64,000 nucleotides of DNA from a virus: IMG/VR virus record IMGVR_UViG_3300031788_000002, positions 62,001-126,000 of that record. One strand, 5' to 3'. Of the stretch, positions 1 to 64,000 are shown piece by piece. Under the pieces are notes generated by a model, which saw only the letters and a program-made list of their open reading frames with translations, searched no databases and was not told the origin of the DNA. Numbering within the stretch: position 1 is the stretch's first letter; the number at the start of each line of letters is the position of its first letter. Position numbers and translations under genes: made by a program.

Positions 1-1
1 A

Positions 2-1984
2 GGGTACCGCGTGGTGCGCGCCGTGGATGACCCTAGCGATGACTTCGCGTTTCAACGCCTCGTGGTTAAGGACCCCCTTCCACCAACAGTGTTGGGCGGC
101 GCGAGTTGGGTGGTTCCGGGGTGGGTGGATTCCACCTTTTTGAATTTCTGGGCGGGACTGGTGGACGCGGGCGACCCCGTGGACTTCGAGCTCATCGTTC
201 CGGTCAACGGGCAGAACGTCATCACGTTGGTGTCCACCGTGGCCCTCGGAGCGAATGCAACGCAGGTCAATCGCCTGGCGGTGGATACGGGACTCTTGGC
301 GGCTCAGCTGTCGCTTCAGCCCGGCGCGTTCGTACGTCTCGCTCGTGTACTGCGCCGTCATTTCATTCCGGTGGACAGTCGCATCGTCGATATCCCCACG
401 CTCAGCGATGTCATCGCGATCGTGGATACAGACGAGGTGTTGCTACGGAACGTGGATTACTTCCTCGAAGCGTTTCGAGGACAGTCGGCCCTGCGTTTCG
501 TGTCGGGTGTTGCGCCCGATGTCGGGGATGTTTTTGAAAGTGAGCGTCCCCCGGTGCGCTTGTGGGCGGAGTACACCTTTTTCGATAACAGCGATCTCAT
601 CGAGGCCAACTTCGGCTCTGCGATCGGTCTAACCCGGGACATGGTACCCGCTACCGTGGATTACCTATCGGCGGTGCGGGGCATCTGGTACGCGCGATAC
701 AACGGCCCGACGATGCAGAATCTGCGCATCGCCATGCAGATATTCTTAGGGCTACCCTTTGCGGAAGAAGCGGGCACCATTCTTGAGATCCGCACGGACT
801 TCTTTACGCAGCAAAGCCGTATCCTAATTCAAGATACGGCGAATGCAGCTCTTGTTCGTTCCTACGTGTACCCCCGTGTTCTTGGCCTCGAAACCAACTC
901 GGTGACGAATGCGCTGTACGCGGTTGGGGATACGGTTACGCAATTCGCGCCTCTTGTAACGGGCGCCGAGGTCGTGGATTACGTCAAGGATCCCTCGTGG
1001 TTTCAGGGGATCTTGATGCAGGGGGTCTTCTACGAAGTTCAGAAGTACCACACCTTCTTAATCCAGGTTAATAGCCAGGCGTTCAACCTTGCGTCAGTGG
1101 TGTTCGCGCAACAGTTTATTCAGAGCATCAAACCGAAGTACACGATCCCGCTCTACGTAGTGTCCATGGATGCGGGGGCGTCGGATGGCACCAACGGCGA
1201 TCAGATTGACGTGGAGGATGACGTCACCATGGTGTTGACGCTTTACCTGTACGACACACCAGGAGATCGAGAGGGCGCGAGCATTTACTTCGATGAGCCG
1301 TGGCCTTCGGGTGCGCGCTACAACAACGAGAGCTGGCGCAACTACTACGATCGTGGGGATGACCCGACCGTGGCGCTGCCCGTTTATCCTGGTCCTTCGG
1401 CACCAGTACCCTGGGGTTTTGATAAGGAGTGGGTGTGCCCTGCAGACGAACTTGAGGCAACTCAGTCAGCTGTCTTCCCCGGGGGTACCCTTCCCACGTA
1501 TGACAGCGTGTTCGCGTATGACCAAAATCTAACATCCCAAGAATTCGCGACCGTTCTTCCACCTCCTGCGTACCCCGCAACGGTTCCGCTGTTCATCGCA
1601 CCCTACGGCGGCACGATTCAACGTGCCAGTATTCAGTTGAACGGGCCTACCCAGGGGGGCGCTGCGTTAACGCAAGCTGCATGGGTCGCTACCCTTCTCG
1701 TTAATGGGGTTGCTGTGGCAATCCTACCGTTTACGCTGGGGTATACGCACCCCGTCAACGGCTTCGTTGTAACCCTACCTCAGAACATCGAGCTCACGGT
1801 AGCGCTGACGGCTGCGTTGAATGGTGGGGATGCTGTTGCCTTGTCGATTGCACCGGTGAGTGCGCTCGAACAAGTGCCGGGCTGGACGCAGATTGTGGCC
1901 GCGGTGTTCATTGAGCGCGGCGCGTGGGCATTTGATGTACCCTTGGCGGCGGGAACATATTGTAGTACGGGGGATGTTACATGA
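2..1984 (+). CDS. baseplate/tail structural protein, 5' partial
   Basis: The reading frame is open to the first bases of the window with no stop, so the gene most likely begins upstream; a GTG at 11 is the first internal start codon. At least 660 residues are encoded. A central stretch around residues 220-370 (WYARYNGPTMQNLRIAMQ, then FLGLPFAEEAG) resembles baseplate or tail structural proteins of large myoviruses. The last 150 residues are rich in beta-strand-forming residues and may be a jelly-roll-like domain. It overlaps the next gene by ATGA and heads a tail/adhesin operon. The virion role is inferred from composition and neighbours; the exact baseplate position is unknown. Confidence 0.6.
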   Translation, partial: GYRVVRAVDDPSDDFAFQRLVVKDPLPPTVLGGASWVVPGWVDSTFLNFWAGLVDAGDPVDFELIVPVNGQNVITLVSTVALGANATQVNRLAVDTGLLAAQLSLQPGAFVRLARVLRRHFIPVDSRIVDIPTLSDVIAIVDTDEVLLRNVDYFLEAFRGQSALRFVSGVAPDVGDVFESERPPVRLWAEYTFFDNSDLIEANFGSAIGLTRDMVPATVDYLSAVRGIWYARYNGPTMQNLRIAMQIFLGLPFAEEAGTILEIRTDFFTQQSRILIQDTANAALVRSYVYPRVLGLETNSVTNALYAVGDTVTQFAPLVTGAEVVDYVKDPSWFQGILMQGVFYEVQKYHTFLIQVNSQAFNLASVVFAQQFIQSIKPKYTIPLYVVSMDAGASDGTNGDQIDVEDDVTMVLTLYLYDTPGDREGASIYFDEPWPSGARYNNESWRNYYDRGDDPTVALPVYPGPSAPVPWGFDKEWVCPADELEATQSAVFPGGTLPTYDSVFAYDQNLTSQEFATVLPPPAYPATVPLFIAPYGGTIQRASIQLNGPTQGGAALTQAAWVATLLVNGVAVAILPFTLGYTHPVNGFVVTLPQNIELTVALTAALNGGDAVALSIAPVSALEQVPGWTQIVAAVFIERGAWAFDVPLAAGTYCSTGDVT

Positions 1985-2628
1985 ACGCCGACAATGTTCT
2001 TATAGAACACCGCCGCGCAGGCATCCTCGTTGAAACGCGCAGTGTTCACAATGTTTGGACGTCGGTCGGTAAAGCGTACTTATCCCAATTGGTCGCTTTT
2101 CAAGTCATCGATGACGCTATCGGTGACTTTCCGCAAGAAGACCATCGCATCAAATACTTTGGGGTGGGCATCGGCGGTAACGAAGCCTCTGGGATAGCGT
2201 ACGAAACGGTGTTGGCCACAGCGTACCCACCAGGCGAAGATCCTGTCGGTACGGCAGGCAACGCGTACAACAAGATCAATCCTACGGGACCCTTGATCAC
2301 CACGCTTGAACGCCCTGTGCGCTTCACGGGAAGTACGCAGCCGTATCCTAGTGCGCTCTCTTCCGATGTTTGGCTCTCAAACCCTCTTGTGGCGTACTAC
2401 CGCGATATCAACTCGGTGACGTTTCGCACGACATTGGATGGATCGGCGGGCATCTTAGCGTACAGCCCCTTTACGATCCTTCCCATTTCTGAGGCAGGGC
2501 TCTTCAACTCCGCGGCGTCCCCTAACTTACCGTACAACGCGGCGCTTGCTTACGTTAATTTCAACGCTCTCTTTTTCCAAAGTGACAGCGTGATCACGTT
2601 TTCTTGGACCGTGAGGTTTGCATCGTGA
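1981..2628 (+). CDS. tail-associated protein, paralogue of the next gene
   Basis: The 215-residue product has an N-terminal segment with WTSVGKAYLSQLVAFQ, followed by IKYFGVGIGGNEAS. Both match the same places in the next gene product, and both proteins end with a beta-rich segment closing in (F/V)SWT(V/F). The start ATG overlaps the upstream stop as ATGA, which implies translational coupling. The gene lies between a baseplate-like protein and large fibre-like proteins, so a tail or fibre-attachment role is likely. No enzymatic motif is visible and the family is not recognised by name. Confidence 0.6.
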   Translation: MNADNVLIEHRRAGILVETRSVHNVWTSVGKAYLSQLVAFQVIDDAIGDFPQEDHRIKYFGVGIGGNEASGIAYETVLATAYPPGEDPVGTAGNAYNKINPTGPLITTLERPVRFTGSTQPYPSALSSDVWLSNPLVAYYRDINSVTFRTTLDGSAGILAYSPFTILPISEAGLFNSAASPNLPYNAALAYVNFNALFFQSDSVITFSWTVRFAS

Positions 2629-3275
2629 GATTCACGGAAGACATTGAAGTCAAACAGAACTTGCATCTCATCGCGCGGGAACGCGGAAAGATTGTCGCGC
2701 GACGCGATGGGCACAATATCTTCGTGGATCTGGGCCGCGGGTGGCTGTCGCAGCTCATCGCGTATCAGTCCTATGCTCCCGATGTAGCCCAGCGCGATGA
2801 CCGCGTGCGCTACATGGGGTTCGGTATTGGTGGGGTTCGCCAGCTTCAACTAACGACGGCCAACAGCTCGCCCATCGGAGGCCCTGGCGATCCGTACGCA
2901 GCCAGCAGCGCTACAGGCATTGGGGCCAATAATCAAACCGACTTAAACCGTGCGGTTACGGCGCTCGAGCGCCCGGTGCGGGTGTCCGGGGGCTCCACCA
3001 GCTACCCCGGGGTGAGTGGCGATAAATGGCTGGGCGCTATCCAAGCCCCCGCGCAACATGCCAGCGGTGTGAGCACCACGTTTGCTCGGCTCTTTCTTCA
3101 AACGGAAGTCAGCTACTTACCGTTTGCGTCGGTTCCCTTGAGTGAGGTTGGGTTGTTCACGTCTGCTGCCGATTCAGGTTTCTACCTCAATACGCTCATT
3201 GCGTACGATACGTTTGATACGCTGAGCAAGACGACGGCGATCTCGCTCGAGGTCTCGTGGACGTTCAACTTTTAG
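2625..3275 (+). CDS. tail-associated protein, paralogue of the previous gene
   Basis: The start was set at GTG 2625, which overlaps the upstream stop as GTGA, rather than the TTG at 2604; a GAGG lies about nine bases upstream. The 216-residue product shares the layout of its neighbour: RGWLSQLIAYQ, then VRYMGFGIGG, a variable glycine/serine-rich middle, LERPVR, SEVGLFTSAA and a final LEVSWTF. This is a tandem duplication that has diverged strongly in the middle. It is probably a tail or fibre-attachment protein. The function is inferred only from context. Confidence 0.6.
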   Translation: MRFTEDIEVKQNLHLIARERGKIVARRDGHNIFVDLGRGWLSQLIAYQSYAPDVAQRDDRVRYMGFGIGGVRQLQLTTANSSPIGGPGDPYAASSATGIGANNQTDLNRAVTALERPVRVSGGSTSYPGVSGDKWLGAIQAPAQHASGVSTTFARLFLQTEVSYLPFASVPLSEVGLFTSAADSGFYLNTLIAYDTFDTLSKTTAISLEVSWTFNF

Positions 3276-3284
3276 GAGTTTGCT

Positions 3285-5303
3285 ATGCCATTTATTCGCT
3301 TCAACGACCCCCTTTATAATCTGCAAGGCGGCGCGTATCCGGGAAGTATCGGTACCCAAAGCTACGCGCGCGCCAACGTAACCAACGGGGGAACAGGGGG
3401 CGGTGACGGGAGTGCAAACGCCGACAGTGCCAAGGTTGGAGGGCCCAACGCGGGTACCTACTTCGTGGCGTTTGGGGAAGACGCTACCAGCACGTTTACA
3501 AACCGCGGGCTGCGAGCGCTAACCCAGAATACGGACGCGATCGACAACATTCTTCGTGGAAGCCTTCCACGCGTTGAGCGGGATACAATTGTTGTTGGTA
3601 CGGCGACCGCAAACATCTCGCTCGGAGGTGATGTATTCGTAGGCCCTAGCGGTACCCTGAACACCCAGGACGCCATCAATCGTTTGGTTTATCTCGAAAA
3701 CAGCGACGGAAGCGTTTTGTGGGTCTCGGGGCAGATACCGCTTTGCTCCCTCATTCACAATGGTGCGGGTGTCAATGTTTTGGGCACCGCGGCCGATGGA
3801 TTCTACACCAACCCCACCCTGCGCTTTCCTGTTCTAATCCCTCCGGGGACGTACACACTTTTTGTTGGACGACGCACCAGTTACGCCAACTTGTTGGAAG
3901 CCCGCGCGGGCGATTGGGTTGCGGAGCACTTGCTGGGACGCGCGTACGACTCGAATCTGTGGAAGCACTTTAGCCATGGTCTCAACGAGAAGTATCGGAA
4001 GTCCACGGCGCGCACCGGCGGTGGTGCGGAGGACAACGACACGCCCGGGAGCGGGTCGACCATCTATCGTGATGGTCCTTCGGTTTCCATCATTGCGGAA
4101 AACCACGCCTGGGAAGCATCGCCGAGCGCCTTTGATGATCCGCTGCGCGCGCAGTTCACGACCGCGCCGTTGGCAGGGTGGTATCTGGGAAGCGCGGGCT
4201 ATACGAACTTCGACTACACGATTTCGGGGAGTACGGGCCATGTGCACATTACGACACGCCGTACGTCGGGTGGGGGCACAGAGCGCGGTCCTTCGATTCG
4301 TGATGTTGCCGCAACGTTGGTGGTCAATCCGGTTGATTTGGCCGCGAATGAAGTAGGTAGTGACCCATACTTTACGTATTTAGCCGTGCGGACGCCGGCA
4401 ACCCTTAACCCCGGCAGTACAGGGTCTAGCTACGTCGCTGTCAATGCACCCTACTACTTCTCCGAGAGCGGAAAGACAGGGATAGCTTTCGGCATTGATA
4501 TTCTTTTGGTTGAGCGCTTGGATGGCGCTGTGCTGACGCGCATGCCGTACCTGGTGTACAGCCTTCCTAATGCAGTCACCGCCGAATTGATGCCTCTTGG
4601 CGGGGATATGAATTCCCCGGTTCCGACGTTCGCCCCCAATACTTCTTGTTATGTGACGTGGCTTCAAGTGGTGGACGTTGTCGGGGGCGCCACGACGAAT
4701 CAGCCGCAGCTTGGGCCGATGCCTCAATCCGGCATGGCCTACGCGCCCTTTATGCATATCTCACCGGCGCGTAATCGAGCGGGTACTCCGGACAGCGGTA
4801 TGCAGGAACTGGCTTCTGGTTTCTACGGGTCTGCGCTGAACAATACCCCCGTCTTTGCTGTTGGTAGCTTTTACTACACGGGAAACCTGTCCCCGCAGTT
4901 CACCGTTTGCTCCAACGGCAACATCGCGAACAGCGGCATCATCACCAGCGCACTACGGGAACGAACAATCGCCGCGACGATGAGCACCACGATGACGTGG
5001 AACATCGATCTCTGGAACGGTCCTTCCAGCGTGCTCTTTGACGCAACAACCGTTGTAGGCATCACGGAGCTAACGATTACCACAGTGGGTGCAACAGCGA
5101 ACTGGGCACTGACTCCAGGCGACTCCTTTACTTTCTACATCAAGAGCAATGGCTCTGCTTTTACGCTGAATACACCAAGCAATTGGGTATTTAGTCGCGG
5201 CGACAACGTTATCGCGGATCTCCTCGGACTCGTCTACATGTTCGTCTGCCGTGTGGCACCAGATGGCATCGTGCGGATCACGCGTACAGACTTCGAAGGG
5301 TAA
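3285..5303 (+). CDS. large tail fibre / receptor-binding-like protein
   Basis: AGGAG lies eight bases before the ATG. The 672-residue product has a glycine-rich, flexible N-terminus (around residues 30-55), then long beta-rich stretches with many Ser, Thr, Gly and Asn residues and few charges, typical of fibre shafts and receptor-binding tips. No signal peptide, membrane segment or catalytic motif is seen. The position directly after two tail-associated proteins supports a fibre or adhesin role. The precise fold and receptor cannot be told from sequence. Confidence 0.5.
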   Translation: MPFIRFNDPLYNLQGGAYPGSIGTQSYARANVTNGGTGGGDGSANADSAKVGGPNAGTYFVAFGEDATSTFTNRGLRALTQNTDAIDNILRGSLPRVERDTIVVGTATANISLGGDVFVGPSGTLNTQDAINRLVYLENSDGSVLWVSGQIPLCSLIHNGAGVNVLGTAADGFYTNPTLRFPVLIPPGTYTLFVGRRTSYANLLEARAGDWVAEHLLGRAYDSNLWKHFSHGLNEKYRKSTARTGGGAEDNDTPGSGSTIYRDGPSVSIIAENHAWEASPSAFDDPLRAQFTTAPLAGWYLGSAGYTNFDYTISGSTGHVHITTRRTSGGGTERGPSIRDVAATLVVNPVDLAANEVGSDPYFTYLAVRTPATLNPGSTGSSYVAVNAPYYFSESGKTGIAFGIDILLVERLDGAVLTRMPYLVYSLPNAVTAELMPLGGDMNSPVPTFAPNTSCYVTWLQVVDVVGGATTNQPQLGPMPQSGMAYAPFMHISPARNRAGTPDSGMQELASGFYGSALNNTPVFAVGSFYYTGNLSPQFTVCSNGNIANSGIITSALRERTIAATMSTTMTWNIDLWNGPSSVLFDATTVVGITELTITTVGATANWALTPGDSFTFYIKSNGSAFTLNTPSNWVFSRGDNVIADLLGLVYMFVCRVAPDGIVRITRTDFEG

Positions 5304-5305
5304 CC

Positions 5306-6763
5306 ATGAGACAAGAGCTAGTTACATCGCGGCGATTCTCCCACGAGCCTTACATCATTGAAGCGACTTCTGTGAAGAGTATTGTAACGTGGAACCCTAG
5401 TACGCAGGGGGGCCACCTTCACGTCGTCTTCAACAGCATGCCCAACGGTCCTGTGTACGTGGCGCTCGACCCTGCGTTCAATCCCGTAGAAGGGGATCTT
5501 CTTCGCATCACGACGACGGCTGAGACGTTGGGGGGAAAGATTGCTTGGTTCGGTAGCGGCAGTACGCTCTTGACCACCTACGACAACTTCAACACGCCCG
5601 TGGAGCTCCAGTACAAGCGTACGAACACCATCGGTTCTTTTCAATGGCTGCGGGTTAACACCGTACCCAATGACCTCGATGCCGCCGCTACCTTAGCGTA
5701 CGCGTTACCCAGGGAATTTAAGCATAACGGGTATATGCCCGGAGGTACCTCAACGCTGACACGCATGAGCTACGCCAAGCGAGTAGCAAGCGGCGGAATA
5801 GCGTTAGGGTCCACGGACGCGAATGGATACGGAACGCTCTTCTACAGTGAAGCGAATAGCCCCCAGTCCCTCAACGTTCTTGAGGATGCGGCTACCTTTT
5901 CGGTGCTACGCGCGGCGTGGTCGGCGGGTACGGAGGGAAGTGATCTCGTAACCCTGGGGGATGCCTCGGAACTTGGCGCACCAGGACCTATCTCAATTAT
6001 TTACAACACGAGCGCGGGTACATCGACGAACGTCACCGTCTCCGGAGGGTTTACCCGACATGTGTGCCCACCGTATCTAGGCCCGTCGGGGATTGTTATT
6101 GTTGCCGGGCGCGCTCTTGGCGGTGAAGTGACCTTTTACAACTCGAGCTCGTACGGGTACGCGTGGGGTAGTCAGGGCACAGTTACTGGCCCTGTTTATT
6201 GCGTGTACGCCGCCAATGGCTTCGTTTATTATGGGGGTGCTGGCGGTGTGTGGCGTGCTCCCTGGGACGTGAACACATGGACGCAGGTACTTACGCTCGG
6301 CGATCCGGGTGCACCGTGCACGGGGCTTGGTCCCGTTCCTGGTAATCCGGCAGGTGTGATGGCTTCGGGTGAAGGACAGGTGCTTGTCTCTCAGAGTTAC
6401 GGCGACGTCAGCACGTGGATTCCTGGCTTTGGGCAGCAGCTCTCAAATATCTTGTGGACGGGCACTGAGCTCATTGGGATCTCCGGTAATGTTTTGTATT
6501 GGAGCCGGGACCCTGAACTGCTGGACTTCAAGCGCGGCGGCGGGGGGCTTTACACGAGCCTTGGGATGCCTAGCGCAATGCCGGGTTATGACGGCTTTGT
6601 CGCCGACGCTTCCTATACATTCGATTTTCAAATGGGTCCCGATGGCGCGTACCTCATTCTTCCGGGGTCGTCTTACATGCTAAGGGACACGAGCCCGCTC
6701 ATTCCCGCGCTTTTACGTTTCTTCCCCTTGCCTTCCCTGTTCTTGTCTAAGATAACGTCATGA
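5306..6763 (+). CDS. tail-associated protein, possible beta-propeller
   Basis: This 485-residue protein starts two bases after the fibre gene. Its second half has repeated short blocks such as GFVYYGGAGGVWRAP, AGVMASGEGQVLVSQ and ILWTGTELIGISGNVLYWS. Each is a small aromatic/glycine strand group of about 40-50 residues, as seen in beta-propeller blades. The stop overlaps the next start as ATGA. A virion or host-binding role is inferred from the neighbours; no active site was recognised. Confidence 0.45.
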   Translation: MRQELVTSRRFSHEPYIIEATSVKSIVTWNPSTQGGHLHVVFNSMPNGPVYVALDPAFNPVEGDLLRITTTAETLGGKIAWFGSGSTLLTTYDNFNTPVELQYKRTNTIGSFQWLRVNTVPNDLDAAATLAYALPREFKHNGYMPGGTSTLTRMSYAKRVASGGIALGSTDANGYGTLFYSEANSPQSLNVLEDAATFSVLRAAWSAGTEGSDLVTLGDASELGAPGPISIIYNTSAGTSTNVTVSGGFTRHVCPPYLGPSGIVIVAGRALGGEVTFYNSSSYGYAWGSQGTVTGPVYCVYAANGFVYYGGAGGVWRAPWDVNTWTQVLTLGDPGAPCTGLGPVPGNPAGVMASGEGQVLVSQSYGDVSTWIPGFGQQLSNILWTGTELIGISGNVLYWSRDPELLDFKRGGGGLYTSLGMPSAMPGYDGFVADASYTFDFQMGPDGAYLILPGSSYMLRDTSPLIPALLRFFPLPSLFLSKITS

Positions 6764-7131
6764 CCGACGTTCACCCTTTTGGTCTCATGCTTTTGGCCGT
6801 GGTCATCTCGTCGGCGGTGGACGCCACGAAGGTGGTCGTTCGTTCTCTCGTACCTTCGTTTACGCCGAAGAAAACGTTGTGCGGGGCAACGAAGACGTTC
6901 ACGGTTATGTACTGCAGCACCCTTGCTCGTTTTTACAATGAGCTTGTGCTGCACGTACTTCCTTACGGGTGGGCGGCGGTGTTGGCCCTGATCCCGGAGC
7001 CGTTCACGTTTGGGCCTATGACGACGTATGCAGGGCGGCTCTTTCTGGCTTTCTTCGCCGCAACGTTTGCGGCGCTGATCTATCGCGCCTCGCGCAAGAT
7101 GCTGACGCAGGTGCTTCTCTCCCGTGTCTAA
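6760..7131 (+). CDS. small integral membrane protein, possible holin
   Basis: The 123-residue product has a hydrophobic segment at about residues 7-22, another at about 68-82 and a third at about 93-108 (LFLAFFAATFAALIYRAS), followed by a short basic tail. This size and layout are compatible with a class I holin, but no family signature was recognised. The start overlaps the upstream stop as ATGA. No endolysin is certain nearby; the papain-like protein two genes on is the only candidate. An alternative is an envelope protein for entry or superinfection exclusion. Confidence 0.45.
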   Translation: MTDVHPFGLMLLAVVISSAVDATKVVVRSLVPSFTPKKTLCGATKTFTVMYCSTLARFYNELVLHVLPYGWAAVLALIPEPFTFGPMTTYAGRLFLAFFAATFAALIYRASRKMLTQVLLSRV

Positions 7132-7138
7132 CGGATGC

Positions 7139-7158
7139 AGCCTACCTTCTGGTAGGCT
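7139..7158 (+). promoter_or_regulatory. stem-loop covering the ribosome-binding site of the next gene
   Basis: A perfect eight-base inverted repeat (AGCCTACC / GGTAGGCT) with a TTCT loop sits between two genes. Its right arm contains GGTAGG, the only Shine-Dalgarno-like element before the GTG at 7165. No T-run follows, so a classical terminator is unlikely. Folding would hide the ribosome-binding site; regulation is an inference. Confidence 0.5.
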
Positions 7159-7164
7159 CGTGCG

Positions 7165-8004
7165 GTGCCTTCGGACAACTCGTTTCTTCGCATAGCGTCC
7201 CCCGAGGGCATGGTGCTCGCTTCGGCGGTTTTGCGCGAAGCACCCCAGCCTTTCTCTGGAAGAGCGCTCGAGCAGCTTTACGTGGAGCCGGCGTATCGCG
7301 GGCAGGGATTTGCGCGGGCATTGATCCAAGAGGCCAAGCTGGCCGCTGAGGGACCCTTGTACATCAAGCCGCGTCCCTTTGGAGATATGCCCGCGAGCAT
7401 CGAGGCGCTGCGCCAATTCTACACAAAGGAGGGCTTCGTTCCGGTGGACAACCGCGATACGCTGGTGTTCGTGCCCTCGTTTCAGAAGAGCGCGGCGAAC
7501 GAGGAGAGCAGCTACCAAGGAAAACCTTCAAGCCCGAACACCGTTAAATTCACGGTCGACTTTCAGGGCTTCAAGGTGCGCGTGGACCGACCCAAGGGCT
7601 TTGTCATGGTGGGCAAAGACGCGAAGGGCACGCCTTGGAAGCGCACCTACCAGTACGACTACGGTTTCTTCCCGAAGACCGAAGGAGGCGACGGGGATGA
7701 GCTCGATGTTTTTCTGGGTCCTAACAAGAACGCGCCGGACGCGTATTGGGCGACGCAGACAAAGCCCGATGGAACCTTTGATGAGTACAAGGTGTTTCTT
7801 GGCTTTGATAGTGTAGCGCAGGCCAAGGCCGCGTACGTAGCGCACATTCCGAAGGATCGGTTGCAAAGCATGGCGACGATGTCCCTTGGGATGATGCAAG
7901 CTTTGCTAGGCTCGCCTCCGAAAGAAGACGTCGAGAAGACGTCTATGTGGAACGCTTTCTACGACGAGCTGATCCAAATCCACGCTGTTAACCCCGTGCG
8001 TTAG
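7165..8004 (+). CDS. GNAT acetyltransferase-like / polyvalent pyrophosphatase-like fusion
   Basis: The 279-residue product has two parts. Residues 1-110 look like a GNAT N-acetyltransferase, with the acetyl-CoA-binding motif YVEPAYRGQGFARAL at about 39-53. Residues 125-240 match the inorganic-pyrophosphatase-like (InPase) domain known from polyvalent proteins of phages and mobile elements: a YDYGFFPKTEGGDGDELDVF block, GPN, then FDEYKVFLGF. The acidic cluster GDGDELD would be the metal site. The start is a GTG whose ribosome-binding site lies in a hairpin. Its place among tail genes suggests it may be virion-associated or injected, but this is inference. Confidence 0.65.
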   Translation: MPSDNSFLRIASPEGMVLASAVLREAPQPFSGRALEQLYVEPAYRGQGFARALIQEAKLAAEGPLYIKPRPFGDMPASIEALRQFYTKEGFVPVDNRDTLVFVPSFQKSAANEESSYQGKPSSPNTVKFTVDFQGFKVRVDRPKGFVMVGKDAKGTPWKRTYQYDYGFFPKTEGGDGDELDVFLGPNKNAPDAYWATQTKPDGTFDEYKVFLGFDSVAQAKAAYVAHIPKDRLQSMATMSLGMMQALLGSPPKEDVEKTSMWNAFYDELIQIHAVNPVR

Positions 8005-8018
8005 AATAGGAGCCTAGA

Positions 8019-8951
8019 ATGCTGAAGCGTGTCTTTAACCATCATATTGGGCGCTTTGTTACCTTTGGTCGGCGCACGCCGACGATCGTTCAGCCGCATT
8101 ACCGGCTGAGCCGTTACATGACTACGGAGCCGACGCCGCCGGCTTCAGTGTCTTATGCCCCCGCGGCGGGACCGGCCCTCAGCGACGTGTACTGCAACAA
8201 TACGCTCGGTTGTTGCGTCATCGCATCGGGTTACCACATCGAAGGCGTGGCCACGGGCAATGCGGGCAATCTGTTTGTCGCCTCCGACGCTCAGATCGTT
8301 ACCGATTACGCGCACATCGGGGGCTACGTCCCTGGAAACCCCGCGACGGACAACGGTTGCGAGATTCAGACGGCTTTGGCGTACTGGCAGGCGAAGGGGT
8401 TTGCCAATGGAACGAAACTCCTCGGCTACATTTCGGCCAACGCCACCAACAAGCTCGAGCTGATGCTCGGCATGTACCTGTTCGAGAATTGCGACTTTGG
8501 GGTGGCGCTCCCCGACGCGTACATCAACCCCTTTCCGAGCGGCAACGGCTTCGTGTGGGATGTGGCCGGTGCCACCGATCCTCAAAACGGGCATTCCTTC
8601 TGCAGTATCGGCTACGGGCCCAGCGGGGCACTCATCGATACCTGGGGGCTTCAAGGTACGTTCACGTGGAACGCCATTGCGCAGTACGCCATTCTTAACA
8701 GTGGCGGCGAGGTGTGGTTCCTGCTGACGCCCGATATCATCAACAAGGCGATGGCCAAGGCGCCGTGCGGATTCAACCTGAACCAGCTCATCTCGGACTT
8801 CGATGGCCTTGGGGGCAGCGTGGTGGTGCCCCCCGCGCCGACGCCCGTACCCCCGCCGGTTCCCCACCCGAGCATCACCCTGGCCCAGGCGCAGCAGGCA
8901 GCTTCGGCGGGAGCGATGGCAGGGCTGAAGACCATCTGGCCGAGTAGCTAG
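8019..8951 (+). CDS. papain-like cysteine peptidase-fold protein
   Basis: TAGGAG precedes the ATG at good spacing. After a basic N-terminal arm, the 310-residue product shows NTLGCCVIASGYH at about residue 62, a candidate nucleophile Cys at a helix start. GCEIQTALAYWQ and NGHSFCSIGY follow, the latter holding a candidate His, then IDTWG with a candidate Asp. This Cys-His-Asp order fits papain-like folds found in many phage proteins. A proline-rich linker (residues 271-287) and an alanine-rich tail end it. It could be a peptidoglycan-cutting or protein-cutting virion enzyme. No signal peptide is seen. Confidence 0.5.
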   Translation: MLKRVFNHHIGRFVTFGRRTPTIVQPHYRLSRYMTTEPTPPASVSYAPAAGPALSDVYCNNTLGCCVIASGYHIEGVATGNAGNLFVASDAQIVTDYAHIGGYVPGNPATDNGCEIQTALAYWQAKGFANGTKLLGYISANATNKLELMLGMYLFENCDFGVALPDAYINPFPSGNGFVWDVAGATDPQNGHSFCSIGYGPSGALIDTWGLQGTFTWNAIAQYAILNSGGEVWFLLTPDIINKAMAKAPCGFNLNQLISDFDGLGGSVVVPPAPTPVPPPVPHPSITLAQAQQAASAGAMAGLKTIWPSS

Positions 8952-8965
8952 AGAAGAGGGCACGC

Positions 8966-9214
8966 GTGGCCAAGATCACCATCAGTCGTACGCTCAGCGC
9001 GCTGACGGACTCGGTTACGGCGGTTCAGGGGAACTCCAGTACCCCCTGGCTGACGTCGAGTCCGCTCGTGCCCGTGAACTACGACGCGATGGCTCTTGGC
9101 TACGATACCAGTGGCAACATCACGTCGGTGGCTTATTCCCTAGGGGGTACTGTCCTTGCGACATTGACGCTGACGTACACCAATGGGAATTTGACAGCGG
9201 TCGCGAGAACCTGA
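8966..9214 (+). CDS. small beta-rich adhesin module protein
   Basis: The 82-residue protein starts at a GTG preceded by AGAGGG. Its C-terminal half contains YDTSGNITSVAYSLGG and LTLTYTNGNLTAV, short YxxGN strand repeats that return in the 12184-12675 product (YTGNKMT). The last base of the stop is shared with the next start (TGATG). It looks like a small virion decoration or fibre module rather than an enzyme. Confidence 0.5.
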   Translation: MAKITISRTLSALTDSVTAVQGNSSTPWLTSSPLVPVNYDAMALGYDTSGNITSVAYSLGGTVLATLTLTYTNGNLTAVART

Positions 9215-9642
9215 TGGCGGCCATCGCCTTCAACCCATTCACGGGGACCTTCGACTTCGTGGGGGGCGTGCCCTCCACGAACGCGGTGCTTTCAAAGGCC
9301 GGGGAGTTTCAAGCAACGGCCGACGTAGCCGCGGGACTGCTTGTGTACGTGACCCCCGCGGGAATCGTAGAGGTAGCGGATAACGTCAGCTTAGCCACAG
9401 CTCCTGCGAGCGCTTGGGTGGTGGCGCTGCCCTCGGCGTTGATCGTAACCCTGGCATACTTCGGCCGTGTGGACGGGTTTTCGGGGTTGACGCCGGGCAC
9501 AACACTGTACCTAGGTCGTGCCGGGCGTGCTGTAACCGCGCCGCTACTAAGTCTGCCTTCGGGTTCGATAGTTCAAGCAATTGGTATGGTACTAACGCCG
9601 AGCTCGGTGTTGTTTCAACCCCAGCCCCTCGTGGAGATGTAG
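9214..9642 (+). CDS. fibre/decoration protein
   Basis: The 142-residue product is almost wholly beta-prone, with an AGLLVYVTPAG motif, a GLTPGTTLYLG motif and an ending of QAIGMVLTPSSVLFQP. This sequence style is common in the C-terminal domains of phage fibre and capsid-decoration proteins. It is related in style to the C-terminus of the 503-residue fibre encoded at 9981. It is translationally coupled to the gene before it. Confidence 0.5.
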   Translation: MAAIAFNPFTGTFDFVGGVPSTNAVLSKAGEFQATADVAAGLLVYVTPAGIVEVADNVSLATAPASAWVVALPSALIVTLAYFGRVDGFSGLTPGTTLYLGRAGRAVTAPLLSLPSGSIVQAIGMVLTPSSVLFQPQPLVEM

Positions 9643-9984
9643 ATGGCCCCTAAAAAGTATCGCGTAACGGAGCTGGCTCAGCCTTTTGTTCGCGAAGGCA
9701 CCTTCAGCTTTCGCGTGCGCTACGCCCAGAAGAATGCGGATGGAACCATGACCATCTGCGCCCTAGGATCAGCACCGGTCTTCCACGTACCTGTTGGGGG
9801 TGTTGTGCAAACGGAGAATCCTGTTGCACAACAGATGCTTCAGAACATGCACGCCCCCCAAAGCAGTCGGCGCAATGGGCAACGGCATCCCGAGGGTTTA
9901 CTTTTTCTTGATGTCACTGCGGATGCCCCGCCAGTGAACGTTGATATGGACGTGTCGTTCGCTCAGCAAGGATCTGCGCAATGA
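9643..9984 (+). CDS. hypothetical virion-cluster protein
   Basis: The 113-residue protein begins at the ATG directly after the upstream stop and overlaps the next gene by ATGA. It starts with a basic MAPKKYRVTELAQ segment and has a beta-strand core (FSFRVRYAQKN, VFHVPVGGVVQTENP). No family or active-site motif was recognised. Its place between fibre genes suggests a fibre assembly or attachment role, which is inference only. Confidence 0.45.
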   Translation: MAPKKYRVTELAQPFVREGTFSFRVRYAQKNADGTMTICALGSAPVFHVPVGGVVQTENPVAQQMLQNMHAPQSSRRNGQRHPEGLLFLDVTADAPPVNVDMDVSFAQQGSAQ

Positions 9985-11492
9985 GTAGTTTCATCCCGAT
10001 CAAGCTTAATCCTGTCACCGGTAACCTCGCTCAATTTGCGCTGGCTGACGCGGCAGATTTAACGTCCATTACGCGCCGAGGTGCGAGCGGAAACCTGACC
10101 ATCGGTGGCAACATCGGCGCGTCCGATAAGCTTCAACTGGGTTCCGCCGCCGGCACCGTTGAAATTCTTGGCGCCTTTCTCGTAGATGGCTCGAGCACGG
10201 TGTCCGTCAATGAGACGGTTACGGGGAACTTCACGGTTGATGGCACGGTCAACCTTGGAAATAACGCCGGGCACACCATCAACTTGGGCGGAGGTACCGC
10301 CGATACCATCGCGCAGAACGCCACCGTAGCCCCCGGCGCGGGATTGGTGAGTATTGGCTCCAGCGTTTCACAATACGAGTTGGCGCTGTGGCTGAAGTCG
10401 GTGGGGGGCGCATCGAGTGGCAACCCAGGGCTGGCCGCGTACAACTTGCAAGCTTCCGGTACCAACGCCGGTGCCTACGCAATCGGTGTGGACCGTACGC
10501 GGATTAGTCAAGCGCAAACCACCAGTACGGATCTGATGGATGCCCTGGCGGACATGAGCGCGTCCATCAGTTCTGCGGGTACCCCAACACTTCAGAACGT
10601 GTACGGCAACGGGCAGTCCATTGCAGTGACGTCGGGGCACGGGTCCATCGCGTTCTCGAACAATACAAACTCCGACACCACGCCCGTTCTTACCCTTTCG
10701 AAGGCGCCCACGTCTGCGTCCACCGGCGGCGACGCCTTTGACATCACGGTCGGCGTGAATTCGACGGGCAATGTGTTGGTCATCAACAACGCGGGCTCGG
10801 GCAATGCGCTCGACGCGCAAAAAGCGGGGGTCTCGGTTTTCAAGGTCACCGGCGCAGGGGGTATCACTGGAGCCGGCGCTTCCGGGGCCCCGGTGGCCTT
10901 GGGCGCTACCGCGGCCAGCGCCACCCTTTCGACGACGACGTCGGGCAACGTCGTGTTGAGCTCCGCGGCCGAGATCAGTTTGACCGACAGTGGTTTGACG
11001 CTAACCCTGTCCCAGTCCAGCGCCCGCGCATTGGTGGAAACCGGTACCAACCAGGTGTTCAGCGGCGTGACCAGTCTTTTGGGGGGCCTCAACGCGTTGG
11101 CCACCAAAGCTGACACCCAGGGCAACATTCAATCCTTTGTTGTTTCAAGCGGCTACACCACGGCGGTGGGCGACGTCGTCGCATTGAATTCCTCGTCTCA
11201 GCTGGTGAAGTCGACGGCGGCCGGGGCGGCCAACGTGGACAATCTGGGGTGCGCGCTCGACGTCGTCGTGGGGAACGGCACCCTGACGTGCCGCGTGGCC
11301 ATGTTGGGCGCCAAGGTGACGGTGGCAGGGCAGACGTGGACGCCGGGCGGTGCTCTCTTCGCGCCGGTGGGCACGGGGGGTCCGCCTACCCAAGCCGCGT
11401 CGAGCACCACGGGAGACTTGGTTCAGCGCGTAGGGTGGGCGGCGACGGCGACAACGTTCTACTGGGATCCCGCCGTGGGCGTGGTTCTCTGA
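9981..11492 (+). CDS. long adhesin / tail fibre
   Basis: The 503-residue protein is rich in Gly, Ser, Thr, Ala and Asn. Its N-terminal module contains LNPVTGNLAQF and ASGNLTIGGNIGASDKLQLG; a near copy forms the N-terminus of the 12184 product, so this is probably a shared virion-attachment domain. The middle has short repeated strands such as TGNFTVDGTVNLGN, a beta-helix-like shaft. The end (from about residue 370) resembles phage fibre tip domains. The start overlaps the upstream stop as ATGA. Confidence 0.6.
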   Translation: MSSFIPIKLNPVTGNLAQFALADAADLTSITRRGASGNLTIGGNIGASDKLQLGSAAGTVEILGAFLVDGSSTVSVNETVTGNFTVDGTVNLGNNAGHTINLGGGTADTIAQNATVAPGAGLVSIGSSVSQYELALWLKSVGGASSGNPGLAAYNLQASGTNAGAYAIGVDRTRISQAQTTSTDLMDALADMSASISSAGTPTLQNVYGNGQSIAVTSGHGSIAFSNNTNSDTTPVLTLSKAPTSASTGGDAFDITVGVNSTGNVLVINNAGSGNALDAQKAGVSVFKVTGAGGITGAGASGAPVALGATAASATLSTTTSGNVVLSSAAEISLTDSGLTLTLSQSSARALVETGTNQVFSGVTSLLGGLNALATKADTQGNIQSFVVSSGYTTAVGDVVALNSSSQLVKSTAAGAANVDNLGCALDVVVGNGTLTCRVAMLGAKVTVAGQTWTPGGALFAPVGTGGPPTQAASSTTGDLVQRVGWAATATTFYWDPAVGVVL

Positions 11493-11504
11493 TAAAGACG
11501 GAGT

Positions 11505-12182
11505 ATGGCTACTCGAAAGCTCTCGCGTGTGAAGGCCCCTCCCGCACCCGTGCCGGTGTGCACTGTAGAGGCGTGCGCCGCTGTTCCCCCGCCGGCGCCG
11601 TCTGCGCCGGTTGAGGAGACGTTGTCGAATGAACAGATGGTGGCGCTTTACAACAAATTGCGCGCGTCGGAACGAGGGGAGTACGCGCTGCAAAACGAAG
11701 AACGCCAAGCGCTGGATCGTATGGAATCTTCCCGCAACGCCCGGTGGAGAGCCCTTCGAGAGGAAGTGCCGCGCCCGACGCTAAAGGAAACGCCTTTGGT
11801 GATGGCGCAAGCGCTGGCGCCCCCCGTTAGCATTCGGCATCAAGCCGAAGATGGCAGCATCACGCTGCCCATTCCCGAAGAGCTGCGCTGGAAGTTGGCG
11901 TACCTGGAGTTGAAACGGGAGAAGGCGCTCGAAGCGGTTGTAGCGCCTCTGCGGCAGCAATATGCGGAAGCACTGAAGCGCGCCTGCGACCAAGCGCTTA
12001 CCGTATCGCCCGAGTACCGCGCTGCGGTGAACGCTGTAAATAGCGCGTCGAACGAAGCTCTTGATGTATTGGAGAAATTGATCCCCAGCACACACGCGGT
12101 TGTAACGCTCAATCATGAACAAGGGTTCGCGCAAGCGGTTGTAAACCCTGAGATGCACAGCAAGCGCTTTCTTATTACCTGA
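11505..12182 (+). CDS. helical hypothetical protein with Pro/Ala-rich N-terminus
   Basis: Residues 1-45 are rich in Pro, Ala and Val and probably unstructured. The rest of the 225-residue product is charged and strongly helical, with likely coiled-coil stretches (LRWKLAYLELKREKALEAVV and following). It differs sharply from the beta-rich fibres on both sides. A fibre chaperone or connector is possible, but no family was recognised. The start ATG follows GACGGAGT. Confidence 0.45.
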   Translation: MATRKLSRVKAPPAPVPVCTVEACAAVPPPAPSAPVEETLSNEQMVALYNKLRASERGEYALQNEERQALDRMESSRNARWRALREEVPRPTLKETPLVMAQALAPPVSIRHQAEDGSITLPIPEELRWKLAYLELKREKALEAVVAPLRQQYAEALKRACDQALTVSPEYRAAVNAVNSASNEALDVLEKLIPSTHAVVTLNHEQGFAQAVVNPEMHSKRFLIT

Positions 12183-12183
12183 C

Positions 12184-12675
12184 ATGCCTATTGCCCTAAA
12201 GCTCGGTACCACCGGCAACCTGGCGCGCTTCGCTGTGGGTGATGCGCTGCTGGTTGACGAGATCGAAACGCTGAACCCTACGGGCAATCTGACAGTGGGT
12301 AGTTTGCTGGGTGCTACCCAGTCTCTTTACTTAGGATCGGCAGCGGCCACGACGGTTGTACAAGGCAACCTGTCGGTTATTGGGTCCTTCACGTTTTCGA
12401 ATTATGACCTGTACCTAGCGAATGATCCCGTTACCGTTTCAACAACGTACGCAAATACGTTCGTAGGAAACAAGCTGACGAACGAGACGTGGACGCGGGT
12501 AAGCGGTGGCACACTTCTTAAGAACATAGCGTACACGTACACGGGGAATAAAATGACCCAGGAAGTACGCACTATCTATGCGTCGAATGGTACGACTGTC
12601 GTTGCTCAGCTGACTGTGGCGTACAGTTATACTGGCAATAAGATGACGAGCGCCAACTCAACGCGCAACGTGTAG
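12184..12675 (+). CDS. short adhesin with shared N-terminal module
   Basis: The first 70 residues (LGTTGNLARFAVGDALL, then NPTGNLTVGSLLGATQSLYL) copy the N-terminal module of the 503-residue fibre at 9981. The C-terminal half has repeats YTYTGNKMTQEV and YSYTGNKMTSAN, which match the style of the small 8966 product. The 163-residue protein therefore joins modules seen separately elsewhere in the cluster, a sign of module shuffling. It starts right after the upstream stop. Confidence 0.55.
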   Translation: MPIALKLGTTGNLARFAVGDALLVDEIETLNPTGNLTVGSLLGATQSLYLGSAAATTVVQGNLSVIGSFTFSNYDLYLANDPVTVSTTYANTFVGNKLTNETWTRVSGGTLLKNIAYTYTGNKMTQEVRTIYASNGTTVVAQLTVAYSYTGNKMTSANSTRNV

Positions 12676-12682
12676 GAGCCTT

Positions 12683-14278
12683 ATGTTTTCGTTTCCTGGC
12701 GCTGCAGCTCCGACCTTCGCGGATCCCAATACGCAAGCGGTGCACACCAATGCGTCTGTGAGCGCCAGCGGGTCCGTTGTTCTTTCAGGTTACGGAGCGG
12801 GTTCGCTCGAGCTCATCGTCAACATCACCGCGTCGCCCACGGGAACGCTACCGACGCTCCAGTACACCGTCACCGAGGTGGACCCGGTAACGCTGACCGC
12901 AACCGTTGGGGCCGCGCATTCTTCCAATGTGTTCAGCGCCATCGGGATTCAAGTGTTGACCATTCCCACGCAAAGTGGCGCGGTGAAAGTAGCGTGGACG
13001 ATAGGAGGTACGGGCTCTCCCACGTTCACGGGGGTGAACGCGTCGGTAAGTGCGAAGGCCGACGTTGCGGTGGGTGCGGTAGGCGCTGCAGCACCGTTAA
13101 CGGCCGTGCAGGTCGCGGGCTCCGATGGAACTAATCTGCGCGCGCTTGCCACCAATACGTCAGGGCAGCTGGTTGTCGCCCCCTTAACTACCACAGATAA
13201 AAGTGGTTCCGGGACGCTAGGGGCCCTGAACGCTACGCTCACCGTTCCACTCAACGGATGCACTACGTTGACGTGCAGCACAACCGGTACGTGGAACGGT
13301 ACGGTAGAGGTTTTTGGGCAAGCTGGGGATGGACAGTGGGTTGGGCCCTTGCCCATTTTATTTGCCTATTCTTTTCAAAACTATTCCCTCAATCAAGGGT
13401 TTAACTTTGCAAGCAACATCGTCGGCAGCGTTAACGTCGGTGGCTATACCCAAATACAGCTTCAAATGACGGCGTATACGTCGGGTACAGTTACCATTAC
13501 GTGGAATGCTTCCGTTGCACCTGGGACTACAGGTGCTGTTGCTCTACTACCGGATCAAGCAATTGCAATTGCGGGGGGTCTGACTGCATACGGGCAAACC
13601 TTTTACAATAACCCCATTTGTATCGGCGGCGTTGACGGGGGTGGGTTATTGCGCTCCGCATTAACGGACACGTCGGGGCGCCTAGTTGTTACACAAACAA
13701 CGGCTACGAATCTTAAAGCACAAGTCGTTGGCCCGAACACGCTCGCGGATGCAACCGCCAACGCAGCAACTGCAGTACCCGCCCAGGCGTTTATTTCGGG
13801 GTACAATGGCACAACGTGGGACCGCACGCGTTCAGCTGGAAATGCAGCGGATGCTTTGGCCACGGTGGCATTGGGTGTCATCTACGTTAATGCGTTCAAC
13901 ATGGGGTACAACGGCACAACGTGGGACAGATTGAAGTCCAGTACCGCTAACGGTCTTCAAGTCGATGTAACGCGTGTGCAGGGGACGGTTTCAACAAAGC
14001 CAACGACCGCATCGACCCCGGCCGTCACACAAGTAGCTGGCAGTGCATCGAACGTGGTGCTCAAAGTTGCCAACGCCAATCGGTTAGGTTTACTCATCTA
14101 CAACGACAGCACAGCCATCCTCTATGCAAAGCTGGGGACGACTGCGTCGAGCACCAGCTATTCGGTGCAGCTTGCACCCCAAACTTCTTTTTCAATCCCC
14201 TTTGGATATACGGGAGAGGTCGATGGTATCTGGGCATCGGCTGCGGGAAACGCGTACGTTACAGAGTTGACTGCGTAA
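12683..14278 (+). CDS. large adhesin / fibre protein
   Basis: AGGAG lies just upstream of the ATG. The 531-residue product is rich in Thr, Ala, Val and Gly with very few charges. It contains two tandem copies of a YNGTTWDR motif at about residues 374 and 412, each followed by a serine/alanine stretch, and two copies of DTSGRLVV-like or NTSGQLVV-like strands. The last 100 residues form a separate beta domain. Repeats and composition support a receptor-binding or host-surface-binding virion protein. Confidence 0.55.
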   Translation: MFSFPGAAAPTFADPNTQAVHTNASVSASGSVVLSGYGAGSLELIVNITASPTGTLPTLQYTVTEVDPVTLTATVGAAHSSNVFSAIGIQVLTIPTQSGAVKVAWTIGGTGSPTFTGVNASVSAKADVAVGAVGAAAPLTAVQVAGSDGTNLRALATNTSGQLVVAPLTTTDKSGSGTLGALNATLTVPLNGCTTLTCSTTGTWNGTVEVFGQAGDGQWVGPLPILFAYSFQNYSLNQGFNFASNIVGSVNVGGYTQIQLQMTAYTSGTVTITWNASVAPGTTGAVALLPDQAIAIAGGLTAYGQTFYNNPICIGGVDGGGLLRSALTDTSGRLVVTQTTATNLKAQVVGPNTLADATANAATAVPAQAFISGYNGTTWDRTRSAGNAADALATVALGVIYVNAFNMGYNGTTWDRLKSSTANGLQVDVTRVQGTVSTKPTTASTPAVTQVAGSASNVVLKVANANRLGLLIYNDSTAILYAKLGTTASSTSYSVQLAPQTSFSIPFGYTGEVDGIWASAAGNAYVTELTA

Positions 14279-14287
14279 GGAGACCGC

Positions 14288-14626
14288 ATGACTTCGCAAA
14301 CGTTAACCGCCGTCATTGCTTCGTGGACCCCCGTCAATGTGAATGCCGGTACGTATACTTGTCAGTACTTCGTGCAGGATCAACCAACAACAGCCGCATC
14401 CACCATGTTCTGGTATCGGGGTATGGTCCAAGCACAGGCTCTGCCGGCAGCGCCCGCGACCGCTGCTATCACACCGGTTACGCTCACGGGTTTGACGCAG
14501 GCGGCCCTTCTACAAAGCTTGCAAGCCGATGTAGCTAACCTCGTCGTCGCTTTGACAGCAAAGTACCCGACGGTTATTACGGTTCCAATCGGCTATGCAA
14601 CGCCGGTCATCGTGAATATTCCGTGA
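14288..14626 (+). CDS. hypothetical virion-cluster protein
   Basis: AAGGAG stands upstream of the ATG. The 112-residue product is neutral, with many Ala, Thr and Val residues and an N-terminal strand region containing AGTYTCQYFVQDQ, then a helical LLQSLQADVANLVVALTA segment. No family was recognised. It is part of the continuous fibre/adhesin operon, and the next gene starts one base after its stop. Confidence 0.45.
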   Translation: MTSQTLTAVIASWTPVNVNAGTYTCQYFVQDQPTTAASTMFWYRGMVQAQALPAAPATAAITPVTLTGLTQAALLQSLQADVANLVVALTAKYPTVITVPIGYATPVIVNIP

Positions 14627-14627
14627 T

Positions 14628-15161
14628 ATGAGCTACTTGATCGCTGATGCGCAGGATGTCGTTCCTCTCAGCCTCGTGGTGGAGCGCGAGGGCGTGGGGG
14701 GTATCGCGGGGTTATCCCCCACGGTAGCTCTGCGCCTCGGGGAAGATCCAACACAATACTTGGACTGGTCCCTCATGGCCTTCAAAGCCAGCGGATGGGT
14801 AACGAAGTACAAGACCATGACGGGGGTTGAGCGCGGGCACTACTACACGCTTCTCAGCTTGCCGACGTTGGGGGCTGTAGCCGGGGCGTCTTACGTGGCA
14901 CAGTTCAACGTGAACAATGGCGCCGATGTTCAAGGGGAGGCCGAGGACGTTCTTTTAGTGACCTCGGTCGCTACGGATGTTGCGTTGCTTCGAAAGGCGC
15001 TGACCAACCGAATGGAAGAATCTCCGGGCAACCCAGGGCAGCTCACCCTGTTTGACGATGACGGCTTCACCGTTTTGGCGCGGTGGCAGCTTACGGACAC
15101 GACCGGGGGGGCGGTGGTCAGCAGTTTGGGGACGCCGGCGCGTCGGAGCGCGCGCGTGTAA
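14628..15161 (+). CDS. virion-cluster protein with adaptor-like ending
   Basis: The 177-residue protein has a beta-domain first half (GLSPTVALRLGED, DWSLMAFKASGWV). A second part holds LLRKALTNRMEE, LTLFDDDGFTVLARW and ALTNR-type elements that occur at the ends of many phage tail or fibre-attachment proteins. The stop shares a base with the next start (TAATG). The role is inferred from this resemblance and the context. Confidence 0.5.
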   Translation: MSYLIADAQDVVPLSLVVEREGVGGIAGLSPTVALRLGEDPTQYLDWSLMAFKASGWVTKYKTMTGVERGHYYTLLSLPTLGAVAGASYVAQFNVNNGADVQGEAEDVLLVTSVATDVALLRKALTNRMEESPGNPGQLTLFDDDGFTVLARWQLTDTTGGAVVSSLGTPARRSARV

Positions 15162-15373
15162 TGCGCAGCGGCTTTCTTGCGTTGACGGGCGTTCCTTTCG
15201 GAACGCTTACGATCACCCGGGGCCTCGGGGGTTTCGGCACAGGGTTGGTGGAGCCGGTTGTAGAGGAGGGCGCGGAGCTTCCACGTCCGGCCCCGCGAGC
15301 GGTGCCCGAGAACAAGAAGGCGCCCACGGCGCTTGTTTACCAACCGATGGCTAAGAAAAAGAGGGGGCGCTAA
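15161..15373 (+). CDS. small hypothetical protein, last gene of the fibre operon
   Basis: The start was set at the ATG coupled to the upstream stop as TAATG, not the longer in-frame start at 15083 that would overlap the previous gene by 79 bases. The 70-residue product has a glycine-rich N-terminal half and a basic Pro/Lys-rich tail ending KKKRGR. The stop codon forms the loop of a strong hairpin. The function is unknown. Confidence 0.5.
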   Translation: MRSGFLALTGVPFGTLTITRGLGGFGTGLVEPVVEEGAELPRPAPRAVPENKKAPTALVYQPMAKKKRGR

Positions 15374-15380
15374 GCGCCCC
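15364..15380. terminator. hairpin between convergent operons
   Basis: A perfect seven-base stem (GGGGCGC / GCGCCCC) encloses TAA, the stop codon of the last fibre gene. It sits between the plus-strand fibre operon and the end of the minus-strand replication operon, where a two-way terminator is expected. There is no clear T-run, so Rho-independent function is not certain. Confidence 0.5.
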
Positions 15381-15384
15381 TGTA

Positions 15385-15567
15385 TCAGTCGAGCTCCGCC
15401 CCTTGCAAACGGCGCAGGGGGGAGTCCGGCGCCCCGAAAACTTCGAGGCCCGCCAGCGCTACGATGTCCCGCAAAGACGCTTCGGGCGCCGTCGGGTCAA
15501 CGTCGATAAGATCCTCAGGCCGAGGAAGAACACAGCCCGGCCAGAGGTTCGCGCTGGCCGCTAGGCT
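15385..15567 (-). CDS. -1 frameshift extension of the PQ-rich protein
   Basis: This 60-codon frame has no usable start codon of its own and becomes readable exactly by a -1 slip at the GGGAAAA site at 15573-15567. It encodes a compact, coding-like tail with LWPGCVLPRPEDLIDVD and LRDIVALAGLEVFGAPDSP and stops with TGA just before the hairpin between operons. The fused product would be about 370 residues against 311 for the normal product. That the extension is made is an inference from the slippery site, the downstream stem and the open frame. Confidence 0.65.
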   Translation of the reverse strand, partial: SLAASANLWPGCVLPRPEDLIDVDPTAPEASLRDIVALAGLEVFGAPDSPLRRLQGAELD

Positions 15568-15573
15568 TTTCCC
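15538..15573 (-). promoter_or_regulatory. programmed -1 ribosomal frameshift signal
   Basis: On the minus strand, the last codons of the PQ-rich gene read ATG GGA AAA GCC TAG, so the heptamer G GGA AAA is in the correct X XXY YYZ register. After a six-base spacer comes a perfect seven-base stem (CGGCCAG / CTGGCCG on the plus strand, 15538-15544 and 15554-15560) with a nine-base loop. Slip site, spacer and stem match the known layout of -1 frameshift signals such as lambda G/GT. Confidence 0.75.
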
Positions 15574-16496
15574 ATGAGCGACGCCAAGAGATCTGCCGAG
15601 AGCTGCTCGTCGTAGCCCTGGCGGAGGTGCGCCTTGTAGTATTCCAGCAGTTGCGTGTGATCCATGTTCAGCGCGCGCTCGGTGAGCATCATCAGCATCA
15701 TCAACTGGACGTTCGTGAGCTTGACGCCGCCAGTTACACGCTTGTTGAGCTCGGTCACGCTGGCGGACAGCTGTTCCTGCACCAAGGTCAGCCGCTGGAT
15801 GGTCTCGGCAATTTGGAGAAGCGTGACGTTCGTCTCCCGAGCGTTGGTTCCTTGCGGCTGTTGCATGGCGGGCTGTTGAGGAAAGGGGATCGGTTGCTGC
15901 ATGGGTTGCTGCGGCACGAGTTGCGGGTTCGTCGACATACCAGGTCCCGGCATCGTCGGCATCCCGAAAGACGTCGGGGAGTTCATCGGCATCGTCGGCA
16001 TCCCGAAGGACGGCGGCGCGTTCATCGTGTTTGGCATCTGGGTAGGGATTTGTCCCGGCATCGACTGCGGTTGCGAAGGCATTTGACCGGGCGCACCCAT
16101 GTGCGGGGGGAGCATGTGCGCGGGGATCACGACAGGGACTTGCGGCCCGGGCATCTGCGGGTTGAAGCCCCCCGGTTGCTGTTGTTGCTGTGGAAAGCCG
16201 CCTTGCACCGGCTGTTGCTGGAAGGGCAGTTGCTGCGGGTTGTTCGGCATTTGGGGCGGCATCTGGGGGTTGTTGTTCATGGCAGTTCCTTTTCTCTTGT
16301 CATGCTCGATCAGCGCGTCCGCAACGGTTTGAGCGCGGGCGTCCACGCTGAGGTCATGAAATGCGATCTTTTGTTCTTCCGTGCTGCACAAACCCATCAA
16401 GTGCATGAGCCTGTACAAGCCGGCCAATTGATACTGTGTTTTGAGGGCAGCGACATCGCGGGGGGCGGTATCGATGCTTACAAGGGCGATTCCCAC
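15561..16496 (-). CDS. PQ-rich protein with helical ends, frameshift donor
   Basis: The start was set at GTG 16496, which overlaps the upstream stop as TAGTG and has AGGAG six bases before it. The 311-residue product has a helical N-terminal domain (to about residue 75), a long low-complexity part rich in Pro, Gln, Met, Gly and Asn (about 75-210), and a helical C-terminus with ETIQRLTLVQEQLSASVTEL, a likely coiled coil. Its last two sense codons form a -1 slippery site. It is the last gene of the DNA-metabolism operon. The function is unknown; a scaffold or condensate-forming protein is possible. Confidence 0.6.
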   Translation of the reverse strand: MGIALVSIDTAPRDVAALKTQYQLAGLYRLMHLMGLCSTEEQKIAFHDLSVDARAQTVADALIEHDKRKGTAMNNNPQMPPQMPNNPQQLPFQQQPVQGGFPQQQQQPGGFNPQMPGPQVPVVIPAHMLPPHMGAPGQMPSQPQSMPGQIPTQMPNTMNAPPSFGMPTMPMNSPTSFGMPTMPGPGMSTNPQLVPQQPMQQPIPFPQQPAMQQPQGTNARETNVTLLQIAETIQRLTLVQEQLSASVTELNKRVTGGVKLTNVQLMMLMMLTERALNMDHTQLLEYYKAHLRQGYDEQLSADLLASLMGKA

Positions 16497-16891
16497 TACT
16501 TTCTCCTGAGCTGCGTTAGGCGCTGTTGATGATCGGGGGAGAGCTCGGACCAACAAGCCGACACCTGCATATCAACACAGCGATAGCAGGGCTTTGCGTC
16601 GACCTTGGCAGGGTCTGGGTTGCGAATGTTCTTCGCCGGGCACTTCAGCTGTGCCTGTAAGTTGCTCCAAAACTCGGTGATGAACGTGATGAGGTTGACG
16701 CGCAATTCATCGAGGGCGTTGGGCTCTACGACAAACTCTTTACCCAAAAGCGCCTCGATGTACGCTGCGCGGTACCAGTTCGGTTGAACCGGTAGTTCCG
16801 CATGACGGCAGAGCTGGTAGAGCTCCGTGCGGTTCATGTGAGCGAAGAGTTCATAGAGCTCTTGCGTGGAGGAATCGAGCGATGGGTCCAT
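16496..16891 (-). CDS. SAP-like / cysteine-containing hypothetical protein
   Basis: The 131-residue product has an N-terminal stretch LYELFAHMNRTELYQLCR followed by a second helix ending YIEALLG, which resembles the two-helix SAP nucleic-acid-binding motif. A C-terminal part has Cys residues at CPAKN, CYRC and ACW that could bind a metal. It overlaps the end of the RusA-like gene and is coupled to the PQ-rich gene. DNA binding is plausible in this recombination operon but is not shown. Confidence 0.5.
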   Translation of the reverse strand: MDPSLDSSTQELYELFAHMNRTELYQLCRHAELPVQPNWYRAAYIEALLGKEFVVEPNALDELRVNLITFITEFWSNLQAQLKCPAKNIRNPDPAKVDAKPCYRCVDMQVSACWSELSPDHQQRLTQLRRK

Positions 16892-17309
16892 CTTCGTCTT
16901 CGTTCCAGGCCCAGACTTCTGTGAAGGGGTCCTGATTCGGAAGGGTTACGGTTTTCGCACTTGAGATAGCAAAGTTTTGAGCGTCGTTACACCCGGCTGT
17001 TTTGGCGATGATATCTTCGAGTAACTTCACTCTATTGGACGCATCATTGCTCTTATGCCGAGCTACCTTCGTGGATTTCAGCCAGCGCTCGTTGTAAAGC
17101 TCTTCTTCGCGGAAGTGAAGTAGAAGAAGCACCTCGTACTCCACATTGGGGCGAAAGAACGCCAAGAAGTCAGGGTGGTTTTTTCCTAGAAACCCCTGCA
17201 CTTCGTTCTTGAAACGCTCCCCCTCTTTGGTCAGTTTACGGAAGCGCCCGCGGGTAAAGTACGCGTGGTTGGTCGACGGGGGAAAGAGGGGAAGGCAGAC
17301 GTACATCAT
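16851..17309 (-). CDS. RusA-like Holliday junction resolvase
   Basis: The 152-residue length is close to RusA. The product begins with the family-like LPLFPPSTNHAYF and RKLTKEGERFKNEV elements and has a central NDASNRVKLLEDIIAKTAG followed by CND. These hold Asp residues expected of the RusA metal site, which cuts four-way DNA junctions. The start overlaps the upstream stop as ATGA. Neighbours include a RecA-like protein and two other nucleases, which fits junction processing during recombination or before packaging. Confidence 0.65.
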   Translation of the reverse strand: MMYVCLPLFPPSTNHAYFTRGRFRKLTKEGERFKNEVQGFLGKNHPDFLAFFRPNVEYEVLLLLHFREEELYNERWLKSTKVARHKSNDASNRVKLLEDIIAKTAGCNDAQNFAISSAKTVTLPNQDPFTEVWAWNEDEDGPIARFLHARAL

Positions 17310-17890
17310 GGGGGTGTCAAGCGTCGGAGTCCCCGGCGTCCTTGGTCCATGTTGGTCATTTCGACGTTCTGCCCCCGAAGGGTTACCTGGCGGCTCAGTC
17401 CCTTGGCGTAGCGCTCGAGCGCCTCCAAGATGGCGGTGATTTGCTTGTTGGCAACTTCGAGGTCCTGTTCAAGCTTCAGAAGTTCCCGAAAGCGCGGCTG
17501 TTCCTTGACCAAGTCTCTCAGAACGGTTTCGGCAGGTTTCGGACGCTTACCGAGGGCCACTTCATTGCGTATGGTGGCGCGTAGGTCGACCCCGATGATG
17601 TCCATTTCATTGCGTATGGTGATGAGCCGCCCTTCGATCTCCGCCTTGGCGCAGCTCGTGTACTCGAACCAGCAATCCACCTGGCCCATCAGGATGGAAT
17701 AGGCGTCGCCTTCGAGGCGGGTGTATTGATCGGGATGAATGAGTGGGCGAGGAAAAGGGGGACGGCCCGGGGGGTCGAACCCCTTCATGGACAATTCCAT
17801 GAACACGTCGTCGTAGCTATCCCATGTCGCGTGTGCAGCGGCTTCTTGCTGTTGCCCCAAGCCGATGTTGCCGCCTACGTGCAGCGTCAT
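17306..17890 (-). CDS. helical hypothetical protein of the recombination operon
   Basis: The 194-residue product has a Pro-rich region at about residues 38-55 and then a long charged helical part (FRELLKLEQDLEVANKQI, ITAILEALERYAKGL) that probably forms a coiled coil. It overlaps both neighbours by four bases (RusA-like gene downstream, RecB-like nuclease upstream), so it is firmly part of the operon. No family or catalytic motif was recognised. It may be a nuclease or recombinase partner. Confidence 0.5.
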   Translation of the reverse strand: MTLHVGGNIGLGQQQEAAAHATWDSYDDVFMELSMKGFDPPGRPPFPRPLIHPDQYTRLEGDAYSILMGQVDCWFEYTSCAKAEIEGRLITIRNEMDIIGVDLRATIRNEVALGKRPKPAETVLRDLVKEQPRFRELLKLEQDLEVANKQITAILEALERYAKGLSRQVTLRGQNVEMTNMDQGRRGLRRLTPP

Positions 17891-18744
17891 GTCAGCCTCC
17901 TAGGTACGAGAGAACGTTTGCGGCTTTGCGCGTGCCGGGTATAGGCCGGTTCGCAGGGCCGTTCGAAGGGGCACCATGTGCAGTGGCGCCCTTCTTCTCG
18001 ATCGGGAAGTTGGTTCTGGGACGCAAGTAAGTGAATGTGCTTGGCCCGGCTGTCCATAAAGTTCCAAGCGTTGACGTCGAAGGGGATGAGCCAGGGGGTC
18101 TTTGGGGGTGTGTAGTTGCTGTTCGACTTGTTGTAATAAAGGATCCACGTCAGCGGAACATCGAGTAATCGCTGATACAGAGACACCTGCTGTACGTGGT
18201 CTTTATCCGGCTGCTTGATCTTGTCGTACTCCGGGGCGCTCTTGGTTTTGATCTCGAGCAGGATGCGCAAGTAAATATTTTCTTCCTGGTCGTAGAACGT
18301 GAAGAGGCCGTCGGCGCTGGACTGGTAAAGATACTGGGCGGCCAGGGCACTGGTTGTGGCGTCGATGCGTAGCTCGTGCTCGAACACGAGCTTGCCGCCC
18401 GTGTTGAAGCACATACGCTGGAAGTCGTCTTGCAGCAGTGCGTGCACCATGTGCCCCATGTCGAAGCGCATCTGCATGTTGACGTCCGCATCTTCTTCAT
18501 TGACGGTCTTCTGCGCATTTATCAACGAGTAGGCCGCGTGCCGACTGCAATGGCACAATTCAGACGCGTGAAGCCCCGGAGCACGGTCTTCGTCTCCGGG
18601 GATGAATGCATTCACCGTACGCCGGCGTTTGCGCTGCGACTTGTAGTGTTCGAAGATACCCTTTAGTGCGGCCACATGGGCGAGCAGGGGCTTCCAGTCG
18701 TTGAGGGGGTCGTAGAGGTCATTGATCGTTACGAGACGGGGCAC
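17887..18744 (-). CDS. RecB/Cas4-like PD-(D/E)XK exonuclease
   Basis: The 285-residue protein shows the order expected of the RecB-type nuclease family: an N-terminal LHASELCHCSRHAAYSL with Cys residues, SSADGLFTF with the first catalytic Asp, LLEIKTKSA with the E-x-K core, QVSLYQRLLDV after it, and HCTWCPFERPCEP near the end. The Cys residues at both ends could hold an iron-sulfur cluster as in Cas4 and AddB. It starts at GTG 18744. The likely role is DNA end processing for recombination, beside the RecA-like gene. Confidence 0.7.
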   Translation of the reverse strand: MPRLVTINDLYDPLNDWKPLLAHVAALKGIFEHYKSQRKRRRTVNAFIPGDEDRAPGLHASELCHCSRHAAYSLINAQKTVNEEDADVNMQMRFDMGHMVHALLQDDFQRMCFNTGGKLVFEHELRIDATTSALAAQYLYQSSADGLFTFYDQEENIYLRILLEIKTKSAPEYDKIKQPDKDHVQQVSLYQRLLDVPLTWILYYNKSNSNYTPPKTPWLIPFDVNAWNFMDSRAKHIHLLASQNQLPDREEGRHCTWCPFERPCEPAYTRHAQSRKRSLVPRRLT

Positions 18745-19246
18745 CGCTTACCTGCTTCCAGTGTTCATAGGGGACCAGGATCCACTGGTCGTCAACGTGC
18801 AGCGTCGACCGGTTGGTAAAGTTAATCTGGAAAAGGGGAACCTCACCGAGCGCACACTCAGAACGAATCTTGTCGAGGTCGGCTCTCTCCACCCTTATCC
18901 CCTTGGTGAAGGCGGTTTTATTCTCGATGCGGTACTTGCCCTTGACGCGGCCATCCCCTTTGCGCCAGGAGAGCGCCCCCGACCCCCGTTGACGGTGCCC
19001 GCCCATGTCCGCGGCTACCGCTTCTTCTTGCTTCATGGTCGCGCGCTTGACGCGCTTCGCGCTGGGCAGGGGGGGAAGCACGCTGGGAGCAAGGAGGGGC
19101 ACGTTGATGGGGCGCTCCGAGGTCATCGCCTCGAACAACCCATCGTAGTTACCCGTCCACACGCCCACCGCATTACCCACGGAGAACTGCCAGTTCATTC
19201 GTTCGGGCGTCAGCGTAATGGGAAGGATCTTCAGCGATACAAGCAT
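18719..19246 (-). CDS. PD-(D/E)XK endonuclease, Holliday-junction-resolvase-like
   Basis: Residues 70-150 of this 175-residue protein hold KQEEAVAADMGGHRQRGSG, then SWRKGDGRVKGKYRIENKT and LDKIRSECALGEVPLFQI. This matches the small phage endonucleases related to archaeal Hjc, with a helix Glu, a GSG loop, a catalytic Asp in KGD and E-x-K in IENK. The first 65 residues are variable. It overlaps the RecB-like gene by 26 bases and the RecA-like gene by 16. Having this and a RusA-like enzyme gives two junction-type nucleases in one operon. Confidence 0.65.
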   Translation of the reverse strand: MLVSLKILPITLTPERMNWQFSVGNAVGVWTGNYDGLFEAMTSERPINVPLLAPSVLPPLPSAKRVKRATMKQEEAVAADMGGHRQRGSGALSWRKGDGRVKGKYRIENKTAFTKGIRVERADLDKIRSECALGEVPLFQINFTNRSTLHVDDQWILVPYEHWKQVSGAPSRNDQ

Positions 19247-20586
19247 TGCACACCCGCTGACGCGAAGACTTCGCGTCTAACAAAGAACTCAAAGTTGACG
19301 TTACCCATCAAGTGCATACGCAGGTCATTTTCCGTAGGGTACTTGGTGCCCTCCAGGGGTTGCCGTGTCTGCCAATTGGTGACCATGAAGTAGCCACCGA
19401 AATTGGTGATGACACCACGGTGCGCCGCGGAGCGAATCAAGTCGCCATACATGTCGGTACCAAAGAGGTCGTAGTAGTACCGAAACTCTCCCGTGATGTT
19501 CTCGTGGGTTCCCGCTTTGCCCTTGAGGGTTTTGTAGTGGACCTCCTTTCCTATCGCGACCTTGTTGTTATCGTTAATCTTCGCGCCGCTCCAGAGCACG
19601 ACGTCGATGAGTTTGAAGTGCTTGCTGGCTTCGCCCCCTTTGACCTCCCAGTCCTGGATGTACTTCTGCATAGGACTTGGGGCGCTGCCCTTGCTCTGAT
19701 TGGCTACGACCTGCTGCACCATCATTAAGGTGGTGTTGTTGGTACCCCGGCGCGTCGTGGGTACGTAGTTCAACCAGAACTGCTTCATTAAAAACGCGTG
19801 GGCGCCGCGTTTGGCGAACTCATCGAGGTCTTTTTCTGCATCGGCCTGAGGTTGCAGCGAGGAAATGCTGTCGATGGCGACGATGTTACAAACGCTGCGT
19901 GACGTGAGGCCCAGAACTCCTTCGAGAATCTTCTCGCCGGTATCCCCCTGGATGGTTTCAATGTGCCCAACCTGCCGCTTCCAAAAGTCGATCTCTGTGG
20001 AAGAGAGCTGGGGGTAACCTCGCTGGTGGCGGATCTCGTTCCAGTTGTTGAGCACATTGTCGGGCACGGCGATGTAGCAGCCGACCTTTCGAATCCATTC
20101 AAAGTCCATGGCGCCCTCGGTATGGGCGATGGCCCCAATGAAATCATCGCCATAGATGCGTTGTTGCATGGCGAACATACGCCAGAGCAACCAGCTCTTG
20201 CCCGACCCGTAGGGCCCCGAAAGCATGGCGCCCCCACCGGCGGGAAACCCGCCCCCGAGGGCGATGTCGAGCTCGATGATGCCCGTGGGTCGTCGGAGCA
20301 AGTAAGGGCTTTCCAGGTCCTCTGCACTGACGAAAGTTTCGGGGTTCTTTTGGCGGAGCGCGTTGATCTCGCGCATCTTCTCCGCGTAGGACTTGTCCGT
20401 AACGCGGGTGAAGGTCTCGGTAGGGCTGAGCGCGCTCATGGAGGCCAGTGCTCCTTGGGGAGCAACCCCGGCGCTGACCTCGGAGGTCATCGCTACGGAA
20501 ACGGTAGCGATCTTGGGCTGCGCTTTACCCTTGGCTTTCTTATCGTTGGGGGCGGGGTCTACTACGGTCTTTTTCTTTGCTGGCAT
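19231..20586 (-). CDS. RecA-like recombinase
   Basis: The 451-residue protein has a Lys/Ala-rich N-terminal arm, then TGIIELDIALGGGFPAGG and a Walker A motif GPYGSGKS at residues 124-131, both typical of RecA/RadA/UvsX-type ATPases. A Walker B-like strand NIVAIDSISS lies near residue 225, and TLMMVQQVVANQSKG near 300 recalls the DNA-binding loop region. It would form filaments on single-stranded DNA for strand exchange. Zinc-ribbon, HU-like and polymerase genes lie upstream in the operon and nucleases downstream. It is distant from cellular RecA. Confidence 0.75.
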   Translation of the reverse strand: MPAKKKTVVDPAPNDKKAKGKAQPKIATVSVAMTSEVSAGVAPQGALASMSALSPTETFTRVTDKSYAEKMREINALRQKNPETFVSAEDLESPYLLRRPTGIIELDIALGGGFPAGGGAMLSGPYGSGKSWLLWRMFAMQQRIYGDDFIGAIAHTEGAMDFEWIRKVGCYIAVPDNVLNNWNEIRHQRGYPQLSSTEIDFWKRQVGHIETIQGDTGEKILEGVLGLTSRSVCNIVAIDSISSLQPQADAEKDLDEFAKRGAHAFLMKQFWLNYVPTTRRGTNNTTLMMVQQVVANQSKGSAPSPMQKYIQDWEVKGGEASKHFKLIDVVLWSGAKINDNNKVAIGKEVHYKTLKGKAGTHENITGEFRYYYDLFGTDMYGDLIRSAAHRGVITNFGGYFMVTNWQTRQPLEGTKYPTENDLRMHLMGNVNFEFFVRREVFASAGVQCLYR

Positions 20587-20738
20587 GATTCTTTCTCAAA
20601 GGGTTCCGTGCCGTGCTTCGGGCACTGAAGGACCGAACCGTGCTTCTCGAGCGGGCCGCCACACTTAGGGCAACCCGCGTTCGCTACCTTCTCCCGCTGC
20701 TCCTGATCTACCCGTTCATCAACGCCGAGCTTCTCCAT
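20562..20738 (-). CDS. 58-residue zinc-ribbon protein
   Basis: This short gene starts at ATG 20738 inside the end of the HU-like gene (20-base overlap) and ends 25 bases inside the RecA-like gene, as operon genes here usually do. The product has a charged helical N-terminus, then a CPKCGG knuckle at residues 23-28 and LQCPKHG at 37-43, giving three Cys and one His for a small zinc ribbon, and a basic tail ending RKRP. The conserved spacing and overlap pattern make it a likely real gene. It may be an accessory for recombinase or polymerase; this is inference. Confidence 0.65.
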   Translation of the reverse strand: MEKLGVDERVDQEQREKVANAGCPKCGGPLEKHGSVLQCPKHGTEPFEKESCQQRKRP

Positions 20739-21060
20739 AACCGGTCTCCTTGAGCACCGCGCGAAGCCGCGCGGACTTGGAGAAGCATACGCGAATTTGA
20801 AGGTCGACGAACCGTTGGGTTTGCGTTTGCTTACGGCGCCCCTCCTTACCCGCGAGGTAAGTCAGAGAAACCGTACGCTGAACGCGCGAGGTGTAGACGC
20901 GCAGCGTGCCTAAGCCCGGTACGACGACGGTGCCTTGATGCACCAGTTGATCGAGCAGCGCATCGTACAAGGCGTCGGTGATGCTTGAGACACGCTTTCG
21001 GGACAGACCGAGGCGCTGCGCAACCAATGCGTCGAGGGCCAGCTTGTAGGTCTGACTCAT
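20719..21060 (-). CDS. HU/IHF-like DNA-binding protein
   Basis: The 113-residue protein follows the HU layout: two N-terminal helices with LGLSRKRVSSITDALYDAL, the turn VVVPGLGTLRVYTSR corresponding to the HU GFGTF segment, a basic beta-arm region (AGKEGRRKQTQTQRF) and a closing VCFSKSARLRAVL that matches the HU end FKPGKALK. It probably bends or coats phage DNA. The start is coupled to the polymerase stop as TAATG, placing it in the replication operon. Confidence 0.6.
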   Translation of the reverse strand: MSQTYKLALDALVAQRLGLSRKRVSSITDALYDALLDQLVHQGTVVVPGLGTLRVYTSRVQRTVSLTYLAGKEGRRKQTQTQRFVDLQIRVCFSKSARLRAVLKETGYGEARR

Positions 21061-23084
21061 TAGCCCTTGGCCTCGCCCCAGCTATCCCCCGAGCCACCCT
21101 CTGCAACGAGGGGGCAAAGAAGTTCTTCACTGAAGGGATGTTCCATTATCTCCTGGATGTTGGACATGGCAAAAGGCACGTATTCGGTACGGCACTCAAA
21201 GACGAGTTCGTCATGCACTTGCAGAACGGTGTGACAGTCGTATTCCCGATCAAGGGCCAGGGTATCAATGCTTAATTGTGCCATCATGGTGATGTCGGCC
21301 GCGCTGCCCTGTATGACAGTGTTCACCGCAAGGCGCTCCCCTTGTGCTCGCTCCACTTTATTGGACGACATGATCATGGGGATGTTGCGTCTACGACCGA
21401 GAATGGTGAAGGCGAAGCCTGAGGCGCGTCCTTCTTCCACCGTTTCGGTCATGAAGCGTTCCACGGCGGGATAGGTGCCCTTGTACTTCGCTATCTTGTC
21501 CTTGGCAGCTTGAACGGTGATGCCGAGGTCGTTCGCTAATTTGTTTGGGCCCATACCATAATTGAGCCCGAAGCCGATCGATTTTGCCCCAGTGCGGTCT
21601 TCGGCGCATGCATGCAGGTACTCTTCGAGCGTGCTGCCATAAAGGGTGGCCCGCGTCAGAACACCGGGAAGTACGGTCTCCGCTTCTTGTGCAGCATCGG
21701 TCGGCGACAACTTGGCGATCTTCTTGAGTAACCCCTTGGCTTCATTGATGTCGTCGTAGGACTTGCCGAACATCAGGGAGGCGTTACCGGCGTGGATATC
21801 CCATCCGCGCAAGAAGACGCCGACCATGGTTTGTTCTTGGGCAGCGGCGGCGAGCAGACGCATTTCCAGTTGCGAGTAATCAAAGCCGATGACGGTGTAA
21901 CCGGGGTCCGTAATGAACGCCTTACGTAGGTTCCACTGATCATTCTCAGGGCGAGGTATGTTCTGAAGGTTAGGGTCACTTGAACTTATACGCCCTGTAC
22001 GCGGTGTTTGATTGAAGCTCGAATGAATACGGTCGTAGGTGTCCACTAGCGCATCCAAGCCCACGATGTACGTGCCGTGCAGCTTTTCGTACTCGCGTTT
22101 TTGAATTATCAGCCCGACGACAGGGTCATCGTGTCGATAATGCTCGAGGCTGTCCGCATCCCACGACGGTCGGCGTATGCCGGACTTTCCCCCACTCGTC
22201 CACTTCAGAGGCGTTAGCCCTGTGCTATCCATATACTTGCCTACTTGGATGGATGAATTGGGGTTAAGAGCGAAGCCGGCGCGCATGGTGATCTCGCGCT
22301 CGATCTCCGCAATCTTCTTCTCCGCTTCGGGGCGGGCCGCTGCAAACTGCGCGCGGTTGACTTTGATACCCCGGCGCTCCATTTTCCAAAGCGACCGTGT
22401 GAAGGGAGATGCCACCTTGGTGAAGTAATCCCACAAGGTTTCGATGTACGGCGGCTTGCGGATGAATAGCGAGTACGTGCGCTCGCTTTGAAGTTTTGCG
22501 CGTAGAGATTCGAAGACTTTGAGCGTTCCCCACGCGTCGTTGGCCGCGTACTCTACGAGCAGCCCGAAGTTTTCCCGTTCCGCTTTTTCAATCAGCTGCG
22601 CGGGGGATTGCTTCGCATTGATCCTACCGAACTGATCCTGGAAGTCGGCCCAGGTCCAATTGAGAAGATGCTTCGCGATGAACTTGAGCTTGTGCGACAA
22701 TTGATCGTAAAGCAGGGAATGCATGACCTGGACGCAGTACCACTTGCCAACGAGCGTGTGCCCGAAGTTGGCCAGGATGTGCATGTCGTACTTGGCGTTC
22801 GCCAAGATCCAGGTGATGTTTGGGTTTTGAAAGCAAGGGGTAAAGAGTGGCAACAGGTCTGCGTGCAGGGTGGCGCGTTGCTTACCCCAAGCCAGCGACC
22901 AATAAAGTGGTACGTCTTTCCAGCGAATGAGCCCGGTGGTCTCTGTATCGATGGCGACCTCACGCGTGTTGTACACCTCGCGAATAACCCGTTGAATTTC
23001 ATCGGGGTGTGTAATGGGTCGTGTGGGGAGCGTAGCGTAAGGATGCCCGATGTATTGGGCGGTCGGTAAATCGGTGTTCCACAT
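21060..23084 (-). CDS. family A DNA polymerase with 3'-5' exonuclease
   Basis: The 674-residue enzyme has a proofreading exonuclease domain with VAIDTETTG (Asp46, Glu48) and YAANDAWGT as the Exo III motif. The polymerase domain follows, with motif A GFDYSQLEMRLLA (Asp402), motif B around RTGAKSIGFGLNYGMG and motif C LQVHDELVF (His624-Asp625-Glu626). There is no 5'-3' exonuclease domain, as in T7-type phage replicases. It is the phage replicative polymerase and sits between a multi-zinc protein and an HU-like protein in the replication operon. Confidence 0.92.
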   Translation of the reverse strand: MWNTDLPTAQYIGHPYATLPTRPITHPDEIQRVIREVYNTREVAIDTETTGLIRWKDVPLYWSLAWGKQRATLHADLLPLFTPCFQNPNITWILANAKYDMHILANFGHTLVGKWYCVQVMHSLLYDQLSHKLKFIAKHLLNWTWADFQDQFGRINAKQSPAQLIEKAERENFGLLVEYAANDAWGTLKVFESLRAKLQSERTYSLFIRKPPYIETLWDYFTKVASPFTRSLWKMERRGIKVNRAQFAAARPEAEKKIAEIEREITMRAGFALNPNSSIQVGKYMDSTGLTPLKWTSGGKSGIRRPSWDADSLEHYRHDDPVVGLIIQKREYEKLHGTYIVGLDALVDTYDRIHSSFNQTPRTGRISSSDPNLQNIPRPENDQWNLRKAFITDPGYTVIGFDYSQLEMRLLAAAAQEQTMVGVFLRGWDIHAGNASLMFGKSYDDINEAKGLLKKIAKLSPTDAAQEAETVLPGVLTRATLYGSTLEEYLHACAEDRTGAKSIGFGLNYGMGPNKLANDLGITVQAAKDKIAKYKGTYPAVERFMTETVEEGRASGFAFTILGRRRNIPMIMSSNKVERAQGERLAVNTVIQGSAADITMMAQLSIDTLALDREYDCHTVLQVHDELVFECRTEYVPFAMSNIQEIMEHPFSEELLCPLVAEGGSGDSWGEAKG

Positions 23085-23112
23085 GCAAAGGCGCTTTCAA
23101 AGTAGAACGTTT

Positions 23113-23139
23113 GCGCCCGCGTCCCCGAAACGCGGGCGC
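23113..23139 (-). terminator. strong hairpin between multi-zinc protein and polymerase genes
   Basis: A perfect nine-base stem GCGCCCGCG / CGCGGGCGC with a nine-base loop lies between the end of the multi-zinc protein gene and the polymerase start. No T-run follows on the minus strand (AAACGTT follows), so it may act as a partial terminator, a processing site or an mRNA-stabilising end. Confidence 0.5.
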
Positions 23140-23152
23140 CAAAACGCGCGGG

Positions 23153-24511
23153 TTACTGACCCTGCTGCCCGGAGAAGGGGGGCCAGCCGGGCAGGTTCAT
23201 AGAGGGGGGCGAGAAGGCGGGCTGTGCCTGTGAAGCGGGCCAGATGGGCATTCCCCCGTTTGGCATAGCGGGCGCTGCCATCGATGCGGGGGGCGTTGGC
23301 ATCAGGGGTTGCTGCGCAAAGGTTGGCGGGGTGAAGACGGGGTACGGCGCCGGTGCGGCAGGCATCGCGGTCTGCATGGGGGGATTGAAGGTTGGGTACG
23401 CGACCGGTACCTGCGTCTGGGAGGCAGGGCCCTTAGGAATGCCCCAAAGCTTGCGCTGTTCTTCGAGGGGCGTCGGCGCGAACTTCGCATCGAGGCGCAA
23501 CGGTTTGATGTTGGCCGCCGTCGCTGCGTCCACTTGAATTGGTCGCGGGTTCGATCGGTTGGTGGGCAACAACGCGGTCTGGTTGTTCTTACCCGTAGGG
23601 ATCGCCGTGAGCTCGAGGTCTTCATCGAAGAGCGTCGCGCGCTGGGGCGTCAGGTTGTACTGAGCGCACGCACGGCACGACAAGACCTCACGAACGAAGA
23701 GCACTTGCCCGCAGAGGGCGCAGCCGTAGGGTGCGTTCAGCTTTTTGGTCTGCTCTGCATTCAAGGTTGTCGTGCGCAGGTCGACAACCAGTGCGCCACA
23801 CGAGGGGTTACCGCACATCTTGGCCGTGCAGATGATGGAGGCTTGGCTACCGCACGTTACACAATCTGTGCAGATGGTTTGGTCCATGTAGCCAAAGAGT
23901 TGTTCCTTGTGCATGGCGAACATCGGCCAGGGGATTAGATTTCCGATTTTGTACTCGTACTGGCCGACCCGTTGGTCATTGGGCGCTACGGGAACCCAGT
24001 CGTAGTACGGCTGTCCCGTTGAGGGGTTTCTGGCGTCGCTCGGAAGTTTGCACCACAGACCGTAGTCGTACCAAGTAAAGCCGAACTGCGGGGTGTTCGA
24101 CATGTACTTACCACGATCTTCTTTTCCAGAGCCCCAGTACATGTCACATCCAAGGCAAGGCTCACGACGATTCTTGTCCATGCGCAGAGGCCCTGCGCAG
24201 CACACCGCCGTCTTTTTACTCGTGGGGTGACGGTGTACGTAAAAGGGGAAGTACTCGAGCGTCTCCTCTACAATCGTGTTGTCCTCGAGCACGTAGGGGA
24301 CGACGTACTTTCCCGGGATGAAGCGACCCATGCGTGGATGATCCGGGAGGCGGAACGTATCCTTCCAGTAGGGGCCTCCCCCGCCAGCCTTCCGCGATTC
24401 CCGTGACTCCGCCTCACACTGCTTACGGTAGTGCTCCCGTTGATTCGCCGTGCCACCCCCGAAGGGCGTGACATGCGTCAAATCCCGCGGGTCTTTTCCA
24501 AATGCTGCCAT
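23153..24511 (-). CDS. multi-zinc-binding protein, possible single-stranded DNA-binding role
   Basis: The 452-residue protein starts after AGAGGAG. Residues 45-220 look folded and hold CCAGPLRMDKNRREPCLGC. Further Cys pairs follow (CTDCVTCG, CTAKMCGNPSCG, CALCG, CRAC), enough for several zinc sites. From about residue 315 the chain becomes rich in Pro, Ala, Met and Gln and is probably disordered, ending GWPPFSGQQGQ. Its place between primase and polymerase, and a zinc-bearing core with a flexible tail, recall phage single-stranded DNA-binding proteins, but no OB-fold motif was recognised. That role is a guess. Confidence 0.5.
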   Translation of the reverse strand: MAAFGKDPRDLTHVTPFGGGTANQREHYRKQCEAESRESRKAGGGGPYWKDTFRLPDHPRMGRFIPGKYVVPYVLEDNTIVEETLEYFPFYVHRHPTSKKTAVCCAGPLRMDKNRREPCLGCDMYWGSGKEDRGKYMSNTPQFGFTWYDYGLWCKLPSDARNPSTGQPYYDWVPVAPNDQRVGQYEYKIGNLIPWPMFAMHKEQLFGYMDQTICTDCVTCGSQASIICTAKMCGNPSCGALVVDLRTTTLNAEQTKKLNAPYGCALCGQVLFVREVLSCRACAQYNLTPQRATLFDEDLELTAIPTGKNNQTALLPTNRSNPRPIQVDAATAANIKPLRLDAKFAPTPLEEQRKLWGIPKGPASQTQVPVAYPTFNPPMQTAMPAAPAPYPVFTPPTFAQQPLMPTPPASMAAPAMPNGGMPIWPASQAQPAFSPPSMNLPGWPPFSGQQGQ

Positions 24512-24529
24512 ACGTTCTCCTCTGGCCCT

Positions 24530-25657
24530 TTAGGCGTTACTTACAGGGACTGTGCCCTCTTTTTTGTTAAGCCAAGTGCTGTACGGTACGGCGTCGAAGA
24601 GCTGTTCCCAGACTTCTTCCGCCGTTAAGTTATCGGGTTGGGCATCTTCGTCATCGAGCAAACGGGGTGGGTATTCAATGACGTGGGCGTTGAGAGTGCT
24701 TCCCAGGGAGGGGCCGTCGTAGCGGCGGTACGCGCGCATTAGTTCCTCCCCGGGGTCTTGGTGAAAGCGGATCTGGTAGGGGTCCACGGCGTAGCGCTTT
24801 GTTTGCTGAAGAACTTGCCCGGCGTTGTACGTGCCACGGATTCCCGCGGCGTTGTTATCGAGGAAGAAGTACACTTTCCCGCCAAACTTTTCAATCAGCC
24901 AGCGGTGCTCCCAGGAGAAGTAAGAGCCCATCAAGCCGATCACATTCTTGATGCCGGCTTGCCAGACCCACATGCACGCTTTGTATCCTTCTACAACAAC
25001 CAAAAAGCTATGCTCGGGTCTGTGCACAAGGAGAGAAGGAAGCACGTTATGCAAGTTGTAAAGGACCTTGCGTCGATCCCAGGGGCCGCGCTCGGGTAGA
25101 CCCCACAAGAGGTATTCCTTGTTGTAGATTTTGTAGCGGGGGCGCACATCCTTGTGGAGCGTACGTCCGTTGATACCCACGAGGCGCCCGAGGGTATCGC
25201 GAATGGGGTACGTGATGCGGTCGTGCCAATGGTCAAAGCCGACGTCGAAGTAGCGCAGCGTTTCTTCCTTGAACCCGGCCATTAGAAGTGAAGGGATGGT
25301 GTATCCATCAAAAAAGCCAAGGGCGCCTTCAGGCAGAGGCGCCAGGCTGTAGACCCCCGGGTCGAGGGGGTCAGGCCCCGGGGGGGTTGTACGCCGCGCG
25401 GCCTCGATGAGGTCTTTGTACTGAAGGTCGATGAGCTGATGGGAAACGCCTACCCCGCGCAAAAAGGTGAGCAGGTTTCCCTTGGCGTGACAGGAGTGGC
25501 AGAAGTAAACGCCGTTCAGGATGTTCATCGCGAAGGACGCGGTGGCATCATCATGAAACGGGCACAGGGCCATCACGTTCTCCGAACCGGAGGGCCGTAC
25601 GTTCTCGAGGAACTTGTAAGCGATATCCAGAATCTCGGAGTGAACGTCGTAGGTCAA
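24530..25657 (-). CDS. DNA primase (CHC2 zinc finger and Toprim)
   Basis: The 375-residue product carries a CHC2-type zinc finger, CPFH at residues 32-35 and CHSC at 53-56, followed by GNLLTFLRGVG as in DnaG. Further on is a Toprim domain with FLVVVEGYKA for the catalytic Glu and VYFFLDNNAAG for the Asp-containing strand. It makes RNA primers for the fork. The TTG start overlaps the helicase stop as TTGA, so primase and helicase are translated together, as suits a primosome pair. Confidence 0.88.
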   Translation of the reverse strand: MTYDVHSEILDIAYKFLENVRPSGSENVMALCPFHDDATASFAMNILNGVYFCHSCHAKGNLLTFLRGVGVSHQLIDLQYKDLIEAARRTTPPGPDPLDPGVYSLAPLPEGALGFFDGYTIPSLLMAGFKEETLRYFDVGFDHWHDRITYPIRDTLGRLVGINGRTLHKDVRPRYKIYNKEYLLWGLPERGPWDRRKVLYNLHNVLPSLLVHRPEHSFLVVVEGYKACMWVWQAGIKNVIGLMGSYFSWEHRWLIEKFGGKVYFFLDNNAAGIRGTYNAGQVLQQTKRYAVDPYQIRFHQDPGEELMRAYRRYDGPSLGSTLNAHVIEYPPRLLDDEDAQPDNLTAEEVWEQLFDAVPYSTWLNKKEGTVPVSNA

Positions 25658-27111
25658 TGAACCATCCCCGCGACCTCAGCTGCCCCCTTAGAAATCTCAG
25701 CGGATTCTTGTTTATTTATTAGAGGGCGTGGAGGCTTAACAGCAGAAGCTTGCTTTGACTGCGCTTCGGTTTTCAGGACCGCTTGCGCTTCCTTGTCGGA
25801 TAGTTCGCCGTAGTAAGAAAAGTTGTGGGCGGGCATTCCGTGGATACGAAAACCGGAGAGCTTATAGCGTCGACATGCGCCCCCCATAACGAGGGCCAGC
25901 GTGTTGGCTCCCTTCTTCCACTCATTGATAACGCGAATGAGCATGGTGGCGTCTTGGCCAAGGGAGTCGGAGAACGCGACCTCTTCCGTGTTGGCGTCTT
26001 CATTCTTCGCGGCGTCCCGGTTGGCTTGAACGCTGGCGATGACGGGTATTTTCATATGAAGCACCACCTGCCGTAGGGCGCGGCTGATGTTGGCAACCCG
26101 CTCGTTAGGTTTCTTCGAACCGTGCAGGTCACTCATGAGGTACATGCCGTCGACGAATACAATGTGCGGTTTGTAGCGATCGATCTTCGATTCGAGCCAC
26201 GCGACGGTGTCCTGTCCAGGACGAACGTCTTGTGCCGAAAGGCATACGAAGGTCATGCGCTGTTTTAGAAGGCGCAACGAGTCGGCCACACAGTAGAAGC
26301 TATCGCGTTCTTCAGGCGTTAGACGCCCTGCGGTGAAGCGCTCGTAATCAACTCCAGCCATGGTGCAGCCGATGCGTTCGAAGATCTCATCGGCGTCCAT
26401 TTCCTTAGAGTAAATGAGAATGCGATAGGCAGGGTCGAGATCGATGATGAAGGCGGCGAGGTAACAAATGATCCAGCTCTTCATCGACTTCGGGCGTCCG
26501 TAGACGATGATGTAGTCGGTGCTTCGAATACCGAGCGTCGCCTTTTGAAGAGGTTCCCAAGGCCAGGGGCATACGGAAACCCGTTCCCCACGTGCCGCGG
26601 CTAAATAATTGTTCCAGACGCGGGGCATGGCGTCGGAGGCATGCACATCGATCTTACGCGGCGTGCAATCGTTGCGAAGGCTTGCCGCAGCTTCTTGAAG
26701 AAAGCCGACGGCGCGTGCCGGGTCCACTTCCACCAACTCGCCGACTTGCGCAACGAGCTGCCTCGTTTGAACCTTGATCCGGTCCTTGCGCACCTCAGCG
26801 CAAAGAGCGTCGGTGGTCATTGATTTATCGTCGCAGAGGGCAAAGTGAGGAAACTTCTGCATCAGCGCTTGGGGACCCCAAACGCTGCCCATGGTCTCCG
26901 GCGCGGAGTAGTAACCGAGGAGCTGAGTAAAGAAGCCCTTGGTTTCGGACATTGTGAAGTCGTCGTGCGTAATCCCCCATTGCACGACCGAGTTCAGGTC
27001 GCCGTTACTAATGATGCGCGATACGAGCTGATGCTGCCAACTGTACAGGGTACGGCGCTCCTTTCCTGCCCCCAGGATTGTTACGGGGGGTGACGACGGT
27101 ACGTCCCCCAT
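25654..27111 (-). CDS. DnaB-like replicative helicase
   Basis: The 485-residue protein has an N-terminal helical domain and a RecA-type motor. The P-loop reads GRPKSMKS (residues 205-212), where Met replaces the usual Gly before Lys; DnaB-type phage helicases can carry this form. Walker B is HIVFVDGMYLMSD, and MKIPVIASVQANRDA followed by DSLGQDATMLIRV matches the later DnaB motifs. It should form a hexamer and unwind the fork, partnered by the coupled primase. The first ATG has no clear Shine-Dalgarno, so the start is slightly uncertain. Confidence 0.82.
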   Translation of the reverse strand: MGDVPSSPPVTILGAGKERRTLYSWQHQLVSRIISNGDLNSVVQWGITHDDFTMSETKGFFTQLLGYYSAPETMGSVWGPQALMQKFPHFALCDDKSMTTDALCAEVRKDRIKVQTRQLVAQVGELVEVDPARAVGFLQEAAASLRNDCTPRKIDVHASDAMPRVWNNYLAAARGERVSVCPWPWEPLQKATLGIRSTDYIIVYGRPKSMKSWIICYLAAFIIDLDPAYRILIYSKEMDADEIFERIGCTMAGVDYERFTAGRLTPEERDSFYCVADSLRLLKQRMTFVCLSAQDVRPGQDTVAWLESKIDRYKPHIVFVDGMYLMSDLHGSKKPNERVANISRALRQVVLHMKIPVIASVQANRDAAKNEDANTEEVAFSDSLGQDATMLIRVINEWKKGANTLALVMGGACRRYKLSGFRIHGMPAHNFSYYGELSDKEAQAVLKTEAQSKQASAVKPPRPLINKQESAEISKGAAEVAGMVH

Positions 27112-27174
27112 GCGGTCTGCGCAATGAGGGACATTGGTACTACTAGGTGTGGTAGTTAGGAGACAGCGATCCCA

Positions 27175-27501
27175 CTACATATCGGGGACGTCGCTACCGG
27201 TCAGGTGCTCCGCGAGACCCATTGCCTGGGTTTTCGGTAGAGAGACAGCTCCAGGCCCGTCTACCCCATCTGAGAAAACGGTGCGTGCAACGTCCCCTTC
27301 CAGACAAGCGACAAACTGACGAAATGCGTCTTGGGTCGCTGGGCTCCATACGTTGCCGGTATGACGAATGAAAGCGGACACCCGCGTGGTAGGATTCATT
27401 AAAGCGCTGAGCACTTGAATCTCGGGTGTGTTTTTGGTGTAGTCGATGGTGAGACGCGCTAGCTGCACGCGTGTAAGAGAGCTGGTTCCATCAACGGGCA
27501 C
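27175..27501 (-). CDS. hypothetical protein of the replication operon
   Basis: The 108-residue product starts at GTG 27501, with AAGGA upstream. It is mixed alpha/beta with segments TRVQLARLTIDYTKN and AFRQFVACLEGDVART. No family, metal site or membrane segment is seen. Its place before the helicase suggests a replication accessory or loader, which is not supported by any motif. Confidence 0.5.
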   Translation of the reverse strand: MPVDGTSSLTRVQLARLTIDYTKNTPEIQVLSALMNPTTRVSAFIRHTGNVWSPATQDAFRQFVACLEGDVARTVFSDGVDGPGAVSLPKTQAMGLAEHLTGSDVPDM

Positions 27502-27510
27502 AGCGATTCC

Positions 27511-27834
27511 TTAAAGGATAGGAAGGCCCGCCGCGGCGGCGCCCTCGTTGAGAAGGCGTCGTCCCGTAATGAAACACGCCTCAGTGGTAAACGACAGCGC
27601 ACCCTCGGCGGAGGGGCAAGGACACGTCAAGGTGACGGTGTACCGTTGCTTGCTGTAGTCCTCGGAAGCGGTGGACAAGAGCACCGCAACAGTGCTTGTG
27701 AGTTCCCCCTTCTGTTCAGCGAAATGAGCTTGCTGTGCCATCAAGCGGAAGGGGTCTTCTTCCAAAGCGCCGCCGCTTTGTTGCGGAGAAATCCCGTACT
27801 TCTCGTAGAGGGCGTGCCAAGCGGGCGTGATCAT
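27511..27834 (-). CDS. hypothetical protein of the replication operon
   Basis: The 107-residue protein is coupled to the gene before it by an ATGA overlap. It has a helical start, a central beta stretch with TVAVLLSTASEDYSKQRYTV, and TCPCPSAEGALSF with two Cys residues, then a short end. No homologue was recognised and no function is proposed beyond membership of the operon. Confidence 0.5.
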   Translation of the reverse strand: MITPAWHALYEKYGISPQQSGGALEEDPFRLMAQQAHFAEQKGELTSTVAVLLSTASEDYSKQRYTVTLTCPCPSAEGALSFTTEACFITGRRLLNEGAAAAGLPIL

Positions 27835-28262
27835 GGAAGTACCATCGGCGGGGGTACGTGATAGTTCGGGGTTACCTTGATAACCTCGTCAACGACATCC
27901 TTGGGGATTAGCCTTTTCTCAGCGGCCAGCTGAAGCTTCTTCGGATCGATTTTGTAGACGACCTTGTTGGTGATCGTTCCCCCTGCGGAGAGAAAGGCAT
28001 CGTGTCCCACGGCCGCATAAAGAGCGTCGGCGTTCACGGTGGTGGTTTTTTGGTAGAACTCGAAGTCGCTGCAGGAGACACCGAGACCCCGCACGGCTTT
28101 CTCTGCATCTTCCCGCGTTGTGTTGTACGCTTCCAGCAAGCCATCAAGCACTAGAAAGAATGCTTGATTGGCTTGCTTGAATGCTTGCAGATTGCTCTTG
28201 GCGTTTTCAAACGCCGCCACTTCCGGGACCTTGCTTGAATCGACGTCGTTGTGTCTCACCAT
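27831..28262 (-). CDS. hypothetical helical protein
   Basis: The 143-residue product starts at an ATG that overlaps the end of the uracil-DNA glycosylase gene and follows GGAGG closely (the GTG at 28259 is an alternative with better spacing). The N-terminal half is helical (AKSNLQAFKQANQAFFLVLD) and the C-terminal part is basic (VVYKIDPKKLQLAAEKRLIP) and ends in a Pro-rich tail. It was not recognised. Confidence 0.5.
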   Translation of the reverse strand: MVRHNDVDSSKVPEVAAFENAKSNLQAFKQANQAFFLVLDGLLEAYNTTREDAEKAVRGLGVSCSDFEFYQKTTTVNADALYAAVGHDAFLSAGGTITNKVVYKIDPKKLQLAAEKRLIPKDVVDEVIKVTPNYHVPPPMVLP

Positions 28263-29122
28263 TCCTCCTCACCCGCAGCGCCATCAAGCTGCGACGCACT
28301 GACTGTTTCAGGGGCTACGACCTCGCCGTAAACCGTTTGCATGTAGCTTGCGTAGTACCGTTTGACGGCGCTGAGCCCGGATGCAAACTTCTCTTTGGGA
28401 CTGCCCGTGCTCTTGTCAGAGAAGCAACGAAGAACGTAGGCAGGGTGAAGCAAGGGCACGACGGGGTATTCCACGACGCTTTGCTGCGTGGGCATGATGT
28501 ATTCCCCGCGCACCTTGTGACGCCACACGCCCTTCGGCGTGAGCTGCGCGCGATGACCTGCGCCGGGAAGCTTCAAAACGGTGCCCGGGGCACCCACCAT
28601 GTCGGGTTTCAGCTCCCCGGATTCTTGAAGTACTTTGAGTGATCGTCCGAGAACGGCTTCGGCCGCTGTGGCTCCCAGGGTTACGATGAGAATTGGATCC
28701 ACCGCGTAGATTTCTTGTTGAAGGCGCGGTAGACACGCGGCCCGCTGAACAGTATTGGGGGCTTCATCTTGTTCGACGGGTAAAGAAACGCCTTTGCGCG
28801 TTACGAACTTCTGGCGTCCTTCACCATCCAGTTGATAGATGAAGGAGCGGCAGCACACGGCGTTTGTGATGTAGAAGTGCTTGATGCCGATGGCTTCAAG
28901 AACGGTGCGCAGGAAGCGACCACTCTTGCCTATGAAGGGGCGCCCCTCTTCGTTTTCCTCACGTCCAGGGCCTTCGCCGATGAACATGATGGCACCCTGA
29001 GCGCCTTCGCCGAATACGAAGGCGCCCCCGGTTTCTTGCCGGACCTGCCCAAGATTGCAGGCCGTACAGGTCTCCCATTCTTGTCGAAGAACGGTGAGGC
29101 TCTTTCGGTAGTCAGGGGTCAT
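28256..29122 (-). CDS. family 4 uracil-DNA glycosylase
   Basis: The 288-residue protein matches iron-sulfur uracil-DNA glycosylases. C-x2-C lies at residues 19-22, GEGPG at 49-53 followed by EEGRPFIGKSGRFLR, a third ligand candidate sits in ITNAVCCRS, a fourth in RAACLPRLQQEI, the strand is ILIVTLGATAAEAVLG, and the late HPAYVLR supplies the uracil-site His. It would remove uracil from DNA. Linked to a replication operon, it implies repair of deaminated phage DNA, although host-DNA attack or dU handling are alternatives. An insertion at about residues 95-118 and a 40-residue tail are longer than usual. Confidence 0.82.
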   Translation of the reverse strand: MTPDYRKSLTVLRQEWETCTACNLGQVRQETGGAFVFGEGAQGAIMFIGEGPGREENEEGRPFIGKSGRFLRTVLEAIGIKHFYITNAVCCRSFIYQLDGEGRQKFVTRKGVSLPVEQDEAPNTVQRAACLPRLQQEIYAVDPILIVTLGATAAEAVLGRSLKVLQESGELKPDMVGAPGTVLKLPGAGHRAQLTPKGVWRHKVRGEYIMPTQQSVVEYPVVPLLHPAYVLRCFSDKSTGSPKEKFASGLSAVKRYYASYMQTVYGEVVAPETVSASQLDGAAGEEEW

Positions 29123-29125
29123 GAA

Positions 29126-29575
29126 TCAACCAAGAAGGATTTTCTTCGCGTCTCTTGTGCCTTCGTTCGGCAAGGACTTTGCCAGGGTCAAGTTGGCGCT
29201 TTGCGCTCGAGCGCGAAGCAGCCCGGTTAGCAGGTTCTCACGCATGCTGCTGTAGGCGCGCGCCTCTTCTTCTTCCATCTCGGAGAACCGTCGGATGTTC
29301 TCGATGTGTACCGTGAGCGTAACCGGCGCGTTGGACAGGTCGAGAGGCAGCAATACCGGGTCGTAGGCCGCGTGGAGGATGCCCTGCGGGGTTGGAACAC
29401 GAATCGGTGCGCAGTGCAGCTCGAAGGCATCGTAGACGGTTGCAACGTCGCCGGCCTGGGCCTTGTGGTACCGGCACCCATCGCCAATGCGGCAAACCAG
29501 CCGACGGGTGCCCGAATCCACTACCGCCCAAACAGTTCCATCGTTGTTGCTGGGGGCTTCATTCTTGATTTCCAT
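29126..29575 (-). CDS. hypothetical protein overlapping the SF2 helicase end
   Basis: The ATG at 29575 was chosen because starts further up would run deeper into the helicase gene; the overlap is then 55 bases. The 149-residue product has a beta-rich first half (TVWAVVDSGTRRLVCRIGDG) and a charged helical second half (FSEMEEEEARAYSSMRENLL). No family is recognised. It lies between a helicase and a glycosylase gene, so a DNA-linked accessory is possible. Confidence 0.5.
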   Translation of the reverse strand: MEIKNEAPSNNDGTVWAVVDSGTRRLVCRIGDGCRYHKAQAGDVATVYDAFELHCAPIRVPTPQGILHAAYDPVLLPLDLSNAPVTLTVHIENIRRFSEMEEEEARAYSSMRENLLTGLLRARAQSANLTLAKSLPNEGTRDAKKILLG

Positions 29576-31299
29576 GATGACGGGAATCCTACGAGGATCG
29601 GTTCGTACGGTCCGCCTTCCTCGGCAGGCCAGGACCGTAAGTGGCTTATCAGCTTTTTCGCCATGCCGATGCACTGGCCAACGTCGTCCACGATGCCCAA
29701 GAGCAGCGGCGTCTTTTTGTCAGGTTCTGGCCGCGTCGGGCGGCCTAGCAATTGTTGTAGACCTGGCTGTTGTGAAAACAGCGAGGAAAGGATGATGGTG
29801 TCAAGGCGCTGGCAGTCGTACCCTTCTTTGCCGTACTTGGTGATGGAGAAGATGACGTCGCGCTCAGCCACGAAGCGGTTGCGTACACCCGGGTCGACCT
29901 CGTACGTCAGCAGCCCTGCCTGGGTTGTGACCGCAAGCAAATCGTGGATGTATGCGCGTTGCCGTCGCTCGAGCTCATTTTGGAGCTTGCGGGCTACAGC
30001 AACTTGACGCTCAATTTGTTGCAGGCCCACGAGCTCCGCACGAAGGGTCTGCTGTTCGAGGGCCGTGATCCCCTTCGTGAGGCGCGCTTCAATGCACGCT
30101 TTGCGCCGCTGCATCTTCTTCAGGTCCTTGGGCGGCACTAGGAGGGGGCTCAACTGTTCCCCCACATCGGCGGGGGTAGGCAAGGGGATGTCCGTGTAAA
30201 GCGGGTGCCCCGGGCGCTCCCAGCACGACGTCAAGTTGACGACCTCATCAACGCTGTTCGAGAGCACCAAGACCACCCGTTTGTTTTGTCGCGCTTCGTG
30301 CACCAAGCGCAGGAGTAAATTGACGCGGGGTGGGCATTGCCCGAAGTAACTGCTGAGCTTTGAGAGATGTACCTCGCCGTTGACGTCAACTACTTTGGGC
30401 GCGACGGTGGGGTCCTTCATGTCGACACCTACGCCACTCCAGATGAAACTGAAGGTGGGTAGAAGCAGCGGCGTTAGATTCTTGTAAACGATGGGGCCTA
30501 CGTGTCCTTCAGAAAGAACGTGGCGTCCATCCGTGCGCTCGGGGGTTGCCGTCAACGAAATGCGCATGCCGTAGAACATGTCGGCGGTTTTGGAGAACAG
30601 GGGTGCTGGGCAATGGTGGCCTTCCTCAAAAAAGATAAGCCCGAACCATCGGCGTGCTTCTTCCGGAATGGTGTCCGCCCAGTTAGCGATGGAATGGTAC
30701 GTCGCAAGGACAATGCCGTGTTGCCATTCCTTTTTCCCCAGGGCGTAGACACCTACACCGCCCGGAACAACAAGACACGCGTTGATCTCTTTTTGCCACT
30801 GGTAGAGCAGCTGCGTGTTGTCCACCAGGATTAGTGCAGGTACACAGCGCCGGGCGATGAACTCAAGGGCAATAATCGTTTTTCCGCGGCCACATGTTAA
30901 TTGCAGTACACCACCTTGTGAACTCTCGAGCGCCTCAAGGCTTAGCCTTTGAATGTTGTTACCTGTGGGTACCAGAATCTTGTGGCCGCCCACCGTTTTC
31001 TCGATTTTGTGGTCGAGCTTTATACGGCTAGTAAAATTGATGGTGGGGTACTGACGCGGACGACAGTCAATGACAGGGCAGGGTAACCGCACGGGGTCCC
31101 AGAAAGCGCGAGGTATTAAAAGGTGAGCGGGCGCTTCCTTCCAGAGATAATCGATGCGCGTATGGCCTTCGGCACCATACGCGCTCGAACTCTCATACGT
31201 GAGCGCGCTCTTCACGCTGTTCACGTCAATGAGATACTTCGGGATCCAAAGGTAGCGGTCGAGGTACGCCTTGTCGGGATCCCGGCGAATGACTTTCAT
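29521..31299 (-). CDS. SF2 DNA helicase, UvsW/T5 D10-like
   Basis: The 592-residue protein has an N-terminal domain of about 115 residues and then a two-lobed SF2 motor: QLTCGRGKT as motif I (ending near 141), FFEEGHH (224-229) in place of DEAH, SLTATPERTDG as motif III, and QQLLGRPTR as motif VI. A likely coiled coil (about residues 400-450) is inserted in the second lobe. Such helicases remodel branched DNA and R-loops in T4-like replication. Glu replaces the first Asp of the DEAH box. The start overlaps the upstream stop as ATGA. Confidence 0.8.
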   Translation of the reverse strand: MKVIRRDPDKAYLDRYLWIPKYLIDVNSVKSALTYESSSAYGAEGHTRIDYLWKEAPAHLLIPRAFWDPVRLPCPVIDCRPRQYPTINFTSRIKLDHKIEKTVGGHKILVPTGNNIQRLSLEALESSQGGVLQLTCGRGKTIIALEFIARRCVPALILVDNTQLLYQWQKEINACLVVPGGVGVYALGKKEWQHGIVLATYHSIANWADTIPEEARRWFGLIFFEEGHHCPAPLFSKTADMFYGMRISLTATPERTDGRHVLSEGHVGPIVYKNLTPLLLPTFSFIWSGVGVDMKDPTVAPKVVDVNGEVHLSKLSSYFGQCPPRVNLLLRLVHEARQNKRVVLVLSNSVDEVVNLTSCWERPGHPLYTDIPLPTPADVGEQLSPLLVPPKDLKKMQRRKACIEARLTKGITALEQQTLRAELVGLQQIERQVAVARKLQNELERRQRAYIHDLLAVTTQAGLLTYEVDPGVRNRFVAERDVIFSITKYGKEGYDCQRLDTIILSSLFSQQPGLQQLLGRPTRPEPDKKTPLLLGIVDDVGQCIGMAKKLISHLRSWPAEEGGPYEPILVGFPSSWKSRMKPPATTMELFGR

Positions 31300-32156
31300 G
31301 GGCGGTGGAAGTACGCCGTCCAGGGATAGTAATCTACGATATTCAGCGCGGTCATAAGCCCTCCCTTAATTGCACCCCGGCCTAGCGCAGCGGCAGCCAT
31401 GCGCCAAATATCTTGGGGTTTCACCGGCGGTGGTTCGGGTACGGTGAGAAACGAACCTGATTGAACGCCGGGTAGAATGTGGTTTTGTGGTGCGTATGCG
31501 GGGACGCTAGCGTTCTCCGGAGCGACGAGTTGTACCGGCATGTGCTGGGGCTGGCTCGCGAAGTAACTTCCGTGAACTGCGTAGGCTTGTTGTTGCTGTA
31601 CCGGGTACGCTTGCGTTTGGGTCCCTTGTTGTACAGGGCGTTGGTACATAGACTGCACCGGGTATTGGGGCTGCGCTTGGTAAGTTTGCTGTACTTGCGG
31701 TAGGGGTGCCGGCAGCCGTGTTTGATTCGCGAGCGCTTGCTGTAGCGAGCTCATCTGTTGAATGGGCGTCGGGTAGGTTTGCGACGTACCGGGCATCATC
31801 GCCGGTGGCATGACCGGGTGCGGCGTCGGCGTTGGCGCCACCGGTCGGGAAGGGATCATCCCTAGAATGGTCGGGCTCGTGTTGGGTTCAATCTGTTGAC
31901 GTACGGGTACATTCATAGACATTGCTTCCTGACAGCGACCATAAAAAGAACACGCCTCCCTTTGATGCGTTGCGCCTGACCAATAGCTTGTGTCATTGCC
32001 CCCCGCGCATTTAACGTTGTTTGGATCGTGCTTGACGCCAAAGCATAGGGGGCCAACCCAGCCGCAAGACGCGCACACGCTCTCTTCAGACCCGTTGGCA
32101 TTGCACGCCGTTTGAACCGTGTGTCGTCTGCAGCTTGGGCAGAGCGCGCTTTCCAT
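31296..32156 (-). CDS. zinc-ribbon protein with PQ-rich disordered tail
   Basis: The first gene of the minus-strand replication operon follows GAGGAGG three bases before the ATG. Residues 1-80 hold CPSCRRH, CASCGW, a further CFGVKH and ACSFYGRC, enough for one or two zinc sites. Residues 85-240 are rich in Gln, Pro, Tyr and Val and look disordered. A short helical end (AAAALGRGAIKGGLMTALNI) follows. The design matches the PQ-rich tail of the 23153-24511 product. Function is unknown. Confidence 0.5.
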   Translation of the reverse strand: MESALCPSCRRHTVQTACNANGSEESVCASCGWVGPLCFGVKHDPNNVKCAGGNDTSYWSGATHQREACSFYGRCQEAMSMNVPVRQQIEPNTSPTILGMIPSRPVAPTPTPHPVMPPAMMPGTSQTYPTPIQQMSSLQQALANQTRLPAPLPQVQQTYQAQPQYPVQSMYQRPVQQGTQTQAYPVQQQQAYAVHGSYFASQPQHMPVQLVAPENASVPAYAPQNHILPGVQSGSFLTVPEPPPVKPQDIWRMAAAALGRGAIKGGLMTALNIVDYYPWTAYFHRP

Positions 32157-32257
32157 AAACCTCCTCGGGGGCTAGCGGGGCTTGCCTCCAGTTCTCTTAT
32201 GCCTGCGCTACCCGCTACTCTTTCGGCTATTACGGCGTGCTAGTTTGAGGGAGCGCT
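32157..32257. promoter_or_regulatory. divergent region between replication and portal operons
   Basis: The 101 bases separate the first gene of the minus-strand replication operon from the first gene of the plus-strand portal operon, so divergent promoters are expected. Good ribosome-binding sites are visible at both ends (GAGGAGG for the minus gene, GAGGGAG for the plus gene). No standard promoter boxes could be assigned. Confidence 0.3.
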
Positions 32258-33694
32258 ATGCAAAAACTCAGTGGTATGATCCTGGACCCCTTCGACGATG
32301 CCGAAGGCCGCGTGATGCGCGCGCTCTATCCTCGTTATGAAGATGTACCCTCTTTTGTGAAAACCGCGATGACGGTTTCCCAAGAGGAACTTCAAGCTCT
32401 TCCCGACGATGTATTCGCCTTGGTGTTGCGCCAGGGGGATGTAACTCTTCGCAAGTATGCGTGTGTCGATACAGGGAATACCGCGTTGAACGTGGGGTAC
32501 TTCTTGGCCACTTTCGACAAACTCCCCGTCGAAGCAGTGAAGGTAGCGGCGCACAGTTTGATCACGGCGTGCGGCTGGTACGACATCGATCCGCCTGAAG
32601 CATTGAAGAAGCTGAGCACGGGGCTTTTGCCTACGGTGGGGCGCCAACGGGTGTGGAAGGACAGTGAGGGTACGCTGTACGGAAGCGATGGATCGAGCTG
32701 GGATCTTCAAAAGACGGCGGATGTTATCGGCACGATGGACATGCCCACGCAGGCGCCCATGGATAGCGTGGTGCGTAAAAAGCCGGCGCTGTCCGTCGCG
32801 AAGACAGCGGAAGAAGGCATCGCGCACCTGGTGGACACGGATAAGAAAACCGAAGGGGACGACGACACCGTACTCGAGCAGACGTTCGGGATTACTGCGA
32901 AGAATCCAGCCAAGGAGCCACAAGTTACGGCGGTGCTGCGCCCGCATGTGGACGTGACGGATAAAGAACCGCCGAAGCTGGTGAGCGAGAAGACCGCACG
33001 GTATTACGCGCTGCCCTATGCGCAGCGTTACCCTCTCGATACACATGCGCAGGTAAAAGCGGCGAGCGCGTACTTCGATGCGTATGTCCGCCTTATGGCT
33101 CCAGAGGATCGCCACACGTTCGCGGTCAATCTGGTGAAGCGCGCCGAGCCGCTTTCCATCGGTCTAAGCAAGACCGCTATGCAGTACGGGCAAACCGCGT
33201 ACGCACCGGCGGAACACATTGAAGCGTGCATCGAAGGGCGCGTTCAGCTGCTTCAGCCCCACGTGGATGGATTTACGGAGGCGGAGAAGACCGCGAGCCA
33301 GCATGCCATCGGTCTTTACCAGGAGCTGTTTCACAGCCGGGCGCTTTTAACTCCCCCGGTGTTTGCGCGGACGCTTTCGGATATCGATAAGCTGGCGGGT
33401 CTTGATGAATTTTGGGACCAAGACGTTGTCGACCCCTTCCTGTCCACGTTCTATAAGACCGCGGAACAAGATGATTCGAGCGATGCCCTCATCGTGGGTA
33501 ACGAATACATGCGCTTGACGGACTTGAAAGCCCTTGCGGCTAACAAACCCGCTACGTTGCGAAAGCGGTTCAGCGAAGAGCTTGTTACGGCGTTCCAGAA
33601 GGATCCGGTGGGTATCTTCGAATCGCTCCCCCTGGACCAACGCTTGGTTTTGATGCGCATCGCTAATGGTGCAACCGAAACGCGAATGGCGTAG
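32258..33694 (+). CDS. virion-cluster protein with seven KTA motifs
   Basis: GAGGGAG lies just before the ATG. The 478-residue protein has no recognised fold but holds seven Lys-Thr-Ala triplets (for example SFVKTAMTV near residue 35, EKTASQH, YKTAEQD) spread along it. The same motif is enriched in four other head-region proteins here. It is the first gene of the operon that leads to the portal, so a head or connector protein processed during maturation is a reasonable inference. The middle (about 185-240) is acidic and probably flexible. Confidence 0.5.
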   Translation: MQKLSGMILDPFDDAEGRVMRALYPRYEDVPSFVKTAMTVSQEELQALPDDVFALVLRQGDVTLRKYACVDTGNTALNVGYFLATFDKLPVEAVKVAAHSLITACGWYDIDPPEALKKLSTGLLPTVGRQRVWKDSEGTLYGSDGSSWDLQKTADVIGTMDMPTQAPMDSVVRKKPALSVAKTAEEGIAHLVDTDKKTEGDDDTVLEQTFGITAKNPAKEPQVTAVLRPHVDVTDKEPPKLVSEKTARYYALPYAQRYPLDTHAQVKAASAYFDAYVRLMAPEDRHTFAVNLVKRAEPLSIGLSKTAMQYGQTAYAPAEHIEACIEGRVQLLQPHVDGFTEAEKTASQHAIGLYQELFHSRALLTPPVFARTLSDIDKLAGLDEFWDQDVVDPFLSTFYKTAEQDDSSDALIVGNEYMRLTDLKALAANKPATLRKRFSEELVTAFQKDPVGIFESLPLDQRLVLMRIANGATETRMA

Positions 33695-33708
33695 GGTAAG
33701 GCCGATAC

Positions 33709-34536
33709 ATGCCGACCTTGCTCCGCCCCGACGATCCGGATATTCAGAAGCTCGAGCGGCTTGCGGTTAAAGGAACGAGTGAAGACGAAGCCAAGACGCT
33801 GGCGCAGCTTCTTCAAGAAGAACCCGAAGACAACGCCACGCAAGTCGCTGAGGTGCTCGAAACGCCAAGCACCAAAGTGGTTTCTTCGGCGGCTCCTTCA
33901 CCGACCACCATCAACCTGTTCCAACATCCGGACGCGCACCCCTATGTGCTCGACGTGGCCCTTCTTCGTCGCTATGGCCCGGCATGGATGGGTTGGGAAC
34001 CCGACCTCTTAGAAGCCAAGATCCTGCTTGATTTCCACACGCGCAGCATCAGCGATCTGACGCGCGACAAGATTCAAGCACTCAAGACGCTTCATCTAGT
34101 CGACACGTTCTGGGATTCGTGGCTCGTGTTTGTACCCTGCGCCATGGCCTTGTCCGGGGTGCATGCGGACTTTCGGGTCCTGAACGCTTTGACCGTCCCC
34201 CAAGCCATGATTGCGGTCGACATCGCGGCCAAGCTGCGTACCGACGTACCGTACAGCCTTGACGTGCGTACGTACCTCGCGGTGGTGCACCTGCACGACG
34301 GCATGGTGTGCCCGATCGAACCCCTGACCGATATCGTGGACGTCGATACGTCGCGTTACGATCTCGACGTACCCAAGATTCGAGCTCAATGGGATGCGGT
34401 GCGTAAAGACGATCGAGCGCCGGAAGGGTTAACACCCGAAGCGGTTCAGCTACAGCGCATGCTCGAAGCCCATCATCTTTTAGAGGAGAGCCGGCAGCAT
34501 CTGAGCGACCAGCTGCCCCTTGTTTACCATGCTTGA
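33709..34536 (+). CDS. virion-cluster hypothetical protein
   Basis: The 275-residue product has an acidic, flexible start (EDEAKTLAQLLQEEPEDNA), then a folded part with ARRYGPAW-like aromatic content (RYGPAWMGWEPDLLEAKIL) and a helical end. It overlaps the next gene by eight bases and lies two genes before the portal. The position suggests a head or connector role, but there is no family match. Confidence 0.5.
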   Translation: MPTLLRPDDPDIQKLERLAVKGTSEDEAKTLAQLLQEEPEDNATQVAEVLETPSTKVVSSAAPSPTTINLFQHPDAHPYVLDVALLRRYGPAWMGWEPDLLEAKILLDFHTRSISDLTRDKIQALKTLHLVDTFWDSWLVFVPCAMALSGVHADFRVLNALTVPQAMIAVDIAAKLRTDVPYSLDVRTYLAVVHLHDGMVCPIEPLTDIVDVDTSRYDLDVPKIRAQWDAVRKDDRAPEGLTPEAVQLQRMLEAHHLLEESRQHLSDQLPLVYHA

Positions 34537-35689
34537 TCCGCTTCTTTTGCATTACATGCACGAGGCGTTGCAGAAGGAAGCGTTCTTAGGAGGGTTGGCA
34601 CGCGGCGCCCTGACCGCGGCCTCTCAGAAGCTGACGCAGTCGGGGGCGGGCGCCGCTTTGCAAAGTGCTGGACGCGCGGTGGGGGGCCAGATGGTACGTT
34701 CCGCGGGTAACGTGGGCGCGGGCATGGGCCTCGGGGCGGCTGCGGGCGGCGCGCTCGGCGCGGCACACGGCGCCTACCAGGGGTACAGCAAACCAGTCGA
34801 AGAAGGGGGAGGTACGCTGGGCGCTCTTTCGGGCGCACTCGCCGGCGGAAGCCGGGGCGCCTTGATTGGCACCGCCGTGGGGGGTGCCGCGGGGTTGGCT
34901 TCGGGGGGCCGCGGGGCGGGGACGGTGGCGCAGCTCACCGCGGGCAAATACAACCCGCTTGGTTTGGCGGCTCGGTCTGGGCAGCGCCAGCTTCACTCCG
35001 TGACCGGGTTGGTCCCTGGGGGCGCCGCGCGGGGAACGCCGCAGTACGCGCAAGCCCTGACGCAGTTGAACGTCGGGGGTTTGAAAGATCACTTGAATGC
35101 GGCGGAGAAGGCGTTGCAACGGGGCAACATCCCCGCGATGGATCAAGTGAACGGGCGGTACCGTCAGGCGCTCGAAGGCGCGCAAAAGGGGCAGACCAGC
35201 TTGGCGGGGATCGCTCAGAACTTCCAGGAGAAGGGGCTGCGCGAGGGCGGTAAAGATGTGCTGCAGCACGGTCTCGGCAATGCGTGGAGGGGGCAGAGTA
35301 CGTTAGGCAAGGCCGCGTTGATCGGCACCCCGGCCGCCGGCGCTGCCCTTGCCGCAGCGCAGCCCAGTGATCCGAATGATCCCGACGCACCGAGCACGAA
35401 AGGGGAGCAAGTCGGGGGTGCCCTTGGAAGCGGGGTAGCGTCCGCGTTGACGCCTTTCGTGGGTTCCACGGGGGGTCGTGCAATTGGGCACGTGGGAAGC
35501 GCTGTGGGCGGCACCATCGGGAAAGGCATCGGACAATTGGTGGGTGTGAAGAAGAACCAACCGCCATCCATGACGCTCGGCGGTGGCGCCGCGACCCCCG
35601 GCGCGCAGCCGGGTCTCGATAGCCCCCAAGTTGAACGAGTGATGACCAACGCAGCGCAAGGCAAACCGCCGGATAACCTGATGTCATGA
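34529..35689 (+). CDS. Gly/Ala-rich hydrophobic virion-cluster protein
   Basis: The ATG at 34529 is preferred over an in-frame TTG nine bases upstream. The 386-residue protein is dominated by Gly and Ala, with long small-residue helices (GAGMGLGAAAGGALGAAHGA, GGSRGALIGTAVGGAAGLAS) of the kind seen in membrane-active or DNA-ejection proteins. A charged helical part spans about residues 150-250. The stop overlaps the portal start as ATGA. A role in DNA ejection or as an internal virion protein is plausible. Confidence 0.5.
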   Translation: MLDPLLLHYMHEALQKEAFLGGLARGALTAASQKLTQSGAGAALQSAGRAVGGQMVRSAGNVGAGMGLGAAAGGALGAAHGAYQGYSKPVEEGGGTLGALSGALAGGSRGALIGTAVGGAAGLASGGRGAGTVAQLTAGKYNPLGLAARSGQRQLHSVTGLVPGGAARGTPQYAQALTQLNVGGLKDHLNAAEKALQRGNIPAMDQVNGRYRQALEGAQKGQTSLAGIAQNFQEKGLREGGKDVLQHGLGNAWRGQSTLGKAALIGTPAAGAALAAAQPSDPNDPDAPSTKGEQVGGALGSGVASALTPFVGSTGGRAIGHVGSAVGGTIGKGIGQLVGVKKNQPPSMTLGGGAATPGAQPGLDSPQVERVMTNAAQGKPPDNLMS

Positions 35690-38600
35690 GCTTCTCCTTC
35701 GGTAACTTTGCGATGGGCTCCCCCACGAGCCCTGGGCGCTTTCAAGGGGGCATGACCCGCGGCCGTATTCAGGGCGGCAACGTGCAAGGGGTCAATTACC
35801 CGAGCCCTTTCTTTGATGTCGCGCACACGTACTTGCCGACCACGGTTAAGCAGCTTTTCAAGTTCTGCCGGTACTACTTCCTGACCAACCCGCTCATCAA
35901 CGCCATCATTGTTAAGTTGGCGGAATATCCGGTGACAGACGTAGTCGTGGACCACGAAGATCCCGAAGTTGTACGACGGTGGAGCGAGTACTTTAATGAA
36001 ACCATCCGCATGCGATCGTTTCAGATTGAGTGCGGCTTGGACTACCAGTGCTACGGCACGTCGGCGGTCAGTCTTTCCTTCCCCTTTCAGAAATACCTGA
36101 CGTGTACATCCTGCGGCTTCAGTGAACAGGCGCGCAAGATCCGTGAGTATTGGCTGTACACGAGCCACGAGTTTCGTTTGTCGTGCCCCAAGTGCGGGCA
36201 GACGGGTGCAGCAACTCCGAAGGATTGGTATTACCGCGACGCCAGCTCTATTCGTCCAGTGCGCTGGAGCGTGGAAGACATCGAAGTCAGCTACAACGAC
36301 ATCACGGGCGAGTGCACGTACTTCTATACGCTGCCCGCGCCCATTCGCGCCGACGTTACCCTGGGAAAAAAGGACATCGTCGAGGGCATGCCCCAAATCT
36401 TTCTTCAGGCAATTCGCCAAGAGAAGGGGGTCGTTTTCAGCAAGGCCAACCTTTTCGTAATGAAGCGGCCAACGCTGGCGTTCCAAGATCGCGGCTGGGG
36501 TATCCCGCTTATCCTGCCCGTTCTCAAAGATGCGTTCTACTTGCAGATCATGAAGAAGGCGCAGGAAGCGCTTCTGCTTGAGCATATTGTTCCCCTACGC
36601 ATTTTGTTTCCCCAAGCGGCTAGCGGAACTACCGATCCATTCACGACAATCAATCTTCTCGATTGGCGTGACCAAGTTGCGATGGAGCTCGCGCGTTGGA
36701 GGCAGGACTGTGTGACGCCAGAGTCTTGGGTGGAAGCTGAGGCTGGGGTTGTACAAGCGGGGAGCGTGAAGAAGGGTGATCGTCTCCGTGACCACACAGG
36801 GTTCTTGTCTACTGTTGAGAAAGTATGGCGCCGCCCCCTACGTGACGGCGAGCGCGCGTACCAAGTTGTTGTACGCGGTTTGCACGGTGCTGTGCCCTGC
36901 GTGTCAGAAGGCCACCCGTTCATTGCACGACGGAAGTTCAACAATGGCAACGGGCACAAACTTGGAGGTGAGACTAAGCCCATCCGCGTGAAGGACCTGC
37001 GCGTGGGGGACTACATCGGGTACCCCGTACCGAAGTATCCCGCGTCGGAAGCGAGTACACTTGATCTCGCAGAGTTCGTGGACAATGCAGTGACCAACGA
37101 CTGGGTCTACGTAGACTATCGAGACGCGGGTGTTCCCGAAGCGTACGAGCACTTGGCGTCGGGCGCAGAAGCTACAGATCGACAAGCATTGCTCTCGGAA
37201 AAGGGTTGGTCGGTCAACCAGTACAAGACCGCGCAGAATGCGATCCGTGAGCAGCGCGTACCCCGTCGTGTTACCCGTTACATCGCCTTTGACGAAGAGC
37301 TGTGCTGGGTCTCTGGGTTGTACCTGGCCGAGGGGAACGTCACGCCGAAGCAGGTTCTTTTCTCGCTGCACAGGGACGGGGCGGAATTCGTGGCGCGCCT
37401 CGATGCGTTCTTCCTGAAGAACTTTGGAACCGAAGGGTTTACCGCGGAAAAGAGTGAACAGGGCATCCAGCGTGTCTACTCAAGCACAGTAGCCGCCCAG
37501 TTTTTCCATAGCCTGTGCGAGGGTACATCCGTCAGGAAGCGCGTGGCAGACGAGTTGAAGCACGCCGGGGAGCGGCGCGTCGCTTCACTTCTTCACGGCT
37601 ACTTCGACGGCGACGGTTGTTACCACGAGGGCCACAAAACGGAGAAGCGTGACGCGATTACAGCCAGCCGACAGCTCGCTGCCGACGTTCGCAATCTTCT
37701 TCTCGCCTATGGGTTCATCCCGGGTCTTACACGTCAAGAACCGGAAGCCTACTGCATCAACGGGAAGACGGGCGTGTCCAGCGGTTCGTACAAGATATCG
37801 CTTCACGGCGGCATGGCCCTGCGTTTTGACGCTTGGCTACGCGGTGAGCCGCTCCCACACGTAGTTCACTGCAACATCGGGCTCTTTAAGGACGGCTACG
37901 TGTGGCATCGCATCGAGGAGCTCCGGGAGGTAGAAGCCAAGGAGGTGATCGGTTTCCAGATGACCTGTGGTCCCGTCGTTACCCTCGAAGACGACACGGA
38001 AACGCACGGCACGTTCTGCTTGTGGGGCATGGCCTCAGTTAACACGAACTACATCCCGATCATGCCCCTACCCCTGGGTAATCAGACCATTGGTGGGGAT
38101 GGCAAAGCGCTCTTGATGAGTCAAGAAATGCAAATGCTAGGCGAGCAGATCATGATGGGCATGGGTGTGCCCCGGGAGTTTTTGCAAGGCGGCTTGTCCT
38201 GGGCTGGCAGCAACGTGTCCATGCGCATGCTCGAGAACACGTTCTTGAGCTTCATCGGCCGACAGCGGCAGATGGTCAATTGGATCATGCAGCTCGTCTC
38301 CCATTTCATGGGGTGGCCCAAGGTCAATGTACGGCTCAAGCCGTTCAAGATGGCCGACGACATGCAACGTAAGAGCTACTTGTTCCAGCTGAACCAAGCG
38401 AACAAGATCAGCGACACCACGCTACTGGCGGACGCCGACCTCGATATTGAAGATGAGAACGACATCATGATCCGCGAGAGCGCCAGGCGCTTGGCGGCGG
38501 TGAAGAAGCAACAGCTCGCGATGGCCGAGATTCAAGGCGAGAGCCAGGTCATCATGATGAAGATGCAAGCCAAGGCGCAGCAAACGATGCAGCAAGCGCA

Positions 38601-39084
38601 GCAGCAACCTTTGGCACCGGGAGAGCCCGGGGGGCCCGATGGCGCCCTGAACGCGCAGCAAGCGCAACAAGCAGCACAGCCACCCCCCGTCCCCATGTTG
38701 CCTGGGCCTGCGCCTGCGCGCGGGTACTCTTCGAGCGTGCCAGCCGGCGCGCAGAGCTCCCTTAGTATCGATCAGGACTTGGGGTCGTCCGCCGGGAACG
38801 AGAAGATGCCCGTCGACTTGGTTCAGCTGGCCACTGGCTACGCCAAACAGATCGCGCAGCTTGATCCAGACATGCAAGAGATGGCGCTCAACGCTCTGGC
38901 GGCGCAGAGTCAAGACCTGGCCGATTTGGTGACTGAACTCATCAGTAAAGAACAACAGAGCGCCGCCCCCGCAGGCGACGCCGTCATGCTGGGCGACGCT
39001 CAGGGGGGCTCGGAAACGGGGGGCGTGGACATGCGTCCGTTGCCCGAAGCATTGCCCCCACGGCGGATGCAGGCGTTGATCTAG
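35686..39084 (+). CDS. portal protein, interrupted by an intein
   Basis: The 1132-residue precursor splices to about 687 residues. The extein has portal features: a conserved N-terminal domain with FCRYYFLTNPLINAIIVKLA, LQIMKKAQEALLLEHIVPLR and GVPREFLQGGLSWAGSNVSM around the intein site, then a long Gln/Ala/Pro-rich C-terminal region. A Cys4 zinc ribbon (C140, C143, C167, C170) is inserted in the N-terminal domain, which is unusual for portals. The portal forms the dodecameric ring for DNA entry. It follows three virion genes and precedes a small DUF6527-like gene. Confidence 0.78.
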   Translation: MSFSFGNFAMGSPTSPGRFQGGMTRGRIQGGNVQGVNYPSPFFDVAHTYLPTTVKQLFKFCRYYFLTNPLINAIIVKLAEYPVTDVVVDHEDPEVVRRWSEYFNETIRMRSFQIECGLDYQCYGTSAVSLSFPFQKYLTCTSCGFSEQARKIREYWLYTSHEFRLSCPKCGQTGAATPKDWYYRDASSIRPVRWSVEDIEVSYNDITGECTYFYTLPAPIRADVTLGKKDIVEGMPQIFLQAIRQEKGVVFSKANLFVMKRPTLAFQDRGWGIPLILPVLKDAFYLQIMKKAQEALLLEHIVPLRILFPQAASGTTDPFTTINLLDWRDQVAMELARWRQDCVTPESWVEAEAGVVQAGSVKKGDRLRDHTGFLSTVEKVWRRPLRDGERAYQVVVRGLHGAVPCVSEGHPFIARRKFNNGNGHKLGGETKPIRVKDLRVGDYIGYPVPKYPASEASTLDLAEFVDNAVTNDWVYVDYRDAGVPEAYEHLASGAEATDRQALLSEKGWSVNQYKTAQNAIREQRVPRRVTRYIAFDEELCWVSGLYLAEGNVTPKQVLFSLHRDGAEFVARLDAFFLKNFGTEGFTAEKSEQGIQRVYSSTVAAQFFHSLCEGTSVRKRVADELKHAGERRVASLLHGYFDGDGCYHEGHKTEKRDAITASRQLAADVRNLLLAYGFIPGLTRQEPEAYCINGKTGVSSGSYKISLHGGMALRFDAWLRGEPLPHVVHCNIGLFKDGYVWHRIEELREVEAKEVIGFQMTCGPVVTLEDDTETHGTFCLWGMASVNTNYIPIMPLPLGNQTIGGDGKALLMSQEMQMLGEQIMMGMGVPREFLQGGLSWAGSNVSMRMLENTFLSFIGRQRQMVNWIMQLVSHFMGWPKVNVRLKPFKMADDMQRKSYLFQLNQANKISDTTLLADADLDIEDENDIMIRESARRLAAVKKQQLAMAEIQGESQVIMMKMQAKAQQTMQQAQQQPLAPGEPGGPDGALNAQQAQQAAQPPPVPMLPGPAPARGYSSSVPAGAQSSLSIDQDLGSSAGNEKMPVDLVQLATGYAKQIAQLDPDMQEMALNALAAQSQDLADLVTELISKEQQSAAPAGDAVMLGDAQGGSETGGVDMRPLPEALPPRRMQALI
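36709..38043 (+). other. portal intein with LAGLIDADG homing endonuclease
   Basis: Residues 342-786 of the precursor (445 residues) form the intein. It starts with Cys in CVTPESWVEAE and includes GVPCVSEGHPF-like splicing block B (HGAVPCVSEGHPF). It ends with SVN, with Thr as the first downstream residue. The two endonuclease motifs are VSGLYLAEGNV (near 542-552) and LHGYFDGDGCY (636-646); both keep their acidic residues, so the homing enzyme looks active. Penultimate His is replaced by Val, a known variant position. The junction leaves QD joined to TNYIPIMP. Confidence 0.85.
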
Positions 39085-39086
39085 CT

Positions 39087-39419
39087 ATGGGTACGAAGCT
39101 GCATGAAGCCCGCTTGCCCGATGGGCGGCACTACTCTTGGTCGTTTTTCTGCCCGGGGTGTCAGTCGGTTCACTGCGTTACGAGTGGCTGGTCCTTCAAT
39201 GGATCCTCTACGGCGCCGACCTTTTCTCCACCTGTCTTGGTGCATGCAGAGCCGGCCGTTGGTTACCCACGGTGTCACTCCCACGTGACGAATGGCGAGA
39301 TCGCGTATTGTTCAGATTCTACGCATGCGCTGGCGGGAAAGACCGTGCCGTTACCGGACTGGGATGCCACCAGGTTTGCTGCAGACAAGCTCTTACATCC
39401 AGAGCAAAAGAACAGCTAA
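39087..39419 (+). CDS. DUF6527-like small protein
   Basis: The 110-residue product has FCPGCQSVHCV, then SGWSFNGSSTAPTFSPPVLV and RCHSHVTNGEIAYCSDS ending HALAGKTVPLPDW. This pattern of Cys and His residues with the HALAGxTVPL ending is found in small phage proteins annotated as DUF6527. A metal site is likely. The function is not known. It starts two bases after the portal stop and ends at a strong two-way terminator. Confidence 0.65.
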   Translation: MGTKLHEARLPDGRHYSWSFFCPGCQSVHCVTSGWSFNGSSTAPTFSPPVLVHAEPAVGYPRCHSHVTNGEIAYCSDSTHALAGKTVPLPDWDATRFAADKLLHPEQKNS

Positions 39420-39429
39420 AAGAAACACG

Positions 39430-39453
39430 GGGCGCCCTCCGAAGAGAGCGCCC
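39430..39453. terminator. bidirectional terminator between convergent genes
   Basis: A hairpin with stem GGGCGC-C-CTC / GAG-A-GCGCCC (one mismatch) and a CGAA tetraloop lies between the ends of the plus-strand DUF6527-like gene and the minus-strand VWA gene. It is followed by GGTTCTT on the plus strand and preceded by an A-rich run (AAAAGAAAC) that reads as T-rich on the minus strand, so it can act both ways. Confidence 0.75.
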
Positions 39454-39458
39454 GGTTC

Positions 39459-40727
39459 TTAGAGCTTTTGGCTCTTGTCGCACACCACTAGGTGTCCCCA
39501 GGGTGCCGGGCGTCGCGCGTAGGGGCTTCGCACGATGCACCAGATGACGTCTAATCCGCGAGGAGATTTTGCGGGCGCTGTGCCATCGCCGTCGGTGTAG
39601 TAAACGAGCAGGTTAGCGTCGCGGTACTTCCTTCTTACGTAATCGAAAACTTTGGTGAAGTCCGTTCCTCCCCGGCCCTTGTAATCGATCTTTGGTAAGT
39701 CGCGTAGGCGAATACGCCGATCAGATTGAACGTAGACATCGACTTGAAGGTGCACTGCTTCTTCGATGCCCACGCTGCGCATCAAGTGATACACCTCGCT
39801 GCGCGCGCTGAGGAGTTGCTTGTGGCCCATGGATCCCGAGGTGTCTTCGACCAAGACAACGTTGGGACGATGGTCCACCAATCCCGCGCAAAGCACACCT
39901 GCAAGCTGCCCTCCGACGCTGGGGTTTCGCATGGAGTAAACAGAGTTTCCGGCGATGTGCTCTGCGCTGCGTTGAATGAGGCGGCGGCAGAGCTTACGCC
40001 AATCCACTTCGGGCGCGTTGTAGCGCGCTTTGATCATTGTCTTGAAGCGCCCAGGGCCGTCGAGAGCCGCTTCAATCGCATCGAGGGTTTGTTGTTTGGC
40101 GCAGAGGACCTCGGCTTCATTCTTCCCGTAGGCGGCGTCGAGCGCCGCCTCGAGTTCTTTGTTTACAGCGTGCCCTCCCCCGGAGCCACAACCGCCCGCG
40201 CCGATCTTGGGTTGCCAGGATGTGGCGGCTTGCTTCGGCTGCTTGCCGTCCATGAGCTGTTGCAGCGTTTTGTTTTTTCTCCGCAGCTCTTCCTCGAGCA
40301 GGCTGTAGTACTGCTCGAGGGTCAAGTTGGGGGGATGGTTGTAGGTCGAGGGGTAAATAACCCAGGAGGGCAATGGCCACTTTTCTTCTTGAAGGTTGAA
40401 GTTGATGGCTTCATCGGCGGCGATGCCCGCTAGGTTTTCATCGGGGAGGGCGATGACACGTTCAAAGCCGCGTAGAATGTGTTCACTCTCATGTACGAGG
40501 CAGCTGCCGATAACATCTTCTGCCTGAACTTCAGGATCGGACAGCAGCCAGGGGCCGTTAACGTAGAGCACCAAGCCCTGCGTAATGCCCATGGTGGTCC
40601 CCGGGACGTCAACCACTTCCACCACCATGTCGAGCAGGATCCCGTCATAGTAGTCGGCGCGAGAGTTGACGTAGGCACGTCCGAGGGAAAGGCGTGAGAG
40701 TGCCTCAGAGACGATAGAACGGTCCAT
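39459..40727 (-). CDS. metallopeptidase-like / VWA domain protein, MoxR partner
   Basis: The 422-residue protein has an N-terminal zincin-like region with CLVHESEHIL (HExxH, His79 to His83) and a downstream Glu in ADEAINF. A Gly-rich linker and helical spacer follow, then a C-terminal von Willebrand A domain with VEDTSGSMG as the metal-ion-dependent adhesion site, GRGGTDFTKVF and YYTDGDGT. This matches DUF2201-type putative metallopeptidases that pair with MoxR ATPases. The start overlaps the MoxR stop as ATGA. The pair may remodel or mature a protein target. The target is unknown. Confidence 0.75.
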   Translation of the reverse strand: MDRSIVSEALSRLSLGRAYVNSRADYYDGILLDMVVEVVDVPGTTMGITQGLVLYVNGPWLLSDPEVQAEDVIGSCLVHESEHILRGFERVIALPDENLAGIAADEAINFNLQEEKWPLPSWVIYPSTYNHPPNLTLEQYYSLLEEELRRKNKTLQQLMDGKQPKQAATSWQPKIGAGGCGSGGGHAVNKELEAALDAAYGKNEAEVLCAKQQTLDAIEAALDGPGRFKTMIKARYNAPEVDWRKLCRRLIQRSAEHIAGNSVYSMRNPSVGGQLAGVLCAGLVDHRPNVVLVEDTSGSMGHKQLLSARSEVYHLMRSVGIEEAVHLQVDVYVQSDRRIRLRDLPKIDYKGRGGTDFTKVFDYVRRKYRDANLLVYYTDGDGTAPAKSPRGLDVIWCIVRSPYARRPAPWGHLVVCDKSQKL

Positions 40728-41968
40728 CAGGTAACCCCGATGTACTTTAGGTGCCCCTTGTCGTAGAGCAGGCCAGTGGTCTGCGCTACAGCTTCTTGAA
40801 GATGAGGGTCTGGATGGTTCCCGTCGTAATGGGCACGAAGTAACGTCTTCGCGGGGCGTGTACAGACATCGGCGTAACCAAAGCTCGCCGCGTTGAACAG
40901 CAAGAGCCAGCAGCTAGTTGCCAGCTGCGCTCCCCTTACGGGGTCCGCTTCGTTAGCTACGTAAATGGCGCACGAGGACAGCACCGTGCGTACAACATCG
41001 AGCTGCTTAGGAATCTGCCAGCCCTTCAGGAGTACGTCTTCGGGATTGGGCAAATTCAGCTTCTTCATGAAGACGGCCCAGTCGGCAGCGAGCCCTGCGC
41101 CGACCAGGCCCGCAACGACGTCGAGCTGGGTGCGCTCTCCTAATCCAAGGCAGCGGGCGGTGGTGACGCCGTTGACAGCCCACGACCACGTACGGTGAGA
41201 AGGCCAGGGGCCCGCGGCGCGGGGGTCGTCTGCCTCTGGTTGGTCATAGAGGCGGTAGTGCTCCTTTCCATCATCCTCCCCCTCTCCCTTTTTCAGCTTG
41301 TAGGTGCCGCCCGACGACGCCAGAAAATCGTGGGTTACGCGTAATACAGCGCCGAAGTGAAGCCCCCAGTTGGCGCGAACGCGGGCTTCACTGTTGGTCA
41401 AATTGGGGATGTCGGGCTCGTACTCATCGTTCATGTATTCGTCCCATTGCTTCAGCGTAGGATTTGTGTACGCGTAGTGCAGTACGCGGTTAGCGAAGGG
41501 GATTTCAAGCTCTCGGCCGTTAGCTGCAATATCTGGGGGGTTCATTGCGAGAACAATGCGTACACCCGGGGGCAGCTTGTACTCACCGATGGTGCGCTCA
41601 TTCATCAAGGAGAGAAGCGCTGCCTGTACTGCGCGCGGCGCGGATGAAATCTCGTCGAGAAAAAGAATGGCACGTTCGTCGTTGATGGCAGCGCGAATCT
41701 GGGGCAGCGCGCATTCGAGAGAGAAGCCAACGGGCGTCATAACCGGGTAGCCCCCGATGTGCTCCGGGATCTTCGTGGAGGCGAAGATCGGGTAGACGTG
41801 CAAGCCCAGCATCTTTCCGATGGCGTAGATGCGCTCGCTTTTGCCAACGCCCGACCCTCCAATGGAGCATAAATTGATGCCCCAATTGCCTTCTTGGAAG
41901 GGCGCCATCGGCCCTTTGGCGAGCGGCGTGGACATGCTAGCCACCAGCAAACTCTCAAAGCGATCCAT
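40727..41968 (-). CDS. MoxR-type AAA+ ATPase
   Basis: The 413-residue protein begins at ATG 41968 (an in-frame TTG lies 30 bases upstream). It has Walker A GGSGVGKS at residues 37-44, a Walker B AILFLDEISSA near 110, a sensor segment RIVLAMNPPDIAANG near 145 and RVLHYAY after it, as in MoxR ATPases. The C-terminal half is helical and less typical. It is translationally coupled to a metallopeptidase/VWA partner, the classic MoxR module. This module is not part of the usual phage core set. Confidence 0.78.
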   Translation of the reverse strand: MDRFESLLVASMSTPLAKGPMAPFQEGNWGINLCSIGGSGVGKSERIYAIGKMLGLHVYPIFASTKIPEHIGGYPVMTPVGFSLECALPQIRAAINDERAILFLDEISSAPRAVQAALLSLMNERTIGEYKLPPGVRIVLAMNPPDIAANGRELEIPFANRVLHYAYTNPTLKQWDEYMNDEYEPDIPNLTNSEARVRANWGLHFGAVLRVTHDFLASSGGTYKLKKGEGEDDGKEHYRLYDQPEADDPRAAGPWPSHRTWSWAVNGVTTARCLGLGERTQLDVVAGLVGAGLAADWAVFMKKLNLPNPEDVLLKGWQIPKQLDVVRTVLSSCAIYVANEADPVRGAQLATSCWLLLFNAASFGYADVCTRPAKTLLRAHYDGNHPDPHLQEAVAQTTGLLYDKGHLKYIGVT

Positions 41969-42257
41969 GTTGTTTTCTTTCTTCGATGAATGCGACAACG
42001 TCAGGACAAAAACGAGCCGGCATGGCCGTTTTCAAGAAACTACCCCGTACAACAAGAAACCCGTCTTCATCCGCCAAGGTGAAGGGCACGTAGAGTCCCC
42101 CGGGAATACGCACAGCTGTTTTGCGGTTCTCTGCTTCTTGTAAACTAGCCCTAAAAAGGGCGCGTAGCGCTTCGTCGTCGAGAGCGCTAGCGGCCTGCCA
42201 GCGCTCTCGAGCACGACGAAAGGCATGCGGGTCCACGAGAACGTGGGTCAACCGCAC
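41955..42257 (-). CDS. small hypothetical protein
   Basis: The 100-residue product starts at GTG 42257 with AGGAG upstream and overlaps the MoxR gene by 14 bases. It has a charged helical start (FRRARERWQAASALDDEALR) and a beta-rich end (YVPFTLADEDGFLVVRG). No family was recognised. Confidence 0.5.
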   Translation of the reverse strand: MRLTHVLVDPHAFRRARERWQAASALDDEALRALFRASLQEAENRKTAVRIPGGLYVPFTLADEDGFLVVRGSFLKTAMPARFCPDVVAFIEERKQHGSL

Positions 42258-42266
42258 ACGGATCTC

Positions 42267-42518
42267 CTAGGCACTCTCGGTGGGCTCACTTTGCACAACG
42301 CGAATATCAATGCGCATGGGTTCTACCGCAGCGATTAGACCGAATAGAACGTTCAGCTCCCGTTGCTTGAGCAGTGAATCCTGCTCCTTGATGTCTTCAG
42401 TGCCTTCATACAGGCCGACGTTAACGCCGTATTCCTTAAGAAACCGGTAGAGAAGCTGCGCCAGCGTTCGTTTGTCGCTATGCGCTTTACCACTGACCGT
42501 TACCGTGAGTGTGTTCAT
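42267..42518 (-). CDS. small hypothetical protein
   Basis: The 83-residue product is compact and mixed alpha/beta: TLTVTVSGKAHSDKRTLAQL, LYRFLKEYGVNVGLYEGT and a closing beta strand MRIDIRVVQS. The start overlaps the upstream stop as ATGA. The SGKAHSDKRT part resembles a loop between a strand and a helix as in nucleotide-binding folds, but it lacks a true P-loop. Function is unknown. Confidence 0.55.
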   Translation of the reverse strand: MNTLTVTVSGKAHSDKRTLAQLLYRFLKEYGVNVGLYEGTEDIKEQDSLLKQRELNVLFGLIAAVEPMRIDIRVVQSEPTESA

Positions 42519-43144
42519 GTATTCCTTCGTGCAATGCAGTACCCGGCCGCCCGGTTACAAGGCCCGTTGCGCCAGCAGCGCGTGGTGATTCCTTCCACGC
42601 ATTCGTTGTTCTGTAGAATGTGCTCCCCGGTACCCCACAGCCCTTCCAAGAGGTTCAGGTTGATGTCGTTGCAGCATACGGAACAGATGTACTCAAAAGG
42701 CGGTATCGTAATAAAATCCAGGGCCCATTCGCGGTTGGGGGCGCGATCGGAAAGAACGAAGCTACCGTCATAGACGATCCCCGTTTTTTCCCCCTGAAGA
42801 ATGTCGGAGCCGCACCCTGTGCAAGCGGCCACAACAAATGCACCGCTTACGAGCACGGGAGGCTGGTCCTTGTAAATGTAGCGAAGGGTTGAGCGTGTTT
42901 CATCCCAGCAATCTTCATGCAGATAGTAGGGATGGTACTGATACTCGCCATCTGCGGCCAGAAGGGGCAGAGGTACTTCGAAGACCCGCCCACAGTCATC
43001 TTGCGTAACGTTCGCAATGACAATGTGCAGTAGACAAATTGGCGTCTCAGCCGCTACGAGTTTGCTGCAGCTGTTGCACACGTGGTCACTTTGCATGACG
43101 ACGCGGTTCGCCAGTGTTTCCCTAGCCAGGCTGCTCATTGCCAT
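42515..43144 (-). CDS. cysteine-rich zinc-binding protein
   Basis: The 209-residue product has several Cys pairs: HVCNSCSKL near residue 23, ACTGCGSDI near 108, ICSVCCNDI near 153 and more Cys near the end (RCWRNGPC). Two or three zinc ribbons are likely. The N-terminus overlaps the gene before it and the stop is coupled to the next gene as ATGA. No known family was recognised; zinc ribbons of this kind often bind nucleic acids or transcription machinery. Confidence 0.55.
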   Translation of the reverse strand: MAMSSLARETLANRVVMQSDHVCNSCSKLVAAETPICLLHIVIANVTQDDCGRVFEVPLPLLAADGEYQYHPYYLHEDCWDETRSTLRYIYKDQPPVLVSGAFVVAACTGCGSDILQGEKTGIVYDGSFVLSDRAPNREWALDFITIPPFEYICSVCCNDINLNLLEGLWGTGEHILQNNECVEGITTRCWRNGPCNRAAGYCIARRNT

Positions 43145-43746
43145 GTCATTACCTCCCGTTGAATGTGCAGCCAGCGTTTACTGAGCGCTTCGAGGCTCAA
43201 GTCGCGGGGGCACCCTAAGGGGTCGAAATCCCCCAAATAGGTATCGAGGAATTGTTCATCGACGCGCTCCCCCGTGTGCAAGTAACGTGGGAGATCAAAA
43301 CCATGAAGCAACAAGTCAGATACGCGATAGTCATTTTGTTGGCGTAGTTCAAGCTCACGCAGAAAGAGATCGTCTTCAACGTCGTCTGGGTAGGCATGCA
43401 GCCCTACCCACCCACGGCGCCTATCTCCGATTTCGTAGCGTTCTTCTTGTGTCCAAGGATTGATGTCCCCCGGTTTTGCATCCCCGCAGAGTAATTCGAA
43501 GTCGAACTGCCCGATGAAAGACACGATTCCATATTGATCAACCACGCGCAGGCGCAGGGGGTCTTTGCTGCGCACAGAGCGCGTAAGAAGCGTGGTGCGC
43601 TCTTCGAGTACAGGGCACAGCGTGTTCTCAACGGTCCAGCGGCGCTGCGGCATGATGGGGTCTTGGAAGGTTCTACCCCACAGGCCCAATAGTGATGTTA
43701 ATAGACGGGTGCCGGGAATGACTTCGAACTCTTTTGTTAGCGGCAC
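43135..43746 (-). CDS. hypothetical protein
   Basis: The start was set at GTG 43746 because AAGAGGAGG lies six bases before it, the best Shine-Dalgarno in this region; the frame is open further upstream. The 204-residue product has VPLTKEFEVIPGTRLLTSLL at its start, a beta-rich middle (LRLRVVDQYGIVSFIGQFDF) and an acidic, helical end with DDVEDDLFLRELELRQQND. Function is unknown. Confidence 0.5.
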   Translation of the reverse strand: MPLTKEFEVIPGTRLLTSLLGLWGRTFQDPIMPQRRWTVENTLCPVLEERTTLLTRSVRSKDPLRLRVVDQYGIVSFIGQFDFELLCGDAKPGDINPWTQEERYEIGDRRRGWVGLHAYPDDVEDDLFLRELELRQQNDYRVSDLLLHGFDLPRYLHTGERVDEQFLDTYLGDFDPLGCPRDLSLEALSKRWLHIQREVMTWQ

Positions 43747-43861
43747 GACGAGCCTCCTCTTGGGGTAAAAAACCACTGTGGTCTGCGAGCCACCAGGCAA
43801 TGCCCTGGAGAACGCCGACCACCGCGGCTAATAGGAAGAGGGGGACCTCTCCCTGTTTCAT
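43673..43861 (-). CDS. small membrane protein overlapping the next gene
   Basis: The ATG overlaps the upstream stop as ATGA. The 62-residue product has one hydrophobic segment at residues 7-25 (PLFLLAAVVGVLQGIAWWL), then a basic tail. Its last 74 bases overlap the start of the following gene in another frame, and the Shine-Dalgarno of that gene lies within it. It could be a small envelope or lysis-related protein. The overlap lowers certainty about the true end of expression. Confidence 0.5.
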   Translation of the reverse strand: MKQGEVPLFLLAAVVGVLQGIAWWLADHSGFLPQEEARRAANKRVRSHSRHPSINITIGPVG

Positions 43862-44016
43862 GCAGCGTTGCTTCCTTTCTTCGGTACAGTTGGGGGTTCT
43901 TCGCTGTCGGGTTCTCCTTCGTCGAAGGTCATGTAGAGCTCCGCAACGTCCTGGGAGAGCTGTGACGTTTCCGGGGGTATCGGCGGTGTTTCTTTCTTGG
44001 GGGTTTGCTTTCTCAT
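43858..44016 (-). CDS. short acidic/proline-rich protein
   Basis: The 52-residue product (ATG at 44016) has a Lys/Pro-rich start (MRKQTPKKETPPIPPE) and an acidic middle (YMTFDEGEPDSEEPP). A longer frame starting at 44157 would run into the divergent RNA polymerase gene, so the short form was preferred. It is coupled to the small membrane protein by ATGA. The function is unknown. Confidence 0.4.
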   Translation of the reverse strand: MRKQTPKKETPPIPPETSQLSQDVAELYMTFDEGEPDSEEPPTVPKKGSNAA

Positions 44017-44085
44017 CGTGATTGTTATCCCTGCGAAACTGCGTTTCTTGTAGGAGCGAACCTCCTCGCGGTACGCTAGGCGGCC
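44017..44085. promoter_or_regulatory. divergent intergenic region before the RNA polymerase gene
   Basis: These 69 bases separate the divergent minus-strand small-protein operon from the plus-strand RNA polymerase gene, so promoters in both directions are expected here. Two short inverted repeats are visible, GAAAC/GTTTC and AGGAG/CTCCT. No standard -35/-10 pair can be assigned with confidence. Confidence 0.3.
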
Positions 44086-47000
44086 ATGGCCTACCTCAAT
44101 CCCAAGGAAGCGTTCGCCGACTTGAAGCAGAACGTCATCGAGGGGTTGCAAGCGCACTTCCCCATCACGGGGTCAAAGCAGAGCATCCATCTCGAGGGCG
44201 TCGACGTGCGTGAGCACGCACGGGATTTCAATGATCTAACGGAGCAACACAAGGCCAAAGTCGAGGGGCGCTCCTGGACGGTACCGGTCTTTGGGGCGCT
44301 GGCTCTGAAGAACAATCAAACGGGAGAGGTCCTCGATCGAAAGAGCATTCAGCTGGCGGACTTGCCGTACATGACCCAGCGGCACGCCTACATCGTTGAT
44401 GGGCGGGAATACCAGGTGGATAACCAGTGGCGCCTTAAGCCAGGCGTGTACACGCGCCGTAAAGAAGACGGGGAGCTGAAGTCTCAGTTCAACGTGCAGG
44501 GAAAGCGCCCCTTCGACATCACGTTGGATCCAGAGACCAAGGTTTTTTCCATGATACGCGGGGACTCAAAGAACATCCCCGTCTACCCCCTCATGAAAGA
44601 GCTCGGTGTCGACGACGACACGCTTCAAGCATCCTGGGGGAAAGAGGTCTTGGCGGCGAACCGAGGCGCCCGCGCAGCGGGTACGGCGCTTGAGCGCTTC
44701 TACAAAGCTGACAAGAAGCGTGCACCGACGAGCACCGAAGAAGCGCGGCAGCACTTCATCGATACGATGGAGGGTTCGAAGATACGCCCCGAGGTGACGC
44801 AGATAACGCTTGGGAAGCCCTATGACCACGTGAACGGGAATCTATTGCACGACGTTACGACCAAGATGATTGGCGTGCAACGCGGCGAGATTCCTGAGGA
44901 TGAGCGAGACAGCCTCGTCTTCAAGGATTTGCACACGGTGGCCGACTTCGCCAAGAAGGGCCTGACCGACTGGAAGACGAAGAAAGCGCTCCAAGCGCGC
45001 ACGGCACGTAAGATCAATACCGCCACCAGCATCCGCCAGGTGATTCACGGCAACATGTTCAGCAGGCCGGTTAAAGCTACATTCACCGAGAACGCGCTGG
45101 CGCGTACGGCCGATCAGGTCAACCCCGTCGAGATGCTGACTTCGAGCTTTCAAACGACCATCATGGGGCCCGGGGGAATCCAGAGCGACAACGCCATCAG
45201 TGAGTCGGCAAAGCTCATAAACCCTAGTCAAATCGGGTTTTTGGATTCCATACATACCCCCGAAGGGTCCAAAACTGGGGTAACTTTGCACCTTCCGATG
45301 GGTGTCATTAAACGCGGGAACACGCCTCTCATCCCGGTGTACAACCTGCGCACGCAGCAGATGGACCACATTGATCCTGTGACGTACCACAAGTCCGTGG
45401 TGATGATGCCCGACCAGGTAACGTGGAATAAGAGCACGCCCATCCCCGTGGGTAAGCGCGTGATGGTGTCGCAGAAGGGCAACGAGCTGGTAGAGGCCGA
45501 CGCTTCTTCCGCGGACTACGTGATGCGAAGCCCAAGTCAGCTTTTCAGCATGACTTCGAACTTGATTCCTTTTCTAGGAAACAATTCAGGTAACCGCGCG
45601 AGCTACGCCACCCATCATATCGAGCAGGCGATCAGCCTGCACGATCGGGACGCTCCCCTAGTCCAATCGGGAACAGGGCGGGCGACGGGTGTGCGTACCT
45701 TTGAAGAATTCATGGGACGGCAGTCTGCCCACATCGCGCCTACGGCGGGTACGGTGACAAAGGTCACGGCCGACGCGATCACCGTGCAGGATAAGGAGGG
45801 TAAGGACCACCACGTCACCATCTACAACAACTTTCCCCTCAATGATCCAAAGGCAGTTCTTCATAGTACGCCGGCTGTAAAGGAGGGGGATGCGGTTACA
45901 CCGGGGCAGCTTCTGGCCGATAACAACTTCACGCGCAATGGTCAGTTGGCACTCGGAAAGAACTTGCTGGTCGCCTACATTCCTTTTAAGGGACACAACT
46001 TCGAAGACGGCATCGCTATTAGCCAGACCGCCGCCGCCAAAATGGCGAGTGAGCACATGCATAAGCCGTCGATTACGTTGGGGCCTGATGCCATTACGGG
46101 CCTCGCGAAGTACAAGGCGTTGCACCCAACATCCTTCGAGACGCAGCAGCTAGAACACCTGGATGACGCAGGGGTCGTACGCGTTGGTCAAACCGTGCGT
46201 ACGGGCGATCCGCTGGTGGTGGCATCCCGCCCGTTTGACTCCAAGGGGTCGTACTCTCTGAGCAAGATTCGTAAGAGTCTAAGCAGTCAAACGCTGGACT
46301 CCAGCTTGACGTGGAAGAGTGAGCATCCCGGTGAAGTGGTGGGCATTCATCGAGATGAAGAGGGTAATGTCACCGTACATGTGCGCACCGTAGAGCCTAT
46401 GCAAGTAGGCGATAAAATGTGTTACGACGAAGAAACGGAGATGCTTACCGCGCGCGGGTGGCTTCCAGTGGCGGATGTAACGTGTGCCGACGAAGTCTGC
46501 TCTCGTGTTGACGGGCACATTGTTTATCAAAGTCCCGATGCGGTTTTTGCTTACCCAACCGGCGGGCGTATGTACCGCATCAAAAGCCGGCAGGTCGACT
46601 TACTCGTTACCGATAAGCACGACATGTTTGTCAAGGAGCGGGGGGCCTCCGACTTTTTGTTGACGCCGGCGGCTACGCTTTTTGGTCGTCGCATTCGCTA
46701 CGCCAAGAGTGGGCTCTGGCAAGGGCATGACCCGGAGTACATTGCCTTCCCCGCTCTGTGCGTTCGTGCCGGTCAGTACGGTAACGGTTCTCGGATGTTG
46801 CCCGAAGTACGGTTGCCCGTCTCGGTGTACTGCATGCTCTTGGGGGCCTACGTGTCTAACGGGCACACGTTTGATCAGCCGGGGGACTACGGCATCGCCA
46901 TTGACAAAGCAACGGGACCGCAATTCGAAGAACTGTGCCGTGCGCTAACCGAGGCGAACATCGCCTTCAGTCGTACGAACGGCGCGACCTGCTCCCGCGT

Positions 47001-50000
47001 TACCATCCATTCCAAGCAATGGCTTGAGCACTTTCGTGTTCTTGGGCGTGCACGCGTCAAGTACATCCCGGAGCACATCTTCAGTTTTTCGCGGGACAGC
47101 CTCTGCATTCTCTTTAAGTGGTTGATGTGGGGGAATAGTTCTTCAATGATGACGGGGCGTCCTGTGGCGTACTTTACCTCGTCAAAACGTCTAGCCGATG
47201 ATGTTCAGCGTTTGGCTCTGCACGTGGGCTACGCCGGTAACGTCCGTATTCACGCCGAGGAAGGGTGGCAAACGATCAAAGGTAAGCCCTCGTGGTGTGC
47301 GCGTTCCTACGAGGTGCGCATCGTTACAACGAAGCTGGAGCCTCAGGTTAATAACGGCCACGTAAAGAAGCAGCGTGCTCAAGAAGAATACTTCGTCGAG
47401 AACTACACCAAGCCGGTGTACTGCGTCCGTGTTCCCGGGCACGTTGTCTACGTTCGCCGAAACGGTAAAGCTGTTTGGTCGGGCAACTCGGGGCGTCACG
47501 GGAACAAGGGGGTCATCACCACTATCCTTCCCGACAAAGAGATGCCGCACACAGCGGACGGGCGTCCAATTGAAGTCGTCTTGAATCCTAGCGGCGTTCC
47601 CGGGCGCATGAACATGGGTCAGGTCTTGGAAACGGCGGCCGGTAAGATTGCAGAGAAGACGGGGCAGACCTACATCGTCAACAACTTCGAGCACGGTGTA
47701 GACCAACTCGATCGTGTGAAGAAGGCGCTCAAAGAACACGGGCTTACGGATACCGAAGAAGTAATTGACCCCGTGAGTGGGCAATCCCTCGGTAAAGCTT
47801 TGGTAGGTCCTCAGCACCTTCTGAAGTTGAACTTTCAAATTGATAAGAAGGTGAGCGTGCGCTCTGGTATGCCTCTTGAGGGTGCCGAACCAGAGCATTA
47901 TGATGCGGACACGCTCATTCCCGCGCAAGGGGGTAAGACGGGCGGGCAGTCCATGGGTAACCTGGGATTGTACGGGATGCTCGCGCACGGTGCGAAGCAC
48001 AATATCCGGGAGATGCAGACTTGGAAGAGTGAGGGTGCGGATCGAAAAGAGCGTTGGGACAGCCTTCACAATGAAGTGTGGCGTGCCATTCAAACGGGGG
48101 AAACACCACCCCCTCCGAAGAAGACCTTCGCGTTCCAAAAGTTCGAGGACATGCTGACGGCTGCGGGTATCAACGTCACGAAGCGCGGGCATACACTTCA
48201 GTTGACTCCCCTCACCAATCAACAGATTCTCGCGCAAAGCGCGGGGGCGTTACCCAATCCGGGCTACAGCGTCATTTCGAAGAAGGGTAAAGCAGGGGAT
48301 GAGCCCGTCGCGCGTAAAGGCGGCGTCTTCGACCCCGCGATTACGGGAGGACATGGGGGGCAGAACTGGTCGCACATTGTTCTTCCGGAGCCCGTCCCCA
48401 ACCCCGTATTCGAGCATGCGATCCAGCGTGTTCTTGGCCTTAAAGAGGGGCAGTACGCGGACATCGTTAACGGTGAGGCCGCGGTTAAGGACGGCAAGGT
48501 TGTTCCCTTGGGAACAGAGGGCTCTAAAGCGGGGGGTGCCGCCATCGCGCATATGCTGGGTGAGCTCGACGTAAAAGAGGAGCTCAAGAAAGCTAAGGAC
48601 GCTCTCGACAAGCTCAAGGTACCCGCGAACCTCGCGCATCGAGATGTTACTCCAAAACTTGATCAGCTTTCGAAGCAGGTGCGCTACCTGTCCACTTTGG
48701 ACAAGGCAGGGATTCATCCAAAGGACGCCTACGTTCTCGAAAACCTGCCCGTGATCCCACCCATCATGCGGCCCGCAAGTTTTTTGCCGAACGGTAACGT
48801 ACACGAAGCGGATCTGAACAGCTTGTACACGCGCGCTGGGCAGCTCGCGTCCGCAATGCAATCCCCCAACTACAAGTACTTGAGCGACCATGACAAGAAG
48901 GAGGATCGCTTCAATTTGTACGACAGCGTGAAAGCGCTCATGGGGGTGGGGGAAGATTGGGCGACCCGGGGCAAGCAAGGCAAGGGAGTGCTCCTTCAAA
49001 TCGCGGGCTCTGCACCCAAAGAAGGTTACTTCCAGAATACGCTCTTATCGCGTCGTCAAGACATGACCATGCGCGCCACCATCACGCCAGATGCATCCAT
49101 GGGGCTTGACCAGGTGGGCCTACCGGAAAAGAAGGCGCTCGACTTGTTCCGCCCGTTTGTAGTGAACAAGCTGCAAGAAATCGGAGCCGCTAGTACACCA
49201 CGGGAAGCGCATGCGCTTTTGTCTGAACCGGGGAAGAAAGATCCCGCGGTGTACCAGGCGCTCGATAAGGTGATGGCGGAGCGCCCCGTGCTGCTCAAGC
49301 GCGATCCGGTACTGCACAAGCACGGCGTGCAAGCTTTTTGGCCGCAGCGCGTCCCGGGGAAAGCCATTCAGATTCACCCCTTAACTACCGGGGGCTTCAC
49401 GGCCGATTTCGACGGCGACACCATGGCACTCTACGTACCCATCGGGCGCGACGCTGTTGAAGAAGCCAAGGGCATGGTGCCTTCCCGAAATGTATACAAC
49501 GAAGCCAGCGGCAAGGTTATTTACCAGCCGAGTCTGGAAGCCAGCCTGGGCTTGTTCAAACTCTCGCGTGTTACAGGGGATAGCGGAAAGACATTCGACT
49601 CCCATGCCGCCTTACTCAAAGCGGCACAAGCGGGAAAGCTGACGGTGACCGAAACCGCAACGGTCGATGGGAAGCCCACGACGGCCGGGCGTATCTTGTT
49701 GGCGTCCGCCGTTCCGGAATCGATGCAGCACGACATGTTGCACAACATGAATCTGTCCTTGAATAAAAAGGGTACGGATCGCGTGTACACGCAGATCGCC
49801 AAGGAACACAAGGCCGCTTTCGCGGATTCGGCGGTCAAGCTGATGCGCCTCGGGTACGACGCCGCCTTCGGTGTTCTCAAGATCCCTAACCCGGCAACGC
49901 AGGGAACGGCGGCGGCTGTCGAGAAAGATGGGGAACACCCCAAGGACAACGTTCAGTACTTGCCTATGGGTACGCATTCCTTGAGCTTGAACGACTTTAC

Positions 50001-51633
50001 GCCGGACAAGGCCACGCGGGATCCTATCGTGGCGGCTGCAACTAAAAAGGTGGAACAGATCAATGCGCGCACGGATCTTAGTGACGCCGAGCGAGAACAG
50101 CATGTGGTCAACACCTGGCACGATGCAACGGACCAGATGCTGAAAGAGCATGATACGAAGATGACGGCCAATCCCAATAACCTGTACCTGATGCAGCAAG
50201 CGGGTGTGAAGCCGGGGCCTATTCAATACCGGCAGCTTCGCCTGGCCCCGATGCTCATGGTGGACAGCCAGAACCGTGTGATTTCGACGCCGGTAACGAA
50301 GAGTTACTCCGAGGGGTTGGACGTGAGCTCCTACTGGACGCAGATGGCCGGTGCGCGCCGAGGATCAGTACTCAAAGTTCAAGAGGTGCGCGAACCGGGG
50401 TACTTTACGAAGAAGCTCATCAACGTAACGATGGGCCTACAGGTTACGAAGCATGATTGCGGTACGGATAACGGGCTGCACTTGCCTATCCACTCCCAGG
50501 ATATCTTTGACCGTACTCTGGCACAGGAACACACCATTGGGGGTGTGACGTACGCGAAGGACACGGTGATTACGCCGCAGGTAGCGTCCACAATCAAAGC
50601 CGCGGATAAGAACGCAACTTTGTTGGTCCGCTCAACATTGAAGTGCGACAACGGAACCGGCGTTTGTCAGAAGTGCGCGGGCCTGGCGCCCGATGGGCAG
50701 CATTATTCCTTGGGAACGAACGTTGGGATTTTGGCTACGCAAGCTCTTGGGGAACGCGCTACTCAGCTCACGCTCAAAGCTTTTCATGGAGGCGGTGTAG
50801 CGGAGCGTGGCGCAAACTTGGTCAACGATTTTATTCGCGTCCAGCAGTTGACGTCTCTGCCCAAGGAAATCCCGAACGCGGCGCGTTTGGCTGCGAAGGA
50901 TGGTGTGGTTGAGAAAATTGAAGAAGATCCCACGGGTCACGTGGCGTGGATTGGTGGCGTCAAGCACCACATCGCCAACGATGATCAGGGTAACCCGCTC
51001 TTCAAACCGCTCCCTGGGCAGACCGAGTCCACCTTACCCGGGGGCACGAAGTGGACGGGGTTGCAAGTCGGTATGAAGGTGCGCGCGGGAGACCCTTTGA
51101 CGGATCCGGCGCGCACCTATGTCAATCCCCATGACTTGTACGCCGTCACGGGAAGTATGGCTCAAGTGCAAAACCACTTGGTGACGGAGCTGCATGACAT
51201 TTACGGTCGCGAGGGCGTTCGCCGTCAGAACACGGAGACTGTGGTGCGCGCCCTTAGCGACCTGACCCGTGTCATTAACCCCGGGGATCATGAAACCATG
51301 ATCAAGGGACAGTACGCGTCGCGTGCCAAAGTGCAAGAAGCCAACCGACAGCTTATAGCGCAGGGTCTTCAGCCGATTCAGCACACGCCGATTATGAAAG
51401 GTATCAGCGTGATGCCCCTTGAGGTACAAGAGGATTGGATGGCCAAGTTGAACCATGAGCGCTTGCGGGATCCAGCGCAGGGACTGCCCGCGAGTGCCGC
51501 CCTCGGGGCTTCCTCTGATCTGCACGGGAACAACCCGGTAGCAGGCATGGCTTACGGAGCCGAGTTTGGAATGACCAACGTCAACGTCTTCGACAAGCCG
51601 CACCTTAAAGACGTCGCGTCCCACGCATACTGA
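44086..51633 (+). CDS. single-chain beta-beta' multisubunit-type RNA polymerase, with intein
   Basis: The 2515-residue precursor splices to about 2159 residues. The first part is beta-like: a GPGGIQSDNAIS fork region, LDSIHTPEGSKTG, FKGHNFEDGIAIS, GDKM joined after splicing to SGRHGNKGVI, VLNPSGVPGRMNMGQVLE and GGQSMGNLGLYGMLAHGA. The rest is beta'-like: TADFDGDTMALYV with catalytic Asp1774, 1776 and 1778, a four-Cys zinc site (C2125, C2187, C2194, C2197), and ATQALGERATQLTLKAFH for the bridge helix/trigger loop. It would transcribe DNA. The N-terminal beta' zinc site is absent and no alpha or sigma gene is seen. The chain is shorter than the sum of E. coli beta and beta'. Confidence 0.9.
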   Translation: MAYLNPKEAFADLKQNVIEGLQAHFPITGSKQSIHLEGVDVREHARDFNDLTEQHKAKVEGRSWTVPVFGALALKNNQTGEVLDRKSIQLADLPYMTQRHAYIVDGREYQVDNQWRLKPGVYTRRKEDGELKSQFNVQGKRPFDITLDPETKVFSMIRGDSKNIPVYPLMKELGVDDDTLQASWGKEVLAANRGARAAGTALERFYKADKKRAPTSTEEARQHFIDTMEGSKIRPEVTQITLGKPYDHVNGNLLHDVTTKMIGVQRGEIPEDERDSLVFKDLHTVADFAKKGLTDWKTKKALQARTARKINTATSIRQVIHGNMFSRPVKATFTENALARTADQVNPVEMLTSSFQTTIMGPGGIQSDNAISESAKLINPSQIGFLDSIHTPEGSKTGVTLHLPMGVIKRGNTPLIPVYNLRTQQMDHIDPVTYHKSVVMMPDQVTWNKSTPIPVGKRVMVSQKGNELVEADASSADYVMRSPSQLFSMTSNLIPFLGNNSGNRASYATHHIEQAISLHDRDAPLVQSGTGRATGVRTFEEFMGRQSAHIAPTAGTVTKVTADAITVQDKEGKDHHVTIYNNFPLNDPKAVLHSTPAVKEGDAVTPGQLLADNNFTRNGQLALGKNLLVAYIPFKGHNFEDGIAISQTAAAKMASEHMHKPSITLGPDAITGLAKYKALHPTSFETQQLEHLDDAGVVRVGQTVRTGDPLVVASRPFDSKGSYSLSKIRKSLSSQTLDSSLTWKSEHPGEVVGIHRDEEGNVTVHVRTVEPMQVGDKMCYDEETEMLTARGWLPVADVTCADEVCSRVDGHIVYQSPDAVFAYPTGGRMYRIKSRQVDLLVTDKHDMFVKERGASDFLLTPAATLFGRRIRYAKSGLWQGHDPEYIAFPALCVRAGQYGNGSRMLPEVRLPVSVYCMLLGAYVSNGHTFDQPGDYGIAIDKATGPQFEELCRALTEANIAFSRTNGATCSRVTIHSKQWLEHFRVLGRARVKYIPEHIFSFSRDSLCILFKWLMWGNSSSMMTGRPVAYFTSSKRLADDVQRLALHVGYAGNVRIHAEEGWQTIKGKPSWCARSYEVRIVTTKLEPQVNNGHVKKQRAQEEYFVENYTKPVYCVRVPGHVVYVRRNGKAVWSGNSGRHGNKGVITTILPDKEMPHTADGRPIEVVLNPSGVPGRMNMGQVLETAAGKIAEKTGQTYIVNNFEHGVDQLDRVKKALKEHGLTDTEEVIDPVSGQSLGKALVGPQHLLKLNFQIDKKVSVRSGMPLEGAEPEHYDADTLIPAQGGKTGGQSMGNLGLYGMLAHGAKHNIREMQTWKSEGADRKERWDSLHNEVWRAIQTGETPPPPKKTFAFQKFEDMLTAAGINVTKRGHTLQLTPLTNQQILAQSAGALPNPGYSVISKKGKAGDEPVARKGGVFDPAITGGHGGQNWSHIVLPEPVPNPVFEHAIQRVLGLKEGQYADIVNGEAAVKDGKVVPLGTEGSKAGGAAIAHMLGELDVKEELKKAKDALDKLKVPANLAHRDVTPKLDQLSKQVRYLSTLDKAGIHPKDAYVLENLPVIPPIMRPASFLPNGNVHEADLNSLYTRAGQLASAMQSPNYKYLSDHDKKEDRFNLYDSVKALMGVGEDWATRGKQGKGVLLQIAGSAPKEGYFQNTLLSRRQDMTMRATITPDASMGLDQVGLPEKKALDLFRPFVVNKLQEIGAASTPREAHALLSEPGKKDPAVYQALDKVMAERPVLLKRDPVLHKHGVQAFWPQRVPGKAIQIHPLTTGGFTADFDGDTMALYVPIGRDAVEEAKGMVPSRNVYNEASGKVIYQPSLEASLGLFKLSRVTGDSGKTFDSHAALLKAAQAGKLTVTETATVDGKPTTAGRILLASAVPESMQHDMLHNMNLSLNKKGTDRVYTQIAKEHKAAFADSAVKLMRLGYDAAFGVLKIPNPATQGTAAAVEKDGEHPKDNVQYLPMGTHSLSLNDFTPDKATRDPIVAAATKKVEQINARTDLSDAEREQHVVNTWHDATDQMLKEHDTKMTANPNNLYLMQQAGVKPGPIQYRQLRLAPMLMVDSQNRVISTPVTKSYSEGLDVSSYWTQMAGARRGSVLKVQEVREPGYFTKKLINVTMGLQVTKHDCGTDNGLHLPIHSQDIFDRTLAQEHTIGGVTYAKDTVITPQVASTIKAADKNATLLVRSTLKCDNGTGVCQKCAGLAPDGQHYSLGTNVGILATQALGERATQLTLKAFHGGGVAERGANLVNDFIRVQQLTSLPKEIPNAARLAAKDGVVEKIEEDPTGHVAWIGGVKHHIANDDQGNPLFKPLPGQTESTLPGGTKWTGLQVGMKVRAGDPLTDPARTYVNPHDLYAVTGSMAQVQNHLVTELHDIYGREGVRRQNTETVVRALSDLTRVINPGDHETMIKGQYASRAKVQEANRQLIAQGLQPIQHTPIMKGISVMPLEVQEDWMAKLNHERLRDPAQGLPASAALGASSDLHGNNPVAGMAYGAEFGMTNVNVFDKPHLKDVASHAY
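46420..47487 (+). other. RNA polymerase intein with degenerate endonuclease
   Basis: Residues 779-1134 (356 residues) interrupt the strictly conserved GDKM-xGRHGNKG segment of beta. The intein starts with Cys (CYDEETEMLTARGWLPV) and ends WSGN, with Ser as the next residue. Block B reads LLVTDKHDMFVKE. Traces of two LAGLIDADG motifs remain, LLGAYVSNG (918-926) and LFKWLMWGNSS (1009-1019), but Asn stands where the catalytic Asp or Glu should be in both, so homing activity is probably lost while splicing persists. The penultimate residue is Gly rather than His. Confidence 0.85.
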
Positions 51634-52913
51634 TGGGCCGCTACATCACCGATCCCCATACGGATGCGCGTACGCCGCTCGAGCGTACCAGCATGCGCAG
51701 TTCGTGGACGCAGCCCCACGGGGCTTCGCCCGCGTTTATTCACGAATCTCGCGTCTTAGACTTTAATTTGGCCACCTGGACCGTCGATGTACGCTCTCAG
51801 TTTGACCAGAAGTTCTACCCGAACATTCAGGTTGCGGGCCCTTACCTTCATCCTAATCGCGGAGAAGGTTGGTCGGTTGTTCCCGAAGTGAACGCAAAGT
51901 GCGTGGTATGTTTACCCAGTGACGGGCCCCCGCCTTTTGTGCTGGCTTTCATCATGCCTATGGAGACCCCCGAGGATCCCTCCTCGAGCGCTGCGGCAGA
52001 AGACGCAGCGGATACCACAGGTACTAACCAGGGTGCGGTTTTCTCTGGAGGTCGTGCACGGGGTAAGCCCGGGGACATGATATGGCAAGGGCGGGACGGC
52101 AACTTCGTGATTATGCATCGCGGGGGCGTTCTCCAGGTGGGGTCGACGGAGCTCGCCCAGCGCATTTACATACCGCTCGGCAATATCATTACGGACATCA
52201 GTCAAAACTACGAGCATCACAATACTGGGGGTTCCATTAACTGGGGACTGTCCACAAGCTACACCGACGATAATCCTCAGACCGAGTTTCGTCAGACGTT
52301 CCGGTTGTTTGCCAACGATGCCCAGGCGGATCTACGCATTGCTGTTGGGCAAGTGCATCAGCCTGTTCCAGAACCTTCGGGGGATGCAGGCGAGACCTCG
52401 AACAACACGGCGATGGGTGTAGGGGCCGACACTATCGTTGCTGAGTTCGTGATCGCACCGGCCGGCTTCAACGTGGAAGCGGGTTCGCCGGTGAGCGGCG
52501 TAGAGAACCTGACCAAGTTGAAGATGTTTTTTGACCGGTCAGGGTCTGGGTTCTTGCGCGCTGAAGCAAGCGTCAACATCCGCGTCAAAAATCAACTTCG
52601 TATTACGGCAGATCAGGGGATGACGCTGACCTCGGGTAAGTCACTGCAATTGCAGGCGACAGAAAATCTACGGTTGGTGGGAAGTACTGGGGTTCAGATT
52701 ACGTCGGATAAGGGCGCGGTAACCATTAACGGAGGGGACACCCCCGTGGCCACCGTCGGCTCAGCGGTGAGCATTGTTATCGCAACGCCCGTACCTATTA
52801 TCCTGAGCGCACCCGTACCGGGGACGCCAGGTGTCATCTCAGCGGGCGCGATGTTCACCGGCTTTATCACCAACGGATCCAGCACGGTGTTGGTCCCGGG
52901 GCCGCAAGGCTAA
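51633..52913 (+). CDS. baseplate spike / gp5-VgrG-like protein
   Basis: The start shares a base with the polymerase stop (TGATG). The 426-residue protein has an N-terminal OB-like region (VDVRSQFDQKFYPNIQVAGP and WSVVPEVNAKCVVCLPSDG, like gpV/gp5) and a beta-rich end with regular short strands (GMTLTSGKSLQLQATENLRL, GSTGVQITSDKGAVTI) as in the beta-helical spikes of contractile tails. It would form the cell-puncturing tip. The fold is inferred from pattern, not from an active-site motif. Confidence 0.65.
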   Translation: MGRYITDPHTDARTPLERTSMRSSWTQPHGASPAFIHESRVLDFNLATWTVDVRSQFDQKFYPNIQVAGPYLHPNRGEGWSVVPEVNAKCVVCLPSDGPPPFVLAFIMPMETPEDPSSSAAAEDAADTTGTNQGAVFSGGRARGKPGDMIWQGRDGNFVIMHRGGVLQVGSTELAQRIYIPLGNIITDISQNYEHHNTGGSINWGLSTSYTDDNPQTEFRQTFRLFANDAQADLRIAVGQVHQPVPEPSGDAGETSNNTAMGVGADTIVAEFVIAPAGFNVEAGSPVSGVENLTKLKMFFDRSGSGFLRAEASVNIRVKNQLRITADQGMTLTSGKSLQLQATENLRLVGSTGVQITSDKGAVTINGGDTPVATVGSAVSIVIATPVPIILSAPVPGTPGVISAGAMFTGFITNGSSTVLVPGPQG

Positions 52914-52916
52914 GCG

Positions 52917-53549
52917 ATGGCTCTGGGTGCGCTCAAAAGCGGTACGTTGGGCGGCTTCAACGTGGGCCTCGCGGTGGCGGTTGGGTTTTTGGTACCTCTT
53001 GGCATCCAAATCGACGCGCTCATCGCGGCGGGCCTAGGCCCCTTTCAGCTCGACATCAGCGCGCGCCTCATGGCGACGCTGTCCATGTCGGTGGGCCTGA
53101 GCATTCAGGTGGGTAACCCCTTCGCTGGGATTCAAGCGGTGCTCATGGCGCTCGCCAACATTCAAGTGGCGTTGTCCCTAGCCCTCGAATTTCCTATCCC
53201 CTCAATTCAAATTGGTGTGCAGCTCAGCGCTTCCATCGCGTTGGCGGGCACGCTGTCGATTCAGCTGGGGGGCTTGCAATTGGCTATTCAGCTGGCTCTC
53301 GCGATCAAAATCCCTGCGCTACGTGCTACGGCGCAACTCGCCGCCAGTTTAAACGCCGGCCCCGTATTCGCGTTTACCTTCGCCGGGGATTCCTTGGCGA
53401 CCACGGGCACGGAGGTGAACGGCTTATTTGCCGGGGGTCTTATTGACGGTACCAACGTCATTCAGCCTAGCGATCCCGTTTTTGGTATCGTGCTGCTAAG
53501 CGCAGCGCCTTCAGTTCAAGCATCGTTCGATGTACTCTTTCAGGTATAG
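52917..53549 (+). CDS. hydrophobic beta-repeat virion protein
   Basis: The 210-residue protein is almost free of charges and made of repeating hydrophobic strands, for example LSMSVGLSIQVG, GVQLSASIALAG and GTLSIQLGGLQLAIQLALAI. It is not a simple transmembrane protein, because short polar breaks recur every 8-12 residues. Its position right after the spike suggests a baseplate or spike-associated part. No family was recognised. Confidence 0.5.
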   Translation: MALGALKSGTLGGFNVGLAVAVGFLVPLGIQIDALIAAGLGPFQLDISARLMATLSMSVGLSIQVGNPFAGIQAVLMALANIQVALSLALEFPIPSIQIGVQLSASIALAGTLSIQLGGLQLAIQLALAIKIPALRATAQLAASLNAGPVFAFTFAGDSLATTGTEVNGLFAGGLIDGTNVIQPSDPVFGIVLLSAAPSVQASFDVLFQV

Positions 53550-53554
53550 AAACC

Positions 53555-55882
53555 ATGATGCAGCCTCTTTTCTACGCCCCCGAAGTGTTCATCGAGAAAA
53601 GCGCGGGCGAGGTCGATCTTCCAGACGATCCGAATCAGTGGCCGCAACAGATTCTTCAAGAGCTCTACAAGCAAGTCCCCTACATTACCGATTACCAACC
53701 CCATGTGCGCATGGCGAGCGTGGACGCGGAACGGGGGTACGGGCTAGGGCACGTCGAGATCCAGAACCAAACAGAAGCCCCGATGGATACGCCGCAGGAT
53801 CAATTGGATTCGGCGGGCATCCGTACGGTGCGCATCCCCTTCATCATCCGGGAAAAGAAGCTCAGCCCCTTCGACTTGCTGATCAATGATACCGGCGCGA
53901 CCATCCCGCTGACGGAAAACCGGCTGCGTCAGGCGCTCTTTCGGCCCCAGGCATTTGACGTCACCAGCCGAACGCCGGGGGATCAGAGCATGATTGGTCA
54001 GCTCTACCCACCCTACCGTCAGAACTACGGGTTTGGTGGGGGCGGCATCGCGATGAACGCGGCCGGCGGGATGGGCATTGGCAAGGTGGGCATGAAGCTC
54101 GCGGCCGCGGACGAAGCGTCCAGTGCCTTCGAAGCGTTCATTCTGAGCGCTGCGGAGAAGGACGCGAACGTCCTCACACAATCAGCGCGCGAGCACATCA
54201 AGCCGAAGAACTTTGCAATCCCGAAGGGCGAAGGCCCCGGCGGTACAGGCAAGTACCCTATCGAGAACGCGACCCATGCGAAGGCTGCGCTGTCGATGGT
54301 CGGCGCTCACGGCTCACCCGCGGAGAAGACCAGGGTCTATTCGGCGGTGGCCAAGAAGTATCCGGGGATTGCCGCGAGGTCGTTGGTGCCTGCGGTCAAA
54401 GTGGATGCAAAAAAAGAAGCCTCGGTGCTGCTTGCCATCCTCCCCACCTTGGACGGTTTCGATGCGGAGCATGCCGCAAACGAAGTAAATGCCCTAGGCC
54501 CCAACGCATTTTCTCGGATCAAGGTAGCGTCCTCTCGTTTCTACGACGCGCTGCGACTGGTACTTGCCGCGCAGGAGCAGACGAAGCACGCGGCGTGGGA
54601 GCAGTGGCTCAAGCCCGACGTGGTCCAAGTGCAAAAAGCCGTGGAGGGCTACAAGGTAAAGACGGCGAGCCGCCGGTACTGGGATCCGCAAGAAGCGTTG
54701 ATGAATCGCGGGGACGTGGTGCGGAGCTTCGGGACCAAGGTGGCCATGCAGGCGGATCTGACCGGTTGCTGCACACTAGGTACGAACCTGCAGAAGACGG
54801 CGGAGGACGCACCCGCGACGGCATCGGTGGTGACCAAGCCCGGGATGTACAAGGTCATGGACAGCGGGGGCAAAGAGCAATTGGGGTACGTGGTGCCTCA
54901 GCTGGTCGATGTGCATGGATCCGAGATTCCGATCGCCTTGTTCACCAACGGCAGCACGGTCGCGGTGCAGAGCGACATTCATGGCGTACCTGCGGGGGGC
55001 GCCAACGTGAGCTTGCCTTCGGGGCCCATTGGGCAGCACGGCACGTTTTACACCGAGCGCGACGGGGGCGTTCGTATGACGGTGCCCTTCGATTTGCAGG
55101 ACTCGGTGACGCAAGGCGATCAACCCCGAGTGTACAACGGCACGACGTTCGGGGGCGACAAGGTCACGCTGTCCGTGCAGCCCAACCTGGTCGACGTGAC
55201 CCCCGTGGACAACGGCCGGGTGTTGATCCCCGCGGAGTGGAAGTGGCTGCCCCTTGATGGCGCCGATCACATTTCGCTCTTGAGCAGTGAGGAAGCCACG
55301 GCAGCCAACCCCGAGAGCAAGCTGGCGCACGTTGAGGTGGTCTCCGACGGAATGTCCTTTACTCTGCGGGGGACGCCTCTGACCAAGATCGCGACGGAGC
55401 AGCGCAGCTTCTTGTCCCTGGATGACGCGATCTTTCTCCTCGCGGGGCTTGGGGTGGAGATGAATTACGCCGCGGAGAAGCTGGCCGCGGCGGTGGCCTT
55501 CAGCCGGCCGGAGCCGATCAAGGTGGCGTGCTTGGTTGCTCCGAAGGGCGATCAGATGAAGCAGGCCCTCGAGAAGGCGGCTGGAATTGTGGGTGCCATA
55601 GCCGGTTTCAAACAGCCGCTCCTTCTCAAAGAAGCGGCGAGCTTCCCCGATCCGCAGATGGTTGACACGGTCTTGAGCCTCGGGTTCATCAATCCCGAGA
55701 ACATCATGACCTTTGTTAGCTACCTTCCGGACATCGAAGACGTGCAGACGAAGATGTGTGAGTTGCTCTTCGCCGTGCGCTGCGGTCTCTCGAACGTGCC
55801 GCAGTCGGCACTCGAGCGCGCAGTGCGGTCGACGGAAGAGGTCATTGAGGGTCTCAAGATCCTCGGTTTCCAAGGTTCCTAA
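53555..55882 (+). CDS. large virion protein with KTA motifs and an embedded conserved motif
   Basis: The 775-residue protein follows the spike cluster. Residues 1-170 look folded. Near residues 208-270 it contains SAREHIKPKNFAIPKGEG and HAKAALSMVGAHGSPAEKTR ending VAKKYPG. This block resembles the short motif found in phage and host proteins related to DUF6582. Two Lys-Thr-Ala sites (VKTASRRY, QKTAEDA) and alanine-rich helices follow, then a beta-rich part and a helical end. A baseplate or head-internal role is inferred; cleavage at the KTA sites would split it. Confidence 0.5.
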   Translation: MMQPLFYAPEVFIEKSAGEVDLPDDPNQWPQQILQELYKQVPYITDYQPHVRMASVDAERGYGLGHVEIQNQTEAPMDTPQDQLDSAGIRTVRIPFIIREKKLSPFDLLINDTGATIPLTENRLRQALFRPQAFDVTSRTPGDQSMIGQLYPPYRQNYGFGGGGIAMNAAGGMGIGKVGMKLAAADEASSAFEAFILSAAEKDANVLTQSAREHIKPKNFAIPKGEGPGGTGKYPIENATHAKAALSMVGAHGSPAEKTRVYSAVAKKYPGIAARSLVPAVKVDAKKEASVLLAILPTLDGFDAEHAANEVNALGPNAFSRIKVASSRFYDALRLVLAAQEQTKHAAWEQWLKPDVVQVQKAVEGYKVKTASRRYWDPQEALMNRGDVVRSFGTKVAMQADLTGCCTLGTNLQKTAEDAPATASVVTKPGMYKVMDSGGKEQLGYVVPQLVDVHGSEIPIALFTNGSTVAVQSDIHGVPAGGANVSLPSGPIGQHGTFYTERDGGVRMTVPFDLQDSVTQGDQPRVYNGTTFGGDKVTLSVQPNLVDVTPVDNGRVLIPAEWKWLPLDGADHISLLSSEEATAANPESKLAHVEVVSDGMSFTLRGTPLTKIATEQRSFLSLDDAIFLLAGLGVEMNYAAEKLAAAVAFSRPEPIKVACLVAPKGDQMKQALEKAAGIVGAIAGFKQPLLLKEAASFPDPQMVDTVLSLGFINPENIMTFVSYLPDIEDVQTKMCELLFAVRCGLSNVPQSALERAVRSTEEVIEGLKILGFQGS

Positions 55883-55895
55883 ATCAGGAGCTAAC

Positions 55896-55938
55896 GTTCG
55901 TGCTCCGAGCCCCGCCACCGGCGGCGTGGAGCACGAAC
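55896..55938. repeat. long two-tier inverted repeat between virion genes
   Basis: An 11-base perfect inverted repeat, GTTCGTGCTCC at 55896-55906 and GGAGCACGAAC at 55928-55938, encloses a second inverted repeat CCGCC/GGCGG at 55912-55924. The structure lies in the gap between two plus-strand genes. There is no T-run after it, so it may be a processing site, a weak terminator or a binding site. Confidence 0.6.
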
Positions 55939-55973
55939 ACCAATTCACCTCTTTCGCAGTGTAGACTGCCCAG

Positions 55974-56909
55974 GTGATTCGAAGAAGCCCCGCGGAGTAC
56001 TACATCAAGTACCTCATGCTGCTACCCGACAAGCTGTCGGACGCCGACATTGTTCGGACCTTGAGGGAACACCAACTGGATTACCCAGGAGCGAGTTACT
56101 TGACGAAGCTGCGCGCGGGCTTGCGCCCGCCGACGCCCTTTCGTCCGCTGATGGCGAGCGATGTCCCTTCCTACCGCTTTTTACAGAGGCATCGGGTCCA
56201 CCATCTCTTCTTCCGAAATACCTACACGTTCGAAGCGCTGGAGATGTTGACCACGCCCCGCTCGAAGGAGCTGATCGAGTCCCTCATCTTGGCGGAAGAA
56301 CCCTTAATGAGCATCTGCCTTCGCTTGCGACGGTTTGGCGTTCATGTGAATCCTAAGTCGGTGGAGTACTACGAGCACTTCTTCTTCAACACGAGCCTCG
56401 TAGACCACACGGAGCTTCGCGCGCTCATATCGATTCGCGTGGAAGACATGGCGGCCGGAAGCAACCCGGATGCGGAGACCCTGGTGCGCTACAAAGCGAT
56501 GCAGCGGGCTTTGTACAACGACCCGCGCTACGTAGCGGTGAACGCTGTATCCCCTCAGATCGCAGCGATGCGTCTTCAGATGCGCCACGGCTTGATGCCA
56601 AATCGCATTGAACGAATGAAGCTAGCGCAGAGCGTTCAGCAAATGGCGATGACCGCGTTGTCCGACACGTTGCAGCGAGGGGGTCCGGAGTACACCACGC
56701 AGGCGCGGGATCTTGCGTCGGTGGCAAAAGACTTGAGCACCATCATTCGTGAAGCGGGCGGGGAGAACACGCAGCTCAACGAAAGCTTGCAGCGAATTGC
56801 GCTCAGTAACGATACGACCGAAGTGCAGAACATCCGACAGTTGCCCGGGGGGCAATATGAAGATAGTGTCACGATCACTTCCGTTGAGGTGATGAATGAC
56901 AAGCGCTGA
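55974..56909 (+). CDS. virion/packaging-cluster hypothetical protein, possibly DNA-binding
   Basis: The 311-residue product starts at a GTG. It is mostly helical, with a first part SDADIVRTLREHQLDYPG, a helix-rich middle holding LAEEPLMSICLRLRRFGV that could be a helix-turn-helix, and a Gln/Thr-rich end. It lies two genes before the large terminase, so a small-terminase-like role is possible but not supported by a family match. The stop overlaps the next gene by 14 bases. Confidence 0.45.
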   Translation: MIRRSPAEYYIKYLMLLPDKLSDADIVRTLREHQLDYPGASYLTKLRAGLRPPTPFRPLMASDVPSYRFLQRHRVHHLFFRNTYTFEALEMLTTPRSKELIESLILAEEPLMSICLRLRRFGVHVNPKSVEYYEHFFFNTSLVDHTELRALISIRVEDMAAGSNPDAETLVRYKAMQRALYNDPRYVAVNAVSPQIAAMRLQMRHGLMPNRIERMKLAQSVQQMAMTALSDTLQRGGPEYTTQARDLASVAKDLSTIIREAGGENTQLNESLQRIALSNDTTEVQNIRQLPGGQYEDSVTITSVEVMNDKR

Positions 56910-57363
56910 GCGTACGGTGCAGGTGTCGCAGGTAGATAAGGGCAATGCTGCTACCGCGTTTTCGGGTACGGGGGACATGCTTTTGCCCGCAGTGCTGTCC
57001 TTTGTATCCACGGGCTACCGCTACTTCTTAGAGGAGCACGCCCTCGTGGAGCGTGACCTCGTGGTGCATTTCTTTACGACGGAGCAGCAACAAAAAACGT
57101 GGGATGTTAATGCGCTGGAGCAATGGTGGTTGAACACATTTGCGTGCACATTGAGCGCGGTCGCCTGTGATTACTTTCAAGCGGGGCCCCCGCGCATTAT
57201 GGCCAAGTACACAAAGGAAGTAGCGAGCTGGTGGTTTAAGGCGCAGGGGTTTGACCACCTTCTGGATTTGTCCGCGTTCCTTCACGTTTTCTTCGAGCGG
57301 CTTGACGAAACACTTCACGCTGAGCTTCTTGCACCTGGCGCACTTCCACCCGGTAGGGTTTAA
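56896..57363 (+). CDS. hypothetical protein upstream of terminase
   Basis: The 155-residue protein is mixed, with a hydrophobic helical core (MLLPAVLSFVSTGYRYFLEE), a C-terminal ALLAPGALPPGRV-like tail and several aromatic residues. The last 128 bases overlap a minus-strand frame that also looks coding. No family was recognised. Its place suggests a packaging accessory. Confidence 0.5.
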   Translation: MTSAERTVQVSQVDKGNAATAFSGTGDMLLPAVLSFVSTGYRYFLEEHALVERDLVVHFFTTEQQQKTWDVNALEQWWLNTFACTLSAVACDYFQAGPPRIMAKYTKEVASWWFKAQGFDHLLDLSAFLHVFFERLDETLHAELLAPGALPPGRV

Positions 57364-57628
57364 GAGCAAACTCCACGTGCTCTCTTGTGAAACGTACATG
57401 CACGGCGCGCCAGCCAAGCCCCAAAGCAACCTGTCGGATAATGGCGCGGATGGACGTGTGTAGGTCCTTGGGCAATGAGGCAATCTGAAGCTTGGCGTGG
57501 TGCTCGCGTTTCTTGTCGTCGGTATCGAGGGACCAGCCACCAGGAAAGTGAGGGCCGCCGGAGCTCAACCAGCGCCAAACTTCCTGAAGGGCCTCTTGGG
57601 GGTCGGCTGTTTCTTCTTGAGGTTCCAT
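57236..57628 (-). CDS. antisense hypothetical protein overlapping neighbours
   Basis: This 130-residue frame starts at 57628, back to back with the terminase start on the shared CCATGG, and runs into the 3' end of the plus-strand gene by 128 bases. It is the only open frame across 57364-57626, and its charged, helical composition (REHHAKLQIASLPKDLHTS, VEVRQVQEAQREVFRQAARR) looks coding. No Shine-Dalgarno is visible upstream. If real, it is a convergent, antisense-overlapping gene. Confidence 0.5.
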   Translation of the reverse strand: MEPQEETADPQEALQEVWRWLSSGGPHFPGGWSLDTDDKKREHHAKLQIASLPKDLHTSIRAIIRQVALGLGWRAVHVRFTREHVEFALKPYRVEVRQVQEAQREVFRQAARRKREGTRTNPEGGQTPAP

Positions 57629-59402
57629 GGGTAACGCAGCTTTAGCCTACGATGACGATGATCTGGACGACACGTGGGATGGGGAAGAACCCTGGACACC
57701 CGAAGTCTTACCCGAGGAAGAGCCCCTTGAAGTAACCGCGCTTCAAAAGGTTGCGCCCGTCTTACCCATGATGCGCCCGTCACAATTCACGGCGCGGGCG
57801 TTCGTCCTACCAAAGGATGATGGAATGGGGTCAGGTCCTTTCTCTTTCAAAGGGAGACGGCATCTTCCTCGCCTTTACGATACGCCCGCACGCCGCGTTC
57901 TTCTATGCTGCGCACGACAAGTTGAAAAGTCGACAGCGTTAGGTAACCGCGCGCTGTGTTACTCAGCGCTCGTTCCTTCCATCCGCATTCTATACGTGAG
58001 CCCCTCGGGGTCGCAGACCAAAAACTTCTCACGGGATCGTATTAAGGAGCCTATCGAGACCAGCGAGCTTTTGCGCCAATTCACGACGCGCATGCTGTCG
58101 CAAAACGTCTTCGATAAGCAGTTCATCAACCGGTCGATGATCACGATGCGCTACGCGTATCTGAATGCAGACCGCGCCCGCGGTATCCCCGCCTGGCAGC
58201 TTTACTTGGATGAGATCCAGGATATTTTGCGCAGTTGCATCCCTGTTCTTGAGCAGTGCACGTCCCACGCACCCGATCGATGGAAGAGCTTTGTGTACGC
58301 CGGTACACCGAAGAGCCTCGACAACGTAATCGAGGAATACCGGGCCAATAAAAGCACGCAGGGGGAGTGGGTTGTTCCTTGCGAAGGGTGTAACACGTGG
58401 AACGTCCTCGGCGAGAAGAACATTGGTAAGAAGGGGCCCATTTGTAGCAAGTGCGGTAAGGCGATTGACCCGCAAGGAGAGCGCGCCCAGTGGGCCTGGA
58501 TGGTTACGCCGGATGAAGAGCGTATCCATGTTCCCTTTGAGAGCTACCGCATTTCGCAGTTGATGGTGCCTTGGAAGATTCGAAACTGGCACGAAGTTCT
58601 GCACGACTACGTTAACCATCCCCGCGCGCAGTTCATGAACGAATGCCTCGGCATTTCGTTTGAGTCGGGGACCCGGCCGCTAAATCAAGCGCAGCTTCGC
58701 GTGCAGTGCGGTACGCACTCCATGAGCGAGCTTGAATCCTTGCGGCATCGCTCCTTGGCGGAGCCTTTTTTCTTTGGCGTGGATTGGGGGTCTGGGGATA
58801 GCGCTTACACAGTTCTGACCATCGCGACGTACGTGAACGATCGCTTTCGGGTGATCTTCATGCACCGCTTCGTCGGCGAGGATGCGGACCCCGACGTTCA
58901 GGTTAAGAAGATTATCGAGATGGGGCATCACTTCAACGTGGCCACCATCGGTGCCGACCGTGGGTATGGCTTTGGTATGAACAGCCGCCTTGTACGCGCT
59001 TTTGGTAACAAACGCGTTCATCAATTTCAGCACTTGGGCAAGCTTACGAAGAAGGTGATCTTCGATCCCAAGTTGATGTACTGGAAGATGCACCGCACCG
59101 CGGTGATGAGCGATATCTTCGAGGCTATTAAAAAAGGCAAGGCGGAGTTTCCCCGATGGGATGAGTTCAAGAAGCCTTATGCCGAAGACTTCACGAGCAT
59201 CTACAGTGAGTACAACGAACGCCTACGAATGATCCAATACGACCATAAGCGTGGGAGCCCTGACGATTCATTTCATTCGTTTATGTACGCGTGGCTTTCC
59301 TCTATGATCATGATCCCACGCCCGGACATCATTGCGCCGTCGCAGGAAAGCGAAGACGGTAAAGTGCTATCGCCTTACACGGGCCCCGTTTATCAGGGCT
59401 AA
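57627..59402 (+). CDS. terminase large subunit
   Basis: The 591-residue protein has an ATPase domain with Walker A CARQVEKST (residues 95-103, Glu in place of the usual Gly), Walker B LYLDEIQDI (192-200), a zinc ribbon CEGCNTW...CSKCGKAI between the domains, and a nuclease domain starting FFGVDWGSGDSAY and continuing TIGADRGYG and SPDDSFHSFMYAW, with Asp residues expected for the RNase H-like packaging nuclease. It cuts and pumps DNA into the prohead. GAGG lies before the ATG. Confidence 0.88.
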   Translation: MGNAALAYDDDDLDDTWDGEEPWTPEVLPEEEPLEVTALQKVAPVLPMMRPSQFTARAFVLPKDDGMGSGPFSFKGRRHLPRLYDTPARRVLLCCARQVEKSTALGNRALCYSALVPSIRILYVSPSGSQTKNFSRDRIKEPIETSELLRQFTTRMLSQNVFDKQFINRSMITMRYAYLNADRARGIPAWQLYLDEIQDILRSCIPVLEQCTSHAPDRWKSFVYAGTPKSLDNVIEEYRANKSTQGEWVVPCEGCNTWNVLGEKNIGKKGPICSKCGKAIDPQGERAQWAWMVTPDEERIHVPFESYRISQLMVPWKIRNWHEVLHDYVNHPRAQFMNECLGISFESGTRPLNQAQLRVQCGTHSMSELESLRHRSLAEPFFFGVDWGSGDSAYTVLTIATYVNDRFRVIFMHRFVGEDADPDVQVKKIIEMGHHFNVATIGADRGYGFGMNSRLVRAFGNKRVHQFQHLGKLTKKVIFDPKLMYWKMHRTAVMSDIFEAIKKGKAEFPRWDEFKKPYAEDFTSIYSEYNERLRMIQYDHKRGSPDDSFHSFMYAWLSSMIMIPRPDIIAPSQESEDGKVLSPYTGPVYQG

Positions 59403-60103
59403 TGCACATAGTGATTGAGTCGGCGTAAGACGTTGGTGTCGGTTTCAGGAAAGATTGTGGTAGCTGCGGTGCGCCCGCGCCGGCGGAGCACGTAGATGTA
59501 GGCTGCTTCGCGCAAAGAGCGTCGAGCGGCGGCAAGCTCCGCTTGTGCTTCTTTTAGCTCGAGATCCATGAACGGGACGCTGAAGCGCTGGTAGAGGCGC
59601 TCGGCCAATTCCAGGAGCTCTCGCCAGGGTTCGGGGTTGCCTGTGTACAGCTCCAGCAAATCGAAGAGCTCTTCATGAATGCCGAACAAGAGGGTGCACC
59701 AATCCGCCACTTCCAGGACTTCTGTGGGTACGTCGGCGAGCGCATCATGAACGCGGCCCGCGAGGTCGAGGATGCTTTCTCGGTCGTACGGAAGCGTGGG
59801 CGCGTTCAATCCGTGAAGGCGTTCGAGTCGGATAAGCCGGCGCTCCAAGCGGTCTTCGCGAGCATGCTCTAATAAGCGCCGCGTCTCACTGGGCGCATTG
59901 ACCACCCCGGTTTGGCGCAGAGCCGCCAGCATCTGCACTTCATCTCTCTCCAGGTAGACCGTAACTTCGATCGGGTTGTTGCAGCGACGCAGCTCTCCTG
60001 TACGCACGAATCGCCGCGCTTGCCGGTAACTTATATGAAGAATCTCTGCGGCTTGCGCGAGCGTTACCCAGTTTGGATTTCTTCCCATGCGTTCTTGGGA
60101 CAT
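59399..60103 (-). CDS. MerR/excisionase-type helix-turn-helix protein
   Basis: The 234-residue protein begins with a winged helix-turn-helix of the HTH_17/MerR type: WVTLAQAAEILHISYRQARR followed by FVRTGELR and a beta wing (EVTVYLERDEV). The rest is a charged, long helical region with likely coiled coil. ATG 60088 is a possible alternative start. It lies antisense between terminase and a plus-strand virion gene, so it could be a transcription regulator or small-terminase-like protein. Confidence 0.6.
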   Translation of the reverse strand: MSQERMGRNPNWVTLAQAAEILHISYRQARRFVRTGELRRCNNPIEVTVYLERDEVQMLAALRQTGVVNAPSETRRLLEHAREDRLERRLIRLERLHGLNAPTLPYDRESILDLAGRVHDALADVPTEVLEVADWCTLLFGIHEELFDLLELYTGNPEPWRELLELAERLYQRFSVPFMDLELKEAQAELAAARRSLREAAYIYVLRRRGRTAATTIFPETDTNVLRRLNHYVH

Positions 60104-60122
60104 GTACCCTCTAGTAGCACCT

Positions 60123-61094
60123 ATGAGCCAGTACGATCTACCGCCGCAAACCCTGTTGCAACAATCCTCGGCGCGGCCTGTCAGCGGGGAAGAACTGGAG
60201 ACATACGGAAAGCATGCGGCCGATGCTTACGGGCGGGGAGATTACGAAACCCTCAGCGAGGCCATTGTGGACACGGTGAAGACCGCGGGTCTTTCTCCTG
60301 CGCAGGTTCAACGCGTGGTGGAGTTTACGAACACCGCGGCTTTTTTGACGGAGTTCAATAAGGAGGGCGCCGCAAGTAAGTACGTTGTATTCAACGGAGG
60401 GCCGGCGCGCTTCAACGAGGTTATTCAAGACTTGAACGATGGGGGTGGGGGCACGGTGTTCGATCGGGGAATACTCGATTACTCACACACCCCCGACGTG
60501 AAGACGGCGTCGCGGAAGCAACAGGCGTTGGAGAAGACGGCGGCGGCAGAAGCCGACGATGTCTTGGCGCGCGCTTTCCGTGTTGAATGCGCTGCGTCCC
60601 CTTTGCCTTACGCAAACCCCCTCGCGGATGTTCATGATCTTTGCGAGAAGCTGGCCGCGGCACGGGACGGGCACACCGCGCAAATAAATGAGCTCGAGCT
60701 TGATCTGAGCGCAGTGTCCGAAGAGATGTACCAGCACGTAAAACAGGCAGCCCTCGAGGGTGTTTCCCTTGGCTCGGTAGTGCAGGCGTGGGACTTGGCA
60801 TTGCAACCTGACCCAGTCCTGGTCAAGGCGGCCTTTGCGCTGATGGGACCTCGACTTCAAGCCGACGTGTTCGGTTCGTGGAATGCACTGGGTGCCTCCT
60901 TTGAGAAAACCGCAGCGGTGGGGGCAATGGTTAACGCGGAACACCCTATTGTGGTGGCCTTCGATGCCTACTGCGACCTCGTTACCAAGCTCGCGCACCT
61001 GCGCGCGGCGCAGGGCGACATGCTGGCGGGCATCGATCAGCTTCAGGCGTTCGAACGTTCCGTAGCGCGTAACTACAGTGAGGTGGTGGCGTGA
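60123..61094 (+). CDS. virion protein with four KTA motifs
   Basis: The ATG at 60123 was chosen because earlier in-frame starts (60087, 60102) would overlap the divergent HTH gene. The 323-residue product has an N-terminal PQ-rich start, a folded region with KTA sites (VKTAGLS, VKTASRK, EKTAAAE, EKTAAVG) and a helical end. The motif and the position among head genes suggest a head-assembly or internal-head protein. No family was recognised. Confidence 0.5.
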   Translation: MSQYDLPPQTLLQQSSARPVSGEELETYGKHAADAYGRGDYETLSEAIVDTVKTAGLSPAQVQRVVEFTNTAAFLTEFNKEGAASKYVVFNGGPARFNEVIQDLNDGGGGTVFDRGILDYSHTPDVKTASRKQQALEKTAAAEADDVLARAFRVECAASPLPYANPLADVHDLCEKLAAARDGHTAQINELELDLSAVSEEMYQHVKQAALEGVSLGSVVQAWDLALQPDPVLVKAAFALMGPRLQADVFGSWNALGASFEKTAAVGAMVNAEHPIVVAFDAYCDLVTKLAHLRAAQGDMLAGIDQLQAFERSVARNYSEVVA

Positions 61095-61597
61095 ACCCGT
61101 TGGATCTGTACTTGCTGAGCAAACACGCTGATGCGCCACAAGCAGGGGGTTGGGGGCCAACGCTGCGCAATGCTGCCATTCAAACCGGCGTGGGGTTGGC
61201 GGTAGCGGGTGCTCCCCTGGCCGCCAGTCATGTGTACAACGCGGTAACCAAGCGCCATCACTTCAACAAAATGATGGAGCACAACGAAGACTTGCAGGCG
61301 TACCACGCGCAAGACCCGGCGCGCTTCAATCAGCTCTTCACGTCATTGCACGGCATGAACCCCGAGTTCGCCGCCGACCCTATTGTGGCGGGTTCTTACA
61401 TGCGCCAGATGGCCGCCCACCCCGCAGGCGCGGGCAAAGCCTTGGTTGAAGCACGCGGTGCAGCCAAAGCGTTGCCCACGCATCCTTTGTCTGACGTGAT
61501 GAAGGGGATGGCGCCCACGATGGGTAAGGCCATTGCAGAGGGTACGGCGCCCAAGGCGCGGGCGGCACAAGTTCCTCCTGATGTAGCCACGGGCTGA
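61091..61597 (+). CDS. small virion-cluster protein
   Basis: The start is a GTG that overlaps the upstream stop as GTGA. The 168-residue product has one hydrophobic helix near residues 28-48 (NAAIQTGVGLAVAGAPLAAS), a helical charged middle (HHFNKMMEHNEDLQAYHAQD) and an Ala/Pro-rich end. A head or internal virion protein next to the protease is possible. No family was recognised. Confidence 0.5.
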   Translation: MNPLDLYLLSKHADAPQAGGWGPTLRNAAIQTGVGLAVAGAPLAASHVYNAVTKRHHFNKMMEHNEDLQAYHAQDPARFNQLFTSLHGMNPEFAADPIVAGSYMRQMAAHPAGAGKALVEARGAAKALPTHPLSDVMKGMAPTMGKAIAEGTAPKARAAQVPPDVATG

Positions 61598-61606
61598 GCA
61601 CGGCGC

Positions 61607-63199
61607 GTGATTAAAGTCAGTACCTTCCTTCATCAGAACGCGTTCGGCTACACCGCCATACCGCTTTTCGGTGCGGCGGATCGGGAGTTCGAAAAGAACG
61701 CCAGCGCGCACTTGTTGACGCCTGTGGCGCAGTACATTGCGTCTTTGCGCCCGATGAACAGCGCTCAATATGTTTTGGTGAACGCCCTAGGCGCGGGGGA
61801 GTACTTCGGTTCGAATATAAATGGCGATAACTTTCCCGAAGCAGGATTGATCCATTGTCCCGCGGGATGGACGGGTACGCCTGGCGTCGATCGCGCCTTA
61901 GCCGCGGATTGGCCTTACGGCTTTCCGACGTTCTACAACGCGTACCCCTTCGCGCATCACAAGAATAAGGACGCCAGCCGCGCGTATGGGGTTGTGGAGC
62001 TCGCCGCGTGGAACGACCACATGAAGCGGGTCGAATTGGTGGTGCGCGTCGATTACGACAAGTGCCTTCAGTACGGCGGTGTTCCTGTTTGGGACAAGCT
62101 GAAAGCAGGTCAGTACGCCGACGTCTCCATGGGAAGCCGCGTCCCTTTTGATACCAGTTCCATCACGTTGGATTGGAACGCGTACAACGACGCTAAGGCA
62201 ACGTACGACCCGAAGAAGCACCGTTCCCCCGGCCAAGCTGTCCTCGAGGTGCATAAGAAGACGCCCATTAAAGGGCTAAGCATCACGCGTGACGATTACG
62301 ACGAGTACTGCCTCAAGTACATGAACCGTATTCTGCCCGATGGGCGGAAGGTGTTCGTCTGGAATGACTACCCGCGGTTCTTCGACATCAGCTTCGTCTT
62401 TATTGGTGCCGACCGTACCGCGAAGGTCATGGTGTACATCGCCCGGGAGGGGTCCTTTCCCGAAGCGATGCAAACCAAGACCGCCTCTGTCGCCGAAGGG
62501 TTCTCTGGGTTTCTTGAGAAGACGGCCAGCGTTAAGGGAGCGGGGCTTAAGCGGGCGGAAATCGATAAAGAGGTTACCCCCATTCCCGATGCGGCCAAGG
62601 CCATCCCTCTTCTGACGAAGAACGAACCGCCCCTTCCCCACGACTTGTTGAACGCCTTGTCTGCGGTACCCACAGCGAGCGCACTGAGTACAACCAGCGG
62701 CCTTGGGATGGTTCTGCGCCCTCAAGAATTTCAGCGCATGGTTCTTGTGCGTGCCGGCCAGGGTTCTCTGGCGGACAGCTTGGATAGGCAGAACAAGGTA
62801 TTTCCTTCTGGAGAACCTCCTTCATCGTGTGGTTTATCTCCGGAGTTGTTTCTTCCGGCGCTGGCGCGCTTACTTCTTCCCTTGTTCGATCAGCGCACCG
62901 CACTCGCTCCCGCTGTTGAGCGCCGCGTTGTTATTCTTAGCTCAGGTTCTGCGGATCCCGTGAGCGCACCTACTTCCGATACCTCGGAGCTTCTTCGTAA
63001 GATTGGTGCGGCCTACAATGGGTATCGTGAACAACTTCTGGAGATAGCCCCCTACAGCCAAAGCTTGATCCAGAAAGTAGCGACAGCTAGAAACCACGAC
63101 CTAACAAAGCTTGCTGAGTGTTCCCCAGAAGATGTGTTTACCCCCCTATCATTCTGTTACTTACGCGACGCGTATTTGCATACTTGCCGCGCAGGATGA
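61607..63199 (+). CDS. gp21-like prohead protease with long C-terminal extension
   Basis: Residues 1-285 of this 530-residue protein follow the T4 gp21 layout. GSNINGDNFPEAGL replaces NRNxRxYP, then comes FYNAYPFAHHKNKD with candidate His117/118, AYGVVELAAWND, and LKAGQYADVSMGSR with candidate Ser174. The extension after 285 carries two KTAS sites (K291 and K305), where self-cleavage might separate it. Prohead proteases process the scaffold and shell so that DNA can be packaged. The acidic gene that follows is the probable substrate. The start is GTG 61607. Confidence 0.65.
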   Translation: MIKVSTFLHQNAFGYTAIPLFGAADREFEKNASAHLLTPVAQYIASLRPMNSAQYVLVNALGAGEYFGSNINGDNFPEAGLIHCPAGWTGTPGVDRALAADWPYGFPTFYNAYPFAHHKNKDASRAYGVVELAAWNDHMKRVELVVRVDYDKCLQYGGVPVWDKLKAGQYADVSMGSRVPFDTSSITLDWNAYNDAKATYDPKKHRSPGQAVLEVHKKTPIKGLSITRDDYDEYCLKYMNRILPDGRKVFVWNDYPRFFDISFVFIGADRTAKVMVYIAREGSFPEAMQTKTASVAEGFSGFLEKTASVKGAGLKRAEIDKEVTPIPDAAKAIPLLTKNEPPLPHDLLNALSAVPTASALSTTSGLGMVLRPQEFQRMVLVRAGQGSLADSLDRQNKVFPSGEPPSSCGLSPELFLPALARLLLPLFDQRTALAPAVERRVVILSSGSADPVSAPTSDTSELLRKIGAAYNGYREQLLEIAPYSQSLIQKVATARNHDLTKLAECSPEDVFTPLSFCYLRDAYLHTCRAG

Positions 63200-63294
63200 T
63201 ACAACTTTCCTATTAGGCACACGCCAGCGTGGAGAGGGGTAGCGCCCTTCGAGGAACACGTGAACACGTCCCACTACTTCGGAGAAACGCATCC
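63200..63294. promoter_or_regulatory. intergenic gap before the scaffold-like gene
   Basis: This 95-base gap is the longest unoccupied stretch in the head block and may hold a promoter for the capsid genes. A direct repeat of AACACGT spaced by one base, containing the palindrome CACGTG, is visible. A weak GGAG precedes the ATG. No consensus promoter was identified. Confidence 0.3.
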
Positions 63295-64000
63295 ATGATG
63301 AACGCCACGCTCGCGGCCATGTACAATACGGCAGGGTACGGAGCGCAAACCCGTGAACAGGAGAAGGTTGCACACCTTGAGCTGTTCGCCAAAACGGCCG
63401 CGGCCAATGGGATTGACCTGACGGCGCTTTCTCAAGGTGATCGGGTCGCGCTCTACAACGAGTTCACCCAGAAGCTGGCTGAAGAGGGGGGCGAGTTCCC
63501 CCCGAAGGGTGAAGAGCACGAGGAAGAGTCCGAAGAGGAAGAGTCCGAAGAGGAAAAGAAGAAGCGCGAAGAGAAGGACAAGGAAGAGGGCTCCGAGGAA
63601 GAGAAGAAGGAAGCCCAGGCGCAGTTCGCAGCCATGCGTCAGTGGCAAGAGAAGAACGCCGAGGTCGATTTCCTTGGCCGCCGTATGGCGCACGCATTCG
63701 AAGACGAGCGCCGGCAGATTCAAGCTGCGAAGACGGCGTCGGCCAAGCCGGGAGCGGCGCAACCGGCAGTGCCGGCCGTTGCTCCCATGCCGAAGACGGC
63801 GTCGGTTAAGCAGCCCGCGACGCCGTTTGATACCCAGGCCGCGCGTCTTGCGGTGAAGCTGGCTTCCGACGCCAAGCTCAATACGAACTCGGTCATCGAC
63901 AAGCTGAACGCGTTGCTGACCCTCGGGGTACCCCCGTTGGACAAGACGGCATCGGTCGCTTCAGCGAGTGATTACACCCACACCCTTAACGTGCGGGCCC
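63295..64000 (+). CDS. scaffold/capsid-like protein with KTAS motifs, 3' partial
   Basis: The gene runs past the window end. GGAG lies before an ATGATG start. The visible 235 residues have a helical N-terminus, a highly charged acidic/lysine stretch at residues 71-106 typical of prohead cores or scaffolds, and four KTA sites (K33, K146, K167 and K217), three of them KTAS. The location directly after the protease supports a scaffold or a capsid protein with a cleavable N-terminal delta-domain. The rest must be read in the next window. Confidence 0.55.
   Translation, partial: MMNATLAAMYNTAGYGAQTREQEKVAHLELFAKTAAANGIDLTALSQGDRVALYNEFTQKLAEEGGEFPPKGEEHEEESEEEESEEEKKKREEKDKEEGSEEEKKEAQAQFAAMRQWQEKNAEVDFLGRRMAHAFEDERRQIQAAKTASAKPGAAQPAVPAVAPMPKTASVKQPATPFDTQAARLAVKLASDAKLNTNSVIDKLNALLTLGVPPLDKTASVASASDYTHTLNVRA

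What the first reader, a model, noticed from the sequence alone, without database searches (positions are those of the whole stretch)
7165..8004. Fusion of an acetyltransferase-like and a polyvalent pyrophosphatase-like domain among tail genes
The InPase-like domain is known from polyvalent proteins carried by phages and plasmids that are thought to act early in a new host. A fusion with a GNAT domain in the tail operon suggests an injected effector.
Basis: partly seen in the sequence, partly recalled or inferred. Interest (0 to 1): 0.55.

Follow-up and report, generated by a model that had tools for sequence, protein, structure and literature searches.

The report
Acetyltransferase–pyrophosphatase fusion in phage tail operon
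A large uncultured bacterial virus carries, among its tail genes, one small protein that joins two enzyme-like domains; the fusion is real and conserved in a second virus, and it may be loaded into the virus particle to act early in the host, but that delivery is not shown.

Summary
ORF 7165-8004 (+, 279 aa) is a compact GNAT domain (residues ~1-105), a disordered linker, a polyvalent-type InPase domain (128-247) and a C-terminal helix (254-275). Both domains pass Pfam cut-offs. The InPase residues that align with the pyrophosphatase metal site are kept. A second virus (L019) has the same fusion at 56% identity, both halves under purifying selection. The gene sits in a tight plus-strand late run downstream of a tail-fibre gene, and related phages keep an InPase protein there with other partners: none, or DNA-ligase and helicase domains. 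So 'GNAT-InPase fusion in the tail operon' is supported; 'injected effector' is plausible but unproven. Iyer et al. 2017 already reported InPase in phage portals and fused to or beside GNAT. This is a new variant of a known kind. The most interesting lead lies outside the finding: the C-terminal helix resembles a short peptide at the ends of several unrelated proteins of this phage group, possibly a virion-loading tag like T4's capsid-targeting sequence.

The parts
7165..8004 (+). CDS, 279 aa GNAT-InPase fusion (GTG start, stop included)
   Evidence: same virus in L002; full-length relative L019
7165..7479 (+). compact GNAT domain, residues 1-105; coenzyme-A loop R45-G-Q-G-F-A50
   Evidence: PF13508 37.6 bits; AlphaFold model; GNAT folds fill the VIA list
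7480..7545 (+). linker, residues 106-127 (106-117 below pLDDT 50)
7546..7905 (+). InPase domain, residues 128-247; D176, D178, D181, D206, E207, K209, Y166 kept
   Evidence: PF18823 100.9 bits; conservation; alignment with solved pyrophosphatases; model
7924..7989 (+). C-terminal helix, residues 254-275, with the peptide MWNAFYDELIQI
   Evidence: model; conserved in L019, L022, L024; motif statistics
7139..7158 (+). perfect 8-bp hairpin with a 4-base loop between the upstream stop codon and the GTG start; its 3' arm holds the likely ribosome-binding site
   Evidence: fold z -3.35; only copy in the window; ribosome-site reading is by eye
6760..7131 (+). upstream neighbour, 123 aa, hydrophobic N-terminus; its homologue also precedes the InPase gene in L022 and L023
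3285..5303 (+). upstream late gene, 672 aa, homologues upstream of the InPase gene in L019, L020, L021 (and after it in L024)
1981..3275 (+). two overlapping paralogous genes (phrog_5417), syntenic in L019, L020, L021; one copy (2604-type) in L024
8019..8951 (+). downstream neighbour, 310 aa, phrog_19005 (unknown function)

Best explanation
The gene encodes a two-enzyme protein made late, together with the tail genes, and most likely carried by the virion to act in the next host cell. Shown: the two domains, their fusion in two viruses, purifying selection, a retained pyrophosphatase metal site, a retained GNAT coenzyme-A loop, and a conserved late tail-side position in related phages where the InPase partner changes. 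Inferred: a flexible linker lets two independent enzymes work; the InPase hydrolyses pyrophosphate or a phosphoanhydride of a nucleotide made in the infected cell; the GNAT acetylates an amine of a host (or defence) molecule; and the protein travels in the virion, perhaps through its C-terminal helix. The single most uncertain step is packaging and injection.
For: Domains. Late tail-side operon. Positional conservation with exchanged partners (GNAT in window and L019; near-solo in L020, L024; LigD phosphoesterase + ATP ligase + SNF2 in L022; 2H + LigD phosphoesterase + ligase in L023). Metal-site residues D176, D181, D206, E207, K209 in 74 of 74 viral InPase segments, D178 D or E in 72 of 74. 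Same domain family at the C terminus of the portal protein of Pa193, whose portal is in the virion. Iyer 2017 infers virion packaging of InPase proteins. Other InPase partners seen are phage-entry and conflict domains (XkdF protease, MuF_C, ART, kinase, Tad3, RelA/SpoT). C-terminal peptide shared with other proteins of the group.
Against: No virion proteomics exists for this uncultured phage. Late expression also fits a protein that acts in the producing cell. The Pa193 paper saw no density for residues 529-765 of the portal, which include the InPase, and the passages I read do not say whether that part was found by mass spectrometry. The InPase subclade has lost the otherwise common arginine at position 148 (R in 59 of 74; M here), so substrate or activity may have changed. 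The GNAT is found with InPase in only 2 of 74 viral segments including the window, so the GNAT part cannot be essential to the InPase role.
Confidence: 0.45

Rival explanations
1. A late enzyme that is not packaged: it acts in the producing cell, for example removing pyrophosphate released by the phage's own RNA and DNA polymerases, or acetylating a tail protein.
For: The phage encodes a single-chain RNA polymerase, DNA polymerase, primase and helicase, all pyrophosphate sources or users. In relatives the InPase is fused to an ATP-dependent DNA ligase domain, another pyrophosphate producer. Position in the late run fits simple late expression.
Against: The InPase family is found mostly with portal, head-protease, MuF and polyvalent effector domains, not with polymerases. 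Solitary cellular pyrophosphatase would do the job without a GNAT.
Confidence: 0.3
2. A structural or accessory virion part in which one or both enzyme folds are used as binding modules rather than as enzymes.
For: InPase domains sit on portal proteins and this gene follows tail genes; R148 is replaced in the subclade.
Against: All metal-site residues are retained and both domains are under purifying selection.
Confidence: 0.15
3. An anti-defence protein whose key part is the GNAT, comparable in build to the anti-CRISPR acetyltransferase AcrVA5, with the InPase destroying a nucleotide alarm signal.
For: The first VIA row for the GNAT is AcrVA5 (6iuf_B, Z 11.6, rmsd 2.2, 88 of 95 residues) and it is as small. 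InPase partners include Tad3, NT5C, RelA/SpoT and 2H domains that touch nucleotide signals.
Against: The AcrVA5 row is tied within one Z unit with many tRNA-acetylating toxins and other GNATs; no sequence match to AcrVA5 was listed. No defence target is known.
Confidence: 0.1

Closest known systems
Polyvalent-protein InPase domain (Pfam PF18823; Iyer et al. 2017, PMC5512222)
   Same: Domain family, conserved acidic residues, phage late-gene setting, fusion with other effector domains; the paper names InPase domains fused to or encoded next to GNAT and NUDIX (Lachnospiraceae WP_051639333.1)
   Different: Here a small two-domain protein with N-terminal GNAT in a tail-side operon; the InPase belongs to a separate 'DRPKGF' clade (15 of 63 sequences, support 0.998). 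I could not examine WP_051639333.1.
Pa193 / BcepF1 portal proteins with C-terminal InPase (PDB 9b41 chain L)
   Same: Same domain family, E 4e-45 to the family profile
   Different: Domain is on the portal there; here it is a separate protein near tail genes with a GNAT
Cellular family I inorganic pyrophosphatase (PF00719)
   Same: Signature D-x-D-x-x-D aligns; fold rows are all pyrophosphatases
   Different: Below the PF00719 cut-off (21.4 vs 23.5 bits); Z only 5.3-6.6
Compact GNATs: AcrVA5, TacT/AtaT toxins, phiKMV Rac
   Same: GNAT fold, AcrVA5 has nearly the same small size; Rac is a phage GNAT that acetylates host RNA polymerase (passage)
   Different: No sequence-level relation shown; fold ranks are tied
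T4 internal proteins with a capsid-targeting sequence (PMC3012670)
   Same: Unrelated injected proteins share only a short terminal targeting peptide (passages), as may be the case here
   Different: No packaging evidence here; the peptide is C-terminal in the InPase proteins and N-terminal in most others

Membership tests
InPase PF18823 (polyvalent pyrophosphatase) | Score above Pfam's curated cut-off | tested here: met
   100.9 vs 26.8 bits
InPase PF18823 (polyvalent pyrophosphatase) | Conserved acidic metal-binding residues | tested here: met
   D176, D178, D181, D206, E207 present; conservation over 74 segments
InPase PF18823 (polyvalent pyrophosphatase) | Absence of the beta-hairpin insert between core strands 1 and 2 (Iyer 2017) | not tested
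Cellular soluble inorganic pyrophosphatase PF00719 | Score above Pfam's curated cut-off | tested here: not met
   21.4 vs 23.5 bits
Cellular soluble inorganic pyrophosphatase PF00719 | Pyrophosphatase (OB) fold | tested here: inconclusive
   All 50 listed rows are pyrophosphatases but Z is only 5.3-6.6
GNAT acetyltransferase | Score above Pfam cut-off and coenzyme-A loop R/Q-x-x-G-x-G/A | tested here: met
   PF13508 37.6 vs 27 bits; R45-GQGF-A50 (the motif itself is recalled)
GNAT acetyltransferase | Acetyl transfer activity | not testable with these tools
   -
Polyvalent protein (Iyer 2017) | Two or more effector-type domains in one chain | tested here: met
Polyvalent protein (Iyer 2017) | Delivered into the host with the DNA | not testable with these tools
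   No virion proteome
AcrVA5-type anti-CRISPR acetyltransferase | Fold clearly closest to AcrVA5 | tested here: inconclusive
   Z 11.6 against 10.8 for the next row; rows within 1 are tied
T4-type capsid-targeting sequence | Short terminal peptide shared by otherwise unrelated packaged proteins | tested here: inconclusive
   Shared peptide supported; packaging unknown

The most novel reading that the evidence does not exclude
The C-terminal helix of this protein, and the similar A/G-F-x-D-E-L-x-K-I-(A) peptide at the ends of other proteins of this phage group, is a virion-loading tag: a modular signal, unrelated in sequence to T4's, by which these phages with a single-chain RNA polymerase load a changing set of enzymes (GNAT-InPase, ligase-InPase-helicase, DUF5661 proteins) into the particle for injection.
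Probability: 0.2. Interest if true: 0.75.

Novelty: new variant of a known kind. Interest (0 to 1): 0.4.

Why it matters
It adds a compact, experimentally handy member (two soluble domains, 279 aa) to a class whose activities Iyer 2017 inferred from sequence. It also shows an InPase module that stays at one late locus while its partner enzyme is exchanged between related phages. If the shared terminal peptide is a loading tag, it would predict which proteins of these uncultured phages are injected, from sequence alone.

Tried and rejected
Annotated phage GNATs: the GNAT half alone gives no tblastn match in 50,697 phage records at E 0.1 or better, so its nearest family outside this group is unknown. 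A profile of the GNAT halves found only the same virus and L019's virus in viral contigs. The profile of the two full-length fusions found nothing in the bacterial and archaeal genome contigs. In one search, 468 phage records matched but none over 80% of the query; I saw 60 of 468 rows. The one whose alignment began before residue 72 (Leptospira, query 47-231) has no GNAT by Pfam.

Idea that the window lies in a known phage: megablast of bases 1-25000 against the phage records gave no match. Terminase and capsid relatives are below 60% identity.

Idea that the L051 polyvalent protein (2518 aa, aligned to query 10-248) is another GNAT-InPase fusion: rejected, its segment carried no GNAT hit (only 2 of 74 members do: window and L019).

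A strict count of the tag by regular expression gave few hits per genome and only a modest excess (for example G002 2 against 1.03 shuffled). I then used a position matrix. The first matrix included InPase tails and was seeded by a pattern taken from this protein's own tail, so searches are partly circular. The least circular test is (matrix of four InPase tails only): 9 non-InPase peptides score 16.1 or more, against a maximum of 14.0 on reversed proteins. Of the 9, four are probably not the tag: three are one internal motif of a single family and one lies inside a polymerase-like protein. Five are near an N terminus (one of these after an internal Met).

In one search I left four loci (L065, L068, L072, L082), which I knew to carry hits, out of the comparison set. 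With none dropped the comparison set has 6 peptides at 16 or more against 1 reversed, not 1 against 1. The tag is therefore enriched in, but not exclusive to, the five phage genomes.

Alignments A1 and A2 used a wrong frame for L003 and were discarded for A3 and A4. Literature searches. Nothing on the GNAT-InPase pair beyond Iyer 2017 appeared; one search returned no paper and four unrelated ones.

Full report
What is there. The ORF at 7165-8004 (+) encodes 279 aa. Pfam finds InPase PF18823 at residues 128-243 (100.9 bits, cut-off 26.8) and GNAT PF13508 at 26-92 (37.6 bits, cut-off 27). The AlphaFold model (63-sequence alignment, mean pLDDT 85.4) shows a compact GNAT up to about residue 105, a linker with pLDDT below 50 at 106-117, a beta-rich InPase domain to about 247 and a separate C-terminal helix 254-275. 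An antisense ORF of 281 aa overlaps the 5' end; it is mechanical, and the plus-strand gene has the codon-position pattern of its neighbours.

Is the fusion real. A second contig carries the same virus (99.994% over 16,001 bases). Locus L019, from a 117,624-base virus record (G001), encodes a full-length relative, 296 aa, 58% identical over residues 15-272, 56% over the alignment. NG86 estimates give dN 0.51, dS 3.2 for the GNAT and dN 0.27, dS 1.6 for the InPase. dS is saturated for the GNAT, so the ratios (about 0.16 and 0.17) are rough, but both halves are constrained. An 18-residue block of the GNAT (LYIKPRPFGDMPASIEAL) is identical in the two.

How common. Of 73 distinct viral InPase segments (each cut to about 165 aa on either side of the domain) plus the window, 2 of 74 carry a GNAT: the window and L019. 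Of 78 segments from bacterial genome contigs plus the window, 1 of 79 does, the window itself. A GNAT further than about 165 aa away would be missed. G002 has a stand-alone related GNAT of 134 aa (31% identity over 94 columns, E 7e-9) about 102 kb from its stand-alone InPase gene.

The InPase. D176, D181, D206, E207 and K209 (this protein's numbering) are present in 74 of 74 viral segments; D178 is D in 51 and E in 21. The profile aligns the D-x-D-x-x-D stretch with the same stretch of solved pyrophosphatases; that these are metal ligands there is established knowledge, and Iyer 2017 speaks of four acidic residues. All 50 fold rows for the domain are pyrophosphatases, at Z 5.3-6.6, which is weak. 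In the viral alignment R148 is arginine in 59 of 74, but in this protein's clade it is M or Q, and the motif is D-R-P-K/R-G-F/Y instead of E-N-P-K-G-S-x-R (one member has P-M-G). That clade holds 15 of 63 sequences with support 0.998. The change may alter the substrate.

The GNAT. Fold rows are all GNATs or acetyltransferase domains; the top row is the small anti-CRISPR acetyltransferase AcrVA5 (Z 11.6, rmsd 2.2, 88 of 95 residues), tied with tRNA-acetylating toxins and others. Foldseek's own top rows are AtaT and KacT type toxins. This shows a compact fold, not a function.

Where it sits. The window is bases 62001-126000 of a 167,481-base virus record. A tail-fibre gene by PHROG (E 3e-22) lies at L004 14466-17699, i.e. 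record 56466-59699. From there a plus-strand run of closely packed genes passes through this gene and on to about 14278; the spacing is 33 bases before it and 14 after. After that, replication and recombination genes run on the minus strand. In L019, L020 and L021 homologues of window genes 1981-2628, 2604-3275 and 3285-5303 lie upstream of the InPase gene; in L024 an InPase gene lies next to the 2604-type homologue. In L022 and L023 a homologue of the immediate upstream gene 6760-7131 (E 7e-15 and 6e-14) precedes the InPase protein by about 1 kb, and in L022 homologues of 9214, 9643 and 9981 follow. There the InPase is part of 1,329- and 1,236-aa proteins with LigD-type phosphoesterase and weak ATP-ligase matches, plus SNF2 (L022) or 2H (L023) domains. 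So the position is kept while the partner changes.

Delivery. Nothing here proves packaging. For it: the InPase family is fused to portal proteins (Pa193 portal, E 9e-16 to this protein; annotated 'minor head' proteins in phages), to a Clp-type protease in a head operon and, next to or within the segments, to XkdF protease and MuF_C domains. Iyer 2017 infers packaging (passages read, not the whole text). Against: no proteome; the Pa193 paper could not see residues 529-765 (passages read); late position alone does not mean packaging.

The C-terminal peptide. The tail after the InPase is alike in this protein, L019, L022 and L024 in spite of different partners. A matrix of 11 such peptides, scanned over ORFs of five phage records (516,840 residues), gives 17 unique peptides scoring 16 or more (8 of them not in the training set), against 0 in reversed and 1 in shuffled proteins. 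Other InPase loci give 6 against 1 reversed, none dropped. A matrix of the four InPase tails alone gives 9 non-InPase peptides at 16.1 or more, reversed maximum 14.0; five of these are near an N terminus. One carrier has a DUF5661 domain. With a matrix from non-InPase proteins this protein's tail scores 16.4; the 99th percentile of 2,000 shuffles is 12.4 and the maximum 19.3. The pattern was found by looking at this protein's tail, so the numbers are supportive rather than conclusive. T4 packages unrelated anti-restriction proteins through one shared capsid-targeting sequence (passages of PMC3012670), which is the model for the bold reading.

What is known. New here: a two-domain phage version conserved in two viruses, its distinct InPase clade, its fixed late locus with exchanged partners, and the shared terminal peptide. 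A search for InPase + GNAT + phage found only that paper in the library.

Verdict. Real feature; new variant of a known kind; interest moderate.

Noticed in passing
window 44086-51633: One 2,515-aa ORF joins RNA polymerase beta-type and beta-prime-type domains in a single chain, with a likely intein or homing-endonuclease insert around residues 775-1137 (LAGLIDADG hit only E 0.015).
   Followed up: partly
L008 444-1520 and 1523-3145; L006 10149-10556; L104 7421-7822; L102 8031-9548; L127 13680-14717: Short peptide like AFxDELxKIA near the N terminus of otherwise unrelated proteins; the two L008 proteins also repeat a KAAWxKLA-like peptide.
   Followed up: partly
window 7139-7158: Perfect 8-bp hairpin just before the GTG start, with the likely ribosome-binding site in its 3' arm; could regulate translation.
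   Followed up: partly
L109 16625-18583 (G002) and L123 8555-12197 (G005): These phages have a second InPase in large low-complexity late proteins, fused to or next to DUF5661.
   Followed up: partly
window 8019-8951: 310-aa neighbour (phrog_19005) with a Cys/His pattern that looks papain-like by eye; no Pfam or solved-structure match.
   Followed up: partly
window 1981-3275: Two overlapping paralogous genes (phrog_5417), both conserved in several relatives.
   Followed up: no
L132 (Polyangiaceae MAG contig JABFXY010000170.1): The only bacterial-genome contig among the sequences of the DRPKGF tree; a possible hint to a myxobacterial host range for part of the clade.
   Followed up: no
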